Assembly (NCBI RefSeq): GCF_004168285.1
Contig: NZ_SEWF01000024.1
Span: 1 to 64,000, forward strand
Source of the DNA: Emticicia agri
Lineage (GTDB): Bacteria; Bacteroidota; Bacteroidia; Cytophagales; Spirosomataceae
DNA length: 64,000 nt
Direction of reading: 5' to 3'
Part shown: positions 1 to 64,000 of the stretch, piece after piece
Layout: each line of letters starts with the position of its first letter
Numbering within the stretch: the first letter of the stretch is position 1
The notes under the pieces: model-generated
Told to the model about the DNA's origin: nothing
The model's database searches: none
The model's input: the letters and a program-made list of their open reading frames with translations, nothing else
Program-made: the position numbers and the translations under genes

Positions 1-856
1 CCGCATAAAATTCATCCTGAATAGTACGATGGAAACGCTCGCATATACCATTAGTTTGAGGACTTTTGGCTTTAGTTTTAGTATGGTCAATATCTTCTAT
101 AGCCAAATATAATTGATATTCGTGTTGCTCCCTATTACCACAATATTCTGTACCCCTATCAGTTAAAACTCTTAGTAGACGAATCTGATTTTGCTCATGA
201 AAAGGAATAACCTTATCATTGAGCATATCAGCGGCTACTAAAGCGTTTTTCCGGTCATAGAGTTTAACAAAAGCTACCTTTGAATAAGTATCTATAAAAG
301 TCTGTTGATAAATATGGCCTACTCCCTTAATATTACCTACGTAATACGTATCCTGTGCTCCTAAATAACCCGGATGATGTGTCTCTATTTCTCCATGAGC
401 CTGTTTCTCAGCTTTGGCTCTTTCTAAGGCTGTTATTTGCTCATCTGTAAGGATAATTCCTTCCTGATTAACCTTCGCTTCCAATGCTTTTAAACGTTTC
501 TTAAAGGTAGCTAAATCATGTCTTAACCAGATTGAACGTACTCCACCAGGAGAGACAACTATACCTTGTTTCTTTAGCTCATTTGATACTCTTAGCTGTC
601 CATAAGCTGGTAAGTCCAATGCCATCTTGACAACGGCTTCTTCTACTAACGTATCTACCCGATTTTTCTCTATGGGTTTTCTGCGACTAATTTCTTGAAG
701 TGCTAATTCACCACCTTGTTCATAGAGTTCCTTGAAGCGATAGAAACTATCTCGACTATAACCCATTACCTTGCAAGCCTTTGAGACATTGCCTAAAACA
801 TTGGCAAGTTCTAATACTCCTAACTTGTTCTTGATGATTTTTGCCTGTGTTGTCAT
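1..856 (-). CDS. IS481-family transposase, 3' part cut by window edge
   Basis: Reading the minus strand from the ATG at 856 gives an open frame of about 285 residues that runs off position 1 without a stop. The start, MTTQAKIIKNKLGVLELA, followed by a helix-turn-helix (VSKACKVMGYSRDSFYRF), is typical of IS481-type DDE transposases. The integrase core is visible: the first Asp in QTFIDTYSKVAF, the second in LTDRGTEYCG, and the Glu in NGICERFHRTIQDEF. Such proteins cut and rejoin the ends of their own insertion sequence. The element lies about 190 bp left of the CRISPR array, on the leader side. Its terminal repeats cannot be placed, because only one end is in the window. Family assignment is from recognition of the sequence, not a search. 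Confidence 0.9.
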   Translation of the reverse strand, partial: MTTQAKIIKNKLGVLELANVLGNVSKACKVMGYSRDSFYRFKELYEQGGELALQEISRRKPIEKNRVDTLVEEAVVKMALDLPAYGQLRVSNELKKQGIVVSPGGVRSIWLRHDLATFKKRLKALEAKVNQEGIILTDEQITALERAKAEKQAHGEIETHHPGYLGAQDTYYVGNIKGVGHIYQQTFIDTYSKVAFVKLYDRKNALVAADMLNDKVIPFHEQNQIRLLRVLTDRGTEYCGNREQHEYQLYLAIEDIDHTKTKAKSPQTNGICERFHRTIQDEFYA

Positions 857-933
857 TTGATTTAATCTTTAATTTTAAGTTACTAAATAAATCGTAACTG
901 TCAGATTAAATCATGACTATTTCAGATAATCAA

Positions 934-986
934 TAGTCGTCGGACTCCCGGTAAAAACCTATTACTGGAGTTCGACGATTTTTTTA
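934..986 (+). terminator. rho-independent terminator-like hairpin before the CRISPR leader
   Basis: Arms at 935-953 and 963-980 pair over about 18 positions with a few mismatches or G-U pairs. They are followed by a run of seven T on the + strand (979-985). It would stop + strand transcription coming from the insertion-sequence side, so that the array depends on its own leader promoter. Confidence 0.6.
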
Positions 987-1043
987 TTTGATTTCACATA
1001 AAAAATCGCTTAATTTACGCAAAAAAGGCCATTTTTTGGACGG
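987..1043 (+). promoter_or_regulatory. putative CRISPR leader (AT-rich)
   Basis: This is a short AT-rich stretch directly before the first repeat. It contains several A and T runs and an inverted repeat (CGATTTTTTTA near 976, TAAAAAATCG near 999-1008). It lies on the side expected for the leader, because the repeat ends in ATTGAAAC on the + strand and the degenerate repeat is at the opposite end. No clear Bacteroidota promoter box could be fixed. The functional leader may be longer and include the hairpin at 934-986. Confidence 0.5.
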
Positions 1044-4000
1044 CCTCTAATCGCACCTTATGGAATTGAAACTTAATGAAGTAGCACTTTCATTCAATAA
1101 GAATAAACCCTCTAATCGCACCTTATGGAATTGAAACAACTCATAATGAATCAGAAAGGGAGGCTCCGGTATTCCTCTAATCGCACCTTATGGAATTGAA
1201 ACATACTGAATATTTGCCAATTTCGTTTACTGTTCCTTCCCTCTAATCGCACCTTATGGAATTGAAACATGATTTTTCTTTGGGTTTTGTTGCTGGTTTC
1301 ACCTCCTCTAATCGCACCTTATGGAATTGAAACACGAATAATTTTTACAGTTTAGATGCAGCACCAAAACCTCTAATCGCACCTTATGGAATTGAAACTG
1401 AGTTCGAATCACGCACAACAAACCATTAAATTTTTCCTCTAATCGCACCTTATGGAATTGAAACTTTTCTGGTGTTTCTTCGCTTTCCTCTGTATCCGTG
1501 CCTCTAATCGCACCTTATGGAATTGAAACTTTGGACATCTTTTGTCCAAGTTTTATAGGTGAAAACCTCTAATCGCACCTTATGGAATTGAAACGTACCT
1601 TTTACAGGTACATAACCTGTTGAGCCTGCACCTCTAATCGCACCTTATGGAATTGAAACTGTCGGCTGAATCTCTCGAATTGCTCTAAGCATTTCCCTCT
1701 AATCGCACCTTATGGAATTGAAACTTTTGCATTGTTGTTTTTAGCATAGAACATTTCACACCTCTAATCGCACCTTATGGAATTGAAACAAAAGAGCCGT
1801 GATAAGATAGATGGCGTAAGTGCATCCTCTAATCGCACCTTATGGAATTGAAACTATAATATCTTCTAAGTTCTTTTCTAAGAATATCATCCTCTAATCG
1901 CACCTTATGGAATTGAAACTTTTATTGTCTATTCTTATCGGACACCAGTCGGGGACCTCTAATCGCACCTTATGGAATTGAAACAGTCTTGAATATAGTT
2001 TAGTGCAAGATGTGCCGGAACCTCTAATCGCACCTTATGGAATTGAAACAATTTAGGCGTAATTATTTTGTAAAAAAGTGAAAATACCTCTAATCGCACC
2101 TTATGGAATTGAAACCTACACAACACTATGAGAACAAAGATAAAGGCAGAGTCCTCTAATCGCACCTTATGGAATTGAAACAGAATGGCGAAACAGTAGG
2201 CAATATTAGATTCGTTGCCTCTAATCGCACCTTATGGAATTGAAACATTTTTTGTGTAGTAATCATTGCTTTTTGATAGTAACCTCTAATCGCACCTTAT
2301 GGAATTGAAACAAAGTAGTCATTATGAAGTTATGGTAAAAATTAAACCCTCTAATCGCACCTTATGGAATTGAAACTAAAGTGGTTATTTGTTGTAAAGA
2401 ATCAGAATTATCCCTCTAATCGCACCTTATGGAATTGAAACCACTCACGAAGAATTAATTCACTTAGCGCAATTCGGTCCTCTAATCGCACCTTATGGAA
2501 TTGAAACAGTAATCAATATGATGCAATTCTGTCATTTTTTTCCCTCTAATCGCACCTTATGGAATTGAAACAAACCAGAAGCACGATTGAAATCACTGAC
2601 CATAATGCCTCTAATCGCACCTTATGGAATTGAAACCTGTATCCGTGTATGTGTGTATTTCGCCTACTTTATCCTCTAATCGCACCTTATGGAATTGAAA
2701 CCAGGGTATTTATAATGTCCTGGATGGTAAGACAAAGCCTCTAATCGCACCTTATGGAATTGAAACCTAAAGCCGCAAGACTTGTATTGGTCAATAGCTT
2801 ATCCTCTAATCGCACCTTATGGAATTGAAACTAAAATGGGTAGTATCAAAGCTCCCGATTTCGACAACCTCTAATCGCACCTTATGGAATTGAAACTGAG
2901 GAACGCTTGCAAAAGTATGTAATTGAAAGGGCACCTCTAATCGCACCTTATGGAATTGAAACTTGATTGCGCCTTTTTCAATTGCTAAGGCCGTACCACC
3001 TCTAATCGCACCTTATGGAATTGAAACTTAATCATTTTTGCCTTTTCCCTGGAAACTTCTTCCCCTCTAATCGCACCTTATGGAATTGAAACAAATATCC
3101 AGCATCCTGAAAGCGATAAGTTTCCGTTCCTCTAATCGCACCTTATGGAATTGAAACGTCTGAAATTCTGGCGTGATTTGTGCCAATCTTGTCCCTCTAA
3201 TCGCACCTTATGGAATTGAAACTTGGCACATAAGACTTTTGAGCATTGGCTTCTTCCCCTCTAATCGCACCTTATGGAATTGAAACTATCCAGCAGGTGG
3301 ATTGCTTTCGGCATCTTCCCGACCTCTAATCGCACCTTATGGAATTGAAACATTCTGGACTAATTGTTGTTGCTTTGCAGAAACTATCCCTCTAATCGCA
3401 CCTTATGGAATTGAAACTGAGGTATTCTACAGATGTCTATTCATGTACAGCCGCCTCTAATCGCACCTTATGGAATTGAAACATGCTCAATTGGTTCTTT
3501 TTCAATAAAGTTGATTATTCCTCTAATCGCACCTTATGGAATTGAAACTAAACTGATTACGCAAAAAGTTGAACTTGCAGCTCTCCTCTAATCGCACCTT
3601 ATGGAATTGAAACACAATTTCTTCTTCTCTTCTAAAATAGCTATTGCCCCCTCTAATCGCACCTTATGGAATTGAAACTTCAAGGCTTTGGCGATGGTTG
3701 TCAATTGGCCATAGCCTCTAATCGCACCTTATGGAATTGAAACAGTTTCTGGCAAATCAACTTATCCTTATAGGAGTTACCTCTAATCGCACCTTATGGA
3801 ATTGAAACTTGTTAGTTAGAAATTAGGCAATTCGTTTAATCTCACCTCTAATCGCACCTTATGGAATTGAAACTGAATAACGGGGTGAAAGCCTATACTT
3901 CTGCATTAGGCCTCTAATCGCACCTTATGGAATTGAAACTGAAATTCCTATTCAGTTTTCGGGCAACCAAGGCCCTCTAATCGCACCTTATGGAATTGAA

Positions 4001-7000
4001 ACATTGCGGTAGCGGTTTGTATCAACAAAAATTTGCGACCTCTAATCGCACCTTATGGAATTGAAACTCGAACAATACTTTTACATATTCGCTTGAATGT
4101 TTCCCTCTAATCGCACCTTATGGAATTGAAACATCTTTCTGTACTAATTCAATAAGGCTCAGATACACCCTCTAATCGCACCTTATGGAATTGAAACTCG
4201 AAATATAGGGCGTGGTAGTGAAGGTACTATTGACCTCTAATCGCACCTTATGGAATTGAAACGCGCATTCTTTTGCTTATCAATAGCATCACGCTCATCC
4301 TCTAATCGCACCTTATGGAATTGAAACCGAATGGCACAGGTTGGGTTGGTGATATTCCGGGAGCCTCTAATCGCACCTTATGGAATTGAAACTAATCTTC
4401 TAAAATCTCACGTGCGCAATTGATAGTTCCTCTAATCGCACCTTATGGAATTGAAACTAGATAATAGGCTCAAAGAAATTGCCTTCAGCAGTGGCCTCTA
4501 ATCGCACCTTATGGAATTGAAACCTCTTAATATGTACAGGTGGGGCAGTCAGTTCATTTCCTCTAATCGCACCTTATGGAATTGAAACGGCTTTTCTTTG
4601 TCTTGGAAATTCTCTAATTCGTAAACCTCTAATCGCACCTTATGGAATTGAAACTGGGAATATCACCCAAATCACCGCCTTGGTTTCTGGTTCCTCTAAT
4701 CGCACCTTATGGAATTGAAACTCATAAACTTAATCATGCTCCGCTGAAGCATAAACTCCTCTAATCGCACCTTATGGAATTGAAACCTATAACGGGAAGT
4801 TGATTGACCACAGGTTTTAACCTCTAATCGCACCTTATGGAATTGAAACGTTGGAGAAATATCAGAGGGAGTTGGTTCTGGCGTTCCTCTAATCGCACCT
4901 TATGGAATTGAAACTCAAACTTTTTGGTCGGGAAAATGTGAGTGCCGGATTCCTCTAATCGCACCTTATGGAATTGAAACTAACTAATGTTTAAATAAAA
5001 TATTTTTACTATTAATCCTCTAATCGCACCTTATGGAATTGAAACTGAACGAAGAAAACGACTTCAAACATAGACCCTGGCACCTCTAATCGCACCTTAT
5101 GGAATTGAAACGTTGTCGGGACGAATCCCTTCAACTTGACAGTATTTCCTCTAATCGCACCTTATGGAATTGAAACTAAAAAGCCGGAATCGATAAAGCG
5201 GTTTGTGGGGTTCCTCTAATCGCACCTTATGGAATTGAAACATGGTTGGTTTCTACGTCAGGATATTATCTGGCATCCTCTAATCGCACCTTATGGAATT
5301 GAAACATCCTGGGCAATAAGCAACCCTCATACTCTTCATCGCCTCTAATCGCACCTTATGGAATTGAAACGTCGAACACTCTTTTTGCCAGTTTTCATCA
5401 AAAGGCTCCTCTAATCGCACCTTATGGAATTGAAACAAGAAAGTTCAATTTGTGGTCATTTTCATCATACAACCTCTAATCGCACCTTATGGAATTGAAA
5501 CAAGAAGGGAATTGGATGCCTGTAAATGCCATTATGAACCTCTAATCGCACCTTATGGAATTGAAACGTTCGGTTTTGTTGATGGCAAGTTTCTTTATGA
5601 ATCCCTCTAATCGCACCTTATGGAATTGAAACCCTCCTTTTTAATTTCTCTGCACAACAAACAAGCTTCCTCTAATCGCACCTTATGGAATTGAAACGTT
5701 TATCCTCTCAACTTCGCAGCTTCGCACTCAAACCCTCTAATCGCACCTTATGGAATTGAAACCTCGTTGTAGTTCTCCGAATCTGAGGTAAGTTCATTCC
5801 TCTAATCGCACCTTATGGAATTGAAACTACCTACCCTTTTGCCGTCCTGATTCCTTGTCAAGCCTCTAATCGCACCTTATGGAATTGAAACCGCAGGTCA
5901 AGATAACCGCCTACAGACAAGCCCTCCCTCTAATCGCACCTTATGGAATTGAAACTTTCGTGGGGTTGGTAATAGTTGAACTAACCTGGCCTCTAATCGC
6001 ACCTTATGGAATTGAAACTTAAAGATAATGAATTAACAAAACAGCAACTTATTTTCCTCTAATCGCACCTTATGGAATTGAAACATAAAGGAGATGTAGT
6101 TTTTACTCCGTTTATGGGTACCTCTAATCGCACCTTATGGAATTGAAACCACCAGTCGAAGCGATGCGGGTTGTCAATCAAGTTTCCTCTAATCGCACCT
6201 TATGGAATTGAAACTTTCAGCTAAAGTAGCTCTTAAATTTCTAAGATAAACCTCTAATCGCACCTTATGGAATTGAAACATGGATTTCATGGCAAGATTT
6301 AAGAATTGAAAACGAACCTCTAATCGCACCTTATGGAATTGAAACTTACCGAAATCAAGAAGGTTTCGAAACCTCACGATACCTCTAATCGCACCTTATG
6401 GAATTGAAACACGTGCTTTGGCAGATTCTTTTGCCTTCTCAGATTCCTCTAATCGCACCTTATGGAATTGAAACAGATTTAAAATTTTCTAATTTTTGCA
6501 TTTCCTCTTGCCTCTAATCGCACCTTATGGAATTGAAACTGAATGAGTTAGAAGTAGAAGGGCTGTAAGGTGCACCCCTCTAATCGCACCTTATGGAATT
6601 GAAACGTAACGGAAACAGACAGGTAACAGGTAGCAGTATTACCTCTAATCGCACCTTATGGAATTGAAACATTTGGTGTGTATCTGATTCGTCGTAAAAA
6701 AACGACCCCTCTAATCGCACCTTATGGAATTGAAACTTTGGGTATTTCTTCATCCTCTGTTGAAACTTCTCTACCTCTAATCGCACCTTATGGAATTGAA
6801 ACATAATTTCTCTTATTTTATTCTTTTGAATTTCAGGCACCTCTAATCGCACCTTATGGAATTGAAACTAAAAATCACAGAAAGCCTTCATACGCTTCGC
6901 AAACCTCTAATCGCACCTTATGGAATTGAAACCTTATTACCATAGCCCTAAGGATACACTTAAAAAAGCCTCTAATCGCACCTTATGGAATTGAAACTCC

Positions 7001-10000
7001 TGTAGATTATCGAAAGTTATATCAGCAGCCTTTCCTCTAATCGCACCTTATGGAATTGAAACAAAGCAGAACCAAGTTTGTTTACTTGGACGAACAAACC
7101 TCTAATCGCACCTTATGGAATTGAAACTTTATCCTTGATTCGTGTCATTTTTGCCGAGGGCGTTCCTCTAATCGCACCTTATGGAATTGAAACACCGTAC
7201 AGAATCATTGCCATAGAACATCAAACTGGCCCTCTAATCGCACCTTATGGAATTGAAACACAATGAAAGTGGTGATACTTCTTTTGTTGCCTTGCCTCTA
7301 ATCGCACCTTATGGAATTGAAACTTCGCACCACGCCACCGTTTTCCAACCTACTTGTCTCCTCTAATCGCACCTTATGGAATTGAAACTTTGATGAGGCA
7401 AGTTGCAGGAGTTCTTTGCATAACCTCTAATCGCACCTTATGGAATTGAAACTTTTGAGATTAGTGCACGTTCGTAGGTTGCATAGCGCCTCTAATCGCA
7501 CCTTATGGAATTGAAACTTTTGTTATGTTATTTTTAAGTTGAACTATCTAATCCCTCTAATCGCACCTTATGGAATTGAAACACCCCACGAAACGGAATA
7601 ACTGGCGGAATTTCAGAGCCTCTAATCGCACCTTATGGAATTGAAACTAGCCTTGACAAGTCTCCATGCCTGACGAACGGCCTCCTCTAATCGCACCTTA
7701 TGGAATTGAAACAAACAATTCCCTATAAGAATGATGCTACGCATGGCACCTCTAATCGCACCTTATGGAATTGAAACATCCCCATCAACGAAGAATGGCT
7801 TTTGAAGTTTGGGTCCTCTAATCGCACCTTATGGAATTGAAACACAGCCACCACCATAGGACCGACAGCGGCAGTAATACCTCTAATCGCACCTTATGGA
7901 ATTGAAACTTGAAAAACCTAAAGTGGTGCCACCTGCTCCACAAACCTCTAATCGCACCTTATGGAATTGAAACTTGAATCTCATTAAAGAGTCCGTAAGT
8001 GTAGAATTTCCTCTAATCGCACCTTATGGAATTGAAACTTATTAGGAAGGAAAGAGAAATTCTTCGACACCATACCTCTAATCGCACCTTATGGAATTGA
8101 AACTCGGGATTTTTCAGAACAGGAGACTGAAATCCTGAACCTCTAATCGCACCTTATGGAATTGAAACTTGGCGTATTCGTTTTCAAAATGCTGATCGTT
8201 TTTCCCTCTAATCGCACCTTATGGAATTGAAACTATTTTTGGACTTTTGGAGATATGTTCTGAGGTTTGCCTCTAATCGCACCTTATGGAATTGAAACAT
8301 TCCACTTTGATAGGCAATCCGCATTACTTCAGGTGCCTCTAATCGCACCTTATGGAATTGAAACTTTGTGAAATACTTAATCAATAAATTCGTTGATAAA
8401 CCTCTAATCGCACCTTATGGAATTGAAACACAGCAGCCAATGCAGGTGAGTATTATTGTAAAGCAACCCTCTAATCGCACCTTATGGAATTGAAACCTCC
8501 CTTGCGCCTGAGCGTCATTTTGTTTGCTATAAACCTCTAATCGCACCTTATGGAATTGAAACCTCCTACATTAATCAACCCTTATTTTATTCTTAGTGTC
8601 CTCTAATCGCACCTTATGGAATTGAAACAAGGGGGCTTATAGTAGGTAATTTGGTGCAATATTCCCTCTAATCGCACCTTATGGAATTGAAACTCTGTTC
8701 TTGTGTTACCTCTTCTGCCTGCACTTCAATCCTCTAATCGCACCTTATGGAATTGAAACTATTTATTTTCAATATAACGTTTTACTTCATCACGTCCCTC
8801 TAATCGCACCTTATGGAATTGAAACGATATTGATAGCTAATAGGTGAAGGATTTCCTACGTCCTCTAATCGCACCTTATGGAATTGAAACCAAAGAAGGC
8901 TATTTTAGAAGCAATAAAGAAATAAAACCTCTAATCGCACCTTATGGAATTGAAACTTTTCTTAATATCGTCCATTGCCTTGGTAGCCTTTTCCTCTAAT
9001 CGCACCTTATGGAATTGAAACTTGTTTTTCTTTGTTCGTTCGAGCTTATAAGGCATTCCTCTAATCGCACCTTATGGAATTGAAACATTCAATTCATGGT
9101 TGAAGTGAAAGCCAAAATACCACCTCTAATCGCACCTTATGGAATTGAAACTTTGAAAAATAATTTAAGGTTTTAACACAACGTTATCCTCTAATCGCAC
9201 CTTATGGAATTGAAACGACCATAGGGTAATTAAGATTAACAACAATAGATTACCTCTAATCGCACCTTATGGAATTGAAACTGAGCATTTAGTGCAGGCA
9301 TACACGCTTCACGAATAGCCTCTAATCGCACCTTATGGAATTGAAACCGCAGGTCAAGATAACCGCCTACAGACAAGCCCTCTCCTCTAATCGCACCTTA
9401 TGGAATTGAAACATGAGTCTACTGAAACTAATCAAGTCCTTACTTACACCTCTAATCGCACCTTATGGAATTGAAACTTCTTCTTGCGTTTTCTTCTATT
9501 GCACGGCTTACCTCCTCTAATCGCACCTTATGGAATTGAAACTATCAAGGTATACGGTAACTACACTACATGAGTTTACCTCTAATCGCACCTTATGGAA
9601 TTGAAACAATACACCACTAAAGGGAACGGAGTTGAAGAAGATGGCCTCTAATCGCACCTTATGGAATTGAAACCTCAATTCCTAAAACCTCTGCTACTTG
9701 TTTAGCAGTCCTCTAATCGCACCTTATGGAATTGAAACTTATCAGGCTTTCATCGGTATTTAAATCTGTTAGTCCTCTAATCGCACCTTATGGAATTGAA
9801 ACTTCATAGGCAGCGGTCGGAATCTCAGCCTCAAACACCTCTAATCGCACCTTATGGAATTGAAACGTTTTGAGGATATTTCTTGCAGTCAATTGGCATA
9901 TTCCTCTAATCGCACCTTATGGAATTGAAACAAGATGTTTACGGGTTTTTAGCTGACTGCGTAGAGGCCTCTAATCGCACCTTATGGAATTGAAACGTTT

Positions 10001-13000
10001 TTCAATCCGGGTATGTTCACCCAAAACAGGCTCCTCTAATCGCACCTTATGGAATTGAAACTGATATTATCTACCTGCCTGCCTGTGGGTGCTGTCACCT
10101 CTAATCGCACCTTATGGAATTGAAACGTTCGGTATAGTCGTTTTTCGGCTTGATTCTGACAGTCCTCTAATCGCACCTTATGGAATTGAAACTTTTGACT
10201 ACCGTAATTTACTTTTTGTAGTAAACGTTCCTCTAATCGCACCTTATGGAATTGAAACATTTAAAGAAACAGGTTGTATGTAAGCTCTAAAATACCTCTA
10301 ATCGCACCTTATGGAATTGAAACTTATCGTCAAAAGAAGTTAAAATATCAGAATTAATTCCTCTAATCGCACCTTATGGAATTGAAACTAGATTTAAAAT
10401 TAGGAAGTTCTCTAAATATCACATCCCTCTAATCGCACCTTATGGAATTGAAACGAACTTACTATTTGCCGTAACAGAAGTGTTTAGTACCTCTAATCGC
10501 ACCTTATGGAATTGAAACCGCTTTGGCATTTAATTATTTGCTGCTTAATTTCTTCCTCTAATCGCACCTTATGGAATTGAAACATGGTCATAATTAGCCG
10601 ATTGAGAGAGTCAATTTTTCCTCTAATCGCACCTTATGGAATTGAAACCACCGGCGGTTTTTATGTTAGGGTTAATCCCTGACCTCTAATCGCACCTTAT
10701 GGAATTGAAACTTCCCTGTAGAAATGGAAGCGACACCTGTAAGTGCACCTCTAATCGCACCTTATGGAATTGAAACATCGACAGCACAAAAGCGTTTTAA
10801 TGCTTTAGAAGACCTCTAATCGCACCTTATGGAATTGAAACTATATTGTGATAATATCTCTTTGTCTACAAGACCTAACCTCTAATCGCACCTTATGGAA
10901 TTGAAACTATCATAAAGATATTGAGAGTTTGTAACAGGGTAATCCTCTAATCGCACCTTATGGAATTGAAACATATTTAGCCCTATAAATGCTCTTTACG
11001 TCATTAATACCTCTAATCGCACCTTATGGAATTGAAACGAAGTAAAAAATCCCACAAATAATTTCTTCTTACAGTCCTCTAATCGCACCTTATGGAATTG
11101 AAACAGCATATACTCACACCACAATCTTTGAATAAATACACCTCTAATCGCACCTTATGGAATTGAAACGGTTAAAAAGTGAAGAAAATGGCAAGTATAA
11201 AAAGTCCTCTAATCGCACCTTATGGAATTGAAACAAAAAGGCGTTGACAGCTCCATCGAAAAAGCCTTCGGCCTCTAATCGCACCTTATGGAATTGAAAC
11301 GTAGTCGAAGTGATTTTTTTTTCTTCCTCCTGCGCTCCTCTAATCGCACCTTATGGAATTGAAACTTCATATAGCCCCACTCACGCACACCAACCACCGC
11401 CTCCTCTAATCGCACCTTATGGAATTGAAACTGTCACAATTAATAGGACAAAAATATAGACTTGAAGCCTCTAATCGCACCTTATGGAATTGAAACCTCT
11501 TTAAATCCTTTCGGAACATCGGAAACCTGATTCCTCTAATCGCACCTTATGGAATTGAAACATTCTTACTTGCTCATTGGCTTTCAGGTCAATTAGGGCC
11601 TCTAATCGCACCTTATGGAATTGAAACAAACGTTAAATCACATATAGAAATTGAGAATGAGACCTCTAATCGCACCTTATGGAATTGAAACTTTTCAATA
11701 ACCAAACTCGCAGAATCCAGGTTATGCGCCTCTAATCGCACCTTATGGAATTGAAACACTGTACCACCATCAAAGCTGACACTACTAAAATTACCTCTAA
11801 TCGCACCTTATGGAATTGAAACAAGCGCACAAAGTGATAAGCCCCCCGAATCTCTGCCCTCTAATCGCACCTTATGGAATTGAAACTGTGGCTCAATGGT
11901 ATTAATAATCCGGAATACTTCACCTCTAATCGCACCTTATGGAATTGAAACAGAGTTTGAAATAATACTTAACGACTTCGCCGATTGCCTCTAATCGCAC
12001 CTTATGGAATTGAAACTTTTCAAAACGTTCGTCTTGCACAAAAATAAACTCAGCCTCTAATCGCACCTTATGGAATTGAAACTGAATAACCGGCTATAAA
12101 AAAACGGCGCCTATTCACACCTCTAATCGCACCTTATGGAATTGAAACTTTAAACTCGCTCGCGCTCGAACAGGAAATGGTCGCCTCTAATCGCACCTTA
12201 TGGAATTGAAACCCCGTCAAACAAGCAGCAACTACAGGCACAGTTATACCTCTAATCGCACCTTATGGAATTGAAACTTTGGAGAGGGGGATTAGAATTT
12301 AATGTTCAACTTACCTCTAATCGCACCTTATGGAATTGAAACAAAAGGACGGCACACGTAATATCATGATTCGTATTACCTCTAATCGCACCTTATGGAA
12401 TTGAAACACTGCTCTACCCCGCCATGTTGTTTACTCTTAAATCCTCTAATCGCACCTTATGGAATTGAAACATTTTTTTTGCAAAATCTGCTTGGGTCAT
12501 TTTGAGTCCTCTAATCGCACCTTATGGAATTGAAACCAAATTGAAGCTATTCTTGAAAAACAGTTGTACAGGCCTCTAATCGCACCTTATGGAATTGAAA
12601 CTTAGGTAGTGAAGTACAGGCAATTATCAAGCCCTTGCCTCTAATCGCACCTTATGGAATTGAAACAAAAAACACAAGAATATGCACCCGAATATCTATG
12701 ATACCTCTAATCGCACCTTATGGAATTGAAACAATTTTGAAAATGGCTCTACAATTATTGTGCTGCGACCTCTAATCGCACCTTATGGAATTGAAACATT
12801 CCAATTGCTCAACCGTTTGGGCATTATTAATGACCTCTAATCGCACCTTATGGAATTGAAACTTGGTAGCGAAAAGAACCATTCGTTTCTCGTAAAACCC
12901 TCTAATCGCACCTTATGGAATTGAAACGTCTTGGGAAAATTGTTGATTCGTTGCATGGCTATACCTCTAATCGCACCTTATGGAATTGAAACTACCGGTA

Positions 13001-15466
13001 TAGATTTGCTTGAAGCTCATGCAGGTGACCTCTAATCGCACCTTATGGAATTGAAACAAGAGCGTGACGAGTGGAAAGCCAAAGCTGAGGGTCCTCTAAT
13101 CGCACCTTATGGAATTGAAACTCAACGATGAGCTGAAGCGCAAGGCTCCGAACGCTACCTCTAATCGCACCTTATGGAATTGAAACCTCACCCGGCGGAA
13201 CCAGCGATGGCAACTACATTGCCTCTAATCGCACCTTATGGAATTGAAACGTTGCTGAAGCCTTCTCCATCATTTTCGATGTCGTCCTCTAATCGCACCT
13301 TATGGAATTGAAACTTTTGATTTCTAACTCAGCTTTGGCTTTGGCCGCTTCCCTCTAATCGCACCTTATGGAATTGAAACGATATTGTCATCAATTTAAT
13401 TTCCATATTTTTCAAAACCTCTAATCGCACCTTATGGAATTGAAACAAAAACTTATCTTACGGTTTCACCTGCCGCCGGAAGCCTCTAATCGCACCTTAT
13501 GGAATTGAAACATAAATATTGTCAGCACTATCAGAGAAGTGGGGAGCCTCTAATCGCACCTTATGGAATTGAAACCTTTCTTTCGCCATCTACATCAATC
13601 ACATAGGCATTCCTCTAATCGCACCTTATGGAATTGAAACTCTTCCCGGCTATCTACGATTTTCTGAATAAATACGCCTCTAATCGCACCTTATGGAATT
13701 GAAACCTTATCTCTAATTTTTCAGTCAGAGTAGTTACACCTCCTCTAATCGCACCTTATGGAATTGAAACTTTGCTTGCATCAACAGGTTTTTTGTTCCC
13801 GTCTACCTCTAATCGCACCTTATGGAATTGAAACTCACCGAAGAATGGCTTTTGAATATGGGTTTTACTTACCTCTAATCGCACCTTATGGAATTGAAAC
13901 TAGGTTGCCAAACTGTCCACAGCACCAAGGCTGTTCACCTCTAATCGCACCTTATGGAATTGAAACTTTGCCTTTGTTGCATCGTCTAAAAGCTGTGATT
14001 CGCCTCTAATCGCACCTTATGGAATTGAAACCAAGTGGCGCACTAAGCACTTATATAGGAGTTTGGGCCTCTAATCGCACCTTATGGAATTGAAACTGCT
14101 CAAACACCTACGAAACAAAGAACGTTTCTCGTTCCTCTAATCGCACCTTATGGAATTGAAACTACAGTGCCGTTGAAATAGCAAATTACATGGAGTGTAC
14201 CTCTAATCGCACCTTATGGAATTGAAACTGCCATCCAGAAAATTAGTTGCTTTATAGGCCATCGCCTCTAATCGCACCTTATGGAATTGAAACATATCAG
14301 GAAACAGAAAAATCTGCTACGCCAGTTCACCTCTAATCGCACCTTATGGAATTGAAACAAGGTCTTGCCTTTTCTGCGGCTTGCCCTTCTGTTTCCTCTA
14401 ATCGCACCTTATGGAATTGAAACTTTCAGATTGGCTCCACTGTTGGCCTGGCTCACAGTCCTCTAATCGCACCTTATGGAATTGAAACTTAGGTTATATT
14501 AAAAGTTATGAATTTATTCATATACCTCTAATCGCACCTTATGGAATTGAAACCTATTATTTGTTCTTCTATCAGGTATATTCAAGTCACCTCTAATCGC
14601 ACCTTATGGAATTGAAACTCGTCCCTGAAATCCGCTTTACTTCAGTATTTTGAAACCTCTAATCGCACCTTATGGAATTGAAACACCATTACCCGATGGT
14701 AGTGGTGAAATCTTCGTAAAGCCTCTAATCGCACCTTATGGAATTGAAACTTGCCGCCAATATTGCAAGAGACGGAGTATTGCGGACCTCTAATCGCACC
14801 TTATGGAATTGAAACATTCAATCCTGTGTTCGGCAAGATGAAAAATGCTTTCCTCTAATCGCACCTTATGGAATTGAAACGTTGCCCTGATAGTTTATTG
14901 GTGTTGTGGTAGCTCACCTCTAATCGCACCTTATGGAATTGAAACTTGTCATTGAAAATGGCGAAACAGTTTCAACCTGGCCTCTAATCGCACCTTATGG
15001 AATTGAAACATGAACTCCAGACGTTTACCTCAATATCTTGATCCGCCTCTAATCGCACCTTATGGAATTGAAACCATTTAGGAGAGGGTATAGAGAAGCA
15101 GGAAGAACAAACCTCTAATCGCACCTTATGGAATTGAAACTTCTCGGCAATACTAAACCGCCTGTTGTGCTACTTACCTCTAATCGCACCTTATGGAATT
15201 GAAACAGGCTTGCGTTTGGCGGAAACCCTGTAACGGTGAACCCTCTAATCGCACCTTATGGAATTGAAACCCTAATATCCGAAATCAGGCTTTCTGAAAA
15301 TTGTTGCCTCTAATCGCACCTTATGGAATTGAAACTTAAACAAAGTTCCTTGAGTGCCGGAGTAAAGTGTACCTCTAATCGCACCTTATGGAATTGAAAC
15401 TTGGAAACCTAACGGAAACCACAGGAAACCTAAAAACCTCTCAATCGCACCTTATGGAATTGAAAC
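1044..15466 (+). CRISPR. very large CRISPR array, about 222 repeats
   Basis: A 29-nt repeat, starting CCTCTAATCG and ending GGAATTGAAAC, recurs every 64-67 bp without a break. A hand count gives 222 repeats and 221 spacers, with spacers mostly 35-37 nt. Internal repeats looked identical on reading. The last one (15437-15466) carries an extra C (CCTCTCAATCG), the usual sign of the leader-distal end. Repeats ending in ATTGAAAC normally leave an 8-nt 5' handle of that sequence on the crRNA, as in type I-B and type III systems, so transcription should be on the + strand. No cas genes occur anywhere in the window, so the subtype is not determined. Notable spacers are 5892-5926 and 9348-9383 (near duplicates), 7778-7814 and 13835-13871 (homologous targets), and 6085-6120 (methyltransferase motif). 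Confidence 0.99.
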
Positions 15467-15870
15467 TTTTGACAATCTTTTACTTTCAGCAATATCGCTG
15501 CGCCTCTCAGTCCAAATGACTTTATTTCAATCCGTAGCCGGGTCTTAATTAGCTATTCTTATATAGTTTTCTGAGTACATACAGATTAATAATTCATAAA
15601 GCAGCATAGAATAAAAGTGTTTTTTTGCATTAAATTATTGTATTATTCCTTAACTTTCGCACCAATAAGTTCATCATCAACAGACATTGCTTACGCTCAT
15701 AAAGGAAATCGTGTGTAAATCACAACTGGCACGATTTAAATTAAAGTATCATGCAGAAAGATACTCTTTTATTCCTCTTCTGGTAAGTAACCTGCTTCTT
15801 AATGGAGACAGAAGCATATCTATCAGAAATTATAGAGAAACATACAATAGAAAATCATAATCGCAATACA
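15467..15870. other. CRISPR trailer and prp upstream region, no gene seen
   Basis: This 404-bp gap separates the array from prpB. It holds no convincing coding frame. It contains an 8-bp inverted repeat (AAATCGTG at 15706-15713, CACGATTT at 15730-15737), which could be an operator, and a small hairpin (GTATC/GATAC, about 15746-15765). A possible promoter lies at 15624-15658. Confidence 0.6.
15624..15658 (+). promoter_or_regulatory. possible Bacteroidota-type promoter for prpBCD
   Basis: TTTG at 15624-15627 and TAACTTTC at 15651-15658 resemble the TTTG / TAnnTTTG boxes used by the Bacteroidota primary sigma factor. One mismatch and a 23-nt spacing make this a weak call. It would leave a leader of about 200 nt before prpB. 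Confidence 0.3.
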
Positions 15871-16767
15871 ATGAGTAACAACAAAAGCTTAGAATCTCCC
15901 GGTTTACGATTTCGGGAAGCGATGAAAAAAGAAAATCCACTGCAAATTGTAGGAGCAATCAACGCAAATCATGCCCTATTGGCACAACAGGCAGGTTTTA
16001 ATGCCATCTATCTTTCGGGTGGTGGGGTAGCTGCCGGGTCGTTAGGTATTCCTGATTTAGGAATAACTACGCTGGAAGATGTGCTGATTGATATTCAACG
16101 CATCACAAACGTTTGTAGTTTGCCGCTGATGGTTGATGTAGATACAGGTTTCGGCCCGTCTGCTTTTAATGTTGCCCGCACTGTAAAATCTCTGATTAAA
16201 GCCGGAGCCGCAGCCTTGCACATAGAAGACCAGGTAGGCGCCAAACGTTGCGGACACCGTCCGGGTAAAGAAATAGTAAGCAAAGATGAAATGGTAGATA
16301 GACTAAAAGCTGCTGCTGATGCCCGTATAGACGAAAATTTTGTGATTGGTGCAAGAACAGATGCTTTTGCAAACGAAGGTCTTGAAAAAACCCTGGAAAG
16401 AGTTGTGGCTTATAAAGAAGCCGGTGCAGATTTTATTTTTGCCGAAGCTGTTCCGGAACTAAGTCTCTACCAAAAATTTGTAGATGCTACGGGTATTCCG
16501 GTATTAGCCAATATTACCGAATTCGGCATGATTAAAATGTACACGGTTGAAGAACTAAAAGAGGCAGGAGTAGGTCTGATATTGTATCCGCTTTCAGCTT
16601 TTCGAGCAGCCAACAAAGCCGCCGAAAATGTTTATCAACATATCCGTAAAGATGGTACACAAAAAAATGTTTTAGACACCATGCAAACCAGAGAAGAACT
16701 CTATAAAAGCATTGGCTATCACGATTACGAACAAAAATTAGACGAACTTTTTAAAAAAACGCAATAA
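15871..16767 (+). CDS. prpB: 2-methylisocitrate lyase
   Basis: This enzyme splits 2-methylisocitrate into pyruvate and succinate, the last step of the 2-methylcitrate cycle for propionyl-CoA. The product is 298 residues from the ATG at 15871, close to the 296 of E. coli PrpB. An earlier in-frame ATG at 15802 would add 23 residues with no counterpart in the family, so the later start was chosen. The isocitrate-lyase-superfamily active-site motif KRCGH (residues 125-129, catalytic Cys127) is intact, as are the metal-site segment VDVDTGFG and HIEDQVG. The end, [22 protein letters not shown], also matches PrpB. The gene is first in an operon with prpC one base after its stop, and prpD follows. 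Confidence 0.95.
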
Positions 16768-16768
16768 T

Positions 16769-17908
16769 ATGGAACCTACCTTTAAACCCAAAAAAAGTGT
16801 AGCGCTTTCAGGAGTTGTAGCCGGAAACACCGCACTTTGCAGCGTTGGCAAAAACGGAAATGATTTACATTACAGAGGGTATAATATTCTGGACCTGGCA
16901 GCAAAAGCCGAATTTGAAGAAGTAGCCTATCTGCTTATTTATGGTACTCTGCCAACCGCACCTCAACTGGCAAACTATAAACGAAAAATAAAGTCGCTGA
17001 GAGGGCTACCTAATTCGGTAAAGAATATTTTACAGCAGATTCCGGCGGCAGCACACCCGATGGATGTGATGCGTTCTACTGTTTCTGCCATCGGAAGCAT
17101 ACAGCCCGAAAAAGACGACCACAATATTTCAGGGGCAAGAGATATTGCCGATAAATTGTTGTCATGCTTTAGCTCGGCATTGTTATACTGGTATCACTAT
17201 ACGCATAACGGAAAAATCATTGAGGTAGAAACTGATGATGATACAATTGGCGGACATTTTTTACACTTGCTTCATGGTAAAAAGCCATCGGCATCATGGG
17301 TAGAGGCCATGCAGATATCGCTTAACTTGTATGCAGAACACGAATTTAATGCCTCTACCTTTACCAGTAGGGTAATTGCCGGTACTGGCGCTGATATTTA
17401 TTCGGCCATTACCGGAGCTATCGGAGCCCTGAGAGGTCCCAAACACGGTGGAGCCAATGAAGTGGCTTTTGATATTCAGAGCAGATATAATTCACCTGAT
17501 GAAGCTGAAGCGGATATAAGGAAACGCCTGGAAAATAAAGAGGTAATTATTGGTTTCGGCCACCCGGTTTATACCATTTCAGACCCGAGAAACGTAGTCA
17601 TAAAAAAAGTAGCGAAGCGTTTGTCAGAAGAAGCAGGAGATATGCTCTTATATACTATTGCCGAACGTCTGGAAACCGTCATGTGGGAGGAGAAGAAAAT
17701 GTTCCCGAATCTGGACTGGTTTTCGGCAGTATCTTATCATCTCATGGGTATTCCTACGCTGATGTTCACACCCCTATTTGTGATTTCGAGAGTTACAGGC
17801 TGGAGTGCTCATATTATTGAGCAAAGACAGGATGGTAAAATTATTCGTCCAAGTGCCAATTACATAGGCCCCGATAATAAAGAATTTGTTCCTATTGAAA
17901 ACAGATAA
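16769..17908 (+). CDS. prpC: 2-methylcitrate synthase
   Basis: This enzyme condenses propionyl-CoA with oxaloacetate to 2-methylcitrate. The product is 379 residues, the usual size for bacterial PrpC. Citrate-synthase catalytic segments are visible: the His in [10 protein letters not shown] (about residue 228), the His in GFGHPVY (about 262), and a C-terminal [14 protein letters not shown]. The start [11 protein letters not shown] is typical of the short PrpC/citrate synthase type. The gene begins one base after the prpB stop, and prpD starts 10 bases after its own stop. The operon context favours methylcitrate synthase over plain citrate synthase. Some family members accept acetyl-CoA as well. 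Confidence 0.94.
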
Positions 17909-17918
17909 TAAACAGAAG

Positions 17919-19370
17919 ATGTCATCACACATTTCAAATGAAAGACCGCAACCAGATAAAGTATTGGTAGATATAGCGGATTATGTATTAAACTATCAGA
18001 TTAAAAACGATTTAGCCTGGCAAACAGCTCATTATTGCCTTTTAGATACCATTGGCTGTGGGTTGGAAGCCTTAACTTACCCTGCCTGTACTAAATTGTT
18101 AGGCCCTGTGGTAAAAGGTACCATTGTGCCAAACGGAGCTAAAGTACTGGGTACTCAATTTCAGTTAGACCCCATTCAGGCTGCTTTCAATATAGGTACC
18201 ATTGTGCGTTGGTTAGACTTTAACGATACTTGGCTGGCGGCAGAGTGGGGACACCCTTCGGATAACCTTGGCGGAATTTTAGCGACAGCAGACTGGCTTT
18301 CGAGAACAAATATTGCAGAAGGGAAAGCCCCTTTAAAAATGAAACAGGTGCTGGAAGCCATGATTATGGCACACGAAATTCAGGGGGTAATGGCTCTTGA
18401 AAACTCATTCAACAAAGTAGGCTTAGATCACGTATTATTAGTAAAATTGGCCTCTACCGCCGTAGTAGGTAAATTGGTCGGCTTAACACGTGATGAGTTA
18501 ATTAATGCTATTTCATTAGCTTTTGTTGACGGACAATCTTTAAGAACCTACCGCCATGCGCCAAATACAGGAAGCCGTAAATCGTGGGCAGCAGGTGATG
18601 CCACTTCCAGAGCTGTGCGATTAGCCCTGATTGCCAAAACAGGGGAAATGGGGTATCCTTCTGTATTAACAGCCAAAACCTGGGGCTTTTATGATGTGTC
18701 CTTTAAAGGCAACGAATTCAAGTTTCAAAGAGCATACGGCTCGTATGTAATGGAAAATGTGTTATTCAAAATTTCTTTTCCTGCCGAATTCCACTCCCAA
18801 ACAGCCGTTGAAGCTGCCATGACTTTACATGGAAAATTGAAAGAGTTGGGAAAAACAACAGATGATATAAAGCACATCAGCATTCGTACACACGAAGCAG
18901 CTATTCGTATCATTGACAAGAAAGGGCCATTGAATAACCCTGCCGACAGAGACCATTGTATTCAGTATATGGTGGCAGTTCCATTAATTCATGGCAGATT
19001 AACGGCTGCTGACTATGAAGATAACATAGCTTCAGATACAAGAATTGATATATTGCGAGATAAAATGGCATGTGTGGAAGATGTTCAGTTTACAAAAGAT
19101 TATCATGACCCTGAAAAACGTTCGATTGCTAATGCCCTGACTGTTGAGCTAAACGATGGAACTGTACTGGAAGAAGTAGTGGTAGAGTACCCGATTGGCC
19201 ACAAGAGAAGAAGAGAAGAAGGGATTCCGGAATTAATCAAAAAATACAAAATCAATCTGGCTCGTGTATTCCCTGAAAAACAGCAGCGAATCATTTCAGA
19301 AAACTCGTTGGATTACGATACGCTGGCAAATCTTGATGTCAATCAGTTTGTAGATTTACTGGTTATCTGA
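17919..19370 (+). CDS. prpD: 2-methylcitrate dehydratase
   Basis: This enzyme dehydrates 2-methylcitrate to 2-methyl-cis-aconitate (MmgE/PrpD family). From the ATG at 17919 the product is 483 residues, the same length as enterobacterial PrpD as remembered. An upstream start at 17886 would overlap prpC and add 11 unsupported residues. Long stretches such as [20 protein letters not shown] (residues about 90-110) and the segments around [12 protein letters not shown] and [13 protein letters not shown] look almost the same as the gammaproteobacterial enzyme. The window has no aconitase-type acnD, prpE or prpR, so the aconitase step and the propionyl-CoA supply must come from elsewhere. Transcription probably ends at the hairpin at 19389-19438. 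Confidence 0.95.
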
Positions 19371-19388
19371 CAGTAGCATAAAACTATC

Positions 19389-19438
19389 TTTCAAAAGAGG
19401 GTTGTATTAGCTGATGCTAATACAACCCTCTTTTGAAA
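19389..19438. terminator. perfect 23-bp hairpin between convergent genes
   Basis: Arms 19389-19411 and 19416-19438 are exact reverse complements with a TGAT loop. A/T runs at the outer ends make it work in both directions. It lies 18 bp after prpD and 18 bp before the stop of the convergent outer-membrane gene, and fits a shared bidirectional terminator. Confidence 0.8.
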
Positions 19439-19456
19439 ACTGTCATCAATTCTCCT

Positions 19457-20356
19457 CTAAAAATTCACTGTAAGGTTCATCCCATATTGCGGCAGTGATT
19501 TTAGCTCTCCCTCTCCCAGATTCTGATAAACAGGCAATCTGTACGAGAAACCTACATTAAATCTCTGGTAATATAACTCAATACCAGCGTTGGCCAATGT
19601 GGCTATGCCACCTGTCTGCGAGTTACGTACGCCTTCTTTTATATCCCTGAAACCATAATCTATTATTGCACCGATGTTTGGCATCATAGAGAATGCACCC
19701 CAGGCTTTGGAGTAAAAGGCAGTCAGAGAGCCATTGATACGGTTACCGAAACGGTATTTATCATTGCTTTTAGTCGAAATTCGCCCACCAATTTCTGTAT
19801 TCAATCCCCAGTCATGACTCTTAATGGTATGAATAGCACTTAAAAGAAAATCTGTACTACCTGTACCTAACTGAAAATTCGGATTGATTTCATCTTCATA
19901 GCCATATTCAAACTTTCCGGTTGCCAGTTTTACCCCTCCGCCAATCATAAAGTTCTGGTAAATATGACTGGTATTGGTTGTATCCAGAAAAGTATTAAAA
20001 ACATTTACATGCGCCAGCACAATAGCATCACCAATTCCATTTTTCAAAGCCTCGGTACCACTGTATTTTAATACCTGATGATTGGAATTATAAGGCAGGA
20101 AAGCCATTATCTGAAGGTTTTTTACGGGATAAAATCTTGCCCATAATTCAGCCGTCTGGTAGGTTTCCCGGGTTTTCAGTAATATGCTATTCAGGTGCGA
20201 ATCATACGTGCGGTGTCTGTATCGCAGCCCTATGAATTGTGTTCCTGCACGTGGCGTAAGTCCCACAAATGCACTACCATTGGCACAACCACAAATATCG
20301 CAGGCAAGCACCTCAAATTGATTGAGTATAAACAATAGAAGGAGTATTTTTTTCAT
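19457..20356 (-). CDS. outer-membrane beta-barrel protein with N-terminal CxxCxC
   Basis: The product is 299 residues with a signal peptide (about residues 1-18), after which the mature protein would begin CDICGCANGSAF. The three closely spaced cysteines (CxxCxC) look like a metal or heme contact site. The rest is rich in alternating, aromatic-ended strands, and the protein ends in Phe (LTVNF), the usual outer-membrane barrel end. A lipoprotein processed at the first Cys is an alternative reading. Proteins of this kind are often labelled transporter in Bacteroidota. It is the last gene of the MbnP/MbnH-like operon, 82 bp after the YHS gene, which suggests a role in moving metal or a metal compound across the outer membrane. 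That role is inference. Confidence 0.7.
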   Translation of the reverse strand: MKKILLLLFILNQFEVLACDICGCANGSAFVGLTPRAGTQFIGLRYRHRTYDSHLNSILLKTRETYQTAELWARFYPVKNLQIMAFLPYNSNHQVLKYSGTEALKNGIGDAIVLAHVNVFNTFLDTTNTSHIYQNFMIGGGVKLATGKFEYGYEDEINPNFQLGTGSTDFLLSAIHTIKSHDWGLNTEIGGRISTKSNDKYRFGNRINGSLTAFYSKAWGAFSMMPNIGAIIDYGFRDIKEGVRNSQTGGIATLANAGIELYYQRFNVGFSYRLPVYQNLGEGELKSLPQYGMNLTVNF

Positions 20357-20438
20357 ATCATCTTATTTACAAGTAGCTTTCATTATACAACCTGAAAACT
20401 CTTTATTACCAAACCCTGAACAACGATAGTATCAGGGT

Positions 20439-20690
20439 TCATTTTTTTACATATTTTTCCGGTTCTTTATCAAATCTTTCTTTACACACTTTACTACAAA
20501 ACCCGTATGGCTTTTCTTTATAAGTACTCACCAGAGTAGTTCCCTTTTTTACTTTCATGCCACATACAGGGTCTTTACCATCTTTCTCTAAAACAAGCTT
20601 TTGTTTCTGAGTTGCCTGTTTGGTTACAGGTTCCTGGGCATTAGTTATGTAGCAGCTGATACATAGCAAAAAAATAAGGTAATCTTTCAT
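20439..20690 (-). CDS. secreted YHS-domain metal-binding protein
   Basis: This small 83-residue protein has an N-terminal signal peptide (about residues 1-19) and a YHS domain (about 38-80). The metal-type cysteines are present in DPVCGM (Cys43) and GFCSKVC (Cys64, Cys69). YHS domains occur in copper-handling proteins and in the tail of some P-type ATPases. The ATG at 20690 overlaps the stop of the upstream peroxidase gene by one base (TGATG), so translation is probably coupled. A TTG one codon upstream is a less likely start. The likely role is a periplasmic metal (copper) carrier within the operon. Confidence 0.82.
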   Translation of the reverse strand: MKDYLIFLLCISCYITNAQEPVTKQATQKQKLVLEKDGKDPVCGMKVKKGTTLVSTYKEKPYGFCSKVCKERFDKEPEKYVKK

Positions 20691-22189
20691 CAATTTAAAG
20701 TTTTAGTTTTTTTATCATTACAATCAGTACTCAGAGAAATATCATCAGGAGCATCACTCAACCATTTGAATTCCGATTTCAGACACTCATTAAAATACAG
20801 TACTTTAGTATTGGCTTTAAACGAAGCAACCAGAATATATAAATGTGCTGATAATTCGTCGAAATAATCCAACTGATGTGCATAGAAATTTTCTCCTTCA
20901 ATCATTTGTTTGGCATCCAGAAAGAGTTTTTGCTGATAACTATCAAAGAATTTTTTCTGTTCTGTTTCAGTGATACGAATCCTGTTCAATGTTTTAATAA
21001 GGCTTCTTGCCGCCTCAGCCGCCAACAAACTATTCTTTGCTTCTATGGCGGTTTTTATTTTAAAATAGGCATCAATACTCTGATTGAACAAGGTCTTTAT
21101 AGTTTCATCAGTAATCCTGAAACTCTTCAGTTCGGCATCAATATTCTTTCTTGGAATTTCATTGATTAAAGTACTTTCTGAAAACAATGTATTTTTTACA
21201 AAATCTTCATCGTCAAGGGTTTGCAGAAAAGCAATAATCTTTTGTTGTTCGTCAGCGTTTAAAGAAATACCTGGTTTCCCGTCTTTCATAAGCAGAGCAT
21301 CAAGCGAAGGTGTTTTCTCTATTTTTGAGGCATAATGTTCCAATACCTCTGCTAATGAAGAAAATCTTCCATCGTGCATATAAGGGGCTGTATAGGTCAG
21401 ATTCCGAAGGCTTGGCACCTTGAATTTGAATTGGTCTGCTTCATCATGCGTTATTTCAAATTTGCCCTTGTCATCTGCGTTGGGGAATAGTCCGTTATTT
21501 CTGAATGAGAAATCTGTAAAAAGTGTCCCCGAATGACAGGACGCACATTTTTGTTGGAATAATGCCAGCCCTTCTGATTCAGTTTCTGTCAGTTTTACGC
21601 CTTCTTTACGCATATAGCGGTCATATTTAGAGTTGGCCGAAACCATTGTCAGCATAAACTGAGAAAGTGCTTTCAGAAACCTTTCTGTATTGATTTCCTC
21701 ACTTCCGAAAGCATTTTTAAACAAAGCAGGATATTGCGGCGAATTACGCAGTTTATCCAGCACATTAGCCAAAGATTCGTCCATTTCTGCCGGATTGGTA
21801 ATGGGCGAAACCGCAAAGAAATCAAGGTCATGCACGCCACCATCCCAGCCAAAACTGCTCGACCAGGCCAAATTAAACAAAGGCATTGAATTCCGTTTTG
21901 TCAGCTTGTCATTAACCCCATGACTCAACACGTGTCCATGCTGCGTAAAGCTGGCAGATTGCTGATGGCAACTACCACAGCTTACCGTATTATCTGCCGA
22001 AAGGATAGCATCATAAAACAGGGTTTTACCTAACTCTACCCCTGCTGTACTAAGCGGATTACTCTCAAAATGATAACTTGGCTTCGGAAAATTGGCCGGA
22101 ACCGAAAAAAGCTCAGGTTCGCTGATGCTTTTAAATGATAAAAATGCAACTGCCAACACCAATATCAGTAATTTAATTTTTACGCTCAT
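20690..22189 (-). CDS. di-heme peroxidase (MbnH/MauG type) with DUF3347-like C-terminal domain
   Basis: The product is 499 residues. After a signal anchor (1-20), the core to about residue 340 is a bacterial cytochrome c peroxidase/MauG-family protein with two c-heme motifs: CGSCH (71-75) and CASCH (215-219). It closely parallels the 346-residue protein at 23013-24053. The further 155 residues are helical and resemble DUF3347, a domain found on CusB-like and other copper proteins: FNQSIDAYFKIKTAIEAKN, FDELSAHLYILV and FKWLSDAPDDI match its pattern. The gene overlaps the upstream MbnP gene by 4 nt (ATGA). MbnH enzymes are reported to oxidise a Trp of partner MbnP to kynurenine, and the pairing here suggests the same. 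The fusion with a copper-type domain is unusual. A plain H2O2-scavenging role is the alternative. Confidence 0.85.
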   Translation of the reverse strand: MSVKIKLLILVLAVAFLSFKSISEPELFSVPANFPKPSYHFESNPLSTAGVELGKTLFYDAILSADNTVSCGSCHQQSASFTQHGHVLSHGVNDKLTKRNSMPLFNLAWSSSFGWDGGVHDLDFFAVSPITNPAEMDESLANVLDKLRNSPQYPALFKNAFGSEEINTERFLKALSQFMLTMVSANSKYDRYMRKEGVKLTETESEGLALFQQKCASCHSGTLFTDFSFRNNGLFPNADDKGKFEITHDEADQFKFKVPSLRNLTYTAPYMHDGRFSSLAEVLEHYASKIEKTPSLDALLMKDGKPGISLNADEQQKIIAFLQTLDDEDFVKNTLFSESTLINEIPRKNIDAELKSFRITDETIKTLFNQSIDAYFKIKTAIEAKNSLLAAEAARSLIKTLNRIRITETEQKKFFDSYQQKLFLDAKQMIEGENFYAHQLDYFDELSAHLYILVASFKANTKVLYFNECLKSEFKWLSDAPDDISLSTDCNDKKTKTLN

Positions 22190-23010
22190 TTTTGCTCCTG
22201 ATTCATGCCTAAAGCATTTTTATCCTTATCGGCGTTTGCCACTAATGTACCTAAACCGACAAAAGAAAACATGGTTTTATAATTTTCAGCAATTTTTGCA
22301 GAAAATGGTCCGCCCATAACCGTAGGATTTTTTGCTATCTCTATATTGGTTTCGCCATTCAGTATTTTACTGGCATCGGCCTTAATGGTAATCTGAGGGA
22401 TGTTTTTACTGTCTTTGATACGAAGTGTTTCTTTTCCGAAATCAATTGTAGCATATCGGATATTGTTGAGCGTTTTTTTGTTACCAATACCGCCAAACAA
22501 GCCGATATGATACATAAACATATTGTTTTTTGCCGTTGATTGTGGGCTTGTGCCTTCCATCTTTACGAAGATATACCCCGAATTCCATGCCCAGTACATA
22601 TCTTTGGCATCGCCACCCACATCCAGACAGCCCTTGCGGTATCCGATTTCTGAGGTACTTCTGGTGCTATCTATACCAATTAAAAAACTGGTACCCGTGA
22701 ATTTCCCTTTTGGAATATCAGTAAGCGTAATGGTCTTGCTGTCTTTATTACTTTCACGAATCAGGAAGTATGATTTATCCTGCGGAATGTCATAGGTTGA
22801 CCCATCTTTTCTGATAAGTTTGATATTGCTTACAAAATACTGAAACAGCGAAACGTTGAATTCGTCGCCGGTAGCATTTTTATATTTTTTATCGTTCAAT
22901 ATAAGTGGTTCATTACCTAAAAAATGGTCAAAACGAATGCTTAGCGAGCCTGTTTTTTGTGCATTGGCTACCGAAATGGCACAAAGCAGCATAAGAAGTA
23001 TTTTTTTCAT
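22186..23010 (-). CDS. MbnP-like secreted protein (second copy)
   Basis: The product is 274 residues with a signal peptide (1-17) and an MbnP-type beta domain. Family hallmarks are the segment FQYFVSNIKL (56-65) and MYWAWNSGYIFVKMEG (138-153), with Trp140 and Trp142, then YHIGLFGG. In methanotroph MbnP a Trp is converted to kynurenine by the di-heme MbnH and the protein binds copper; whether this homologue does so is inference. It starts 2 bp after the stop of the first peroxidase and overlaps the second by 4 nt, so each MbnP is followed by its own MbnH-like gene. The copy at 24053-24859 is a paralogue with the same core but a lipoprotein signal. Confidence 0.82.
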   Translation of the reverse strand: MKKILLMLLCAISVANAQKTGSLSIRFDHFLGNEPLILNDKKYKNATGDEFNVSLFQYFVSNIKLIRKDGSTYDIPQDKSYFLIRESNKDSKTITLTDIPKGKFTGTSFLIGIDSTRSTSEIGYRKGCLDVGGDAKDMYWAWNSGYIFVKMEGTSPQSTAKNNMFMYHIGLFGGIGNKKTLNNIRYATIDFGKETLRIKDSKNIPQITIKADASKILNGETNIEIAKNPTVMGGPFSAKIAENYKTMFSFVGLGTLVANADKDKNALGMNQEQK

Positions 23011-23012
23011 TG

Positions 23013-24053
23013 TTAAATACCAAATTTTTTATTTTTTAAAAATTCTTCATCTGTTAATGTTTTCAGAAACGCTATCAGCTTTGCTTTTTCATCTTTGGTT
23101 AAAGCAATACCCGGGGTCTCGTTATTCATTAGCAAACCATCTAATGTTTTTGATTCAATTACCCCATCGGTGTAGTGATTCAAAACTGCATCAAGGCTAT
23201 AAAAGCGTCCATCGTGCATATAGGGTGCAGTCATGGCAACATTTCTCAGGCTGGGTACTTTAAACTTGTAGCTATCTGTTTGTATTGCCGTAATTCTCTG
23301 CCGTCCGGTATCCTCTTTGTTATAAACGGGTAATCCATTATTACGATACGAAAGGTCAGTAAATAATTCACCCGAATGGCAAGAAGCACATTTCTGTTTG
23401 AAGATGGCTAACCCTTCCAGTTCTTCTGAACTTAGTATTCCTCCTGCTTCTTTTCTTACATATTTATCATAGAGGGAATTGGCTGAAACTAAAGTAAGCA
23501 TAAATTGTGAAAGCGCTTTCAGAAACCTTTCGGTAGTAATTTCTTTACTGCCATACGCTTTCTGAAAAAGCGTGGTGTATTTTTCCTGCTTGCGCAGTTT
23601 CTCTAATACATTACCCAGTTTTTCATCCATTTCTACCGGATTCTCAATAGGTGCAATAGAAAATAAATCCAGGTCAAACACGCCGCCATCCCAGAAGAAT
23701 TCTTTCTGAAAAGCCATGTTCTGAATAGGCATGGAGTTTCTGATACCAATTTTATTGTCGATACCATGACTTAAATCATGCCCATGATGCGTAAAAGCCG
23801 ATGGTTGGCTATGACATTCGGCACAGGAGATAGTACCATCTCTTGATAAATTCCCATCAAAAAAAAGTATTTTTCCTAACTCGACACCCTCTTTTGTCAA
23901 CGGATTTTTAGAGAAATCATACACAGGTTTCGGGAAATTAGGCGGAACCCTGAAAAGTACCTCCGGTTCAATTTCCGGGGAGTCGTCTTTCGAACAGGCA
24001 ACTCCCAGATAAATCAAACCACTGACCATCAGCATAAGAAATTTTGATTTCAT
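23013..24053 (-). CDS. di-heme cytochrome c peroxidase, MbnH/MauG type (first copy)
   Basis: The product is 346 residues. A lipoprotein signal ends at Cys20 (LGVAC). Two c-heme motifs are present, CAECH (77-81) and CASCH (222-226), together with the family segments HDLSHG, WDGGVFDL and APYMHDGRF. This is the normal length for the family, without the C-terminal extension of its paralogue at 20690-22189. The start codon shares one base with the stop of the upstream MbnP gene (TGATG). The expected location is anchored in the periplasm. The likely job is peroxide-driven oxidation of the partner MbnP. A general cytochrome c peroxidase is the more conservative annotation. Confidence 0.87.
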   Translation of the reverse strand: MKSKFLMLMVSGLIYLGVACSKDDSPEIEPEVLFRVPPNFPKPVYDFSKNPLTKEGVELGKILFFDGNLSRDGTISCAECHSQPSAFTHHGHDLSHGIDNKIGIRNSMPIQNMAFQKEFFWDGGVFDLDLFSIAPIENPVEMDEKLGNVLEKLRKQEKYTTLFQKAYGSKEITTERFLKALSQFMLTLVSANSLYDKYVRKEAGGILSSEELEGLAIFKQKCASCHSGELFTDLSYRNNGLPVYNKEDTGRQRITAIQTDSYKFKVPSLRNVAMTAPYMHDGRFYSLDAVLNHYTDGVIESKTLDGLLMNNETPGIALTKDEKAKLIAFLKTLTDEEFLKNKKFGI

Positions 24054-24859
24054 CAGTCTTTCTCGTTATGGACGTGGTCAACTATAAAACTTTTTGCATA
24101 GTTCTGTCCAATCGGAATACCTGCATCGGGCGAGTGAACCATATAGGTTTTGGCAATACTAATCTGATTTACCCCATTAAATACTTTTGATACATCATGA
24201 ATAACATGTATTTGTGGAGACACATCTCTTCTTACCTGTGCAGTATTAGCCATTGGCAGAGTTATAGTTCTGAGGTTATTGATGGTTTTACCTGTCATTC
24301 CACCAAAACCACCTACATGAAAGGCATATTCTGTCATATTCATCATATTAGGCGGAATAGCTGATGATTTTCCTTCCATTTTGAAGAAAATATAGCCTGA
24401 ATTCCACGACCAGTACATGAAATCGTCGCCATAAGAAGCGGGGTCAAGCACACCCGTACGTTGGCTCACATCAGATACTGACTTCAAGCTGTCAACGCCA
24501 ATCATGTAAGAAACCTCGTTATAATTGCCTGCCGGAACATTATCTAATTTGATAAGCAATGAATTAGGGTCTGACTGTCTTACAAGAAAATACTGGTTCG
24601 GGAATTTCACAACTTCGCCATTCTCGTTTTTAAGCGCAATATTAGAAACAAAGTAATTCAGGCGGGTAACCGTGAAGTCTTCATTGAGTGAATTTTTAGC
24701 AGTAGTTGTACCCAAAACCAACTTCTGGTCGCCCACACGATTGTCGAATTCAAGAATTACAGTATTTTTATCATTCGGATTAATATCATCCTCCTTCTGA
24801 CATGAAACGACGATAATAGAAGCAAAAAGAGCTATCAATAAATATGAGAAATTTTTCAT
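24053..24859 (-). CDS. MbnP-like lipoprotein (first copy)
   Basis: From the ATG at 24859 the product is 268 residues with a lipoprotein signal (lipobox VVSC, Cys20). Longer upstream frames lack a signal peptide and were not used. The MbnP core is clear: LNYFVSNIALK (about 67-77), FMYWSWNSGYIFFKMEG (147-163; Trp150, Trp152), and FHVGGFGG. Several His residues (HVGG, HVIHD, HVHNE at the C-terminus) could be copper ligands. It is the first gene of the tightly coupled operon running down to 19457. A 7-bp inverted repeat lies 29 bp upstream (24888-24905). Family placement rests on motif recognition. Confidence 0.82.
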   Translation of the reverse strand: MKNFSYLLIALFASIIVVSCQKEDDINPNDKNTVILEFDNRVGDQKLVLGTTTAKNSLNEDFTVTRLNYFVSNIALKNENGEVVKFPNQYFLVRQSDPNSLLIKLDNVPAGNYNEVSYMIGVDSLKSVSDVSQRTGVLDPASYGDDFMYWSWNSGYIFFKMEGKSSAIPPNMMNMTEYAFHVGGFGGMTGKTINNLRTITLPMANTAQVRRDVSPQIHVIHDVSKVFNGVNQISIAKTYMVHSPDAGIPIGQNYAKSFIVDHVHNEKD

Positions 24860-24887
24860 TATGTTAAAAGTATATAGCGTGTTTCGG

Positions 24888-24905
24888 GATATACGTAGGT
24901 ATATC
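24888..24905. promoter_or_regulatory. inverted repeat upstream of MbnP-like operon, possible operator
   Basis: GATATAC (24888-24894), GTAG, GTATATC (24899-24905) is a perfect 7-bp dyad ending 29 bp before the ATG at 24859. Its position is right for a repressor or activator site controlling the operon. No regulator gene lies next to it. Confidence 0.35.
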
Positions 24906-24997
24906 TCAACAAAACACAAAGTATTTTGAAAATGATAGATAAAGTAAATCAATAGCCACGTTTATGCGTTTGGCTACAAAATCAATAATGAATGTGA

Positions 24998-25390
24998 TTA
25001 CAGACAGGCAGGCGGATGAAAAACAGACGAAGAAAACTCTAATGTGTTTTTTTCTGCGAAAAGATAGTTTTTTGCAGAAAAATCTTTAATATCAACTACA
25101 TTATCAAAATCAAACTGATTCCGGCTTTCAAATGTGTTGATTTCTAATAATTTATAAATAAAATTCTGAAGGGCGCTTTGTTCTTCTTTTTCGGTTTGTG
25201 TCTGAATTTTTTTTGCTAAAAAACATTTACCGTCACAATGCAATTCAGGTCTGTTTTTATTGACACAGTAGTTTTTGATAATAAAGTCTTTGCGAAGTTC
25301 ATAATCGAGACAAATAAAAGGCACCACAAAAGATTTCACCACCATTGCCAGTGAAAGAAAAGTGAGTGCTATTTGCTTGAATTGAAACAT
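24998..25390 (-). CDS. small membrane-anchored CxGKC protein
   Basis: The product is 130 residues from the ATG at 25390; the frame extends upstream but that part looks unlike a signal. One hydrophobic segment (about 5-25) is followed by FIIKNYCVNKNRPELHCDGKC: three cysteines in a CVNK...LHCDGKCFL pattern. The protein ends FHPPACL. Small Bacteroidota proteins with CVNK and CxGKC and an FxPP end are recurrent and often sit near copper, heme or TonB-receptor genes; their function is not established. It lies 138 bp upstream of the MbnP operon on the same strand and diverges from the beta-propeller gene. A metal-related role is inferred from context and the cysteines. Confidence 0.65.
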   Translation of the reverse strand: MFQFKQIALTFLSLAMVVKSFVVPFICLDYELRKDFIIKNYCVNKNRPELHCDGKCFLAKKIQTQTEKEEQSALQNFIYKLLEINTFESRNQFDFDNVVDIKDFSAKNYLFAEKNTLEFSSSVFHPPACL

Positions 25391-25601
25391 GCGTGCAAAG
25401 GTAATAAATAATTGAATACAGGTAACTAAAACCCTGATAGAATAGGTGTTTAATAGAAAACGAAAGTTGAAGGCTATATTGCTCAATACTAAGATATAGT
25501 TTATGCCTGATACTTAGGATAAATATCCTAACGTTTTAAAATAACGTTTCTTTTACAGTTAAAACTGCAAAAATTTGAGTGCCAATCCAGTTCAATACGC
25601 T

Positions 25602-26636
25602 ATGATAGTCAGAAAATCACTTTTCTCCCTTTTACTTTTTACCATTGTCTTCTATAATAATATGGAGGCAGAAGCCCAAAAAAGAATTAAATTTCCGGCA
25701 GCTTATGTAGTAAACGGAGGTAGCAATACCATTTCAGTTATTGATTTAAAAACGCTGAAAGTAAGAAAAACCATTCAACTCCCCAATACCGATTGTTTAC
25801 CTCATCATATCAGCCTGTCGTCAGACAGAAAAAAAATTCTGGTAGCTATGCCGGAGTTTGATTTCACCCAAAGTCATAATTTATTGCACCAGGCCACAGA
25901 CAAGAAAGGCGGAGTAATTGCCATAGATGCGCAGACAGGTAAGGTATTATTAAATTTATCTCTACCAAAGCCGAATTTTAATGCAGTTTTTTCAAACGAT
26001 AATACTGAAATATGGTCAGCAGCAGCTACGCATTCAGGGCAGATGCACGTTTTCGATGCCAATACAGGGGTGCAAAAAGCTATTTTTTCATTGGGAGCAG
26101 ACCCTACTCAAATCATCTTTTCTAAAGACGGAAGCCATGCGTTTGTGGCGTTAGAAGAAAGCAGTTTTATTTTAGCGCTTGATACCCGATTAAAACAGAT
26201 AAAAAAATACATTAAAGTTGACCCGTTTCCCACGAATGTCTGGGCCGGAAACAACGGCAATATCTATGTAGAGAATAAAAATCTGAAGGCCATAGCCATT
26301 GTAAACGAATCAACAATGGAAACTTATGAATTTGTAGATATTAATTTCAAACCCGGACAAATAGCTTACAATCAATTGCTTAACGAACTATGGGTATGTC
26401 AAGCTGAAGACAATAAAGTAACTTATTTTGAAAGAAAGAATAATGCATGGGTATTAAAATCGACTATTGAAACAGGTCAGGATGCTTATGCTATAACCTT
26501 TGCTAAGGATGAAAAAACTGCCTATGTAGTCAATCGTAAGGAAAATACAGTATCCGTTATCGACGTAACTAAACATCAGAAAATGACTGATATTCCGATG
26601 GGGACATTGCCTAATGGAATTGTATTAAGAGAATAA
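25602..26636 (+). CDS. secreted YncE-like beta-propeller protein
   Basis: From the ATG at 25602 the product is 344 residues; a TTG nine codons earlier is unlikely. A signal peptide (about 1-26, ending EAEAQ) is followed by repeated 40-residue blades of the YncE/YVTN type: AAYVVNGGSNTISVIDLKTL at the start and TAYVVNRKENTVSVIDVTKH at the end. Such propellers sit in the periplasm and bind partners or small ligands; no catalytic residues are evident. It is transcribed away from the CxGKC gene and MbnP operon, from a shared intergenic region of about 210 bp. Propellers of this family are common beside cytochrome c peroxidase-like genes, so it may belong to the same system. That is inference. Confidence 0.8.
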   Translation: MIVRKSLFSLLLFTIVFYNNMEAEAQKRIKFPAAYVVNGGSNTISVIDLKTLKVRKTIQLPNTDCLPHHISLSSDRKKILVAMPEFDFTQSHNLLHQATDKKGGVIAIDAQTGKVLLNLSLPKPNFNAVFSNDNTEIWSAAATHSGQMHVFDANTGVQKAIFSLGADPTQIIFSKDGSHAFVALEESSFILALDTRLKQIKKYIKVDPFPTNVWAGNNGNIYVENKNLKAIAIVNESTMETYEFVDINFKPGQIAYNQLLNELWVCQAEDNKVTYFERKNNAWVLKSTIETGQDAYAITFAKDEKTAYVVNRKENTVSVIDVTKHQKMTDIPMGTLPNGIVLRE

Positions 26637-26657
26637 ACCTATTTCAGCAAAGAGATT

Positions 26658-27302
26658 TCAATTCATTAGTTTCTTTAACTCCTCATCGTCCTCCTCAATC
26701 AAATCAAAAACCGTTTTTCCATTGCTATTAGGAATACTTTTATCAGCACCTGCCTGAAGAAGGATTCTGATACATTCCAGATGCCCGTTTATCTCTTTTT
26801 TATCTCCCGATTTCAGTCCATGAACCGCCCAGAAAAGTGGCGTAGATTTAAAATCAACACATAATTTATTGAGTTCTGCACCTGCCTGTAAAATTTTTTC
26901 TACTACGGCTGGCCTGCCACACCACGCAGCCCAATGCAGGGCTGTACCACCATGCCCTCCTGCATGATTAATTTCTGCTCCTTGTTCAATATAAAAAATT
27001 GCTACTTTGTCGGCATGCAGACTTGCCGCAGCAACAAGTGGTGTATCTTTTTTCTCTACCCTTTCGCCCCCATTAATATCTGCTCCATACGCAAGAAATA
27101 TTTTTGCCATTGCTACACCGTCTTCATGGGTATATAGTCCGGCAAATACCCCATCACAAATCCGGTGAAGCGGATGCGCTTTGGTTACATTGGCCTTATC
27201 GTATGGTAAGCCCTCATTAGCCAAAGAAGGGTTTTCTGAAAGGATATTTCTAAGCCCTTCCAAGTCTTTTTTATTGATTAATTCCCTTATTATCCATTCC
27301 AT
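26658..27302 (-). CDS. ankyrin-repeat protein
   Basis: The product is 214 residues with no signal peptide, so probably cytoplasmic. Ankyrin repeats are visible from about residue 40 to the end: AKIFLAYGADINGG, DTPLVAAASLHADKVAIFYIE, GTALHWAAWCGRPAVVEKIL, STPLFWAVHG and CIRILLQAGADKSIPNSNGK. Ankyrin stacks mediate protein-protein contacts. No other domain is seen and no specific partner can be named. The gene is convergent with the propeller gene (21 bp apart) and divergent from the large T9SS protein. Confidence 0.85.
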   Translation of the reverse strand: MEWIIRELINKKDLEGLRNILSENPSLANEGLPYDKANVTKAHPLHRICDGVFAGLYTHEDGVAMAKIFLAYGADINGGERVEKKDTPLVAAASLHADKVAIFYIEQGAEINHAGGHGGTALHWAAWCGRPAVVEKILQAGAELNKLCVDFKSTPLFWAVHGLKSGDKKEINGHLECIRILLQAGADKSIPNSNGKTVFDLIEEDDEELKKLMN

Positions 27303-27532
27303 TGGGTTTTTCGGTTTTCAGTACAAATGTTATGCTATTTTTTTGAATAATTATATAGATGTTTGTCGATAAATAGTAAAATATTTGGAGTAGATCTTTT
27401 CTGAATTTCACTAAAAGCTGTCTATTTTTTTAAGTTTTAGAGCATTATGTATTTTTCAAGTTTATACCAAGTGATTGTTTTATAAACAATTATTGTTTAC
27501 TTTTCGGCATATTAGTAATTCTGCATAAATCT

Positions 27533-30500
27533 ATGACTAAAATTCTTTACACTACAATCTTGCTGTTATTATCCTATTATTATTCTTATTCTCAAGAACA
27601 AACTCCGGCTATAGAATGGACAGAGCCCTATAGTGGAGGAACAAGAGGCGGAAGCATTACTGCTTTCCCTGGCCCTAATGTTTTATTTGCTTTAGTAAAA
27701 GCTCAAAACTCCAATAGTGGCACAGCAAGCATCAGTAAGTTCTATGCCGATGGTCTTGTGAAAAATCAATATATCGTGGCTGCTGGAGGTTCTGGTAATG
27801 CCCCTATTATGTCACAATATGCTTCTCAAGACGGCGGTGCACTTGTCTATCTTTTTTATGATGGAGTACTTAGAAGATATGATGCCAGTCTGAATGTAAC
27901 CTGGCAGAAAACTGTCAGTTTCACCGTACAAAACGCCACTGCTACGCTTGCCAATGGGTATTATATATTAGCTAACACTTTTGCCAATAATAAAACTTTC
28001 TTAGAGCTTAAAAGAATGAAGAATGATGGCAGCATTGAGTGGTCGGTTGATATTACAGATTTTGCAAGTGTGCTGACTGATATTCAGACAAGCAGCGATG
28101 ATGGGGTAATTATTACAAGTGCCAATGGTTTAAGAAAATATTCCGTAACCGGAAAACTGGTCTGGTCAAACACAACGATTTTAGACGCTTCTCAATTGAT
28201 TATTACTGACCCTTCTATTATGTATGTCTATACCAATAGCAGCAATAGTAATATCCGTAATATAATTCAGCTAAATACTTCTACGGGAGTAGCTAACTGG
28301 ACAAAATCTTTAGTCGGAGAAAGTATCATTGACTTTGAGAGAACATCAGATAATGGTTGTGTTTTCAGTACTAATACAGGCATGTATAAATACAATTCTA
28401 CGGGGGCGTTACAATGGAAAAACATAGGTTATAGCTCTGCTAAAATCACTACTACCGGCGACGGTAAAATATTTGTCATAAAAAACAACTCTATTACAAA
28501 GCTGACATTTGACAATGAAGTAGTCTGGACTAAAAGTTTCAATAATGATTACTATATTGTTCAGGATGTTCACGGTGCCTCTGATTTCGGGCTATATGTT
28601 ACTGCCGTAAAAAATGGCGCAATCTATAATACAAACCCTGATTTTCTTCTTTTTAAACTGTCATCTCCTGATACGCCATGTAAAACAAAATTCGATGTTA
28701 TTGGAGAATCTGCTACCTTTTGCCGAACAGGCAGTTTTTCATTATCGTCCAAAATAGGAAACGGATTGATGGAATACCTGATATATCTGACTAATTTCAG
28801 TTTTCAGTGGTACAAAAACAATGTGCCGATAGAATCAGCTACTAACTTTTCATATATAGCTTCCCAATCCGGAAACTATAGTCTGAAAATCAAGCAGAAG
28901 AGTTGTGAAACTATCTCCCGCAATGTAGAACTAAATATAGTTAACCAAACCCCTCCGGTAATCGAAGCAGATACTAACCAGATTTGTGCGGGCAATAGTA
29001 TTAGTTTAAGAGCCAAAGGTTGTGATGGTGTTGTTGTGTGGTCAAATGGGGCAAGAAGTTTGCAAATTACTGTTACACCACAAGCTACAACGGCTTATAA
29101 TGCCCTATGCGAAAGAACCGTCAACAACGAACTTTGCCAGAGTTTCACAAGCGCTAACCTTACCATTACGGTGCTTAGTTCTTCTAATTTAAAAATCAGT
29201 GATATTGCAGGTAAAAGAGAGTTTTGTGAAAATGGCTTTACAGAACTAAAACCAACGGTAAGTGGTGGAATAGCTCCGATTACCTATACGTGGAAAAAAG
29301 GAAACAGTTCATTGGCGGGTCCAAACATCACTATTAATGAAGACAGTAAGTATGTTTTATTGGTGGTTGATAAAATCGGTTGTTACGATATTTCTGATAC
29401 TATTCGCATTAAAAAAATAGCTAATCCGATTGCACCTACTATAAACACCCCAGCAAGTACGGTCATCTGTGCTAATAAAAGTATCGTACTTACTACCGAT
29501 ATAAAAGAAAATAGTTACCAGTGGCTATTAAACAATATAAAAATCGAGGGTGCTGTAAGTCAGTTTTATGCGGCTACAAGTCCGGGCAGCTATCAGCTTA
29601 AAGTTTTCAATGCGAGTGATTGTTCCAATATCTCTGATAATAGCATTGTCATTTCCTCTTCAGATTTAAAAATCAATTCAATAGAGGGAAATAGAGCTTT
29701 TTGCGAAAGTGCTTCTACCGAATTACGTCCAGCTATAAGTGGAGGAGCCACTCCATTTACTTATGAATGGACTAAAGACGCAAAAAGTTTTTCTGAAGAT
29801 TCAAGCATTTCTATTAATGAAGGCGGTGATTATCGCCTTTCGATTAAAGATAACACTGGCTGTACCGTTCATTCAGATACGGTCAAAATTAAAAAATTAG
29901 CAAATCCTACTTCCCCAGTTATCAATTCTCCGGCAAGTACTGAAATTTGTAGTAATGGAAGTGCGGTATTAACCACTGATGCCAGGGAAAGCTCCTATCA
30001 ATGGTTAATGAACTCCACAGCAATAGATGGCGCAGTGAATCAGTTTTATACAGCTAAAACTCCCGGAAAATATCAGGTAAAAGTTACCAACATTAATAAT
30101 TGCTCAAGTATTTCTGATACTGCCATAACCATTACCCAGCTAATTATCCCTCAACCAAGCATCCAGCAGGCAGACGACACCTTAATTTCAAGCGCTTCAG
30201 CAGGGAATAAATGGTACCTCAACGGAAATGAATTACCTTTTGTGACACAAAAAATCAAGTTTATAGAGGTAGGCAATTATCAGGTAAAAGTTACTGAAAG
30301 AAGTTGCGAAAGTCTTCCGTCTGTTGCCTTTTTGCCTGTGGTTTTAGCCAACGAACAAGCATTTGACTATATACAGGTTTATCCGAACCCTGCTTCTGAT
30401 AAGGTATTTGTCAAATCATCAAAAATAGTTGCCTATCAATTGCTTGATGTCTCAGGGCGATTACTGGGGCAGTCAACCGATAGAAGTTTTAGCCATACTA

Positions 30501-30595
30501 TTGATTTACGTCGCTTTTCTGCAGGAAATTACTTTATCATTTTCCTTGAAGAAAACGGTAACCATTTTGTCAGAAAACTATCAGTCAGTCAATGA
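27533..30595 (+). CDS. T9SS type A sorting-domain protein with Ig/PKD-like repeats
   Basis: The product is 1020 residues. It begins with a signal peptide (about 1-20). Residues about 25-380 form a propeller-like region of short WSxD/KYNSTG repeats. Cys-containing Ig or PKD-like modules follow, each with paired cysteines and an SYQWLLN/QWYKNN core. Residues about 553-870 hold two tandem, clearly duplicated blocks of about 157 residues (each with FCE...ELxPxxSGG...SYQWL). Residues about 949-1020 (VYPNPASDKVFVKS to the end) are the C-terminal sorting domain recognised by the type IX system. It is therefore exported to the cell surface or medium. Ligand and enzyme activity are unknown. Upstream (27483-27499) is a near-palindrome, TAAACAATTATTGTTTA. 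Confidence 0.9.
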   Translation: MTKILYTTILLLLSYYYSYSQEQTPAIEWTEPYSGGTRGGSITAFPGPNVLFALVKAQNSNSGTASISKFYADGLVKNQYIVAAGGSGNAPIMSQYASQDGGALVYLFYDGVLRRYDASLNVTWQKTVSFTVQNATATLANGYYILANTFANNKTFLELKRMKNDGSIEWSVDITDFASVLTDIQTSSDDGVIITSANGLRKYSVTGKLVWSNTTILDASQLIITDPSIMYVYTNSSNSNIRNIIQLNTSTGVANWTKSLVGESIIDFERTSDNGCVFSTNTGMYKYNSTGALQWKNIGYSSAKITTTGDGKIFVIKNNSITKLTFDNEVVWTKSFNNDYYIVQDVHGASDFGLYVTAVKNGAIYNTNPDFLLFKLSSPDTPCKTKFDVIGESATFCRTGSFSLSSKIGNGLMEYLIYLTNFSFQWYKNNVPIESATNFSYIASQSGNYSLKIKQKSCETISRNVELNIVNQTPPVIEADTNQICAGNSISLRAKGCDGVVVWSNGARSLQITVTPQATTAYNALCERTVNNELCQSFTSANLTITVLSSSNLKISDIAGKREFCENGFTELKPTVSGGIAPITYTWKKGNSSLAGPNITINEDSKYVLLVVDKIGCYDISDTIRIKKIANPIAPTINTPASTVICANKSIVLTTDIKENSYQWLLNNIKIEGAVSQFYAATSPGSYQLKVFNASDCSNISDNSIVISSSDLKINSIEGNRAFCESASTELRPAISGGATPFTYEWTKDAKSFSEDSSISINEGGDYRLSIKDNTGCTVHSDTVKIKKLANPTSPVINSPASTEICSNGSAVLTTDARESSYQWLMNSTAIDGAVNQFYTAKTPGKYQVKVTNINNCSSISDTAITITQLIIPQPSIQQADDTLISSASAGNKWYLNGNELPFVTQKIKFIEVGNYQVKVTERSCESLPSVAFLPVVLANEQAFDYIQVYPNPASDKVFVKSSKIVAYQLLDVSGRLLGQSTDRSFSHTIDLRRFSAGNYFIIFLEENGNHFVRKLSVSQ

Positions 30596-30617
30596 GTGGT
30601 AAATTAGTATAGAAGTC

Positions 30618-32306
30618 TCACCAATCAAACTTTAATAAAGAAACACCTTGTCTTGGTAGTTTAATAGTCAATTTTAAACTACCATTGCTTGTTTTTACAT
30701 AGCTTGGCGAAGTCAACAGGGTTAACTGTCCTGCCTTTTCGAGTATAGCAATCTGCTCTTTTGTCGGGTTTTCGGGTGAACCCATTTTCTTCCAGACTTC
30801 GTAGGCATTGCTATTTTCGTTATCTATTCTGTAATGATAAAACCTGATTTTTTCAGTGGGTAATCCTTTCAAATCTATTTCAATGGTTGCATCTGCTGCC
30901 TGCACATCATCGTCATGGTAATGCCAGAGCATCACAGCGGCAGCATTAACATCTTTGCTGGCAAGCGCATTAATATCTGCGTATTTCCCTCTTACGCTTG
31001 AGTCTCTTACCATCTTGAAATCATATTTCTGATTTCCCTTAACCTCTACACGTTTACCCGACATCTGTCCGAACATTCTGAATACGTTCAGCACGGGTTT
31101 ATCTATCCCATTGGTTGCCAAATCACGGAATCCATAAAAATAGGGTTGATTTTCAAATTCAAAAGACCAGCTAACTGTGCCTTTGAGATTGACTTTATAA
31201 TAATCGGCCAGGGCATACTTGCGGGCAAACGAAGCGGCCGTATAGCTTGAATACATGGTGCCATTACGATAGGCATTCTGTGGGTTGGTTTTCATACCAC
31301 ACGCTGCACACCCTTCAGGGTCTGATTCTCCGATAATGATGGGCAAATGTTTAAGCGTTGGAAATGACGCCACAATTCTGAAACCCTCTGAAATATCTCT
31401 TAGCTGTGTACCCATGTTCATCTGCACGTGTCCGTCTATTATTTTAGGCGCACCTTTGGCATGGAAAGAAATAAAATCAAGTGGCGAGCCTACTTTTCCG
31501 GTTACGTAGTTTTTACCCGAAATACAATGTTTCAGAAAGGTTTGCAGAAAATCTGCGGCTTTATTCCAGCTTGGGCCGGTGGTTTCCGGGCCACCTATTT
31601 TAATAGTGGGCAAGGCTCTTTTGGCGGCATCGGCCGTGTAGTCATATAACTTGCAATATTCTTCTACTGTGCCTTTCCAATAACCAATGTTGGGTTCATT
31701 CCAAAGCTCCCAGTACCAGCTTTCCACTTCTTTTTTACCGTATCTCTCTACTGAATGTTTTACCCACTGGTACACCAATTCAGCCCATTTTTTATAATCA
31801 GTAGGAGGATATGCCCAACCTGTATAAATATCATTGTAAGGCATACCGGGCTTCCAGTAATGTTCGTAGGGTTCGGGCTTAGGCGAAAGCGCTTTAGGCA
31901 TAAAACTGAATTGTGCCAAAGGCTTGATACCTCTTTCCAGATAGGTATCAAAGATTTTATCTATAATAGTCCAGTCATATACAGGTTTGCCGTTGGCATC
32001 TTCGGTATAGACATTGGTTGAACCCCATTTCAGGGTCAAGGTATCATGCCCTGATGTAAGCAGATTATGCGCTCTGAAATAAACTGGAACAGGACTCATA
32101 GCCGATAATTCGGATAATAGTTTCTTACCGTCTCTCATATAAGCATAGTTAGGTTCATCAGCTCCAAACCATGCCCACATGGTAGTCATGTCGCCTATTT
32201 TTTTATTGAAATCAACCTGAATGAGTGTTTTTTCGGAAGAAGAATTTTGGGCAAACGCAATGAAACTAAAAAGAGCAAAGACGCCCAAAAGAATGATTTT
32301 TTTCAT
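30618..32306 (-). CDS. secreted glycoside hydrolase family 39 protein
   Basis: From the ATG at 32306 the product is 562 residues with a signal peptide (about 1-19). The TIM-barrel of GH39 is recognisable: VPVYFRAHN near residue 73-81, the acid/base Glu in ELWNEPNIGYW (Glu204), and the probable nucleophile in IIIGESDPEG (Glu327). GH39 members are mainly beta-xylosidases or related retaining glycosidases; the exact sugar cannot be read here. A C-terminal beta domain follows. It sits convergent to the T9SS gene and just downstream of the phenolic catabolism cluster, which fits use of hemicellulose carrying ester-linked hydroxycinnamates. Confidence 0.85.
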   Translation of the reverse strand: MKKIILLGVFALFSFIAFAQNSSSEKTLIQVDFNKKIGDMTTMWAWFGADEPNYAYMRDGKKLLSELSAMSPVPVYFRAHNLLTSGHDTLTLKWGSTNVYTEDANGKPVYDWTIIDKIFDTYLERGIKPLAQFSFMPKALSPKPEPYEHYWKPGMPYNDIYTGWAYPPTDYKKWAELVYQWVKHSVERYGKKEVESWYWELWNEPNIGYWKGTVEEYCKLYDYTADAAKRALPTIKIGGPETTGPSWNKAADFLQTFLKHCISGKNYVTGKVGSPLDFISFHAKGAPKIIDGHVQMNMGTQLRDISEGFRIVASFPTLKHLPIIIGESDPEGCAACGMKTNPQNAYRNGTMYSSYTAASFARKYALADYYKVNLKGTVSWSFEFENQPYFYGFRDLATNGIDKPVLNVFRMFGQMSGKRVEVKGNQKYDFKMVRDSSVRGKYADINALASKDVNAAAVMLWHYHDDDVQAADATIEIDLKGLPTEKIRFYHYRIDNENSNAYEVWKKMGSPENPTKEQIAILEKAGQLTLLTSPSYVKTSNGSLKLTIKLPRQGVSLLKFDW

Positions 32307-32491
32307 GGAAAGGTGGTTTGAATAGAATGACACAAATGTAACTAATTCAGCTACTTAACAAAAATCATTCTTTAAAGTATATATAATTACTTTTCAGCAA
32401 TTGATAGTCTGTAATTCTACCACGGAGATCACCGAGTAATTGCACTGAGTTTCACGAAGTTTTTAATGACACAATCACGGTGTGGCGGCCG

Positions 32492-33700
32492 CTAAACCCT
32501 CTCAACTACCACCGCATAACCCATCCCCACTCCCACACACATAGCTACTAAAGCATAACGCTGTTGAGTTCTGACTAATTGATTAATTGCTGCCTGAATA
32601 ATGCGTGTGCCTGACATGCCTAAAGGATGTCCTAAAGCAATGGCACCACCATTCGGGTTAATTCTTTCGTCATCATCTGCTAATCCTAACAAGCGGCTAA
32701 CGGCCAGACATTGGGCAGCAAAGGCTTCGTTGAACTCTATCACAGCCATATCATTGAGTGATAAACCTGCTTTTTGCAAGGCTTTTTTCGAAGCCTCAAC
32801 AGGGCCAATGCCCATAATACGTGGCTCTACCCCAACCACTGCTGACGAAACAATTCGGGCTTTTGGGGTGAGGTTATAGGTTTTAATGGCTTCTTCTGAG
32901 GTTATCAGCATGGCTATTGCACCATCATTGAGTCCGGCAGCATTGCCTGCGGTTACTGTACCATTTTCTTTCTTGAAGGCAGGTTTCAGTTTGGCTAATA
33001 CATCTAATGTTGTATTGCCTTTGATAAATTCGTCTTTATCAAAAGTGCTTATATTACCTTTTTTATCAGGTATTTCAACCCCTATTATTTCTTCGGCTAA
33101 AATACCGTTTTGTTGTGCGGCAAATGCTTTCTGTTGAGAACGATAAGCAAATAAATCCTGGTCTTCCCTACTGATGTTATACAGCTCAACTAAATTTTCA
33201 GCCGTTACACCCATCGCATCAGTCCCATATAATTGGTGCATTTTAGGGTTAACAAATCGCCAGCCGAAACTTGAATCAAACATTTGTGCATCGTTGCCAA
33301 AAGGTTTTGATGTTTTAGAAATAACCCAGGGGCCACGTGTCATATGTTCCATACCTCCGGCAATGATTATCTCTCCATCGCCTGCCTTAATAGCTCTATT
33401 GGCATGAATCACCGCCGACATACCTGATGAACACAAACGATTGACGGTTTCGCCTGGAACTGTATAGGGCAATCCGGCTAATAATAAAGCTATACGTGCC
33501 ACATTCCGGTTATCTTCTCCGGCCTGATTATGGCAACCCAAAATTACATCATCAATAATATCAGGCAAAATCGTCGGGTTTCTTTTCAACAGTTCTTTAA
33601 TAGGAATAGCCGCTAAATCGTCTGCACGGACCGGTGACAAGCTCCCTCCAAAACTACCAATAGGTGTACGGATAGCATCTATAATATAGGCCTCTTTCAT
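32492..33700 (-). CDS. pcaF: beta-ketoadipyl-CoA thiolase
   Basis: This enzyme cleaves 3-oxoadipyl-CoA to succinyl-CoA and acetyl-CoA, the last step of the beta-ketoadipate pathway. The product is 402 residues, the usual PcaF length. Thiolase residues are in place: nucleophile Cys90 in NRLCSSGMS, His358 in ALGHPLGMSG, and Cys388 in CVGVGMG. MKEAYIIDAIRTPIGSFGG is a typical start. The gene is last in the pca operon, 17 bp after the CoA-transferase. PaaJ-type thiolases of the phenylacetate pathway are nearly the same; the neighbours decide for PcaF. Confidence 0.92.
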   Translation of the reverse strand: MKEAYIIDAIRTPIGSFGGSLSPVRADDLAAIPIKELLKRNPTILPDIIDDVILGCHNQAGEDNRNVARIALLLAGLPYTVPGETVNRLCSSGMSAVIHANRAIKAGDGEIIIAGGMEHMTRGPWVISKTSKPFGNDAQMFDSSFGWRFVNPKMHQLYGTDAMGVTAENLVELYNISREDQDLFAYRSQQKAFAAQQNGILAEEIIGVEIPDKKGNISTFDKDEFIKGNTTLDVLAKLKPAFKKENGTVTAGNAAGLNDGAIAMLITSEEAIKTYNLTPKARIVSSAVVGVEPRIMGIGPVEASKKALQKAGLSLNDMAVIEFNEAFAAQCLAVSRLLGLADDDERINPNGGAIALGHPLGMSGTRIIQAAINQLVRTQQRYALVAMCVGVGMGYAVVVERV

Positions 33701-33717
33701 GAAACATTTCTTAAATT

Positions 33718-35064
33718 TTAACTCAATTTTTCTACAAAACCAGCACTTGTTTTAGCTCTTACTTCTGCTAAAGTAGCGTTTGGCATCAACTCTATCAATG
33801 TTAACTGATTAGCTGTATAATCAAAAACTGCCAGTTCGGTTATAATCAGACTTACTACTCCCGAAGCCGTTAATGGTAACGTACAGGTAGGAACAATTTT
33901 AGATGACCCATCAGGGTTAGTATGGGTCATGGTAATAATTAATCGCTTCGCACCTTTGGCTAAATCCATAGCTCCACCTACGCCCAAGAGCGGTTTGCCC
34001 GGTACTGCCCAGTTAGCCAGATTAGCGGCTTCATCGACCTCTAAACCACCCATGATGGCTACATCAATATGCCCGCCACGAATCATGGCAAAAGAATCGG
34101 CACTATCAAAATAACTACTGCCTTTTAGTGCCGTTACAGGAATTTTGCCTGCATTTACCGGATAATCCATTGCTCCACCCCCATCGACAGGCACAGGGCC
34201 AACGCCTAACATCCCATTTTCGGTATGTAAAATAATCCCATGTTCTTCTGTTATCAGGTCGGCTACTAAAGTCGGAATCCCAATGCCTAAATTTACTACA
34301 TCGCCTTTTTTTAACTCGGCCAAAGCCCGTTTAGCCATATTCATCCGGGCTTCATCTACTTTCTTAGAAGAAGAAACCGAAGCCGACGTACCCAAATCTT
34401 CTAAGGTCAATGTAGCTTGCACCAGATAATCGACATAACAACCGGGTGTGTGAATATGCTCAGGTTGAATATCCCCTACCGGAACAATCTCTTCTACTTC
34501 TGCAATTACCAGGTCGGCGGCTGTTGCCATCGCCTTATTAAAATTCTGTTCGGTCATGCGGTATTGCAGATTCCCTGCGGTATCTGCCCGCCATGCCCGT
34601 ATAAAAGCTACGTTTCCTCTCAAACCTTTGATAAAGACCTGTTCTATCCCATCTATTATTTTGGTTTCACGTCCTTCTGCTATCAATGTTCCGGCAGAGG
34701 CAGGAGTATAAAATCCCCCGATGCCTGCGCCACCTGCTCTCAAGGCTTCGGCCAAAGTACCTTGTGGCAACAATTCGTAGTCTAACAAACCTGCCTGAAC
34801 CGCCTTTACGGCATCAGGATTAGAGGTAAAAAAGGAACCTATCAATTTTTTGAGTTGACCGTTTTTCAATAATCGTCCTCCACCTAAACCTACTTCGCCT
34901 GCATTATTCCCAATAAAAGTGAGGTTTCCCGTTCCTAATTCGGCCAAAGCATGCATCAGATGCACAGGATTGCCCGTCATGCCAAAGCCCCCTTGTAAAA
35001 GTGTGTCGCCCTCTTTTACCATACGGGCGGCTGTATGTATATCAATAATCGGAACCTGTTTCAT
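33718..35064 (-). CDS. pcaIJ: 3-oxoadipate CoA-transferase, fused A and B subunits
   Basis: This enzyme transfers CoA from succinyl-CoA to 3-oxoadipate. In most bacteria it is two proteins; here both halves are in one frame. From the ATG at 35064 the product is 448 residues: an alpha half (about 1-215; [24 protein letters not shown]) and a beta half (about 235-448; [12 protein letters not shown] and the catalytic Glu in [11 protein letters not shown]). The join is an S-rich linker near residue 225. An ATG at 35088 would overlap pobA. The start lies 7 bp after pobA. The fusion resembles the single-chain SCOT layout and gives equal subunit amounts. Confidence 0.9.
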
Positions 35065-35071
35065 AATCTTT

Positions 35072-36262
35072 TCATTCAAAAGCGGCAAATGGTAAGCCTA
35101 CATAGTTTTCGGCTATAGTTGTTGCATAGGCGTTTGATACGTGTATATAATCGAATTTCGCTTTTTGTAACTGATAGGTAAACGACCCGTGTTCGTCTTG
35201 TTTATGGAAAAGCGTAGTCATGAAATTAGAAAAATCCTGCGCCCGCCAGATGCGTTTCAAGGCTATTTTAGAATAATTATCCAAGGCTTCAATGGCATTT
35301 TTCTGATAATACGCTGCCAAACCATCGGCTAAATGTTTGACATCGGCTACGGCTAAATTCAGCCCTTTCCCTCCTGTGGGTGGCACAATATGGGCCGCAT
35401 CACCTGCCAGAAATAGCCGCCCTGACTGCATATTGTCAATAAAGAAACTACGCATAGGTGTAATGCTTTTCTCAAATATTGGCCCGGTTTTTAAAGTCCA
35501 TCCTTCTGTGCCTAAGCGAATGGCTAATTCTTCCCAAATCCTCTCATCAGACCAGTTATCAATATTGTCGTCGTTATTGACCTGTAGATATAAACGGCTT
35601 ATTTTCTCCGAACGTAAACTATGTAAAGCGAAGCCTCTTTCATGGTAGGCATAAATCAGTTCATCAGTTGAGGGAGCCACATGAGCCAGAATACCCAACC
35701 AGCTAAAGGGGTAAGTAATGGCATATTCTTTATAGGTATCAGGCGGTAAGGTTTTACGCCCTATGCCATGAAAGCCATCGCAAGCGGCCACAAAATCACA
35801 ACTCAAAACACCTTCTTCTCCCTCACTTTCAAAATGAATTTTTGGGTTATTTGTCTCAAAATCTTCAATTTTCAGGGCAGGAGTTTCAAAATAAATCTGT
35901 CCTCCTCCGGCTATCCACTCATTAGTCAGGTCTTTTACTACTTCCTGTTGCCCGTAAATCGTAATATTTCTGCCGCCTGTCAATTCGCCAAAAGGTATCC
36001 TGATACGTTTCCCGTCAAAACTCAGATATACGCCATGATGTTCGTGTCCTTCTCTTAAAAGGCGGTCAGCAACGCCTAAACTTTTATAAATATCAACTGT
36101 ATTCTGCTCTAATAAACCTGCCCTTACCCTTGCCTGCACATATTCACGACTCCGGTTTTCAAGAATAACCGACTTTATGCCTTGTTTTCGCAGTAATAAA
36201 GCTAATGTTAATCCTGCAGGGCCTGCCCCAATAATACCTACCTGTGTTTTAAGTATTTTCAT
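35072..36262 (-). CDS. pobA: 4-hydroxybenzoate 3-monooxygenase
   Basis: This flavoprotein hydroxylates 4-hydroxybenzoate to protocatechuate with NAD(P)H and O2. From the ATG at 36262 the product is 396 residues, close to PobA of Pseudomonas. FAD motifs are present: [10 protein letters not shown] at the N-terminus, DGFHG in the middle, and [16 protein letters not shown] near residue 285-300. [14 protein letters not shown] is a PobA-specific stretch. The start overlaps the end of the pcaDC fusion by 14 bp. It feeds 4-hydroxybenzoate, for example from p-coumarate, into the ring-cleavage genes next door. Confidence 0.94.
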
Positions 36263-37388
36263 AAACAATTCCCATTTCTTTAAATAGCTCCTGTGCTGCG
36301 GCAAAAGCCTCATTAGCTGCCGGAACTCCACAATAGACAGCCGATTGCAGCAATATTTCTTTAATTTCGGTTACAGTAACACCATTATTTATGGCCGCTC
36401 TCAAATGCAGTTTAAACTCCGGTTTTCTGTTCATGGCAATGAGCATGGCCAGCGTAATCATGCTTCGGCTATGCTTTGATAAATGAGGACGTGTCCAGAT
36501 TTCGCCCCAGGCATAATTGGTAATGAACGATTGGAAATCTGTATTGAAAGAATTGATTTTTTCGTTGGCTTTGTCCACATACGCATTGCCTAATACTGTA
36601 CGCCTGACGTGCATTCCTCTTGTATAGTTGGTATCTCCTACCAGAAAATCCAGTAATACCTGTGCATATTCTTTAGGGACTTCGGTACTTGATAAATGAC
36701 GTGCGTGTAGGACTTTCAGATGGGCAAAAGGTATTTTATTAGCCAGATATTCTGCCTGTTCTACATTGGTTACAGGGTCTTCGTCGCCAGTAATAATCAA
36801 TGTTTCTACCGAAATATTTTGTACTTTTTCTCTGAAATCGGCATCCCTGATAGCCGCACAACAACTGGTATAACCTGTAGGATTATTCCGGAGAAACATT
36901 GCTTTTGTTTCGGCTACCCGTTTAGGGCTTTGTTTTCTGAAATCATCTGTAAACCAACGTTCCATTGTTTCGTTCACAATGCTCTGCATCCCCTGCTTTG
37001 TAATGGTATCAATACGTGTATTCCAACGCTCATTATCCCCTATTTTTGCCCCTGTATTGCTCAATACAATTTTCTCAAATCTTTCAGGGTGATTCAGACC
37101 CAGCCACTGCCCGATTAATCCGCCCATTGACAGCCCACAATAATAAGCCGTTTCGATTTTCAAATCATCCATCAGGTCTATTACATCTTCTCCGAGCATT
37201 TCGATAGTATATTTTCCTGCCGGAGTCTCACTACCTCCATGCCCACGGGTATCGTATTGTAAAATTCTGAAATAAGGCAACATATAAGGAACCAGTTCGT
37301 CCCACATCATCATTTCAGAGCCTAAAGAATTAGAAAATATCAATACCGGACTATTAGGTGTGCCCTGAAGCTTATAATTTGTTTTCAT
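36249..37388 (-). CDS. pcaL: 3-oxoadipate enol-lactonase fused to 4-carboxymuconolactone decarboxylase
   Basis: One protein of 379 residues carries two consecutive pathway steps. Residues about 1-250 are an alpha/beta hydrolase (PcaD) with the nucleophile in GLSMGG and a C-terminal His in ARHLSS. Residues about 255-379 are the decarboxylase (PcaC; GMHVRRTVLGNAYVD, ITLAMLIAMN, YCGVPAANEAF). The decarboxylase acts before the lactonase in the pathway. Fused PcaL proteins are known in some bacteria, including actinomycetes. The gene lies between pcaB and pobA, with a 28-bp gap from pcaB. Confidence 0.92.
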   Translation of the reverse strand: MKTNYKLQGTPNSPVLIFSNSLGSEMMMWDELVPYMLPYFRILQYDTRGHGGSETPAGKYTIEMLGEDVIDLMDDLKIETAYYCGLSMGGLIGQWLGLNHPERFEKIVLSNTGAKIGDNERWNTRIDTITKQGMQSIVNETMERWFTDDFRKQSPKRVAETKAMFLRNNPTGYTSCCAAIRDADFREKVQNISVETLIITGDEDPVTNVEQAEYLANKIPFAHLKVLHARHLSSTEVPKEYAQVLLDFLVGDTNYTRGMHVRRTVLGNAYVDKANEKINSFNTDFQSFITNYAWGEIWTRPHLSKHSRSMITLAMLIAMNRKPEFKLHLRAAINNGVTVTEIKEILLQSAVYCGVPAANEAFAAAQELFKEMGIVYENT

Positions 37389-37416
37389 AATGAATATCAG
37401 TGATTAGAAAGATTGT

Positions 37417-38727
37417 TTAAGAAACTGTTTCTAATATTTCATCAATAATGTCTAAACTATTACCTATGGAGTATGCAGGCATAAATAGTTCTTCCAAGTT
37501 AGGTAAATCTACAAACATTTCAGCTAAAATTTCTTTCAAATGCTTTTGTTGGGCAATTGCCTGTTTACAGGCTTTTTCTATTAGTTCGTGCGCTTGTGTC
37601 TTGCCTATTTGAGGGGCTAATGCCAAGGAAACATTCTCGGCATAAATCAATCCTTTCGTTAATTCGAGGTTCACTAACATTCTTTTTTCGTCCACTTCCA
37701 GGCCTTCTATCAACTCAATCATTCTTTCTACCGCACCACCTGTGAGTAGCATAATTTCGTTGAGTACCTCCCATTCCGAATGCCAAAGTCCGGCAGAGCG
37801 CTCATGTTCTTGCGGCATAGCAGATAAAATCGTGGCCACCAGATGAGGTAGACGGGTTGCATTTGCCAATATAGACGCACATACAACCGGATTCCGTTTG
37901 TGAGGCATGGTACTTGAGCCGCCTTTACCTTCACCCGACCCTTCTAACACCTCAGCTATCTCGGTCTGCATCAGCAGAGAAATATCTCTGGCTATTTTAC
38001 CCAGGCTCCCTACCAGTATACCTAAAACACTTGCCCATTCGGCCATATTATCTCTTGCTGATTGCCACGAAAAAGCCAGGTTCAATTCTAACATTTCAGC
38101 CACCGATTGCTGTACTTCTTTTGAAAGATAAGCATTGCCGCTTCCCACCGCTCCACTGAGTTGTATAACCAATATTCTTTCTTCTACACTTTTGATACGT
38201 ACCTTTGTGCGTTCGATACTCTGCAACCACAAAGCGGTTTTCAAACCAAAAGTAATCGGACGAGCCTGTTGTAAAAGTGTACGCCCTGCCATCAGTGTCT
38301 GTCTATGTTTTCTGGTCAGGTCAATCAATAATTGCGAGAGAATATCTAACTTTTCATCGAGCCAAATAATAAACTCCTGAATTTGCAGTACAGTTGCTGT
38401 ATCTACTATATCCTGACTGGTGGCTCCTATATGTACATATTTTGAGGCCTCCGCATTTCTATTCTCAACAATACGGGTCAGTTGTTTCACTAACGGAATA
38501 GCTGCATTGCCGCCTTTTACGAGGTCTCCTCTGAGTTTTTCTATATCTATAAAATCGGTATGGCAGCAACTGATAATCATTTCAGCCAAATCTATAGGCA
38601 TAATCCCCTGCCCTGCTTGCGCCTTTACTAATACTCCCTCTACACGAAGCATCTGTGTAATGCTTTGTGTATCAGATAAAAGCTCGTTTACTTCATCTGA
38701 ATAAAAATATTGAGAATATAAGCTCAT
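37417..38727 (-). CDS. pcaB: 3-carboxy-cis,cis-muconate cycloisomerase
   Basis: This enzyme closes 3-carboxy-cis,cis-muconate to 4-carboxymuconolactone. It belongs to the fumarase/argininosuccinate lyase superfamily. The product is 436 residues, with the superfamily signature GSSTMPHKRNPV (about residue 270-281) and the segments HIGATSQDIVDTA and GRTLLQQARPITFG. The C-terminal region is of the PcaB type rather than adenylosuccinate lyase, and its place between pcaG and the pcaD-C fusion settles the call. The start is 14 bp after the pcaG stop. Confidence 0.93.
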   Translation of the reverse strand: MSLYSQYFYSDEVNELLSDTQSITQMLRVEGVLVKAQAGQGIMPIDLAEMIISCCHTDFIDIEKLRGDLVKGGNAAIPLVKQLTRIVENRNAEASKYVHIGATSQDIVDTATVLQIQEFIIWLDEKLDILSQLLIDLTRKHRQTLMAGRTLLQQARPITFGLKTALWLQSIERTKVRIKSVEERILVIQLSGAVGSGNAYLSKEVQQSVAEMLELNLAFSWQSARDNMAEWASVLGILVGSLGKIARDISLLMQTEIAEVLEGSGEGKGGSSTMPHKRNPVVCASILANATRLPHLVATILSAMPQEHERSAGLWHSEWEVLNEIMLLTGGAVERMIELIEGLEVDEKRMLVNLELTKGLIYAENVSLALAPQIGKTQAHELIEKACKQAIAQQKHLKEILAEMFVDLPNLEELFMPAYSIGNSLDIIDEILETVS

Positions 38728-38741
38728 TGTATCATAAGCAT

Positions 38742-39266
38742 TTATATATCAAAAAAAACGGTTTCGTTGTCGCCCTGCATATAGATATTCAACTCATAAA
38801 TATTCCCTTTCTTCTTGGCTATTAAAGTATGACGTCTGTCTTCAGGTACTACATTCAGCACTTCGTCTTTGCTGTTCAGTTCAGTTTCATCTGAAAAATA
38901 GAGGCGGGTATAAGAATGAAGCTGCTGCCCCCGCATAAAAATAATTACTGACACATAAGGAGCTTGTCCGTTGACCGATACAGGTTTAATGGTATGAAAA
39001 ATAAAACGGTTTTCGGCATCTGTGCCGGTACCAAATCGCCCGAAAAGTTGATTCTGACCATCATTCTGCCAGATTTCAATCAACGCATCAGGTATGACAA
39101 CCCCTTGCCCGTCGAATACCTTACCCATAATCGTAATGGCTTCTTCGTGGTCGAGCGGATTGACCATCAGGTTGTTCGCAAGGCTTTTAAAATCATATAT
39201 ATATTGCTCAGGCGTAAGCCCGTAAGCAAAATAAGGACCAACGGTTTGAGACGGAGTTTGTCGCAT
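38742..39266 (-). CDS. pcaG: protocatechuate 3,4-dioxygenase alpha subunit
   Basis: The product is 174 residues, somewhat short for the family but complete. It starts MRQTPSQTVGPYFAYGL, typical of PcaG, and has the intradiol beta-sandwich stretch GQGVVIPDALIEIWQNDGQ. As in other alpha subunits, the iron ligands are provided by the beta subunit. It pairs with pcaH, 26 bp upstream, to form the ring-cleaving ferric enzyme. Confidence 0.92.
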   Translation of the reverse strand: MRQTPSQTVGPYFAYGLTPEQYIYDFKSLANNLMVNPLDHEEAITIMGKVFDGQGVVIPDALIEIWQNDGQNQLFGRFGTGTDAENRFIFHTIKPVSVNGQAPYVSVIIFMRGQQLHSYTRLYFSDETELNSKDEVLNVVPEDRRHTLIAKKKGNIYELNIYMQGDNETVFFDI

Positions 39267-39292
39267 GAGATAAACAGTTTACAGGTAATCAA

Positions 39293-40000
39293 TCACAAGG
39301 TTTCAAAAGGTGTCTGGTTGTGTCCACGTAGCACAAAATCGAAACGATAGCCCAAAGCAAAACTGGGTTCAGTAGCACCTAAATCAAATTCACAGACAAG
39401 TAATTCTCTGCCTTTAGGAGGCACACTCAGAAACACCGGGTCATAATTCAGCAAAGGGTCACCCGGAAAATACATCTGTGTTACCAGACGATTGGTGATA
39501 TTTGCCCCAAACAAAGAAAAATGGATATGGTTAGGCCGCCAGGCATTATAATGGTTCCCCCAGGGATATGCTCCTGGTTTAATGGTATAAAACTTATAAT
39601 TACCATTGGCATCGGTCATGCAGCGGCCTGCGCCTAAGAAGTTCGGGTCAAGCGGTGCTTCATGCTGGTCAACTTTATGTACATAACGTCCGGCAGAATT
39701 AGCCTGCCAGATTTCAATGAGTGTATTTGGAATAGGTTGACCATTTTCGTTCATTACCTTGCCATGCACTACGATTCTTTCGCCGATAGGCTCCCCATTT
39801 TTAACCGTATTTTTTGTAAGGTCGTGGTCGAGCGGGCCTACATTAAAATCACCAAAAACAGGCCCTGTGAGTTCAGATAAAGACTGTTTAATCAATACTA
39901 ATGGTTTTTGAGGTGCCCTGAATATAGTTGATTTGTATTCGGGAGTCAAATAGGCTGGCTGTACTTCCCTATCGAAAGAGTTATAGATAATCTGGCTCAT
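39293..40000 (-). CDS. pcaH: protocatechuate 3,4-dioxygenase beta subunit
   Basis: The product is 235 residues, normal for PcaH. It holds the Fe(III) site: two Tyr ligands (one in GRYVHK, one in WGNHYNAWRP) and the two His of RPNHIHFSLFG. The stretch DHDLT, GEPIGERIVVHGKVMNENG and IEIWQANSAGRY are family hallmarks. The enzyme opens protocatechuate between the two hydroxyls with O2. It is cytoplasmic and is the first pca catabolic gene after the transporter (76-bp gap, room for a promoter). Confidence 0.94.
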   Translation of the reverse strand: MSQIIYNSFDREVQPAYLTPEYKSTIFRAPQKPLVLIKQSLSELTGPVFGDFNVGPLDHDLTKNTVKNGEPIGERIVVHGKVMNENGQPIPNTLIEIWQANSAGRYVHKVDQHEAPLDPNFLGAGRCMTDANGNYKFYTIKPGAYPWGNHYNAWRPNHIHFSLFGANITNRLVTQMYFPGDPLLNYDPVFLSVPPKGRELLVCEFDLGATEPSFALGYRFDFVLRGHNQTPFETL

Positions 40001-40076
40001 GGTTGCATATTTTTAACAAATGACTCAATTTCAAAGGCGATAATATTTAATAATAACAAACTGATTTCAGGAAAAA

Positions 40077-41375
40077 TCAACTCACTTCTTTAGAAGAAAT
40101 AAACAAGGTCATTACCCCTGCACAAATGGTCGGAATAGCATAAATCAGAAAATTAACACTTAATGATAAGCCCATACCAATCAGAATACCCCCAACAGCA
40201 GGGCCAACAATGCCCCCAAGCCGACCAATGCCGATGGCCCAACCTACACCGGTGGTTCTGAATTCAGTAGGATACATACGAGCTGCTACGGCATATAAGC
40301 CTACAAATCCGCCTTGTATGCCAAAACCTAACAAACCAAATATGTAGAGAATGGCATCAGAGCCAATAAATAGTTTGAAAATAGCCATTAAAACACCCGT
40401 CAGAATCAGTATAGCTCCTATTGTTTTTTTAAGCCCGTATTTGCTTGAAAAATAGCCTTGTGTCATGATTCCGAACCAGGCACCAACATTAAATACTGTT
40501 GCCGTATAAATGGCTAATTTCATAGATAAACCTGCGTTTGTAGCTAATTTGGGTATCCAGCTTGTGAGGAAATACAAAGTAGCAAAAGCAAAAAATAAAG
40601 CTATCCATAATTGAAAACTCGGAAGTCTGAATTCTTTACTCATCAATGACTGAATAGAGGTTTTAGGTAAATCGGTCGATTTAACAGGCATTGCTTCAAT
40701 ACTTTCAAAACCCATTTTTAAAAGAATAGCATTTATTTTTGTCAAGGCGCTTTTGGGCTGCTTTTTGAGATAAAAATCTAAAGACTCGGTCAGGAAAAAA
40801 TAGATAAGGGGTAAAGATATGATAGTAATGATTCCGGCAATCTGAAACATACTTTGCCAACCGTCCTGCACAATGATTTTGCCTGAGGCAAGTCCTGACA
40901 GCACAGCGCCTATCGGATAACCGGATATAACAAAGCTCACCCAGAAGTCTTTGGTTTTGTGTGGGGTATATTCTGCAGCCAATGCAGCTGTACTTGCCAG
41001 CATACATCCGATTCCTAAACCACTAATAAACCTGAATATGACTAACCAATAGATAGAAGTAGCAAATGAAGTCAGATAAACAGTTGCACCCATCAGTGCG
41101 GCACTGATAATTATCATGTTCTTGCGGCCAATACTATCAGCAACGGGTGCCAGAAACAAAGCCCCGAATGTCATACCGAATAAGCCTGAACTGAATACCA
41201 CCCCCAACGCCTGTGGACTTATGCCCCAGTTCTGAGAAATAGCAGGTGCCGCATAAGAAATAATCAGTACATCCATGCCATCGAGCATGTTCATAAAAAA
41301 ACAGACGATAAGTGTAGTATACTGTAACCGGGAAAGCGGTGAGTTGTCAATCAGATTTTTGGTGTTGAATAACAT
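40077..41375 (-). CDS. pcaK: MFS aromatic acid transporter (AAHS type)
   Basis: The product is 432 residues with about 12 predicted membrane segments. It has the aromatic acid/H+ symporter hallmarks: DGMDVLIISYAAPAIS in the first segment (family DGxD motif) and LAPVADSIGRKNMI between segments 2 and 3 (MFS motif A). It is probably an inner-membrane importer of 4-hydroxybenzoate, protocatechuate or a hydroxycinnamate. The gene lies between the DUF3237 gene (31 bp) and pcaH. The substrate is inferred from context; the symbol is by analogy. Confidence 0.82.
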   Translation of the reverse strand: MLFNTKNLIDNSPLSRLQYTTLIVCFFMNMLDGMDVLIISYAAPAISQNWGISPQALGVVFSSGLFGMTFGALFLAPVADSIGRKNMIIISAALMGATVYLTSFATSIYWLVIFRFISGLGIGCMLASTAALAAEYTPHKTKDFWVSFVISGYPIGAVLSGLASGKIIVQDGWQSMFQIAGIITIISLPLIYFFLTESLDFYLKKQPKSALTKINAILLKMGFESIEAMPVKSTDLPKTSIQSLMSKEFRLPSFQLWIALFFAFATLYFLTSWIPKLATNAGLSMKLAIYTATVFNVGAWFGIMTQGYFSSKYGLKKTIGAILILTGVLMAIFKLFIGSDAILYIFGLLGFGIQGGFVGLYAVAARMYPTEFRTTGVGWAIGIGRLGGIVGPAVGGILIGMGLSLSVNFLIYAIPTICAGVMTLFISSKEVS

Positions 41376-41406
41376 AGTGAGAGTGGTTGAATAAGCTGAT
41401 AGATTT

Positions 41407-41937
41407 TTACTTTACTTTCCAGACCTGAATAGCTACATTATCAGGATTCCGTAATGCTTTACAGATAAAAATAGCGTTATTCAGCCACTCATATTTACTG
41501 CCTTTAGGTGCCTCAAACTTCGGAATAGCTCTGAAATAATATTCTGATGGACTCACCTGTTCGCCTTTGGCAATGCGTGCAGCTACTTCAGGACTTGCCG
41601 CTCTTATACCCGTATTTTTGATGTAGATAATTACGCCATCATCTGTTTTCATCTGATAATGGGCTTCCAGTTCAGCCACGCCGTCGCTTCTTACAATTTG
41701 CCAGTCAGCACCTCCATTCAATATTTCAGCTTTGATGGCAGGCCCTTCAACCGTACCACCCACGATAGGAATAATACGACGGACTCCATGCGGAGTTTCT
41801 CCTACTACCATAGCAGGATTCAGTTTTACTTTGAGTTCGCAAACAAATTCTAATTGTGGGGCTTCCGGTACAGACTGTGCGTAGCTATTGAACAAACATA
41901 AGAGGAAGAGGAATAAGCTAAGGCAAACTTTTTTCAT
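41407..41937 (-). CDS. secreted DUF3237 protein
   Basis: The product is 176 residues with a signal peptide (about 1-20, ending SYAQ). The rest fits DUF3237: LEFVCELKVKLN, GVRRIIPIVGGTVEGP, GGADWQIVRSDGVAELEAHY, and the C-terminal WLNNAIFICKA. DUF3237 proteins form a beta barrel and recur in aromatic and steroid degradation clusters; their chemistry is not established. This copy is exported, unlike many others. It sits between the transporter and the amidohydrolase in the cluster. Confidence 0.8.
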   Translation of the reverse strand: MKKVCLSLFLFLLCLFNSYAQSVPEAPQLEFVCELKVKLNPAMVVGETPHGVRRIIPIVGGTVEGPAIKAEILNGGADWQIVRSDGVAELEAHYQMKTDDGVIIYIKNTGIRAASPEVAARIAKGEQVSPSEYYFRAIPKFEAPKGSKYEWLNNAIFICKALRNPDNVAIQVWKVK

Positions 41938-41973
41938 GAGATTAATAATAATTAGGTGGTGTCAGATGGTAAA

Positions 41974-42840
41974 TTATTTCAACCCTAAAAGCCGGATTGC
42001 ATTTTCCTTTAAAATTAATGGTTTTACCTCCGGTTTAAAACCTGCTTCATCAAAATCTTTTATCCATCTTTCGGGTGTAATTAAAGGGAAGTCTGTTCCA
42101 AAGAGCATTCTGTCTTTTAGTAAGGTGTTTGCATAGTGTACCAATTGTTTTGGAAAATACTTAGGCGACCATCCGCTTAAATCAATATACACATTAGGCT
42201 TGTGCATAGCAACCGAAAGGGCTTCATCTTGCCAGGGCCAGCTTGGGTGAGCAATAATAATCGGACAGTCAGGAAAGTCGATGGCTACATCATCTAAGTG
42301 CATCGGGTTAGAATACTCCAAACGCAAGCCTCCGCCTCCTCGTACCCCACTACCAAACCCCGAATGACCCGAATGAAAAAGCATCGGCAACTTATATTCG
42401 GCAATGACTTCGTATAAATGATACGCCATTTTATCTTGCGGGTAAAAGCCTTGTACGGTTGGATGAAACTTGAAGCCTTTAACCCCGTAATTCTCAATCA
42501 AATCACGGGCTTCTCTGGCACCCATTCTGCCTTTGTGGGGGTCAATACTGGCAAAGGCAATCATTACATCCGGGTTTTTTAAGGCGCCCTCTGCCACCTC
42601 TTTATTGGGTATTCTTCGTTTGCCTACATTAAACTCTGAGTCAACGGTAAACATTACAAAAGCCATATTCAACTCCCGATAATAGTCGGCGGTTTCCTGA
42701 ATTGTCGGACGCTTGTCAGATTTGAAATATTTGGCAAAAGCCACATCAAATTCAGGCCGATAATCATCATGCGGCTGCTGACAGGATACCTCAGCATGCG
42801 TGTGGACATCTATGGCAACTATTTTGTTAATGTCTATCAT
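41974..42840 (-). CDS. amidohydrolase-family metal enzyme (ACMSD-like)
   Basis: From the ATG at 42840 the product is 288 residues; a TTG three codons earlier is less likely. It is an amidohydrolase-2 TIM barrel with the metal site in view: DVHTH (about 14-18), FHSGHSG, IIAHPSWPW and FGTDFPLI. Relatives include decarboxylases of aromatic acids (ACMSD, gamma-resorcylate and 5-carboxyvanillate decarboxylases) and lactone hydrolases. It has no signal peptide, so it is cytoplasmic. In this cluster a decarboxylase or lactonase acting on a phenolic acid is plausible, but the substrate cannot be read from sequence. Confidence 0.82.
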   Translation of the reverse strand: MIDINKIVAIDVHTHAEVSCQQPHDDYRPEFDVAFAKYFKSDKRPTIQETADYYRELNMAFVMFTVDSEFNVGKRRIPNKEVAEGALKNPDVMIAFASIDPHKGRMGAREARDLIENYGVKGFKFHPTVQGFYPQDKMAYHLYEVIAEYKLPMLFHSGHSGFGSGVRGGGGLRLEYSNPMHLDDVAIDFPDCPIIIAHPSWPWQDEALSVAMHKPNVYIDLSGWSPKYFPKQLVHYANTLLKDRMLFGTDFPLITPERWIKDFDEAGFKPEVKPLILKENAIRLLGLK

Positions 42841-42893
42841 TGTTCTCAAAAACTTTAAAGCCTGCTATCGTAAAAACTCCGTGGTAAAAAAAA

Positions 42894-44009
42894 TTACTCC
42901 ATAAAACCAGCTTTAGCCTTTACTCCGGTTTTTGTCCAGTTTCTTAACTCATCAAAGGCTAAGGCTATTTGCTGAGGAGAGAAAACACAATGTCCTTGCC
43001 CTTTGGTATATCTTACTGTAAAATACTGGTCTTTACCTTTCTGATGCACCATATTTTCAAAGTTCACTACGCCATAAGTTGGGGGTATCAACTGGTCATA
43101 AATAGTATGTACCAATAATACAGGTTTGTTGATATTGCCTGAGCGGTCATATTTGCTAAAAACTATATCAGGGTTTACTGTGGCTGCCAATCGTTCAGCC
43201 TTCTGATTTACCAGTAAATTGTCAGGGAATCCCGAATAAACTGTGTTTGTATTATCAAACGGATTGCCTCCTGCTTTTTGGGCAATATCCCGTAAGACAT
43301 TCTCATTGAAAAACAGCGAGAAAGGCAAATCATCTAACTTCAAATCAAAGCGTTTGGCAAAGGCGAGTGCCAGCACAGAATCTTTAGCCATAATCGCTTT
43401 TTTTATTTCCATTGCCTTACTCATCATCTTTCTCGAATCCTGTGCCTGATAAGGGTTTTTCAAATCAAAAATGGTATGCAAGGAGGTAGCAACGCCTGGA
43501 AACAAGCCATTAAAAGTAGCATACATATCAAACTCTTTTCGGCATTGCAGATAGATTCTGCTCGAAAGCGGACAAAGCGGCAAAGCCCCGTGATAATTGG
43601 CATCAAAGTTTTCCATAATAGCCAAAGTAACCCCGCCCCCCATTGAGCCCCCTACCATAAAAGTAGAATCGGGCTTACCATATTTATCGAAGAAATATTT
43701 GCGTAACGCTTCTGTATCATCTACTCCCTGAGCCAAAGCCAGTCCCTGAAACTGATAGTCAGAAGCGGCCACGGCAAAACCTCTTTCTAAAAAAGGACTC
43801 ATAGATTTGAGGAACTGAGGGTTTTTGCTTTGCAATGGGCTACCATTAAACTCATAGCCATGTGCATACATCACTAATTTCCCCTTCCAATTTGGTGGAA
43901 AAAGGACTCTATACCTCGCACCGTTGATACTACCCGAATCAATCTTCGAAATATTTTGTCCCAAAGATACAACGCTAGTAAAAAGAATCAGAAAAATGGT
44001 GGTTCTCAT
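42894..44009 (-). CDS. secreted alpha/beta hydrolase, possible phenolic ester hydrolase
   Basis: The product is 371 residues with a signal peptide (about 1-17). The hydrolase fold is shown by LVMYAHGYEFNG (oxyanion region), the nucleophile Ser in VGGSMGGGVTLAI, and a late His in GQGHCVFSP. The Asp of the triad is probably in HTIYDQLIPP. The closest known types are tannase or feruloyl esterase-like and prolyl peptidase-like hydrolases. Placed in an operon for phenolic acids, it may free hydroxycinnamates from plant polymers outside the cytoplasm. That substrate is inference. Confidence 0.75.
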   Translation of the reverse strand: MRTTIFLILFTSVVSLGQNISKIDSGSINGARYRVLFPPNWKGKLVMYAHGYEFNGSPLQSKNPQFLKSMSPFLERGFAVAASDYQFQGLALAQGVDDTEALRKYFFDKYGKPDSTFMVGGSMGGGVTLAIMENFDANYHGALPLCPLSSRIYLQCRKEFDMYATFNGLFPGVATSLHTIFDLKNPYQAQDSRKMMSKAMEIKKAIMAKDSVLALAFAKRFDLKLDDLPFSLFFNENVLRDIAQKAGGNPFDNTNTVYSGFPDNLLVNQKAERLAATVNPDIVFSKYDRSGNINKPVLLVHTIYDQLIPPTYGVVNFENMVHQKGKDQYFTVRYTKGQGHCVFSPQQIALAFDELRNWTKTGVKAKAGFME

Positions 44010-44029
44010 ATGAAGTAGTTAAGGTTAAA

Positions 44030-44971
44030 TTATTTCTTTGCTTTCTTCATTTCCTTCTCAAAAAAGGCTATCATCTGGTTGTAATATTTATCAATCATTA
44101 CCCCCGGTCCGTGGCCACCTCCGGCAATAATTACCAGTTCGCTTGGCACTCCCTCTTTCTGTAGTTTTTCATAGAGTTTTTTGCTCTGGCAGTCTGGCAC
44201 TAAAGGGTCTTTATCACCATGAAAAATCAGGAATGGCGGATTGTTTTTATTGACATAGCTGATAGGATTAGCCAAAGCAACTTTGGCGGCATTTTCCTGA
44301 ATTGCTCCGCCAATCAATGAGGATTCTGGCGATTTGGCTTCATTGTGGGCAAACGAACTGCCACATTGGTCCATAATTAAAAAATCAGTAGGTCCAAACC
44401 AATCTACAATGGCATTTACACGACTACTCTGGTCGGTATATTTACCTAAATTTCCCTCAATATCCACATCAAGCGCACCGATTTTATCTGTTTTAGTTCC
44501 GTTGGTTGTCCCTGTCAAGGCAGTCAGGTGTCCACCAGACGACCAACCTGTTACGCCAATAAAAGAATTATCTAAAGAAAATTTCTGACTATTGGCTCTA
44601 ATGAAACGTATAGCGGCTTTTATATCCTGAATCTGGGCAGGGAATTTGGCATCATCGCTCGAACGATGGTTGACATTGACAACGGCAAAGCCACTTTCTA
44701 ATAATTTCTGCCCTAACCCTTCTGTAAATACTGCTTCTTTAGCTGAATTTGAAAACCAGGCACTACCATAAATAGCAATAATAACCGGATAAGGAGTTTT
44801 CCCGGTTTTAGGCAAATGAATATCTAACCTATGCCCAATAATTCTATCTCCTACATAATCAATATCCAGCCAATACTTCGATGAAGAAATGGCGGTCTTT
44901 TCTGCATCTATCTCTTTCGATTGTGCCCATATCTGTGTAGAAATGAGCATGAGAAGAATGATTTTTTTCAT
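44030..44971 (-). CDS. secreted carboxylesterase-type alpha/beta hydrolase
   Basis: From the ATG at 44971 the product is 313 residues (TTG alternative four codons upstream). It has a signal peptide (about 1-17) and an esterase/lipase fold of the BD-FAE type: VIIAIYGSAWFSNS (oxyanion hole), GVTGWSSGGHLTAL (nucleophile), FHGDKDPLVP (Asp), and GGGHGPG (His). This type often removes acetyl or feruloyl groups from hemicellulose. It is the first gene of the downstream operon half and lies 21 bp from the second hydrolase. A dyad at 45026-45057 lies 55 bp upstream. Confidence 0.8.
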   Translation of the reverse strand: MKKIILLMLISTQIWAQSKEIDAEKTAISSSKYWLDIDYVGDRIIGHRLDIHLPKTGKTPYPVIIAIYGSAWFSNSAKEAVFTEGLGQKLLESGFAVVNVNHRSSDDAKFPAQIQDIKAAIRFIRANSQKFSLDNSFIGVTGWSSGGHLTALTGTTNGTKTDKIGALDVDIEGNLGKYTDQSSRVNAIVDWFGPTDFLIMDQCGSSFAHNEAKSPESSLIGGAIQENAAKVALANPISYVNKNNPPFLIFHGDKDPLVPDCQSKKLYEKLQKEGVPSELVIIAGGGHGPGVMIDKYYNQMIAFFEKEMKKAKK

Positions 44972-45025
44972 ATCTGTTATCAAAAAACATTAGCTACTAT
45001 GAATTTCAGCGAATGAATTTGCCGT

Positions 45026-45057
45026 CTAAGATAACAAATGAACATTTGTTATCTTAG
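45026..45057. terminator. perfect 15-bp dyad between metE-like gene and hydrolase operon
   Basis: CTAAGATAACAAATG (45026-45040) and CATTTGTTATCTTAG (45043-45057) are exact reverse complements around a 2-nt centre. There is no T run, so it may be a weak transcription end for the fcs/ech/metE-like operon (minus strand) or an operator for the hydrolase operon that starts at 44971. Confidence 0.45.
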
Positions 45058-45151
45058 CCACTGACTGCAATGGTGGGCGTTTCATTCGATGAATATATGG
45101 TAAATATGCTCCATACTCTATGCCATTTCCCTTGTGCGCCATGCCCTCTGC

Positions 45152-46258
45152 TCAAGCCTCTCCCCAAACTTTAATGGCTGTGTTTACCACTAATTCAATT
45201 TTGCGCCATTGGTCGTGGTGGGTCATATCATTGCCATGATGCGTAGAGGAGAAACCACATTGCGGACTTACACACATATTTTCTAAAGGCATATATTGCG
45301 CAGCTTCATCAATACGTTTGCATAAATCATCTATTTGCTCCAATTCTTTGTATTTTGATGAAACAATACCTAAAACTACATTTTTGTTTGCAGGCACAAA
45401 ACGCAAAGGAGCAAAATCTCCACTGCGTTCATCATCATATTCTAAGAAATACGCATCTACATTAATTTCGTTGAACAAAATTTCAGCTACAGGCTCATAT
45501 CCGCCTTCGGCAAACCATGTGCTTCGGTAATTTCCTCTGCAAAGGTGTATGCCTACGGTTAAATCTTTGGGACGACCATCAATGACCGAATTAATTAAAG
45601 CAGCATAGGTTCTTGGAAGTGCATTGGGGTCTTCCCCTCTTTCTGCAGCAGCGGCACGCATTTTAGGGTCGCACAGATAAGCCAGATTGGTATCGTCTAA
45701 TTGCAGATAGCGTAGCCCTGACTTGTATAAATGGTCTATTTCTTCACGATAAGCTGTGGCTAAATCATGGAAGAATTCATCCATATCTGGATATGAATTA
45801 ATATCTATTGATTTTCTGCCCCCTCTGAAATGAATCATGGTTGGCGATGGAATAGTAACCTTTGGCGTTTGGGTAACGATTGATTTCAAGTAATTAAAAT
45901 CATCAACCTGAATATCTTTTACGTGCTTTAGTTTACCTGTTACACTCAATACAGGCGGTTTAAAACCATCTTCTGCTACTTTAGCATTCGGGTTGGCCTC
46001 TATGCCACCTGTTACTGAAACACCTGCTAACTCTTTCAGAAAATCGAGGTGAAAATAATCCCGGCGAAACTCACCATCGGTAATGGATTTCATACCTGTT
46101 GATTCCAGTTTCTTTACAGTTTCCAGTATAGCGGCATCTTCAATGGCACGCAGTTCTTCGGCAGAAATCTCACCTTTTTTCCACTTTAAACGATTTTCTT
46201 TTACTGCCGGAGTACGTAATAAGCTACCCACATGGTCGGCTCTGAAAGGAGGGTTCAT
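45152..46258 (-). CDS. MetE C-terminal-like zinc methyltransferase
   Basis: The product is 368 residues and corresponds to the catalytic half of cobalamin-independent methionine synthase, without the N-terminal half. Zinc ligands of MetE appear to be kept: His238 and Cys240 in GIHLCRGN, Glu273 in FLEYDDERSG, and Cys334 in SPQCGFSS. The start FRADHVGSLLRTP is typical of the stand-alone family. Such proteins move methyl groups to a thiol. It is the third gene of an operon with the crotonase and CoA ligase (29 bp after the ligase), which suggests a link to methyl groups of methoxylated phenolics such as ferulate. That role is inference; plain methionine synthesis from another methyl donor is the alternative. 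Confidence 0.8.
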   Translation of the reverse strand: MNPPFRADHVGSLLRTPAVKENRLKWKKGEISAEELRAIEDAAILETVKKLESTGMKSITDGEFRRDYFHLDFLKELAGVSVTGGIEANPNAKVAEDGFKPPVLSVTGKLKHVKDIQVDDFNYLKSIVTQTPKVTIPSPTMIHFRGGRKSIDINSYPDMDEFFHDLATAYREEIDHLYKSGLRYLQLDDTNLAYLCDPKMRAAAAERGEDPNALPRTYAALINSVIDGRPKDLTVGIHLCRGNYRSTWFAEGGYEPVAEILFNEINVDAYFLEYDDERSGDFAPLRFVPANKNVVLGIVSSKYKELEQIDDLCKRIDEAAQYMPLENMCVSPQCGFSSTHHGNDMTHHDQWRKIELVVNTAIKVWGEA

Positions 46259-46287
46259 TCGTATTAAGTTTTATTTATGTTGAATAT

Positions 46288-48090
46288 TTACTGATACAAT
46301 TGTTCTACTAAATAAGCTCTGTGTTTCAGCACAATACGCTGATTCAAAGAGCCTTTGTCGGTAATTTCTCCCAAATCAATTGAGGGTGGGTCTAAGGCTA
46401 CCACTATTTTCTCAACCCTGTTAGAACTACCTGTAGCTGCCTGGTTAATCCTGTCAAGAAACTTATCCAGATAGTCTGAGATAGCCTCGTGCTGATAAAC
46501 GGCCTGGTTGGTAATTTCTGCCGATAGATTAGCTAACTTTCTACACGCTTCAGCATTCAGAAACAGAATAGCACTTACATATTCTTTATCTAAACCAGCC
46601 AGTACTACATCCTGAACGATGGGAGAACCCGCCGAAATCAGCCTGGCTTTTAGTACCCCTACATTTACCCAGGTACCTGTAGATAGCTTGAAATCTTCGG
46701 CTATGCGCCCATCAAACAGCAAGCCTTTATCAGGCTGGTTTTCATCTACAAACTTTACGGCATCTCCGGTCTTATAATAGCCTTCTTCGTCAAAGGCTTT
46801 CAGCGTTGCTTCCTCGTTACGCCAATAGCCGCGCATTACATTCGGAGCTTTATAGCGGGCTTCGAGTTTATCGCCATCAGGCACTATTTTCACATCCATA
46901 CCTGCCACCGGAACGCCTAAAAGCCCGGAAAATGCACCGCCCCAATTGGCAAACATCGCCGATGGCCCCGATTCAGTACAACCCAATCCCGTAATAATAG
47001 GTATCCGTTCTCCGATGGTTTCAACAGCCAGTTCTTCCAACCGATTCCATACAGGTTGCGCCAGACTTGCCCCTGCATAAAAAAGCATATGCAGATTTTT
47101 AAAGAAATTCTGTCTTAACTCCGGCTCTTTTTCTAAATAGGGTATGAGCATTTCAAAACCTTTCGGCACATTGAAATATGCCGTAGGTGCTATTTCTCTT
47201 AAATTCTGAATTGTGGTTTCAATGCCTTGTGGGGTTGGTTTGCCATCATCAATATAGAGTGTGCCGCCATTATATAAGGCTAATCCGAAATTATGATTTC
47301 CGCCAAATGTATGATTCCAGGGCAACCAATCTATAAAAACAGGAGGGGTAGTTGCCATAAACGGGAAAACCTGTGTAATCTGTTGCAAGTTAGTACACCA
47401 CATCTGTTGGGTATTAATTACACCTTTAGGCAAGCCCGTAGAGCCTGAAGTAAACAGTACTTTGGCTACAGTATCGCTATTAACTTTAGCAAAAGCCGCT
47501 TCTACCTCTTCTGTTGCTTTTGTGTCCAATAAATGGGCAAAATCAATTCCATTATTCCCCTCGCCTGTTATAATTTCAGCATCAGGGCATAAAGTTTTTG
47601 CTAATGCTAATGCCTTTTGATAGTATAAGCCATTTTGCGCAAAAATGACTTTAGGCGTCATTAATTCCAAACAATGCTTTAGCTTACTAAAGTCTTGCGA
47701 AATCAAAGAATAGGGTGGCGAAACAGGCGAATAAGGAATGCCTGTATGGAGAGCCGCTAAGGCCAAAAGAGCGTGTTCAAGACTATTCTCTGAGAGAATA
47801 ACAAGAGTCTCTTCATTGGTAAAATTCAGGTTTAACAGATATTGAGCAATAGATTGTACTTTATTCAAAGTTTCTATATACGATAATTTCTGCCATTGCC
47901 CTGTTTTATCTCTACGTGCCAGAAAAGTTTTATCAGGTGTTTTCTCTGCCCATTCCATCAGTTTCTGCGTCAGTTTTTCAGGAACAGGTCCTAAAAGCTG
48001 TTGCAAGCGAAAATGGATAATCCCATCTTCCCGTACAGTCTTGTGTGTATGGGTTGGGCCGAAAGCAATATTTTTATAACCTGCCTGCAT
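46288..48090 (-). CDS. fcs: feruloyl-CoA synthetase-like AMP-binding enzyme
   Basis: The product is 600 residues of the acyl-adenylate-forming superfamily. The AMP-binding P-loop LFTSGSTGLPKGV is at 212-224. DWLPWNHTFGGNHNFG, LGCTESGPSA and YYKTGDAVKFVD follow, as in feruloyl-CoA synthases. The N-terminal IAFGPTHTHKTVREDG is also seen in that group. It would activate ferulate, p-coumarate or caffeate to the CoA thioester with ATP. Its start shares a base with the stop of the crotonase gene (TAATG), which points to coupled translation of ligase and hydratase/lyase. Long-chain or other aryl acids remain possible substrates. Confidence 0.83.
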   Translation of the reverse strand: MQAGYKNIAFGPTHTHKTVREDGIIHFRLQQLLGPVPEKLTQKLMEWAEKTPDKTFLARRDKTGQWQKLSYIETLNKVQSIAQYLLNLNFTNEETLVILSENSLEHALLALAALHTGIPYSPVSPPYSLISQDFSKLKHCLELMTPKVIFAQNGLYYQKALALAKTLCPDAEIITGEGNNGIDFAHLLDTKATEEVEAAFAKVNSDTVAKVLFTSGSTGLPKGVINTQQMWCTNLQQITQVFPFMATTPPVFIDWLPWNHTFGGNHNFGLALYNGGTLYIDDGKPTPQGIETTIQNLREIAPTAYFNVPKGFEMLIPYLEKEPELRQNFFKNLHMLFYAGASLAQPVWNRLEELAVETIGERIPIITGLGCTESGPSAMFANWGGAFSGLLGVPVAGMDVKIVPDGDKLEARYKAPNVMRGYWRNEEATLKAFDEEGYYKTGDAVKFVDENQPDKGLLFDGRIAEDFKLSTGTWVNVGVLKARLISAGSPIVQDVVLAGLDKEYVSAILFLNAEACRKLANLSAEITNQAVYQHEAISDYLDKFLDRINQAATGSSNRVEKIVVALDPPSIDLGEITDKGSLNQRIVLKHRAYLVEQLYQ

Positions 48091-48884
48091 TATTGACCTA
48101 CTTTTTTTGCTCTACCTTCTAAAAAATCATTCAGTCGTTGCTTGGCCTCGGGTGAACTTTGCGCAATAGCGGCCATCAGGCTTTCAAGCATTAAGCCTTC
48201 GGTTTGTGAAGCGTCTGCTATTCTTGGCAATACGTGCATAAGGGCATAATTGGTCATTTCGGCATTTTTAGCTATTTTCTGTGCTAATTCCTTCCCTTTT
48301 GTTAAGCCCTTACCAGATTCTACAAGATATTGTGCCAAACCAATCCGTTCGCCTTCTTCAGCTTTATAGACTCTTCCTGTCAGCATCATATCTGTCATAC
48401 GAGCTACGCCTATCAGTTTAGGTAACCTCACCGAGGCACCTCCTCCTACAAAAATTCCTCGTTGCCCCTCCGGTAAAGCATAAAAAGTACTTGGTTCTGA
48501 TACACGGATATGGCAAGCCGCCGCTAATTCTAAACCGCCTCCTACTACGGCACCGTGCAACACAGCAATAACCGGAGCAGTGCCAAACTGCACTTTATCT
48601 AAGGCTCGATGCCACATACGTGAATGATGAATACCTTGCACGGCATTTCGTTCTTTCAATTCTGATAAATCAAGCCCTGCTGAAAAGTGGTCTCCAATAC
48701 CATAAATGACTACACAACGAATAGAAGGCGGTAAGTTTTCAAACACTTTTTCGATTCCTAAAATCAATTCATCGTTAAAAGCATTGCGTTTTTCGGGTCG
48801 GTTTAAGCCTACCATCAGAATTTCGCCCTGAATCTCAACTTGTAATGTTTGAGGCAGAAAAGAATGAAAGATTTCTTTGTACAC
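48090..48884 (-). CDS. ech: enoyl-CoA hydratase/lyase (crotonase family), feruloyl-CoA type
   Basis: The product is 264 residues starting from GTG at 48884; no ATG fits upstream before a stop. Crotonase features: VGLNRPEKRNAF, DHFSAGLDLSEL (oxyanion site), and AVVGGGLELAAACHIRV. In FYALPEGQRGIFVGGGASVRLPKLIG the catalytic-Glu region of the hydratase type is present. With the CoA ligase downstream it would hydrate and cleave hydroxycinnamoyl-CoA to the aromatic aldehyde plus acetyl-CoA. A beta-oxidation hydratase is the alternative. It is the first gene of its operon, behind the AraC gene (103-bp gap). Confidence 0.8.
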   Translation of the reverse strand: MYKEIFHSFLPQTLQVEIQGEILMVGLNRPEKRNAFNDELILGIEKVFENLPPSIRCVVIYGIGDHFSAGLDLSELKERNAVQGIHHSRMWHRALDKVQFGTAPVIAVLHGAVVGGGLELAAACHIRVSEPSTFYALPEGQRGIFVGGGASVRLPKLIGVARMTDMMLTGRVYKAEEGERIGLAQYLVESGKGLTKGKELAQKIAKNAEMTNYALMHVLPRIADASQTEGLMLESLMAAIAQSSPEAKQRLNDFLEGRAKKVGQ

Positions 48885-48986
48885 ACTATCTGTTATTTAT
48901 ACAATTATATATAGGAATTTTACCATACAAATTTGAATAAATATAGCACCAAATTATAGGCAGGAAAAAGCTGATACTATGCAAAA

Positions 48987-49892
48987 TCAATCTTTTAACT
49001 GACGATACCCGCGTGGAGTCATGTTTGTTTTGGATTTAAAGAAACGGCTGAAATCGCTTGGGTCAAATCCGCCTAACTTGAAAGCTATTTCACCTATACT
49101 CATAGAAGTTTGTTTCAATAATACTTTGGCCTCTAAAATCCGCATATCTTCCAAGAGTTCGTGCGCCGATTTACCAATAGTAGCTTTTACACATTTATGC
49201 AGATGATTGGGAGAAACAGAGAGATATTCGGAAAACTCCTGCACTGATTTTTTTTCATAGATAAATTCTGATAAGGCATTTTTGTAACGCTGGGTAATAA
49301 AGGTAGCTGCATTTTTGGCATTTTGTTGTGCAGGTGGTGCCAGATGTTTTAATTCGGAAAACAGTGTCATCAGATACATCGGAATTAAATCGAAGCGTTC
49401 ATTATCATTTCTGCCGTATTCTTTCTCCAATATTTCTAACAGGGTAATAATACGCTCCTGTTCCCGAACTTCTACCAAAGGGTCTCCAGTAAACTGAAAA
49501 AAGGGGAAATCTTTGGCAATATCGGCTTTGATAAAAGGCTGGTTAAAGATTTCCGGCAAAAAGTGGCAATAGAAGCCCTCGGTATCTTCGTCAACTGTTT
49601 CTAAAGACGTGATTTCATTGGCAGGTAGGCAAAAGAAATTATTCGGTTTTACCTCATAAAAAGTAAGTCCTTTGCTCCTGACAGCCAATCCTTTGGTAAT
49701 AAAAATAAAGAAATAGACTGACCTACGATGAGGCTGTAACGGAATACGCATATGGGTTTTGTAACTCTCTACCCGTGCGATATGAAATTTGTCATAAAAA
49801 CCCGATACCATCGGCTTCCAGTCAGCAAAGATATAATCATCAAACTGAGACGGATTTAGTAAAGGAACCGGAGATGTATTTCTTTTTTCCAT
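48987..49892 (-). CDS. AraC-family transcriptional regulator
   Basis: From the ATG at 49892 the product is 301 residues; an ATG 11 codons upstream is possible. The N-terminal half (about 20-180) is a cupin-like sensing domain (HRRSVYFFIFITKG, NNFFCLPANEI). The C-terminal 100 residues carry two helix-turn-helix motifs of AraC type: VQEFSEYLSVSPNHLHKCVK and IGEIAFKLGGFDPSDFSRFFK, ending in TPRGYRQLKD. It is the first gene of the minus-strand run and is the only regulator in the phenolics cluster, so it probably senses a hydroxycinnamate or an intermediate. The effector is not known. Confidence 0.88.
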   Translation of the reverse strand: MEKRNTSPVPLLNPSQFDDYIFADWKPMVSGFYDKFHIARVESYKTHMRIPLQPHRRSVYFFIFITKGLAVRSKGLTFYEVKPNNFFCLPANEITSLETVDEDTEGFYCHFLPEIFNQPFIKADIAKDFPFFQFTGDPLVEVREQERIITLLEILEKEYGRNDNERFDLIPMYLMTLFSELKHLAPPAQQNAKNAATFITQRYKNALSEFIYEKKSVQEFSEYLSVSPNHLHKCVKATIGKSAHELLEDMRILEAKVLLKQTSMSIGEIAFKLGGFDPSDFSRFFKSKTNMTPRGYRQLKD

Positions 49893-50329
49893 AGTATAGC
49901 AAAAATAGATGGAATTCAGATACAAACCACCTAAACTAAGAAATGTAAAATGCAGTAGTCGTTGCTGTAAAACTGATAATATTTAAAAGGAAAAGAAATT
50001 ATGCCTGAATAGGATTTTTTTGCCAAGATTTTTAAAGTGTTATTCTTTTCAATGGCACTTATTACCAATCTACTACAACATTGGGGATTTTTTTCCACTA
50101 TTCTCTCTACCAATCAATCTGTCATAATCAAAACCTCTGCTTACCTCACAGTATATATAAAATATATAAGCCCGTATTTTGTGTCTATTTCTATTCCTTA
50201 ATGGGCTATTTTACAATCTGCTTGGCATACTTTTTTAGCCTTATGAGTCATAAAAAGGGCTTTGAGAAAAAATAAACGCAAATTTTCAGGCCAAAATTTA
50301 TGTCATACTAAAATAAAACACACAATCTC
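49893..50329. other. intergenic region without a convincing gene
   Basis: These 437 bp lie between the divergent AraC and OmpA genes. They are AT-rich. Short frames here lack family resemblance and were left out. No strong promoter box or long dyad was found, although both flanking genes must have promoters in it. Confidence 0.5.
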
Positions 50330-51235
50330 ATGAAAGTTTTTGTTAAACCTCTGATTATGTTTTTTGCCGTTACTTCATTAGCTTCCTGCGTCGCAAAAAA
50401 GAAGTATGTAGCACTACAGGCTGAACACGACCGTGTACAGGCTAACTTAGTAAAATGCGGCGATGAAGTACAAGACTACAAAGACCGTCTGGCTAATCTA
50501 CAAAGAACATCAGACACGCAAATCGCAACAGCCCAAACTACCATTCAACAACGTGACCAACAGTTGAGTGATATGAAAGACCAGTTAAACGACTTGAAAA
50601 AAGTACGTGACCGTCAGTTAGAGCAAGTAGGCGATTTAACAGTATTATCTAAAGCCGCTAATAGTAACATTGATAATACACTGTCGCAAATGGCGCAAAA
50701 AGACCAATATATCAATCGGCTTCATGCTGCCAGAACCAAAGCTGACTCTATGAACTTAGCTTTAGCGTTTAATTTGACCCGTGTATTAAAAGATGGTATT
50801 GAAGACAAAGACATTGAAGTAAAAGTTGACAAAACTGTGGTAATGATTAACATTTCTGATAAAATGTTATTCAGCAGTGGTAGCTTCAAGATTTCTCCAA
50901 GAGCAAACGAAGTATTAGGTAAAATTGCACAGATTATCCAGTCAAGACCAGAGCTTGAAGTAATGGTTGAAGGCTATACTGATAATGTAGCTATTAAAAA
51001 CGAGTGTATTTCAGATAACTGGGATTTAAGTGTGAAACGTGCCACTTCGGTAGTACGTACACTACAAGGACAATTCAAAGTTGACCCTAATAAACTGATT
51101 GCAGCGGGTCGTGGAGAATTTAATACATTAACAAGCAATGATACAGCCGAAGGACGTTCAACTAATCGTCGGACCCGTATCATCTTAATGCCAAAATTGA
51201 ATCAATTCTATGATTTATTAAGTGCTAATAAATAA
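50330..51235 (+). CDS. OmpA-family peptidoglycan-binding lipoprotein
   Basis: The product is 301 residues with a lipoprotein signal ending at the Cys of SLASCVAKKKY (about residue 20). Residues about 25-140 form a coiled coil (ADxLxxR-type heptads with many Gln). The OmpA C-terminal domain runs from about 165 to 290: MLFSSGSFKISPRANEVL, VEGYTDNVAI, LSVKRATSVVRTL, and NRRTRIILMP with the Arg that contacts diaminopimelate. It tethers the outer membrane to the cell wall, in the manner of Pal-like proteins. It is followed by a good terminator and is probably monocistronic. Confidence 0.88.
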   Translation: MKVFVKPLIMFFAVTSLASCVAKKKYVALQAEHDRVQANLVKCGDEVQDYKDRLANLQRTSDTQIATAQTTIQQRDQQLSDMKDQLNDLKKVRDRQLEQVGDLTVLSKAANSNIDNTLSQMAQKDQYINRLHAARTKADSMNLALAFNLTRVLKDGIEDKDIEVKVDKTVVMINISDKMLFSSGSFKISPRANEVLGKIAQIIQSRPELEVMVEGYTDNVAIKNECISDNWDLSVKRATSVVRTLQGQFKVDPNKLIAAGRGEFNTLTSNDTAEGRSTNRRTRIILMPKLNQFYDLLSANK

Positions 51236-51258
51236 TCAGAATAGATTTAATAGACGAA

Positions 51259-51288
51259 ACAGAGTTACTCAGGTAGCTCTGTTTTTTT
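51259..51288 (+). terminator. rho-independent terminator after OmpA gene
   Basis: An ACAGAGTTA stem pairs with TAGCTCTGT (one G-U) around CTCAGG, followed by seven T (51282-51288). It lies about 25 bp after the stop at 51235. Confidence 0.8.
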
Positions 51289-51358
51289 GTGGTTATACAA
51301 ATCTGAAAACTCTATCTGGAAAATATTTATTAACTTTACTTACTTTCTATCACCACAA

Positions 51359-51895
51359 ATGCAAGGAGAATTAGTTAAGCTCAGACCAGCAACTCTACAA
51401 GACCGTAGGCAGATTTTTGAATGGCTGACACAATCTGATTTGACTCCTTCTATGCTTGGCCCGCCCCATTTTCCGGAAAATCCTGCTCCGACCTGGGAAG
51501 AATTCATCAATGATTATTACGACTATTTTTTTGATGGCTCTCAACCCGAATCAGGTCGTTGCTTTATTATTCAATCAGGAAATACGCCTATCGGTCAGGT
51601 AAATTACAATGATATAGAAGAAGATAAATCAGGGGTTCGCTATACTGAATTAGATATATGGCTGGCAGGTCGTGAATACACCAATAAAGGTTATGGCACC
51701 GATGCCTTAAAAACTTTATGCAATTTCTTACACAAAGATTTAGGCTGCAAAAAATTCATCATTGCCCCTGCCCGACAAAATATCGGCGCAGTAAAAGCCT
51801 ATCAAAAAGCAGGTTTTGCAGAAACTACCGTGCCTCCACTACATTTTGTACCTGACTATGCAGATACTATTGTCATGATTAAGAAGATAGATTAA
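51359..51895 (+). CDS. GNAT-family N-acetyltransferase
   Basis: From the ATG at 51359 the product is 178 residues; the frame opens earlier with a TTG inside the terminator, which is not a real start. The GNAT fold of the RimJ/AacA4 type is shown by GELVKLRPATLQDRRQIFEWL at the N-terminus and IGQVNYNDIEE. The acetyl-CoA site is GREYTNKGYGTDALKTL, and the segment IIAPARQNIGAVKAYQKAGF is typical. It transfers an acetyl group to an amine; the acceptor (protein N-terminus, aminoglycoside or small amine) is unknown. Confidence 0.85.
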   Translation: MQGELVKLRPATLQDRRQIFEWLTQSDLTPSMLGPPHFPENPAPTWEEFINDYYDYFFDGSQPESGRCFIIQSGNTPIGQVNYNDIEEDKSGVRYTELDIWLAGREYTNKGYGTDALKTLCNFLHKDLGCKKFIIAPARQNIGAVKAYQKAGFAETTVPPLHFVPDYADTIVMIKKID

Positions 51896-51910
51896 TACTT
51901 TTTAATACTT

Positions 51911-51940
51911 TTCATCTTCCGTTAATTTTATACATTTGTC
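51911..51940 (+). promoter_or_regulatory. Bacteroidota-type promoter before serine hydrolase gene
   Basis: TACATTTG at 51933-51940 fits the -7 consensus TAnnTTTG exactly. A TTTTC at 51911 lies at a suitable distance for the -33 box but is imperfect. The gene start is 49 bp after the -7 box. Confidence 0.45.
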
Positions 51941-51989
51941 ATAGCCCTCACCGCACTTCTCTTACATTTCTTCAATAAAACTAAACTGT

Positions 51990-53429
51990 ATGAAAAGATA
52001 CCTGATTCTGACATGGTTGCTTGCTCTAACTGTTGCATCAGCCATAGCACAAAACAAAGCCGAAAAACTCGAAGAAGTTATGATGGCTTATCATCAATTC
52101 AATATGTTCGATGGCAGTGTACTGGTAGCAGAAAACGGAAAGGTTATTTACACAGGAGCTTTCGGCATGGCTAATCGTGAGTGGGATATTCCGAATACTA
52201 CTGATACCAAATTCATGATTGGTTCGGTATCGAAGCCATTGACAGCCATGCTCATGCTGATACAGGTACAAAAAGGTTTAGTCAGCCTTGATAAAACTAT
52301 CTCAGATTATCTGCCCGAATTTTCGAAGAAAAATGGTAGCCGCATTACTATCCGTCAATTGTTGAGCCATTCTTCCGGCATGCCTAATTATGATATTATC
52401 AAAGATTTCTTCCCAAAGGTCAGCCGGCAATACTATACCAGAGAAGAGTATATCAAACTCTATATGGACTCTACCCTTGTTTTTGAGCCGGGTAAGAGTT
52501 ACTATTATAGTAGCTGGGGTTATTATACCTTGGGCTATATCATGGAAAAAGTAACAGGCAAAAGCTATGCTCAATTGATGAAAGAAGATATTTTTGATAA
52601 ACTGCAAATGAATAGTTCGGGTTCGTATTATCACACGCAGATTGTACCAAAAAGAGCTACCGGATACGACTATATTATCGGAGGCTATACAAGTAATGAT
52701 TTCAGAGACCAATCTAATACAATGGGCACAGGAGATATTTATTCAACTGTCGAAGACCTCTTCAAATTTCATATAGGTATCAGTAACAATGCCTTACTTA
52801 ATCAACCATTGACTGATGAAATGTTTAAGCCGGGCATACGCCCCTGGCGATATGGTTTTGGGTGGTTCAATCAGCAATTCAGATATACGCCTAAAGACAG
52901 TGTATTTGCCAACTACCATCTGGGCATGACAGAAGGTTTTCTTTCGTTTTTTATCCGTATTCCCTCAACCAATAGTCTGGTGGTATTTTTATGCAATAGT
53001 TCTCCAACCCATTTCTTTGGCATTACCCAAAGTTTGTTGCGAGTACTTCATAACAAACCTGTATCACTAAAACACCCTGCTCATAAAGCGATGGAGACGG
53101 TTATTGCTACCAAAGGCACCGCCAAGGCGGTAGAAGCCTATCAGGTTTACAAAAAAGACACGGCTAATTATTATATAGACTGGCTGGCAATGGACCAATT
53201 GGGTAATCAGCTATTTACTTCTCAACGGTATAATGATGCTCTTCTGATTTTTGAAAACAATGCCCGTGAGTTCCCGCAACGGGATTTAGTACTCATCAGC
53301 CTTGCCAAAACCTATGAAATATTAAAGCGTAAAAAAGAAGCCATTGACTATTATAAAAAGGCAATAGCTGCCAATCCGAATAATGAAGAACCGAAGAACC
53401 GATTAAAAGAACTGGAGCGACAGCCTTAA
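51990..53429 (+). CDS. beta-lactamase-family serine hydrolase with C-terminal TPR
   Basis: The product is 479 residues with a signal peptide (about 1-20). The class C beta-lactamase/DD-peptidase fold has the catalytic SxxK as SVSK (Ser79, Lys82), a Tyr motif YSSWGY (about 172-177), and an HLGMTEGF stretch in the place of the KTG box. Residues about 395-479 carry tetratricopeptide repeats (SLAKTYEILKRKKEAIDYYKKAI...), probably for protein contacts. It is periplasmic or outer-membrane attached. Such proteins are usually esterases or peptidases acting on D-amino acid or cell-wall compounds rather than resistance enzymes; the substrate is unknown. Confidence 0.85.
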   Translation: MKRYLILTWLLALTVASAIAQNKAEKLEEVMMAYHQFNMFDGSVLVAENGKVIYTGAFGMANREWDIPNTTDTKFMIGSVSKPLTAMLMLIQVQKGLVSLDKTISDYLPEFSKKNGSRITIRQLLSHSSGMPNYDIIKDFFPKVSRQYYTREEYIKLYMDSTLVFEPGKSYYYSSWGYYTLGYIMEKVTGKSYAQLMKEDIFDKLQMNSSGSYYHTQIVPKRATGYDYIIGGYTSNDFRDQSNTMGTGDIYSTVEDLFKFHIGISNNALLNQPLTDEMFKPGIRPWRYGFGWFNQQFRYTPKDSVFANYHLGMTEGFLSFFIRIPSTNSLVVFLCNSSPTHFFGITQSLLRVLHNKPVSLKHPAHKAMETVIATKGTAKAVEAYQVYKKDTANYYIDWLAMDQLGNQLFTSQRYNDALLIFENNAREFPQRDLVLISLAKTYEILKRKKEAIDYYKKAIAANPNNEEPKNRLKELERQP

Positions 53430-53554
53430 TTGCATGATGGGTAAAATGAGGGTATAGCAAAAAATAATTGTCTTATTTATGCAACGCACAAAAGTTTTTC
53501 TGCATCTTATTGACAACTGTATCAAAATTACTGATTTCAAACTATACTTAATTT

Positions 53555-54595
53555 ATGAAAAAGCTACTCTCATTACTCATTCTCGGACTATCAACTGTTA
53601 CTATTTCTTTCGCACAAGACAAAGAAACACCTTATTTAGTAAAAACCTATCAATCGTCTGAAGTACAAAACCTAAACGTACGTACCTCGGGTGGTGGCAT
53701 TACCGTAACAGGCCAGCCGGGCAACGAAACCCGTGTAGAAGTATATATCAGACCTAATAACTGGAACGGCGGTACAATAAGCAAAGCCGAAATAGAAGAA
53801 CGTCTGGAAGACTATGAATTAAGTGTAAAAAAAGAAGGAGGCACCGTCTATTGTTTAGCCAAAAGAAAACGTGATAGTGGCTGGAATGACTGGAAAAAAT
53901 CATTGAACATTACTTTCAAAATTTATTCGCCTGAAAAAGTTTCAACCGACTTGCAAACCAGTGGTGGCGGTATCAATCTGAAAAACCTGACCGGAAATTT
54001 AGATTTTACTACCAGTGGTGGTGGTTTGAAATTAGCGAATCTGGGCGGCAACATCAAAGGCAGAACCTCGGGGGGTGGTATTGATTTGACGGGCTGCCGT
54101 GATATAATTGATTTATCGACCAGTGGTGGTGGCATTGGTGCTGATAACTGCAAAGGCGATATCAGACTAAGCACTTCAGGTGGTGGTTTACGTTTAAAAG
54201 GGCTTGATGGTACTATTAAAGCGACAACCAGTGGTGGCGGTGTAAGAGCAGAAGAAATCAGTGGTGAGTTAATTACTTCAACTTCAGGTGGGTCTATTCA
54301 TCTGGAAGACATCAGAGCCAGTGTAAGAGCCTCAACCAGTGGTGGTGGTATTGATGCAGATATTAAATCATTCGGTAAGTACCTTTCTTTATCAACCAGC
54401 GCAGGTAGTATCAGAGTAACCATGCCTATGGATAAAGGCTTAGACCTTGATTTAGACGGTAACCGTGTACGTGTACCGGAAATCAAAAATTTCAGCGGAA
54501 GAATCGAAAAAGACCGTGTGAAAGGTTCAGTAAACGGTGGTGGTATTCCGGTAACGATGGATGCTAACTCTGGTAGTGTAAATATTAACGAATAA
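53555..54595 (+). CDS. DUF4097-type secreted beta-helix protein with TSGGG repeats
   Basis: The product is 346 residues with a signal peptide (about 1-20). About ten copies of [RST]TSGGG[IL] occur at roughly 20-residue steps from residue 48 to 285 (RTSGGGITV, TTSGGGLKL, STSGGGIGA and others). This predicts a right-handed beta-helix or adhesin-like solenoid, as in DUF4097 proteins. The repeats vary by the residue after GGG and may be partly degenerate near the end (STSAGSIRV). The function is not known. A palindromic repeat element starts 2 bp after the stop. Confidence 0.82.
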   Translation: MKKLLSLLILGLSTVTISFAQDKETPYLVKTYQSSEVQNLNVRTSGGGITVTGQPGNETRVEVYIRPNNWNGGTISKAEIEERLEDYELSVKKEGGTVYCLAKRKRDSGWNDWKKSLNITFKIYSPEKVSTDLQTSGGGINLKNLTGNLDFTTSGGGLKLANLGGNIKGRTSGGGIDLTGCRDIIDLSTSGGGIGADNCKGDIRLSTSGGGLRLKGLDGTIKATTSGGGVRAEEISGELITSTSGGSIHLEDIRASVRASTSGGGIDADIKSFGKYLSLSTSAGSIRVTMPMDKGLDLDLDGNRVRVPEIKNFSGRIEKDRVKGSVNGGGIPVTMDANSGSVNINE

Positions 54596-54597
54596 TC

Positions 54598-54701
54598 TTG
54601 TGGGGCGAACGTCCCGTTCGCTTTTACTATTTATAGTTTTAGTAATAGAACTGATACGAACTGCGAACGAGTGGTTCGCCACGCGGACGTTCGCTCCACA
54701 A
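54598..54701. repeat. palindromic REP/MITE-like element
   Basis: TTGTGGGGCGAACGTCC (54598-54614) and its near-exact reverse complement (54685-54701, one mismatch) bound a 104-bp element. An inner pair GTTCGC/GCGAAC (54616-54621, 54663-54668) and a small hairpin with a TTCG loop (GTGGTTCGCCAC, 54671-54682) lie inside. It is GC-richer than the flanks. The layout suggests a short mobile or regulatory palindrome. Copy number in the genome is unknown. Confidence 0.6.
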
Positions 54702-54717
54702 TACAAATAACAAAAAC

Positions 54718-55482
54718 ATGAAAAAACTACTTATTTTCTTCTTATGTGCAGGTATTATCAGCACAGCATCAGCTCAAAAAGAAGTTTCAGCAAAAACTAT
54801 TTTTGATGCCATTGATAAAGGACAGACCGTTAATTATGATGGCGTAACCATCACAGGCACATTAGACCTGACGGAACTATCTAATAAAAAACGTATCAAA
54901 CAAAGCAAAGGCTACGACGAATACAAAAGCACAGTAGAAGTACCTGTTTCTTTCAAAAATTGTACTTTTAAAGATGATTTTATTGCTTATAAAAACAATG
55001 AAGATAAAAGAGGTGACAGGAATTGGAGTATTAGTATGGGTGATGGTGAAACCTATACTACCGATTTTGAAAAGAGCGTAGTTTTTGAAAACTGTATTTT
55101 TGAAGGCAAAAGTGAATTTAAATATTCTGACTTTGCAGAGAAAGCTTCTTTTGCCGGAACCAAATTTGGTAAAGAAGCTAATTTCAAATATGCCGATTTC
55201 AAAAGAGAGTCAAACTTTGCGAATTGCAATTTTAATGAATACGCCAATTTCAAGTATTCAAACTTCAAGTATGATGCTGATTTTTATAGTGTAGCTTTCA
55301 GAGATTATGCCGATTTTAAATATGCCAATTTCAATGAGCGTGTAACTTTCAAAGGAGCTTCTTTCAATCAGCACGCCGATTTCAAATATGCCGAATTTAA
55401 AGATTCAGGTAATTTTGATAATACAAAATTCAAAGGCGGGATTGATATGAAATACTCGAACGGCAAAAAATACATGAACTGA
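54718..55482 (+). CDS. secreted pentapeptide-like repeat protein
   Basis: The product is 254 residues with a signal peptide (about 1-19). From residue about 125 the sequence steps in fives with Phe at the centre: ASFAG, ANFKY, ADFKR, SNFAN, ANFKY, ADFYS, VTFKG, ADFKY and so on. This pattern predicts a right-handed quadrilateral beta-helix. Pentapeptide proteins bind other proteins and some mimic DNA; an exported one is more likely structural or adhesive. It follows the DUF4097 gene, and both encode repeat solenoids. The function is unknown. Confidence 0.82.
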   Translation: MKKLLIFFLCAGIISTASAQKEVSAKTIFDAIDKGQTVNYDGVTITGTLDLTELSNKKRIKQSKGYDEYKSTVEVPVSFKNCTFKDDFIAYKNNEDKRGDRNWSISMGDGETYTTDFEKSVVFENCIFEGKSEFKYSDFAEKASFAGTKFGKEANFKYADFKRESNFANCNFNEYANFKYSNFKYDADFYSVAFRDYADFKYANFNERVTFKGASFNQHADFKYAEFKDSGNFDNTKFKGGIDMKYSNGKKYMN

Positions 55483-55606
55483 CAGCACTTTTTTTATAAC
55501 CCTGACCCCTTGTCCGAAGGCGTACAAATCTTGTCCGTTTTCGGACATTTTTATTTTACAAAAACAACATAAACACCTGATTATCAGCCAATTAATTTTA
55601 ATGGCA

Positions 55607-55614
55607 TAACTTTG
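55607..55614 (+). promoter_or_regulatory. possible -7 promoter box before ABC/TolC genes
   Basis: TAACTTTG at 55607-55614 matches the TAnnTTTG consensus. A TTTG -33 box is not present at the usual distance. It lies 83 bp before the ABC gene start. Confidence 0.35.
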
Positions 55615-55696
55615 GCAAATACATATACAGCATTAAAACCTGAAAATCAGCTAAGAAATACTATCTTAACGCATAGAACTACTTAACTCAATAAAA

Positions 55697-56359
55697 ATGA
55701 TTCAATTAAAAAACATATCTAAATATTATCCTGCAGGCTTCGGAAAAATTTATGTATTAAGAAATATCAATCTTACAATCAATCAGGGCGAGTTTGTGTC
55801 TATCATGGGGCCTTCAGGGTCTGGTAAGTCCACCTTATTGCACATTCTGGGTCTATTAGAAGAAGCCTCAGAAGGTGAATACCTGTTTGAAGATGTACCT
55901 GTGCAAAAACTTTCAGAAAAAAAGCGTACCGAATTACACAGAACAAGCATAGGCTTTGTATTTCAGGCTTATCATCTGATAGATGAACTGACTGTTTATG
56001 AAAACATAGAAACACCACTTTTGTATAAAGGACAGTCAAGTTCTGAACGCAAAAGTAGAGTAGCCGATGTATTAGACAGATTTAATATGGTGGCTAAAAA
56101 AGACCTTTTCCCAACACAGCTTTCGGGCGGACAACAACAGTTAGTAGGCATTGCCAGAGCCATTGTAGCCGAGCCAAAAATCATTTTTGCCGATGAACCT
56201 ACCGGAAACCTGCACTCCGAACAAGCTAAACAAATTATGGAGCTATTTAAAGAATTAAATGAAAAAGATGGGGTAACCATCGTACAGGTAACACACTCAG
56301 AAGAAAATGCCACGTATGGCCATAGAGTTATCAGACTAAAAGACGGCTGGGTGGAATAA
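55697..56359 (+). CDS. ABC transporter ATP-binding protein (LolD/MacB type)
   Basis: The product is 220 residues, a lone nucleotide-binding domain of the MacB/LolD class. Walker A is GPSGSGKST (38-46), the Q-loop VFQAYHLID, the signature LSGGQQQLVGIARAI (142-156), Walker B IIFADEPTG (162-170), and the switch His in THSEENA. It would power export or lipoprotein release with FtsX-type permeases. None lies here: TolC follows directly, 40 bp downstream, without permease or adaptor. It probably works with a permease elsewhere. Confidence 0.9.
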   Translation: MIQLKNISKYYPAGFGKIYVLRNINLTINQGEFVSIMGPSGSGKSTLLHILGLLEEASEGEYLFEDVPVQKLSEKKRTELHRTSIGFVFQAYHLIDELTVYENIETPLLYKGQSSSERKSRVADVLDRFNMVAKKDLFPTQLSGGQQQLVGIARAIVAEPKIIFADEPTGNLHSEQAKQIMELFKELNEKDGVTIVQVTHSEENATYGHRVIRLKDGWVE

Positions 56360-56399
56360 TAAGAATTAGGTTTTGAAATTAGTGATTTATAACAATACA

Positions 56400-57728
56400 A
56401 TGAAGAATTTAACCAGATACATACTGTTTTTTTCGTTTACATTAAGCCTTTCGGGTGCATTTGCTCAGAATAAAATGACCCTGAAAGAGTGTTTAGATGT
56501 GGCTATCAAAAACAACCTGACTTACAGAGAAAGCCAGATACAGGCAGAAGGAGCCAATGCTGAATTAATGAGAGTAAAATCGCTCCAGTACCCGAGAATT
56601 GGCTTTGGGGTTGGTCAGGATTTACGTATTGGTAGAAGTATTGACCGTTTTACCAATTCTTACATTGAAGAACTCTATAGTACAAATGGTTTCGGGATTG
56701 ATGCCAGCGTTACCTTATTCAATGGTTTCCAGATTAAAAACCAGATTCAACAGAATATCTTATTGAAAGAAGCCGGAGTAAAAGGTATTGAAGCCACCCG
56801 TAACCTGATTACTATTAACCTGTTGCAAGCATATTTACAGGTATTGGCTTCTCAGGAACTGGTTGAAGTGGCTCGCCAACAGGTAGAAACATCGAAAGCG
56901 CAAGTAGATAGAGTAAATAAACTGGTTAGTGCAGGTATCTTAGGGCAGGCAGAATATTTTTTAATCCGTTCTCAGTTGGCTAATGATGAGTTTTCGTTCG
57001 TAACTGTACAAAACTCGCTTAAAACCAACCGTTTATTATTGTTTCAGTTGATGAACATGACTCCAACCAATAACGTTGTATTTGAACCTATTGCCGATGA
57101 GGTGAATATCTATAAAGTAGACGATAACTTTGTAAATCAGCTATACGACCAGTCGCTTGCCAATTTCCCGTCTGTTAAAAGAGCTGAATTACAATTAAGA
57201 AGTTTTGATAATCTGCTAAAAGCTACCAGAGCCAATGTCATGCCTAATATTTCGCTCTCGGCCAGTTATGGAGCATTTTATTCTACTTCAAACAAGAATG
57301 AAAATTATGTGCAACAGATTAATGGTACACGTAACGGCTCGTTATCGTTAAATTTTAATATACCGATTCTGGGAGGTTTACAGAACAGACCACGGATTGC
57401 TGCCGTAAAAGTACAACAACAACTGACAGCCAATAACCTGAATTTAGCCAAACTTCAGTTACGCCAGGCCATTGAACAATCGTTCCAATCGTTTGATGCC
57501 GCTTCAGAAAGATACAAAGTAGCCACCGACCAGGTGAATATCAATCAGGATAATATCAAAGCAGTAGAAAGCAGAATCAGTGCAGGTACAGTTAATTCGG
57601 TAGAATATGTATTGGCCAAAACCAATTTTGACCGTGCCAGAAGTAACCTTGTTCAAGCCAAATATGAGGTTTTATTACAACAAAAAATATTGGATTTCTA
57701 CAAAGACGGAGAATGGAAAATTAATTAA
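56400..57728 (+). CDS. TolC-family outer-membrane efflux protein
   Basis: From the ATG at 56400 the product is 442 residues; a TTG nine codons earlier was not used. After a signal peptide (about 1-23) it has the two OEP domains: MTLKECLDVAIKNNLTYRES at the start, the helix AYLQVLASQELVEVARQQVETSKAQV, and NFNIPILGGLQNR in the second half, with the tunnel helices around EQSFQSFDAASERYKVA. It forms the outer-membrane channel of a tripartite pump. It shares an operon with the ABC ATPase (40-bp gap) and ends at the hairpin at 57753-57785. Confidence 0.9.
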   Translation: MKNLTRYILFFSFTLSLSGAFAQNKMTLKECLDVAIKNNLTYRESQIQAEGANAELMRVKSLQYPRIGFGVGQDLRIGRSIDRFTNSYIEELYSTNGFGIDASVTLFNGFQIKNQIQQNILLKEAGVKGIEATRNLITINLLQAYLQVLASQELVEVARQQVETSKAQVDRVNKLVSAGILGQAEYFLIRSQLANDEFSFVTVQNSLKTNRLLLFQLMNMTPTNNVVFEPIADEVNIYKVDDNFVNQLYDQSLANFPSVKRAELQLRSFDNLLKATRANVMPNISLSASYGAFYSTSNKNENYVQQINGTRNGSLSLNFNIPILGGLQNRPRIAAVKVQQQLTANNLNLAKLQLRQAIEQSFQSFDAASERYKVATDQVNINQDNIKAVESRISAGTVNSVEYVLAKTNFDRARSNLVQAKYEVLLQQKILDFYKDGEWKIN

Positions 57729-57752
57729 TAAATACAATTTCTTAAAAAACTG

Positions 57753-57785
57753 GCTACGGCATCTTGTCGTAGCTATTGTTTTTTT
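57753..57785. terminator. terminator shared by tolC-like gene and folK
   Basis: GCTACG (57753-57758) pairs with CGTAGC (57768-57773), with T-rich sequence after it on the + strand (57779-57785) and an A run before it that is a T run on the minus strand. It lies between the convergent genes and overlaps the last base of the folK stop. Confidence 0.6.
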
Positions 57786-58261
57786 ATAACCTCGCTTGTA
57801 TCGGTGCAATTAGCTAATAAGGTAGCGTTGGTTTGCTGCCATTGCGGATGAATAAAGTCAGGAGCAATTTCTGCCAGTGGTGTTAATACAAACCGACGCT
57901 CCTGAATAAATGGATGAGGAATGGTGAGGTTGTTTAGTTGAATGATGTCAGCATTATAATAGAGTAAATCAATATCTATGATTCGTGCACCCCATTTTAC
58001 TTCACGTATTCTACCCATCGACTGCTCAACAGCCAGTACCCTTGTCAACACTTCTGATGCCTCATATTCGGTATTAATACAAATAACCTGATTCAGAAAA
58101 TCATTTTGTTCTTTTAGCCCCCATGCAGCAGTCTCATAGATACTTGATTGTGCTACAATAGCCCCGATGGTTTCGGCAATACGTATGCAGGCCAGGTCTA
58201 AGTTTGCTTGTCTTTCTCCAAGATTTGACCCAAGCCCAAGATAAACCTGATTGATTTTCAC
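57773..58261 (-). CDS. folK: 2-amino-4-hydroxy-6-hydroxymethyldihydropteridine pyrophosphokinase
   Basis: The product is 162 residues, the normal HPPK length, beginning with GTG at 58261. The family signature VYLGLGSNLGERQ opens the protein; ETAAWGLKEQNDFLNQV follows, and the Mg/ATP-binding region WGARIIDIDLLYYN and IPHPFIQERRFVLTPL are present. It transfers pyrophosphate from ATP to the pterin in folate synthesis. The start overlaps the stop of the GGGP synthase gene (TAGTG). Confidence 0.95.
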   Translation of the reverse strand: MKINQVYLGLGSNLGERQANLDLACIRIAETIGAIVAQSSIYETAAWGLKEQNDFLNQVICINTEYEASEVLTRVLAVEQSMGRIREVKWGARIIDIDLLYYNADIIQLNNLTIPHPFIQERRFVLTPLAEIAPDFIHPQWQQTNATLLANCTDTSEVIKKQ

Positions 58262-59019
58262 TAAACTGTTGTTAGATTAAAAGATTGGATTACCTCCGCT
58301 ATTTCAGGAAGCAAAGCAGGATTTTTCTCGAAAGCATTGCCGATTACAATAATATCAGCACCTGCTTCCAAGGCATCATGTGCTTTTTCAGCAGAATTAA
58401 TACCCCCTCCTACTACAAGAGGAGCATCAATGTTTTCTCTTACCCGACGAATCATCTTAGGCGATACAGGATACATGGCTCCGCTACCTCCATCAAGATA
58501 AATGAGTTTTAAGCCTAACAATTCTCCTGCTATGGCTGTACAAGCAGCAATATCAGGTTTATCATGCGGAATAGGCGTTGTATGGCTGATATACGAAACC
58601 GTAGTCTGACGTCCGCTATCTACCAGAATATAACCTGTTGATAAGATTTCTAAACCACTTTGTTTCAGAATGGGTGCGGCAATCACATGCTGACCAATCA
58701 GGTAGTCGGGATTACGGCCGGAAATTAGCGAGAGTAACAATATACCATCGGCAGAGGGTTCTATGTGAAGGCTATTCCCCGGGAAAATGATAACCGGAAT
58801 ATTGGTCTGGCTATGAATGGTTTCAATCATTTCAGCCATCACATTATTGGTAATCAGGCTACCGCCTACAAAAAAGAAATCTACCCGATTTTCGACACAA
58901 CTGTATAAGAAATGATTAAAAGCGGTGGCCTCAACTTTATCAGGGTCGAGCAAAACAGCTAAAGCTTTTTTCTTTTGCTGTTTATTCTGTAATATTTTAT
59001 CAAGAAGTTGCTTCGGCAT
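58261..59019 (-). CDS. geranylgeranylglyceryl phosphate synthase-family protein
   Basis: From the ATG at 59019 the product is 252 residues; a TTG seven codons earlier exists. It is a TIM barrel of the PcrB/GGGPS family: ALAVLLDPDK at the start, FFFVGGSLITNN, PVIIFPGNSLHI, LIYLDGGSGAMYPVS (prenyl and phosphate site), and LVVGGGINSAEKA with IVIGNAFEKNP at the end. It joins a prenyl diphosphate to glycerol-1-phosphate, giving an archaeal-type ether lipid precursor. Bacteroidota carry group II members of this family; chain length cannot be read from sequence. It overlaps the small upstream gene by 20 bp. Confidence 0.9.
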   Translation of the reverse strand: MPKQLLDKILQNKQQKKKALAVLLDPDKVEATAFNHFLYSCVENRVDFFFVGGSLITNNVMAEMIETIHSQTNIPVIIFPGNSLHIEPSADGILLLSLISGRNPDYLIGQHVIAAPILKQSGLEILSTGYILVDSGRQTTVSYISHTTPIPHDKPDIAACTAIAGELLGLKLIYLDGGSGAMYPVSPKMIRRVRENIDAPLVVGGGINSAEKAHDALEAGADIIVIGNAFEKNPALLPEIAEVIQSFNLTTV

Positions 59020-59410
59020 CTTTTGTTGTGAGGTGGTCAATCAATTCTAACAATTTTTCTTTTGCAACAGCCAGCAGAACTGAAGTAGCAGCACCTTTTA
59101 AAGCACCCCATAGTAAAGAATCTCCTTCTTTTACTTTTTCAGGTTCAGGTTCTGCTATGCTTAACGGTTCGTTTTCCTGCATTTCCTCCTTTCCCTCAGG
59201 CAAAAGTAATTCTGTTATTGCATATACTGCAACAATGATTCCTCCGATAACTAACGCATTTTTACCTACCTTTTTCAAGTCTCCTATCTGGGTTTCAATG
59301 GCTCCTAAATATTTATCTATAGACTCCTGTAATAACTCTTTGCGTTCTTCACGATTCGATTTTGGCGGTACAATCGGTACTCTTGTTATAGTTTCTCTCA
59401 GATTTTTCAC
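59000..59410 (-). CDS. small hypothetical protein with one membrane segment
   Basis: The product is 136 residues, beginning at GTG 59410 (no ATG available). There are a basic N-terminal stretch (RVPIVPPKSNREERKELL), one hydrophobic segment (about 50-70, ALVIGGIIVAVYAITELLL), an acidic Glu/Pro linker, and a C-terminal helix (LLAVAKEKLLELIDHL). No family was recognised. Its end overlaps the GGGP synthase start, so the two may be cotranscribed. Moderate confidence that it is a real gene. Confidence 0.55.
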   Translation of the reverse strand: MKNLRETITRVPIVPPKSNREERKELLQESIDKYLGAIETQIGDLKKVGKNALVIGGIIVAVYAITELLLPEGKEEMQENEPLSIAEPEPEKVKEGDSLLWGALKGAATSVLLAVAKEKLLELIDHLTTKDAEATS

Positions 59411-59690
59411 TTTCCCACAGATTTTTGTTCAAAATTATTGAAAAATGCCAAAAAAAGAAAGATTACTGCCTGTTTATAGCAATTTAAGCCATAAAGTGCA
59501 ATAAATAAACGTACGGCAAACTATTTTTTAGTATCTATACGAATTAATCTTGTCTTTCAATAGTAAACTTTGGTACCCCTATAAAAGTTTCGGTTTTTCA
59601 GGCTAATTTTTTATATAGCTATTACATTATCTGCAAATCCCGATAGGGCAAGAAACTTTACTAACGAACAGGATAAAGTTTTTCATGCCC

Positions 59691-60881
59691 CTATCTATAT
59701 AACCATATCTTGTATTTTTCACCACTCATGAAAACCTCTTTTCCTAAAGGTAGCTCCATAAAAGCATCTGCCTCTACTAAATTTGCCAGGTCGCCCGAGC
59801 CATTTCCGTCAACAGGCATGGCTTTCCATGTACCTGTGGCAGTTTTTTCTAATTTTACCTGCAAGAAAAAAGTCAACGCAAATCTTACTGTAAAATCTTT
59901 GCCTAACTCAGCACTGATGGGTTCTGTAAGGAGCCCCTGCGAGGCATCAAGCCAGGGTTTGAAATACCGATGCAGGCACATAAAAGTAGAAACCGGATTA
60001 CCGGGTAAAGCAAAGACCGCTTTTTGTTCTTTCACGCCAAACCAGAAAGGTTTACCGGGTCTTTGAGAAACTTTATGGAATAACTTATCAACACCCTGGC
60101 TCTCTAAAGCTTTTGGCACAAAATCAAACTTTCCGGCAGATACTCCTCCACTCAAAATCAATACATCGTAGGTAGTCAGATACTCACCTATCTTTTGCTC
60201 AATTACTTCCTGACTATCAGGCAGCAAAACTGTATCTGCTTCTACTCCCCAGTTTTTCAAACAAGCCTGCAAAGCATAACTGTTAGACGTACGAATCTGA
60301 TACGGTAAAGGAGTTGCAGTGATGGGTACTATCTCTTCACCTGTCGAAATAACAATGGCTTTTACTTGCTTTTGTACCGCTAATTCGTTTTTCCCGATAG
60401 TTGCAGCTATCCCTATTTCGGCCGGACTTATCTTTTTACCTTTGGGTACTATGATGTCGTTTTGCTTACGGTCTATTCCTTTTTCATGAATATTCAACCC
60501 TGATTTAGAAGGCAGAACCTGAATTGTGGCTATTTTATCTTTTATGTTTATATCTTCATACCGAATTACGGTATCAGTACCTATGGGCAACATGGCTCCC
60601 GTCATTACTTCTATACAATGTTCCGGTTTATTCAAAGTAGCCTGTGGTTTACCTGCGGCTACGGTTTGTGCAATCAGAAAATCGGTTTGTCCTTCGGCTA
60701 TCCGGGCATAAGCCACTGCAATGCCGTCCATAGACACACGGTCAAAAGGCGGAAAATCTCTGTCTGCTTGCAGGTCTTCAGCTAAAATCCGTCCCAAAGC
60801 CTCTTCAATAGCCACTTTTTCGGTGGGAAGAGTCAGCTTGTGAGTCAGAATAATTTCTTCGGCTTGTTCAACTGTTATCAT
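59691..60881 (-). CDS. moeA: molybdopterin molybdotransferase
   Basis: From the ATG at 60881 the product is 396 residues, normal MoeA size. The protein catalyses insertion of molybdate into adenylated molybdopterin. MoeA features: DFPPFDRVSMDGIAV near residue 50-65, MTGAMLPIGTDTVIRYED, and RPGKPFWFGV with FALPGNPVST (the MoeA-type PGNPVS). The MogA-like domain is seen at ILSGGVSAGKFDFVP. A molybdenum enzyme is implied, in line with the xdhC gene nearby. Confidence 0.94.
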   Translation of the reverse strand: MITVEQAEEIILTHKLTLPTEKVAIEEALGRILAEDLQADRDFPPFDRVSMDGIAVAYARIAEGQTDFLIAQTVAAGKPQATLNKPEHCIEVMTGAMLPIGTDTVIRYEDINIKDKIATIQVLPSKSGLNIHEKGIDRKQNDIIVPKGKKISPAEIGIAATIGKNELAVQKQVKAIVISTGEEIVPITATPLPYQIRTSNSYALQACLKNWGVEADTVLLPDSQEVIEQKIGEYLTTYDVLILSGGVSAGKFDFVPKALESQGVDKLFHKVSQRPGKPFWFGVKEQKAVFALPGNPVSTFMCLHRYFKPWLDASQGLLTEPISAELGKDFTVRFALTFFLQVKLEKTATGTWKAMPVDGNGSGDLANLVEADAFMELPLGKEVFMSGEKYKIWLYR

Positions 60882-60946
60882 AAAATATATCTGTATGAAT
60901 TTACCATACATTTTAAAACATCTGTTTTGGTAAAGATACAGATAAA

Positions 60947-61723
60947 TTAACCTATATCAGACACCTTTTTATATAGTACAATCAGAGGAGCTTTGTTCAG
61001 ACATTTACGCATGGTTCTTTCTACAATTAATAAAATACCTATTGAGAAAATAAGTTTACCAATCGTATAGATAAGGTTAGAATACGCATCAAATACGAAA
61101 AGGCTTAGATATAAATAAACATCAAGTACTGCCATAGCAATTGTGCCTACCACCAGCTTATACCAGTTTCTTGAAAAAGGTTTATCTACAAAAAAGCTAA
61201 CACATACAGTTGTGGTAGTCATAACCATCGCTATCAATAAAACAAAGAAAAATAATTTATTAGGAGCATAATGTTTCTGATAGACTTTCAGCAGAGAGAA
61301 GCTAAAACCTACGATAAAAAACAATCCTGCCAAAACTGCATAGCTGATGTTTTTAGGGTTAAGAATCTGCCCTCTAACCTGCGGGCTTTGCTTTTTAAAA
61401 AGCATTGCTAATATCAGATAAATAAGGCTGTTATGGCAAATATTAATCATCAACAAATAATCCTCGTTGACAAAGTAGTAATAGACTTCAGAAAACACAT
61501 TCAGCAGAAGAAAAGCGGTCAACAAATAAAAAATATTGGCTTCTTTTATCCTGTTTCGCTGCACCCATAAATAACCTAAGCAGAGTAATACAGGTGCCTG
61601 ATTTAATAATTTAGACAGCAGCATTTCTTGCCAAGAAAGCATTTTTGGCAAGGGGACAAACTGGAAAAACAGGGAAGTCAATAAAACAACTACCCCATAA
61701 AAGGATACGAATTTAAGCGACAT
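60947..61723 (-). CDS. multi-spanning membrane protein of unknown function
   Basis: The product is 258 residues with about seven hydrophobic segments (for example VVLLTSLFFQFVPL, PVLLCLGYLWV, IFYLLTAFLLLNVF, LFFIVGFSFSLLK, FFFVLLIAMVMTTTTVCV, IAMAVLDVYLYLSLFVF, IGILLIVERTM). It has no recognisable motif. The layout recalls small YhhN-type lysoplasmalogenase-like membrane proteins, but this is not established. It lies between moeA and xdhC on the same strand. Confidence 0.7.
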   Translation of the reverse strand: MSLKFVSFYGVVVLLTSLFFQFVPLPKMLSWQEMLLSKLLNQAPVLLCLGYLWVQRNRIKEANIFYLLTAFLLLNVFSEVYYYFVNEDYLLMINICHNSLIYLILAMLFKKQSPQVRGQILNPKNISYAVLAGLFFIVGFSFSLLKVYQKHYAPNKLFFFVLLIAMVMTTTTVCVSFFVDKPFSRNWYKLVVGTIAMAVLDVYLYLSLFVFDAYSNLIYTIGKLIFSIGILLIVERTMRKCLNKAPLIVLYKKVSDIG

Positions 61724-61870
61724 GCAAATAGTATTTTACAAAAGCTAATGTACATAATTAACTAACAGCAGTTTTAACTCAATAGCAATGGCTCTTTCAG
61801 ATAAGGAATTTCAGGAAGGTGATATGTATGGGAGAACAATTATATTTTACTTCTCAGAAAAAACCAAATT

Positions 61871-62983
61871 TTAGCTATCATAAATTGGTTTATTTCTGAA
61901 TTTAAGTTTGTTAGCGTCTCTACCCGAGAAATTTGTACGGATTTCGGCACATACAGATAAGGCAATTTCTTCAGGTGTATTGGCACCAATATCTAAACCA
62001 ACGGGGCTGTAAATACGGTTTTCATTTTCCGGAGTAATCGGATTACCCTCTTCCTGCATCCGGTCATACATCTTGATAGTTCGTTTTTTAGGCCCTAAAA
62101 GCCCGATATAAGATATATCTGTTTTTAACAATGTTTGCAGATTCCGGTAATCAGTTTCATAATCATGGCACATTGAGATAGCTGCAGTATAGCTGTCAAT
62201 TACAGGCACATAATCTTTAGGCATTACAGCATCAGCCGTTTCAAAAAGCGAAGGGTGCATTTTATTGGGGTTACAAACCACTATCACTTTCCACCCTAAT
62301 TCTTTCGCCATTCGTACCATCGGGTACACATCATAATTACTACCGAATACATATAATTGTATCGGCGGCGGAATAACCTCAATGAATAAACTGACAGTTA
62401 GACCATCGGCCAACGTATAGTGTTGCGAAACAGATTTGGTAGTTGCCAGCGCCAGACGAATTTCTTCTTTCACTTGTGCTTTGATGGGTTCTAAAGTAAA
62501 GGTTTCACTAAAATGCTCGGTTGAGTCGAATCTGAAAACCTGTCCTAACTGAATTTTATTATTACTTTTGTTTAAAGCTGTTACAGTAACTAATACATTT
62601 GGGCTGCGGTGGTCGAGACAATGGCTGATTTGACGAACAGCGTTTTGTTCGTTCTCAGGGTCAAGTGGCGTAATCAGTACATCAATAATCCCATTACACC
62701 CCAGACCTACCCCTATCTGGTAAGGGTCGTCGTCAGAGGTATCATATGTAATCAGAGTAGCTTTATTCTGCGACATAGCCAGCCTTGCTTTTTTCAGGGC
62801 ATCACCTTCCAGGCAACCGCCACTGATTCCACCAATCCATTCGCCGGACTCCATGACTAACATTCTTGCCCCTGTTCTCCGATACGAAGACCCCTCTACA
62901 CGTACCACCGTTGCCAAAGCTGCCCGATTCCGGCTGAAATCAATTTTCTGATAGGCTTCAACAATTTGCTTTATTTCTTTCAT
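61871..62983 (-). CDS. xdhC: XdhC-family molybdenum-enzyme chaperone
   Basis: From the ATG at 62983 the product is 370 residues. The N-terminal XdhC/CoxI domain is shown by AALATVVRVEGSSYRRTGAR and GGISGGCLEGDALKKAR; the C-terminal Rossmann-like domain begins at IQLYVFGSNYDVYPMV and includes IGLLGPKKRT and PVGLDIGANTPEEIALSV, typical of the family. XdhC proteins bind and sulfurylate the molybdenum cofactor for xanthine-dehydrogenase-type enzymes. No hydroxylase subunit is in view. The guanine-deaminase-like gene 34 bp upstream supports a purine link. Confidence 0.9.
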   Translation of the reverse strand: MKEIKQIVEAYQKIDFSRNRAALATVVRVEGSSYRRTGARMLVMESGEWIGGISGGCLEGDALKKARLAMSQNKATLITYDTSDDDPYQIGVGLGCNGIIDVLITPLDPENEQNAVRQISHCLDHRSPNVLVTVTALNKSNNKIQLGQVFRFDSTEHFSETFTLEPIKAQVKEEIRLALATTKSVSQHYTLADGLTVSLFIEVIPPPIQLYVFGSNYDVYPMVRMAKELGWKVIVVCNPNKMHPSLFETADAVMPKDYVPVIDSYTAAISMCHDYETDYRNLQTLLKTDISYIGLLGPKKRTIKMYDRMQEEGNPITPENENRIYSPVGLDIGANTPEEIALSVCAEIRTNFSGRDANKLKFRNKPIYDS

Positions 62984-63016
62984 ATATATCCTGAAAAAGG
63001 GCATAACAGTTGTTTC

Positions 63017-63493
63017 TTAATCTATTTTATTCTCTTTTTTTGCCCAAAGTACAAAGGCTACCTGAGCTTCTTCTCTGGCTAAAGGTTCAATAGCAATGGT
63101 TCTTTCAGCAAGCGGCAAAGGTATTTCCTGATAAAGAAACGCATCATCGAAGCCTATTTCTGCAGCATCGTCACGGGTATTGCCATAATATATCTTTCCT
63201 ATCTTTGCCCAATAGATAGCACTCAGACACATCGGGCAGGGTTCGCATGAGGTATATATCTCACAATCCTGTAATTCGTAGGTTCCTAAATTCTTGCACG
63301 CATCTCTGATAGCCACTACTTCGGCATGGGCAGTCGGGTCGTTATACGCTATCACATTGTTGTGTCCCTCTCCTACTATTCTGCCATCTTTAACAATCAC
63401 AGCCCCAAAAGGCCCTTGTCCTATCCCCTCCTGACTACCTATTAAAGACAGTTCGATAGCCTTACGCATGAATTCTTTTTTTTGCTCTTCCAT
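63017..63493 (-). CDS. cytidine/guanine deaminase-family nucleoside deaminase
   Basis: From the ATG at 63493 the product is 158 residues; a GTG four codons earlier falls inside an inverted repeat and was not chosen. The zinc deaminase motif is complete: HAEV (His56, Glu58) and PCPMC (Cys86, Cys89). Its size and the DDAAEIGFDDAFLYQEI tail are like guanine deaminase (GuaD) rather than tRNA deaminase TadA, which is an alternative. It converts guanine to xanthine if GuaD, which fits the neighbouring xdhC. Confidence 0.85.
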   Translation of the reverse strand: MEEQKKEFMRKAIELSLIGSQEGIGQGPFGAVIVKDGRIVGEGHNNVIAYNDPTAHAEVVAIRDACKNLGTYELQDCEIYTSCEPCPMCLSAIYWAKIGKIYYGNTRDDAAEIGFDDAFLYQEIPLPLAERTIAIEPLAREEAQVAFVLWAKKENKID

Positions 63494-63503
63494 CTTCTGT
63501 ACC

Positions 63504-63608
63504 ACGATTTTTTAAATCGTTATTCAATAAGTATAATGGATATTAACTTGCTAAACCTTGCTTAAATATAAATTTTTTCTTGCACTACCAGACGATTTAA
63601 AAAATCGT
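63504..63608. repeat. paired inverted repeat, possible mobile palindrome
   Basis: ACGATTTTTTAAATCGT (63504-63520) and its exact reverse complement (63592-63608) flank 71 bp. Each arm is also nearly self-complementary (ACGATTT/AAATCGT). This forms a cruciform-prone spacer between the deaminase and cysteine desulfurase genes. It may be a MITE remnant or a regulatory dyad. Confidence 0.5.
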
Positions 63609-63628
63609 CCGCGGCGTACCGCATACAT

Positions 63629-64000
63629 TTAAACCCTTACGCTCTTCATACGCCCCACTACCTCAGCAATATGCCTGACAGCAAAATCAACATCTTCCTG
63701 TGTAGTCATTCTACCTAAACTGAACCTGATAGAACCATAGGCCGACTCATCATCTAAACCTAATGCCTTTAGCACATAAGAGGGTTCGGTAGAAGCCGAA
63801 TTACAAGCTGATCCATTCGATACAGCTATCTCATTCAGGCTCATCAATAATTGTTCACCATCTATTTTGCCGAAACAGATATTGGTTGTATTGGGTAAGC
63901 GTACAGACCTATTACCATTGATGGTTGCCTCGGGTACGGCTTCTAAAACACCTTTTTCCAGTGAATCCCGTAAGCCCGACAGTCTTGTGGCTTCCTCAGC
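63629..64000 (-). CDS. cysteine desulfurase, C-terminal part
   Basis: The frame is open from position 64000 to the stop at 63629: 123 residues of the C-terminal domain; the rest lies beyond the window. The catalytic Cys loop is present in SNGSACNSAS, and SYVLKALGLDDESAYGSIRFSLGR (about residues 70-95 of the visible part) is the usual end of IscS/NifS-type enzymes. It supplies sulfur from cysteine for Fe-S clusters and thio-cofactors. IscS versus NifS versus SufS cannot be told apart from this part, though the ACNSAS loop is of class I type. Confidence 0.9.
   Translation of the reverse strand, partial: AEEATRLSGLRDSLEKGVLEAVPEATINGNRSVRLPNTTNICFGKIDGEQLLMSLNEIAVSNGSACNSASTEPSYVLKALGLDDESAYGSIRFSLGRMTTQEDVDFAVRHIAEVVGRMKSVRV

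Follow-up and report, generated by a model that had tools for sequence, protein, structure and literature searches.

The minus-strand genes between positions 19,457 and 25,390 of the window, a stretch of 64,000 nucleotides from Emticicia agri contig NZ_SEWF01000024.1, probably constitute a copper-acquisition operon under the control of a nascent copper-sensing chain, that is, a nascent-chain copper switch. Two of its products are probably copper-binding proteins whose metal site is self-built. The gene most likely controlling the operon encodes a small leader protein with the looks of a co-translational copper sensor, at work before its own synthesis is complete.

Gene organization of the operon

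The genes are ordered on the minus strand as leader, MbnP2, MbnH2, MbnP1, MbnH1, YHS protein and outer-membrane channel, with the following features.

25396..25403, minus: Bacteroidota-type -7 box TAnnTTTG (TACCTTTG), with 5 nt between its end and the leader ATG
24998..25390, minus: leader protein, 130 aa, putative copper-sensing nascent chain of CruR/CutF-like anatomy (sequence comparison)
25223..25237, minus: CDGKC, the CxGxC motif of the leader, residues 52-56 (alignment)
25010..25021, minus: FHPP of the leader, residues 124-127, putative arrest motif (alignment)
24860..24997, minus: 138-nt gap between leader and MbnP2
24053..24859, minus: MbnP2, 268 aa, start set at Met 24859; PF20243, 183.6 bits; predicted model matches MbnP 7l6g
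24404..24412, minus: WxW (Trp150-Trp152) of MbnP2, expected kynurenine site
23013..24053, minus: MbnH2, di-heme enzyme, 346 aa; PF03150; best NCBIfam model TIGR04039, below cut-off; profile nearest 6e1c
22186..23010, minus: MbnP1, 274 aa; PF20243, 171.9 bits; separate lineage
22585..22593, minus: WxW (Trp140-Trp142) of MbnP1
20690..22189, minus: MbnH1, di-heme enzyme with C-terminal extension, 499 aa; PF03150; best NCBIfam model TIGR04039
20807..21073, minus: DUF3347 domain of MbnH1, residues 373-461 (Pfam)
20439..20693, minus: YHS-domain protein, 84 aa; PF04945, 56.4 bits
19457..20356, minus: outer-membrane channel, 299 aa, N-terminal CDICGC; FapF/COG4313-like model
19390..19437, minus: terminator-like stem of 20 counted pairs, 3' of the last gene

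The original prediction had described two MbnP-like proteins, each followed by a di-heme MbnH-type enzyme, and then a YHS protein and a CxxCxC barrel. These ORFs were present at the coordinates it gave, the channel N-terminus reads ...ACDICGC, and the profile searches that it proposed matched PF20243 twice, DUF3347 in MbnH1, and PF04945. The overlaps claimed for the MbnP-MbnH pairs were also found, as TGATG in the MbnP2/MbnH2 pair and ATGA in the MbnP1/MbnH1 pair; the MbnH1/YHS junction reads TTGATGA, and MbnH2 and MbnP1 are separated by 2 nt. The leader ORF was absent from the prediction, the interval of which ended exactly at the leader ATG, as was the terminator-like stem just past the barrel gene. 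The proposed route of copper acquisition or trafficking, free of methanobactin genes, stood in so far as the neighbours are of copper type, the WxW/Met/His site is intact and PF05114 (MbnB_TglH_ChrH) had no match in the E. agri genome, while the leader gene had been overlooked. No Rfam element was detected at the gathering score within positions 12000-28000.

Conserved motifs of the leader protein

The leader family has no Pfam or NCBIfam model. Alignment of 46 leaders showed Cys42, Cys52, Cys56 and the C-terminal PP to be invariant in all 46. In a systematic sample of 40 loci, taken as every third of the first 120 leader matches listed with the match of E. agri itself left out, all 47 leader copies carried both CxGxC and the C-terminal PP, 63-69 residues apart, whereas PP occurred in only 9 of 270 other ORFs. 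One gene (G339) sits in two of these loci (L289 and L296), so that the 47 copies represent 46 genes, and some genomes contributed at least two. The leader profile includes the C-terminal columns and thereby favours PP; two genome matches (L299 and L300) extend only to positions 108 and 116 of the model, yet both leaders end in PP. Among 80 named loci, PP and CxGxC were each found in 98/100 leader copies and together in 96/100, compared with PP in 17/1056. PP was absent from the leaders of L193 and L208 (85 aa, truncated where the locus ends), and CRANC replaced CxGxC in those of L211 and L223. The 60 loci hand-picked from MbnP matches are not a random sample.

The linker between the Cys motif and PP was 62-71 aa long with 21% identity in 164 unique leaders, a set that omits copies without either motif and tests the distance only. 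Its length was less variable than that of MbnP segments, yet four of five barrel segments were at least as constant. The N-terminus of the leader, a probably exported protein, appeared hydrophobic by eye.

Promoter and intergenic gap

TAnnTTTG is the -7 promoter consensus of Bacteroidota, and the position of the box immediately before the ATG points to an mRNA with no 5' leader or almost none. A -7 box no more than 13 nt from the ATG was found for 64/120 leaders against 6/199 other operon-first genes, the 120 upstream stretches including many close, non-independent Pedobacter relatives and their leader starts being chosen by rule. In the systematic sample, the nearest upstream gene lay on the same strand for 39 of the 47 leaders, within 100 nt in 26 of these 39 when longest-ORF starts were used. 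As such same-strand genes are frequent, placing the leader at the head of the operon depends on the promoter box.

No intrinsic terminator was listed in the leader-MbnP gap. The RNA of the first 75 nt of the gap was only mildly more structured than shuffled sequences (mean z -1.46; below -2 in 21/78).

The conserved leader could instead be a finished periplasmic copper-binding chaperone that does not act in cis, with FHPP as a C-terminal binding or degradation tag. Indeed, the protein is under purifying selection, with dN/dS of 0.05-0.14 among Emticicia leaders (synonymous sites near saturation), and the 25-aa block ending in CxGxC has a mean identity of 52%. We nevertheless consider this explanation unlikely. 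The remainder of the leader is poorly conserved, yet its distance from Cys to PP is kept. The residue before PP varies among H, R, K, Q and V, and is therefore hardly a metal ligand. The gap to the next gene is long as well (median 147 nt before MbnP, n=83), in contrast to the tight coupling of MbnP and MbnH.

We thus favour a leader that would act during its own synthesis. The mRNA would start almost at the ATG of the leader. Under copper scarcity, a ribosome pause at F-H-P-P would sustain expression across the 138-nt gap. Available copper would be bound by the CxGxC of the nascent chain, with a contribution from the upstream Cys; this would alter the pause and turn the operon down. As copper has opposite effects in the CruR and CutF systems (PMC9426467, PMC9973294), the direction of control is a guess.

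Comparison with CruR and CutF

CruR of Bordetella pertussis (DUF2946) is a small leader with a Cys-pair, a C-terminal PP and a long gap, followed by a TonB receptor and PepSY_TM; some operons of this kind carry MbnPH-like genes (PMC9426467). Its arrest in vitro is described in PMC12992588. CruR has CXXC and RAPP 45 residues apart, whereas the Emticicia-type leaders have CxGxC and FxPP (mostly FHPP) at the longer spacing given above. Membership of the leader in DUF2946 (PF11162) was rejected, as hhalign gave a probability of 0.6% against a small set of four Bacteroidota DUF2946-like rows, and DUF2946 was absent among the best 25 of the 35 families listed for 46 leaders.

CutF of Rhodobacter capsulatus and CutF-like proteins are exported, contain CX3C and a C-terminal PP, and in the case of CutF exert copper-dependent control of the next gene (PMC9973294). 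The rules given there for CutF-like proteins, which that study gathered by an iterative homology search (lists B-D), are an N-terminal signal peptide, a length below 150 aa, PP in the last 15 aa and a same-strand next gene within 1000 nt; the Emticicia leader has 130 aa, PP at 126-127 and its next gene 138 nt away. The leader family may already be included in list D of that study, which holds many Bacteroidota. Unlike the leader described here, CutF precedes a multicopper oxidase gene, has a stem-loop over the start of that gene and is part of a system that copper switches on.

Distribution of the leader in Bacteroidota

The leader profile matched 158 of 395 sampled Bacteroidota genomes. The gene next to the 47 systematic copies encoded a TonB receptor in 23, MbnP in 11 and YtkA in 6, and eight copies were followed by a TonB receptor and then PepSY_TM, the gene order of CruR. 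SCO1 proteins were also found behind the leader in relatives; the TonB, PepSY, YtkA and SCO1 labels were assigned from phmmer matches to a small number of probes. The copper receptor model TIGR01778 was the best family for 6/10 receptors of the systematic sample and 1/3 in another tested set, all matches being below the curated cut-off and those of the copper model far below.

Iron, zinc or some other metal might be what the leader senses, with the operon handling that metal or several. A siderophore model was a better fit than the copper model for three of the ten receptors (one matched nothing), and copper specificity is not common to all CutF-like proteins (PMC9973294). The SCO1, HMA and copper-type receptor neighbours and the three Cys residues, which suit Cu(I), make this very unlikely.

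It is a serious possibility, put forward tentatively, that Bacteroidota own lineage-wide copper-sensing arrest peptides unrelated in sequence to DUF2946, with CxGxC and FxPP at a nearly fixed distance of about 67 residues on leaderless mRNAs. With FxPP at the ribosome active site, a stretch of that length would cover the ribosomal tunnel plus the Sec channel, so that CxGxC would just reach the periplasm. The peptides would gauge periplasmic copper during secretion and by it set both copper import through TonB receptors and the kynurenine-copper carriers MbnP/MbnH. If so, nascent-chain copper control has a separate and widespread form in this phylum, a small-protein family is assigned a function, and kynurenine-copper proteins come under nascent-chain control. 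PMC12992588 reports RAPP/RGPP-type leaders before copper-factor genes as missing in Bacteroidota and describes the TonB-related ones as universal in Gram-negative bacteria.

The E. agri genome gave a single leader match in the profile search. A second leader with a TonB receptor was sought in this genome and rejected; the best of 51 receptor matches was 29% identical over 252/788 residues.

MbnP and MbnH proteins

Both MbnPs exceeded the curated PF20243 cut-off of 27 bits. They scored 44.4 and 50.1 bits against the NCBIfam equivalog TIGR04052 (cut-off 140), and were therefore placed in the broad Pfam family only. These were the only MbnP matches in the genome. M148, W150, W152 and H181 were invariant in 34/34 MbnP sequences; in a larger alignment of 64 rows, both Trp residues were present in all 64, and Met and His in 61. 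The Met and His together with the first Trp of WxW are presumably the copper site ligands, and both window proteins keep the whole site. The predicted model of MbnP2 had 7l6g as the sole structure match at E<=0.001, with low confidence at WxW itself.

Both MbnHs matched PF03150 (CCP_MauG); DUF3347 was confined to MbnH1, at its C-terminal end (30.2 bits against a cut-off of 25.5). The haem motifs C77xxCH81 and C222xxCH226 were invariant in 19/19 MbnH sequences, and the MbnH profile scored 243.1 bits to 6e1c ahead of 1iqc (221.4), placing the enzymes in the MbnH branch of the di-heme peroxidase/MauG superfamily. TIGR04039 gave 233.8 and 231.8 bits (cut-off 362.85). MbnH directly followed MbnP in 55/64 and 69/75 loci. 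Of the earlier claims, MbnP/MbnH identity thus held at the family level (PF20243, PF03150; nearest structures 7l6g, 6e1c) and the Trp numbering in both MbnPs agreed with the sequence. A local duplication as the origin of the tandem pair was not supported. In the MbnP tree (90 rows, quick method, no bootstrap), pair 1 fell in a separate lineage, found in a TonB-receptor operon in a sister species, so that a recent or local tandem duplication was rejected; the seven-row MbnP1 clade represents five genes, because some loci stand twice (G001=L184, G003=L209 and others).

That the MbnHs are hydrogen-peroxide scavengers or MauG-like oxidases, with MbnP as a redox or structural partner and copper beside the point, is the least probable explanation and highly unlikely: the MbnH2 sequence alone ranks ordinary di-heme peroxidases (1iqc first) before 6e1c and the TIGR04039 and TIGR04052 cut-offs were not reached, but WxW, Met and His are invariant beside MbnH, the MbnH profile is nearest 6e1c and the neighbours are of copper type. 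We infer that the operon would supply two MbnP copper carriers, the first Trp of WxW being oxidised to kynurenine by the MbnH partners to complete a Met/His/kynurenine Cu(I) site.

The nearest solved structures are those of MbnP and MbnH of Methylosinus trichosporium OB3b, which agree with the present proteins in the fold (predicted here), M-x-W-x-W plus His, and the pairing. In contrast to OB3b, E. agri has two unlike pairs in one operon without MbnB, the additional leader, channel, YHS protein and DUF3347 fusion, and scores below both NCBIfam cut-offs. MbnP/MbnH pairs outside methanobactin operons were known before (PMC3621798), and no publication on them in Bacteroidota was found among the literature matches listed. 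CorA/CorB and MopE/SACCP of methanotrophs are a like case, a copper protein with kynurenine in its site and a di-heme partner, and are copper-repressed (PMC3912023). Their site of two His and kynurenine is unlike that of MbnP, and PMC3621798 finds no marked similarity of MbnP sequences to them.

YHS protein and outer-membrane channel

Cys19, Cys22 and Cys24 of the channel were invariant in 33/33 aligned homologues. Its AlphaFold model had a mean pLDDT of 82, falling below 50 at residues 13-30, which hold the CDICGC motif. The best structural matches of the model were FapF/COG4313 channels (PF13557), with a similar predicted barrel fold (E 1.6e-10, TM 0.67); the window channel is distinguished from them by an identity of 12-14%, its own N-terminal CDxCGC and the copper context. 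The window copy had no Pfam match, and a distant homologue (L105) matched PF13557. The channel, through its CDxCGC N-terminus, and the YHS protein may pass the copper on, possibly joined in sister species by an HMA protein, which is encoded there within the operon.

Operon layout and MbnP/MbnH identity

The predicted copper operon, compact and read on the minus strand in the order leader, MbnP2, MbnH2, MbnP1, MbnH1, YHS protein and outer-membrane channel, was closed by a terminator-like stem 3' of the channel gene. We regard it as belonging to a known kind of operon, in which MbnP/MbnH occur outside methanobactin clusters. Two of its elements are new: a leader resembling copper-sensing nascent chains, in what would be a Bacteroidota version, and the fusion of two MbnP/MbnH lineages in one operon.

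1044 to at least 15010: very long CRISPR array
15802-19370: three genes that, on reading, look like the methylcitrate-cycle genes prpB, prpC and prpD, convergent with the operon; the downstream neighbor is taken as prpD-like
19457-20356, minus strand: channel
24998-25390, minus strand: leader
25575-26636, divergent from the leader: YncE-like beta-propeller, adjoining the operon upstream

The original prediction of two MbnP-like proteins was borne out by profile search, in which both far exceeded the Pfam cut-off and fell below that of the narrower NCBIfam equivalog. Met148, Trp150, Trp152 and His181 were invariant across 34 aligned Bacteroidota MbnPs; in a larger set of 64, both Trp were present in all, and Met and His in 61. 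The single solved structure found by the MbnP profile was OB3b MbnP (7l6g, E 5e-4), the alignment pairing M-x-W-x-W and H-x-G; we take its Cu(I) site to consist of Met, His and kynurenine made from the first Trp. The AlphaFold model of MbnP2 had a pLDDT of 84, but below 50 at residues 146-154, where WxW lies, and its six structure matches at E<=0.001 were all 7l6g chains. The MbnH profile ranked OB3b MbnH (6e1c, 243.1 bits) first among solved structures, with 1iqc at 221.4, whereas MbnH2 as a single sequence ranked 1iqc first (143.9) and 6e1c lower (117.6), which counts against the profile ranking. Adjacent MbnP-MbnH pairs overlapped or lay within 20 nt in 43/55 and 65/69 cases of two locus sets.

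Two MbnP lineages in one operon

Emticicia sp. BO119 (G001), C21 (G002) and 21SJ11W-3 (G003) were compared with the window, giving identities of 83, 80 and 62% for the leader, 86, 85 and 78% for MbnP2, and 85, 86 and 76% for the channel, respectively. In a 90-row tree, MbnP2 grouped with MbnP of other Emticicia, and MbnP1 fell in a clade of seven rows (five genes) that had full support and also held copies from Emticicia, Arsenicibacter and Runella. Both pairs share one operon in the window and BO119; in 21SJ11W-3, the MbnP2 pair occupies a separate locus (L183), away from a run (L209) of two leaders, TonB receptor, BNR-repeat-like protein (below cut-off), MbnP1, MbnH1 (501 aa), YHS and HMA protein. 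Operon fusion is the simplest reading that accounts for both pairs together. Neither a second leader nor a close relative of the L209 receptor was found in the E. agri genome (6.65 Mb in 174 contigs).

Other arrangements were also seen. BO119 (L059, the same locus as L184) carried two consecutive MbnH1-like genes (501 and 499 aa) after MbnP1. One MbnP flanked by two MbnH, as leader-MbnH-MbnP-MbnH-channel, recurred in L069, L071, L073, L076, L078, L083, L087, L185, L189, L211 and others. At L100 (genome G052), one MbnH preceded three consecutive MbnP-like genes, two of which had W-x-W without the Met of M-x-W-x-W.

Leader protein

The window leader combined a hydrophobic N-terminus, C42, C52-x-G-x-C56 and a C-terminal FHPPACL. 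It had no match in NCBIfam and nothing under 0.05 in Pfam; when 46 leader copies were searched, each Pfam family matched at most five (best E 5.5e-4). A profile of these copies matched 158/395 sampled Bacteroidota genomes and 41/58 near relatives, own genome included, and MbnP was present in 97/395 and 43/58, respectively. Comparison of the two 58-genome tables by hand gave both in 38, neither in 12 and one only in 8.

In the systematic sample (40 loci, 47 copies representing 46 genes), CxGxC was present in 47/47 leaders, and PP occurred within the last 16 residues in 47/47, vs 9/270 among the remaining ORFs (100 aa or longer) at the same loci. FxPP was found in 42/47 and FHPP in 25/47, with 1-7 residues after the final PP and a Cys-to-PP distance of 63-69. 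Between Emticicia copies of the leader, a dN/dS of 0.05-0.14, with dS near saturation, indicated purifying selection. Across 164 unique copies, the CxGxC-to-PP stretch measured 62-71 aa (mean 67.0, sd 2.4) at a mean identity of 21%. Comparison MbnP segments of 51-87 aa were more variable in length (sd 4.0-4.8; identity 29-45%); of five barrel segments, four were less variable (sd 0-2.0) and one more (sd 7.1). The near-constant distance is suggestive rather than conclusive. Second leader copies at two Echinicola loci (L211, L223) carried CRANC instead of CxGxC and preceded MbnP of a divergent clade.

The next same-strand gene of the 47 copies was a TonB receptor in 23, MbnP in 11, YtkA-like in 6 (a receptor following in 6/6), another leader in 2, SCO1 in 1, YHS in 1, unclassified in 2 and the locus edge in 1; receptor then PepSY_TM followed eight copies. 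Among 100 copies of 80 named loci, it was MbnP in 55, MbnH in 12 and other or edge in 33. Neighbors at several loci were confirmed by Pfam: Dyadobacter sp. SG02 has a receptor with PepSY_TM, Sphingobacteriales bacterium 44-15 has PepSY_TM, a Flavobacteriales MAG has YtkA with a receptor, and one Siphonobacter and one Pedobacter each have SCO1. The copper model TIGR01778 was best for six of ten systematic-sample receptors (siderophore model three; nothing at 1e-30 one) and for one of three others (L220; siderophore model two), its cut-off being reached by none of the 13. At L292, L293 and L296 (L289 holding the same gene as L296), a FVPPP-ending leader headed an MbnP-MbnH pair directly following a YtkA-TonB-receptor run with its own leader.

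Comparison with known leaders

Judged by anatomy, the family appears alike to CruR and CutF in working principle. CruR has 45 residues between CXXC and RAPP, and a gap of 162 nt separates it from the TonB receptor and PepSY_TM that follow; in the proposed mechanism, copper relieves a pause so that Rho ends transcription, and some CruR operons include MbnPH-like genes (PMC9426467). Its arrest was demonstrated in vitro in a report that describes Bacteroidota as without RAPP/RGPP leaders before copper-factor genes (PMC12992588). The tests applied did not place the leader family in DUF2946, the family of CruR; DUF2946 occurred in 11/395 sampled genomes (5 above cut-off), and the four proteins fetched ended in RAPP or RGPP. 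CutF has CX3C and PP, and production of the next gene, whose start a stem-loop covers, is copper-dependent (PMC9973294). On the points examined, the family agreed with the rules for CutF-like proteins, and it may well already be among the published CutF-like proteins, because Bacteroidota make up 40% of these after normalization (same source). Different proline-ending leaders upstream of Sec genes in Bacteroidota are described in PMC10987492.

mRNA start and gap

A TAnnTTTG box, which we take as the promoter-box consensus, ended 5 nt upstream of the leader ATG in the window. Such a box ended within 13 nt of the start in 64/120 leaders vs 6/199 other operon-first genes at the same loci, and occurred anywhere in the 60 nt upstream in 87/120 real vs 112/2400 shuffled sequences. 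From this position and excess, the mRNA is probably leaderless or nearly so. Against the leader always being the first gene, the upstream neighbor was on the same strand in 39/47 systematic copies, 26 within 100 nt by longest-ORF starts. The leader-MbnP gap was 138 nt in the window (median 147 nt, n = 83), and the leader-receptor gap had a median of 101.5 nt (n = 22), in contrast to the tight MbnP-MbnH spacing.

Channel and surroundings

The channel was modeled as a barrel that closely resembles FapF and COG4313 channels. Three Cys in the N-terminal part of the mature protein, a poorly modeled segment, were invariant; a distant homolog of the channel matched PF13557. It lay within five genes after MbnP in 36/64 and 55/75 cases, and an HMA/CopZ-like protein sat between YHS and channel in C21. 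Homologs of the YncE-like propeller were also close to MbnP loci of BO119 (L059) and C21 (L061). No ORF of at least 180 aa overlapped the first 12 kb, at the CRISPR array. Its 29-nt repeat ended in GAAAC, with a spacing of about 63-67 nt, and gave 221 matches at up to two mismatches, the 200 listed all being exact.
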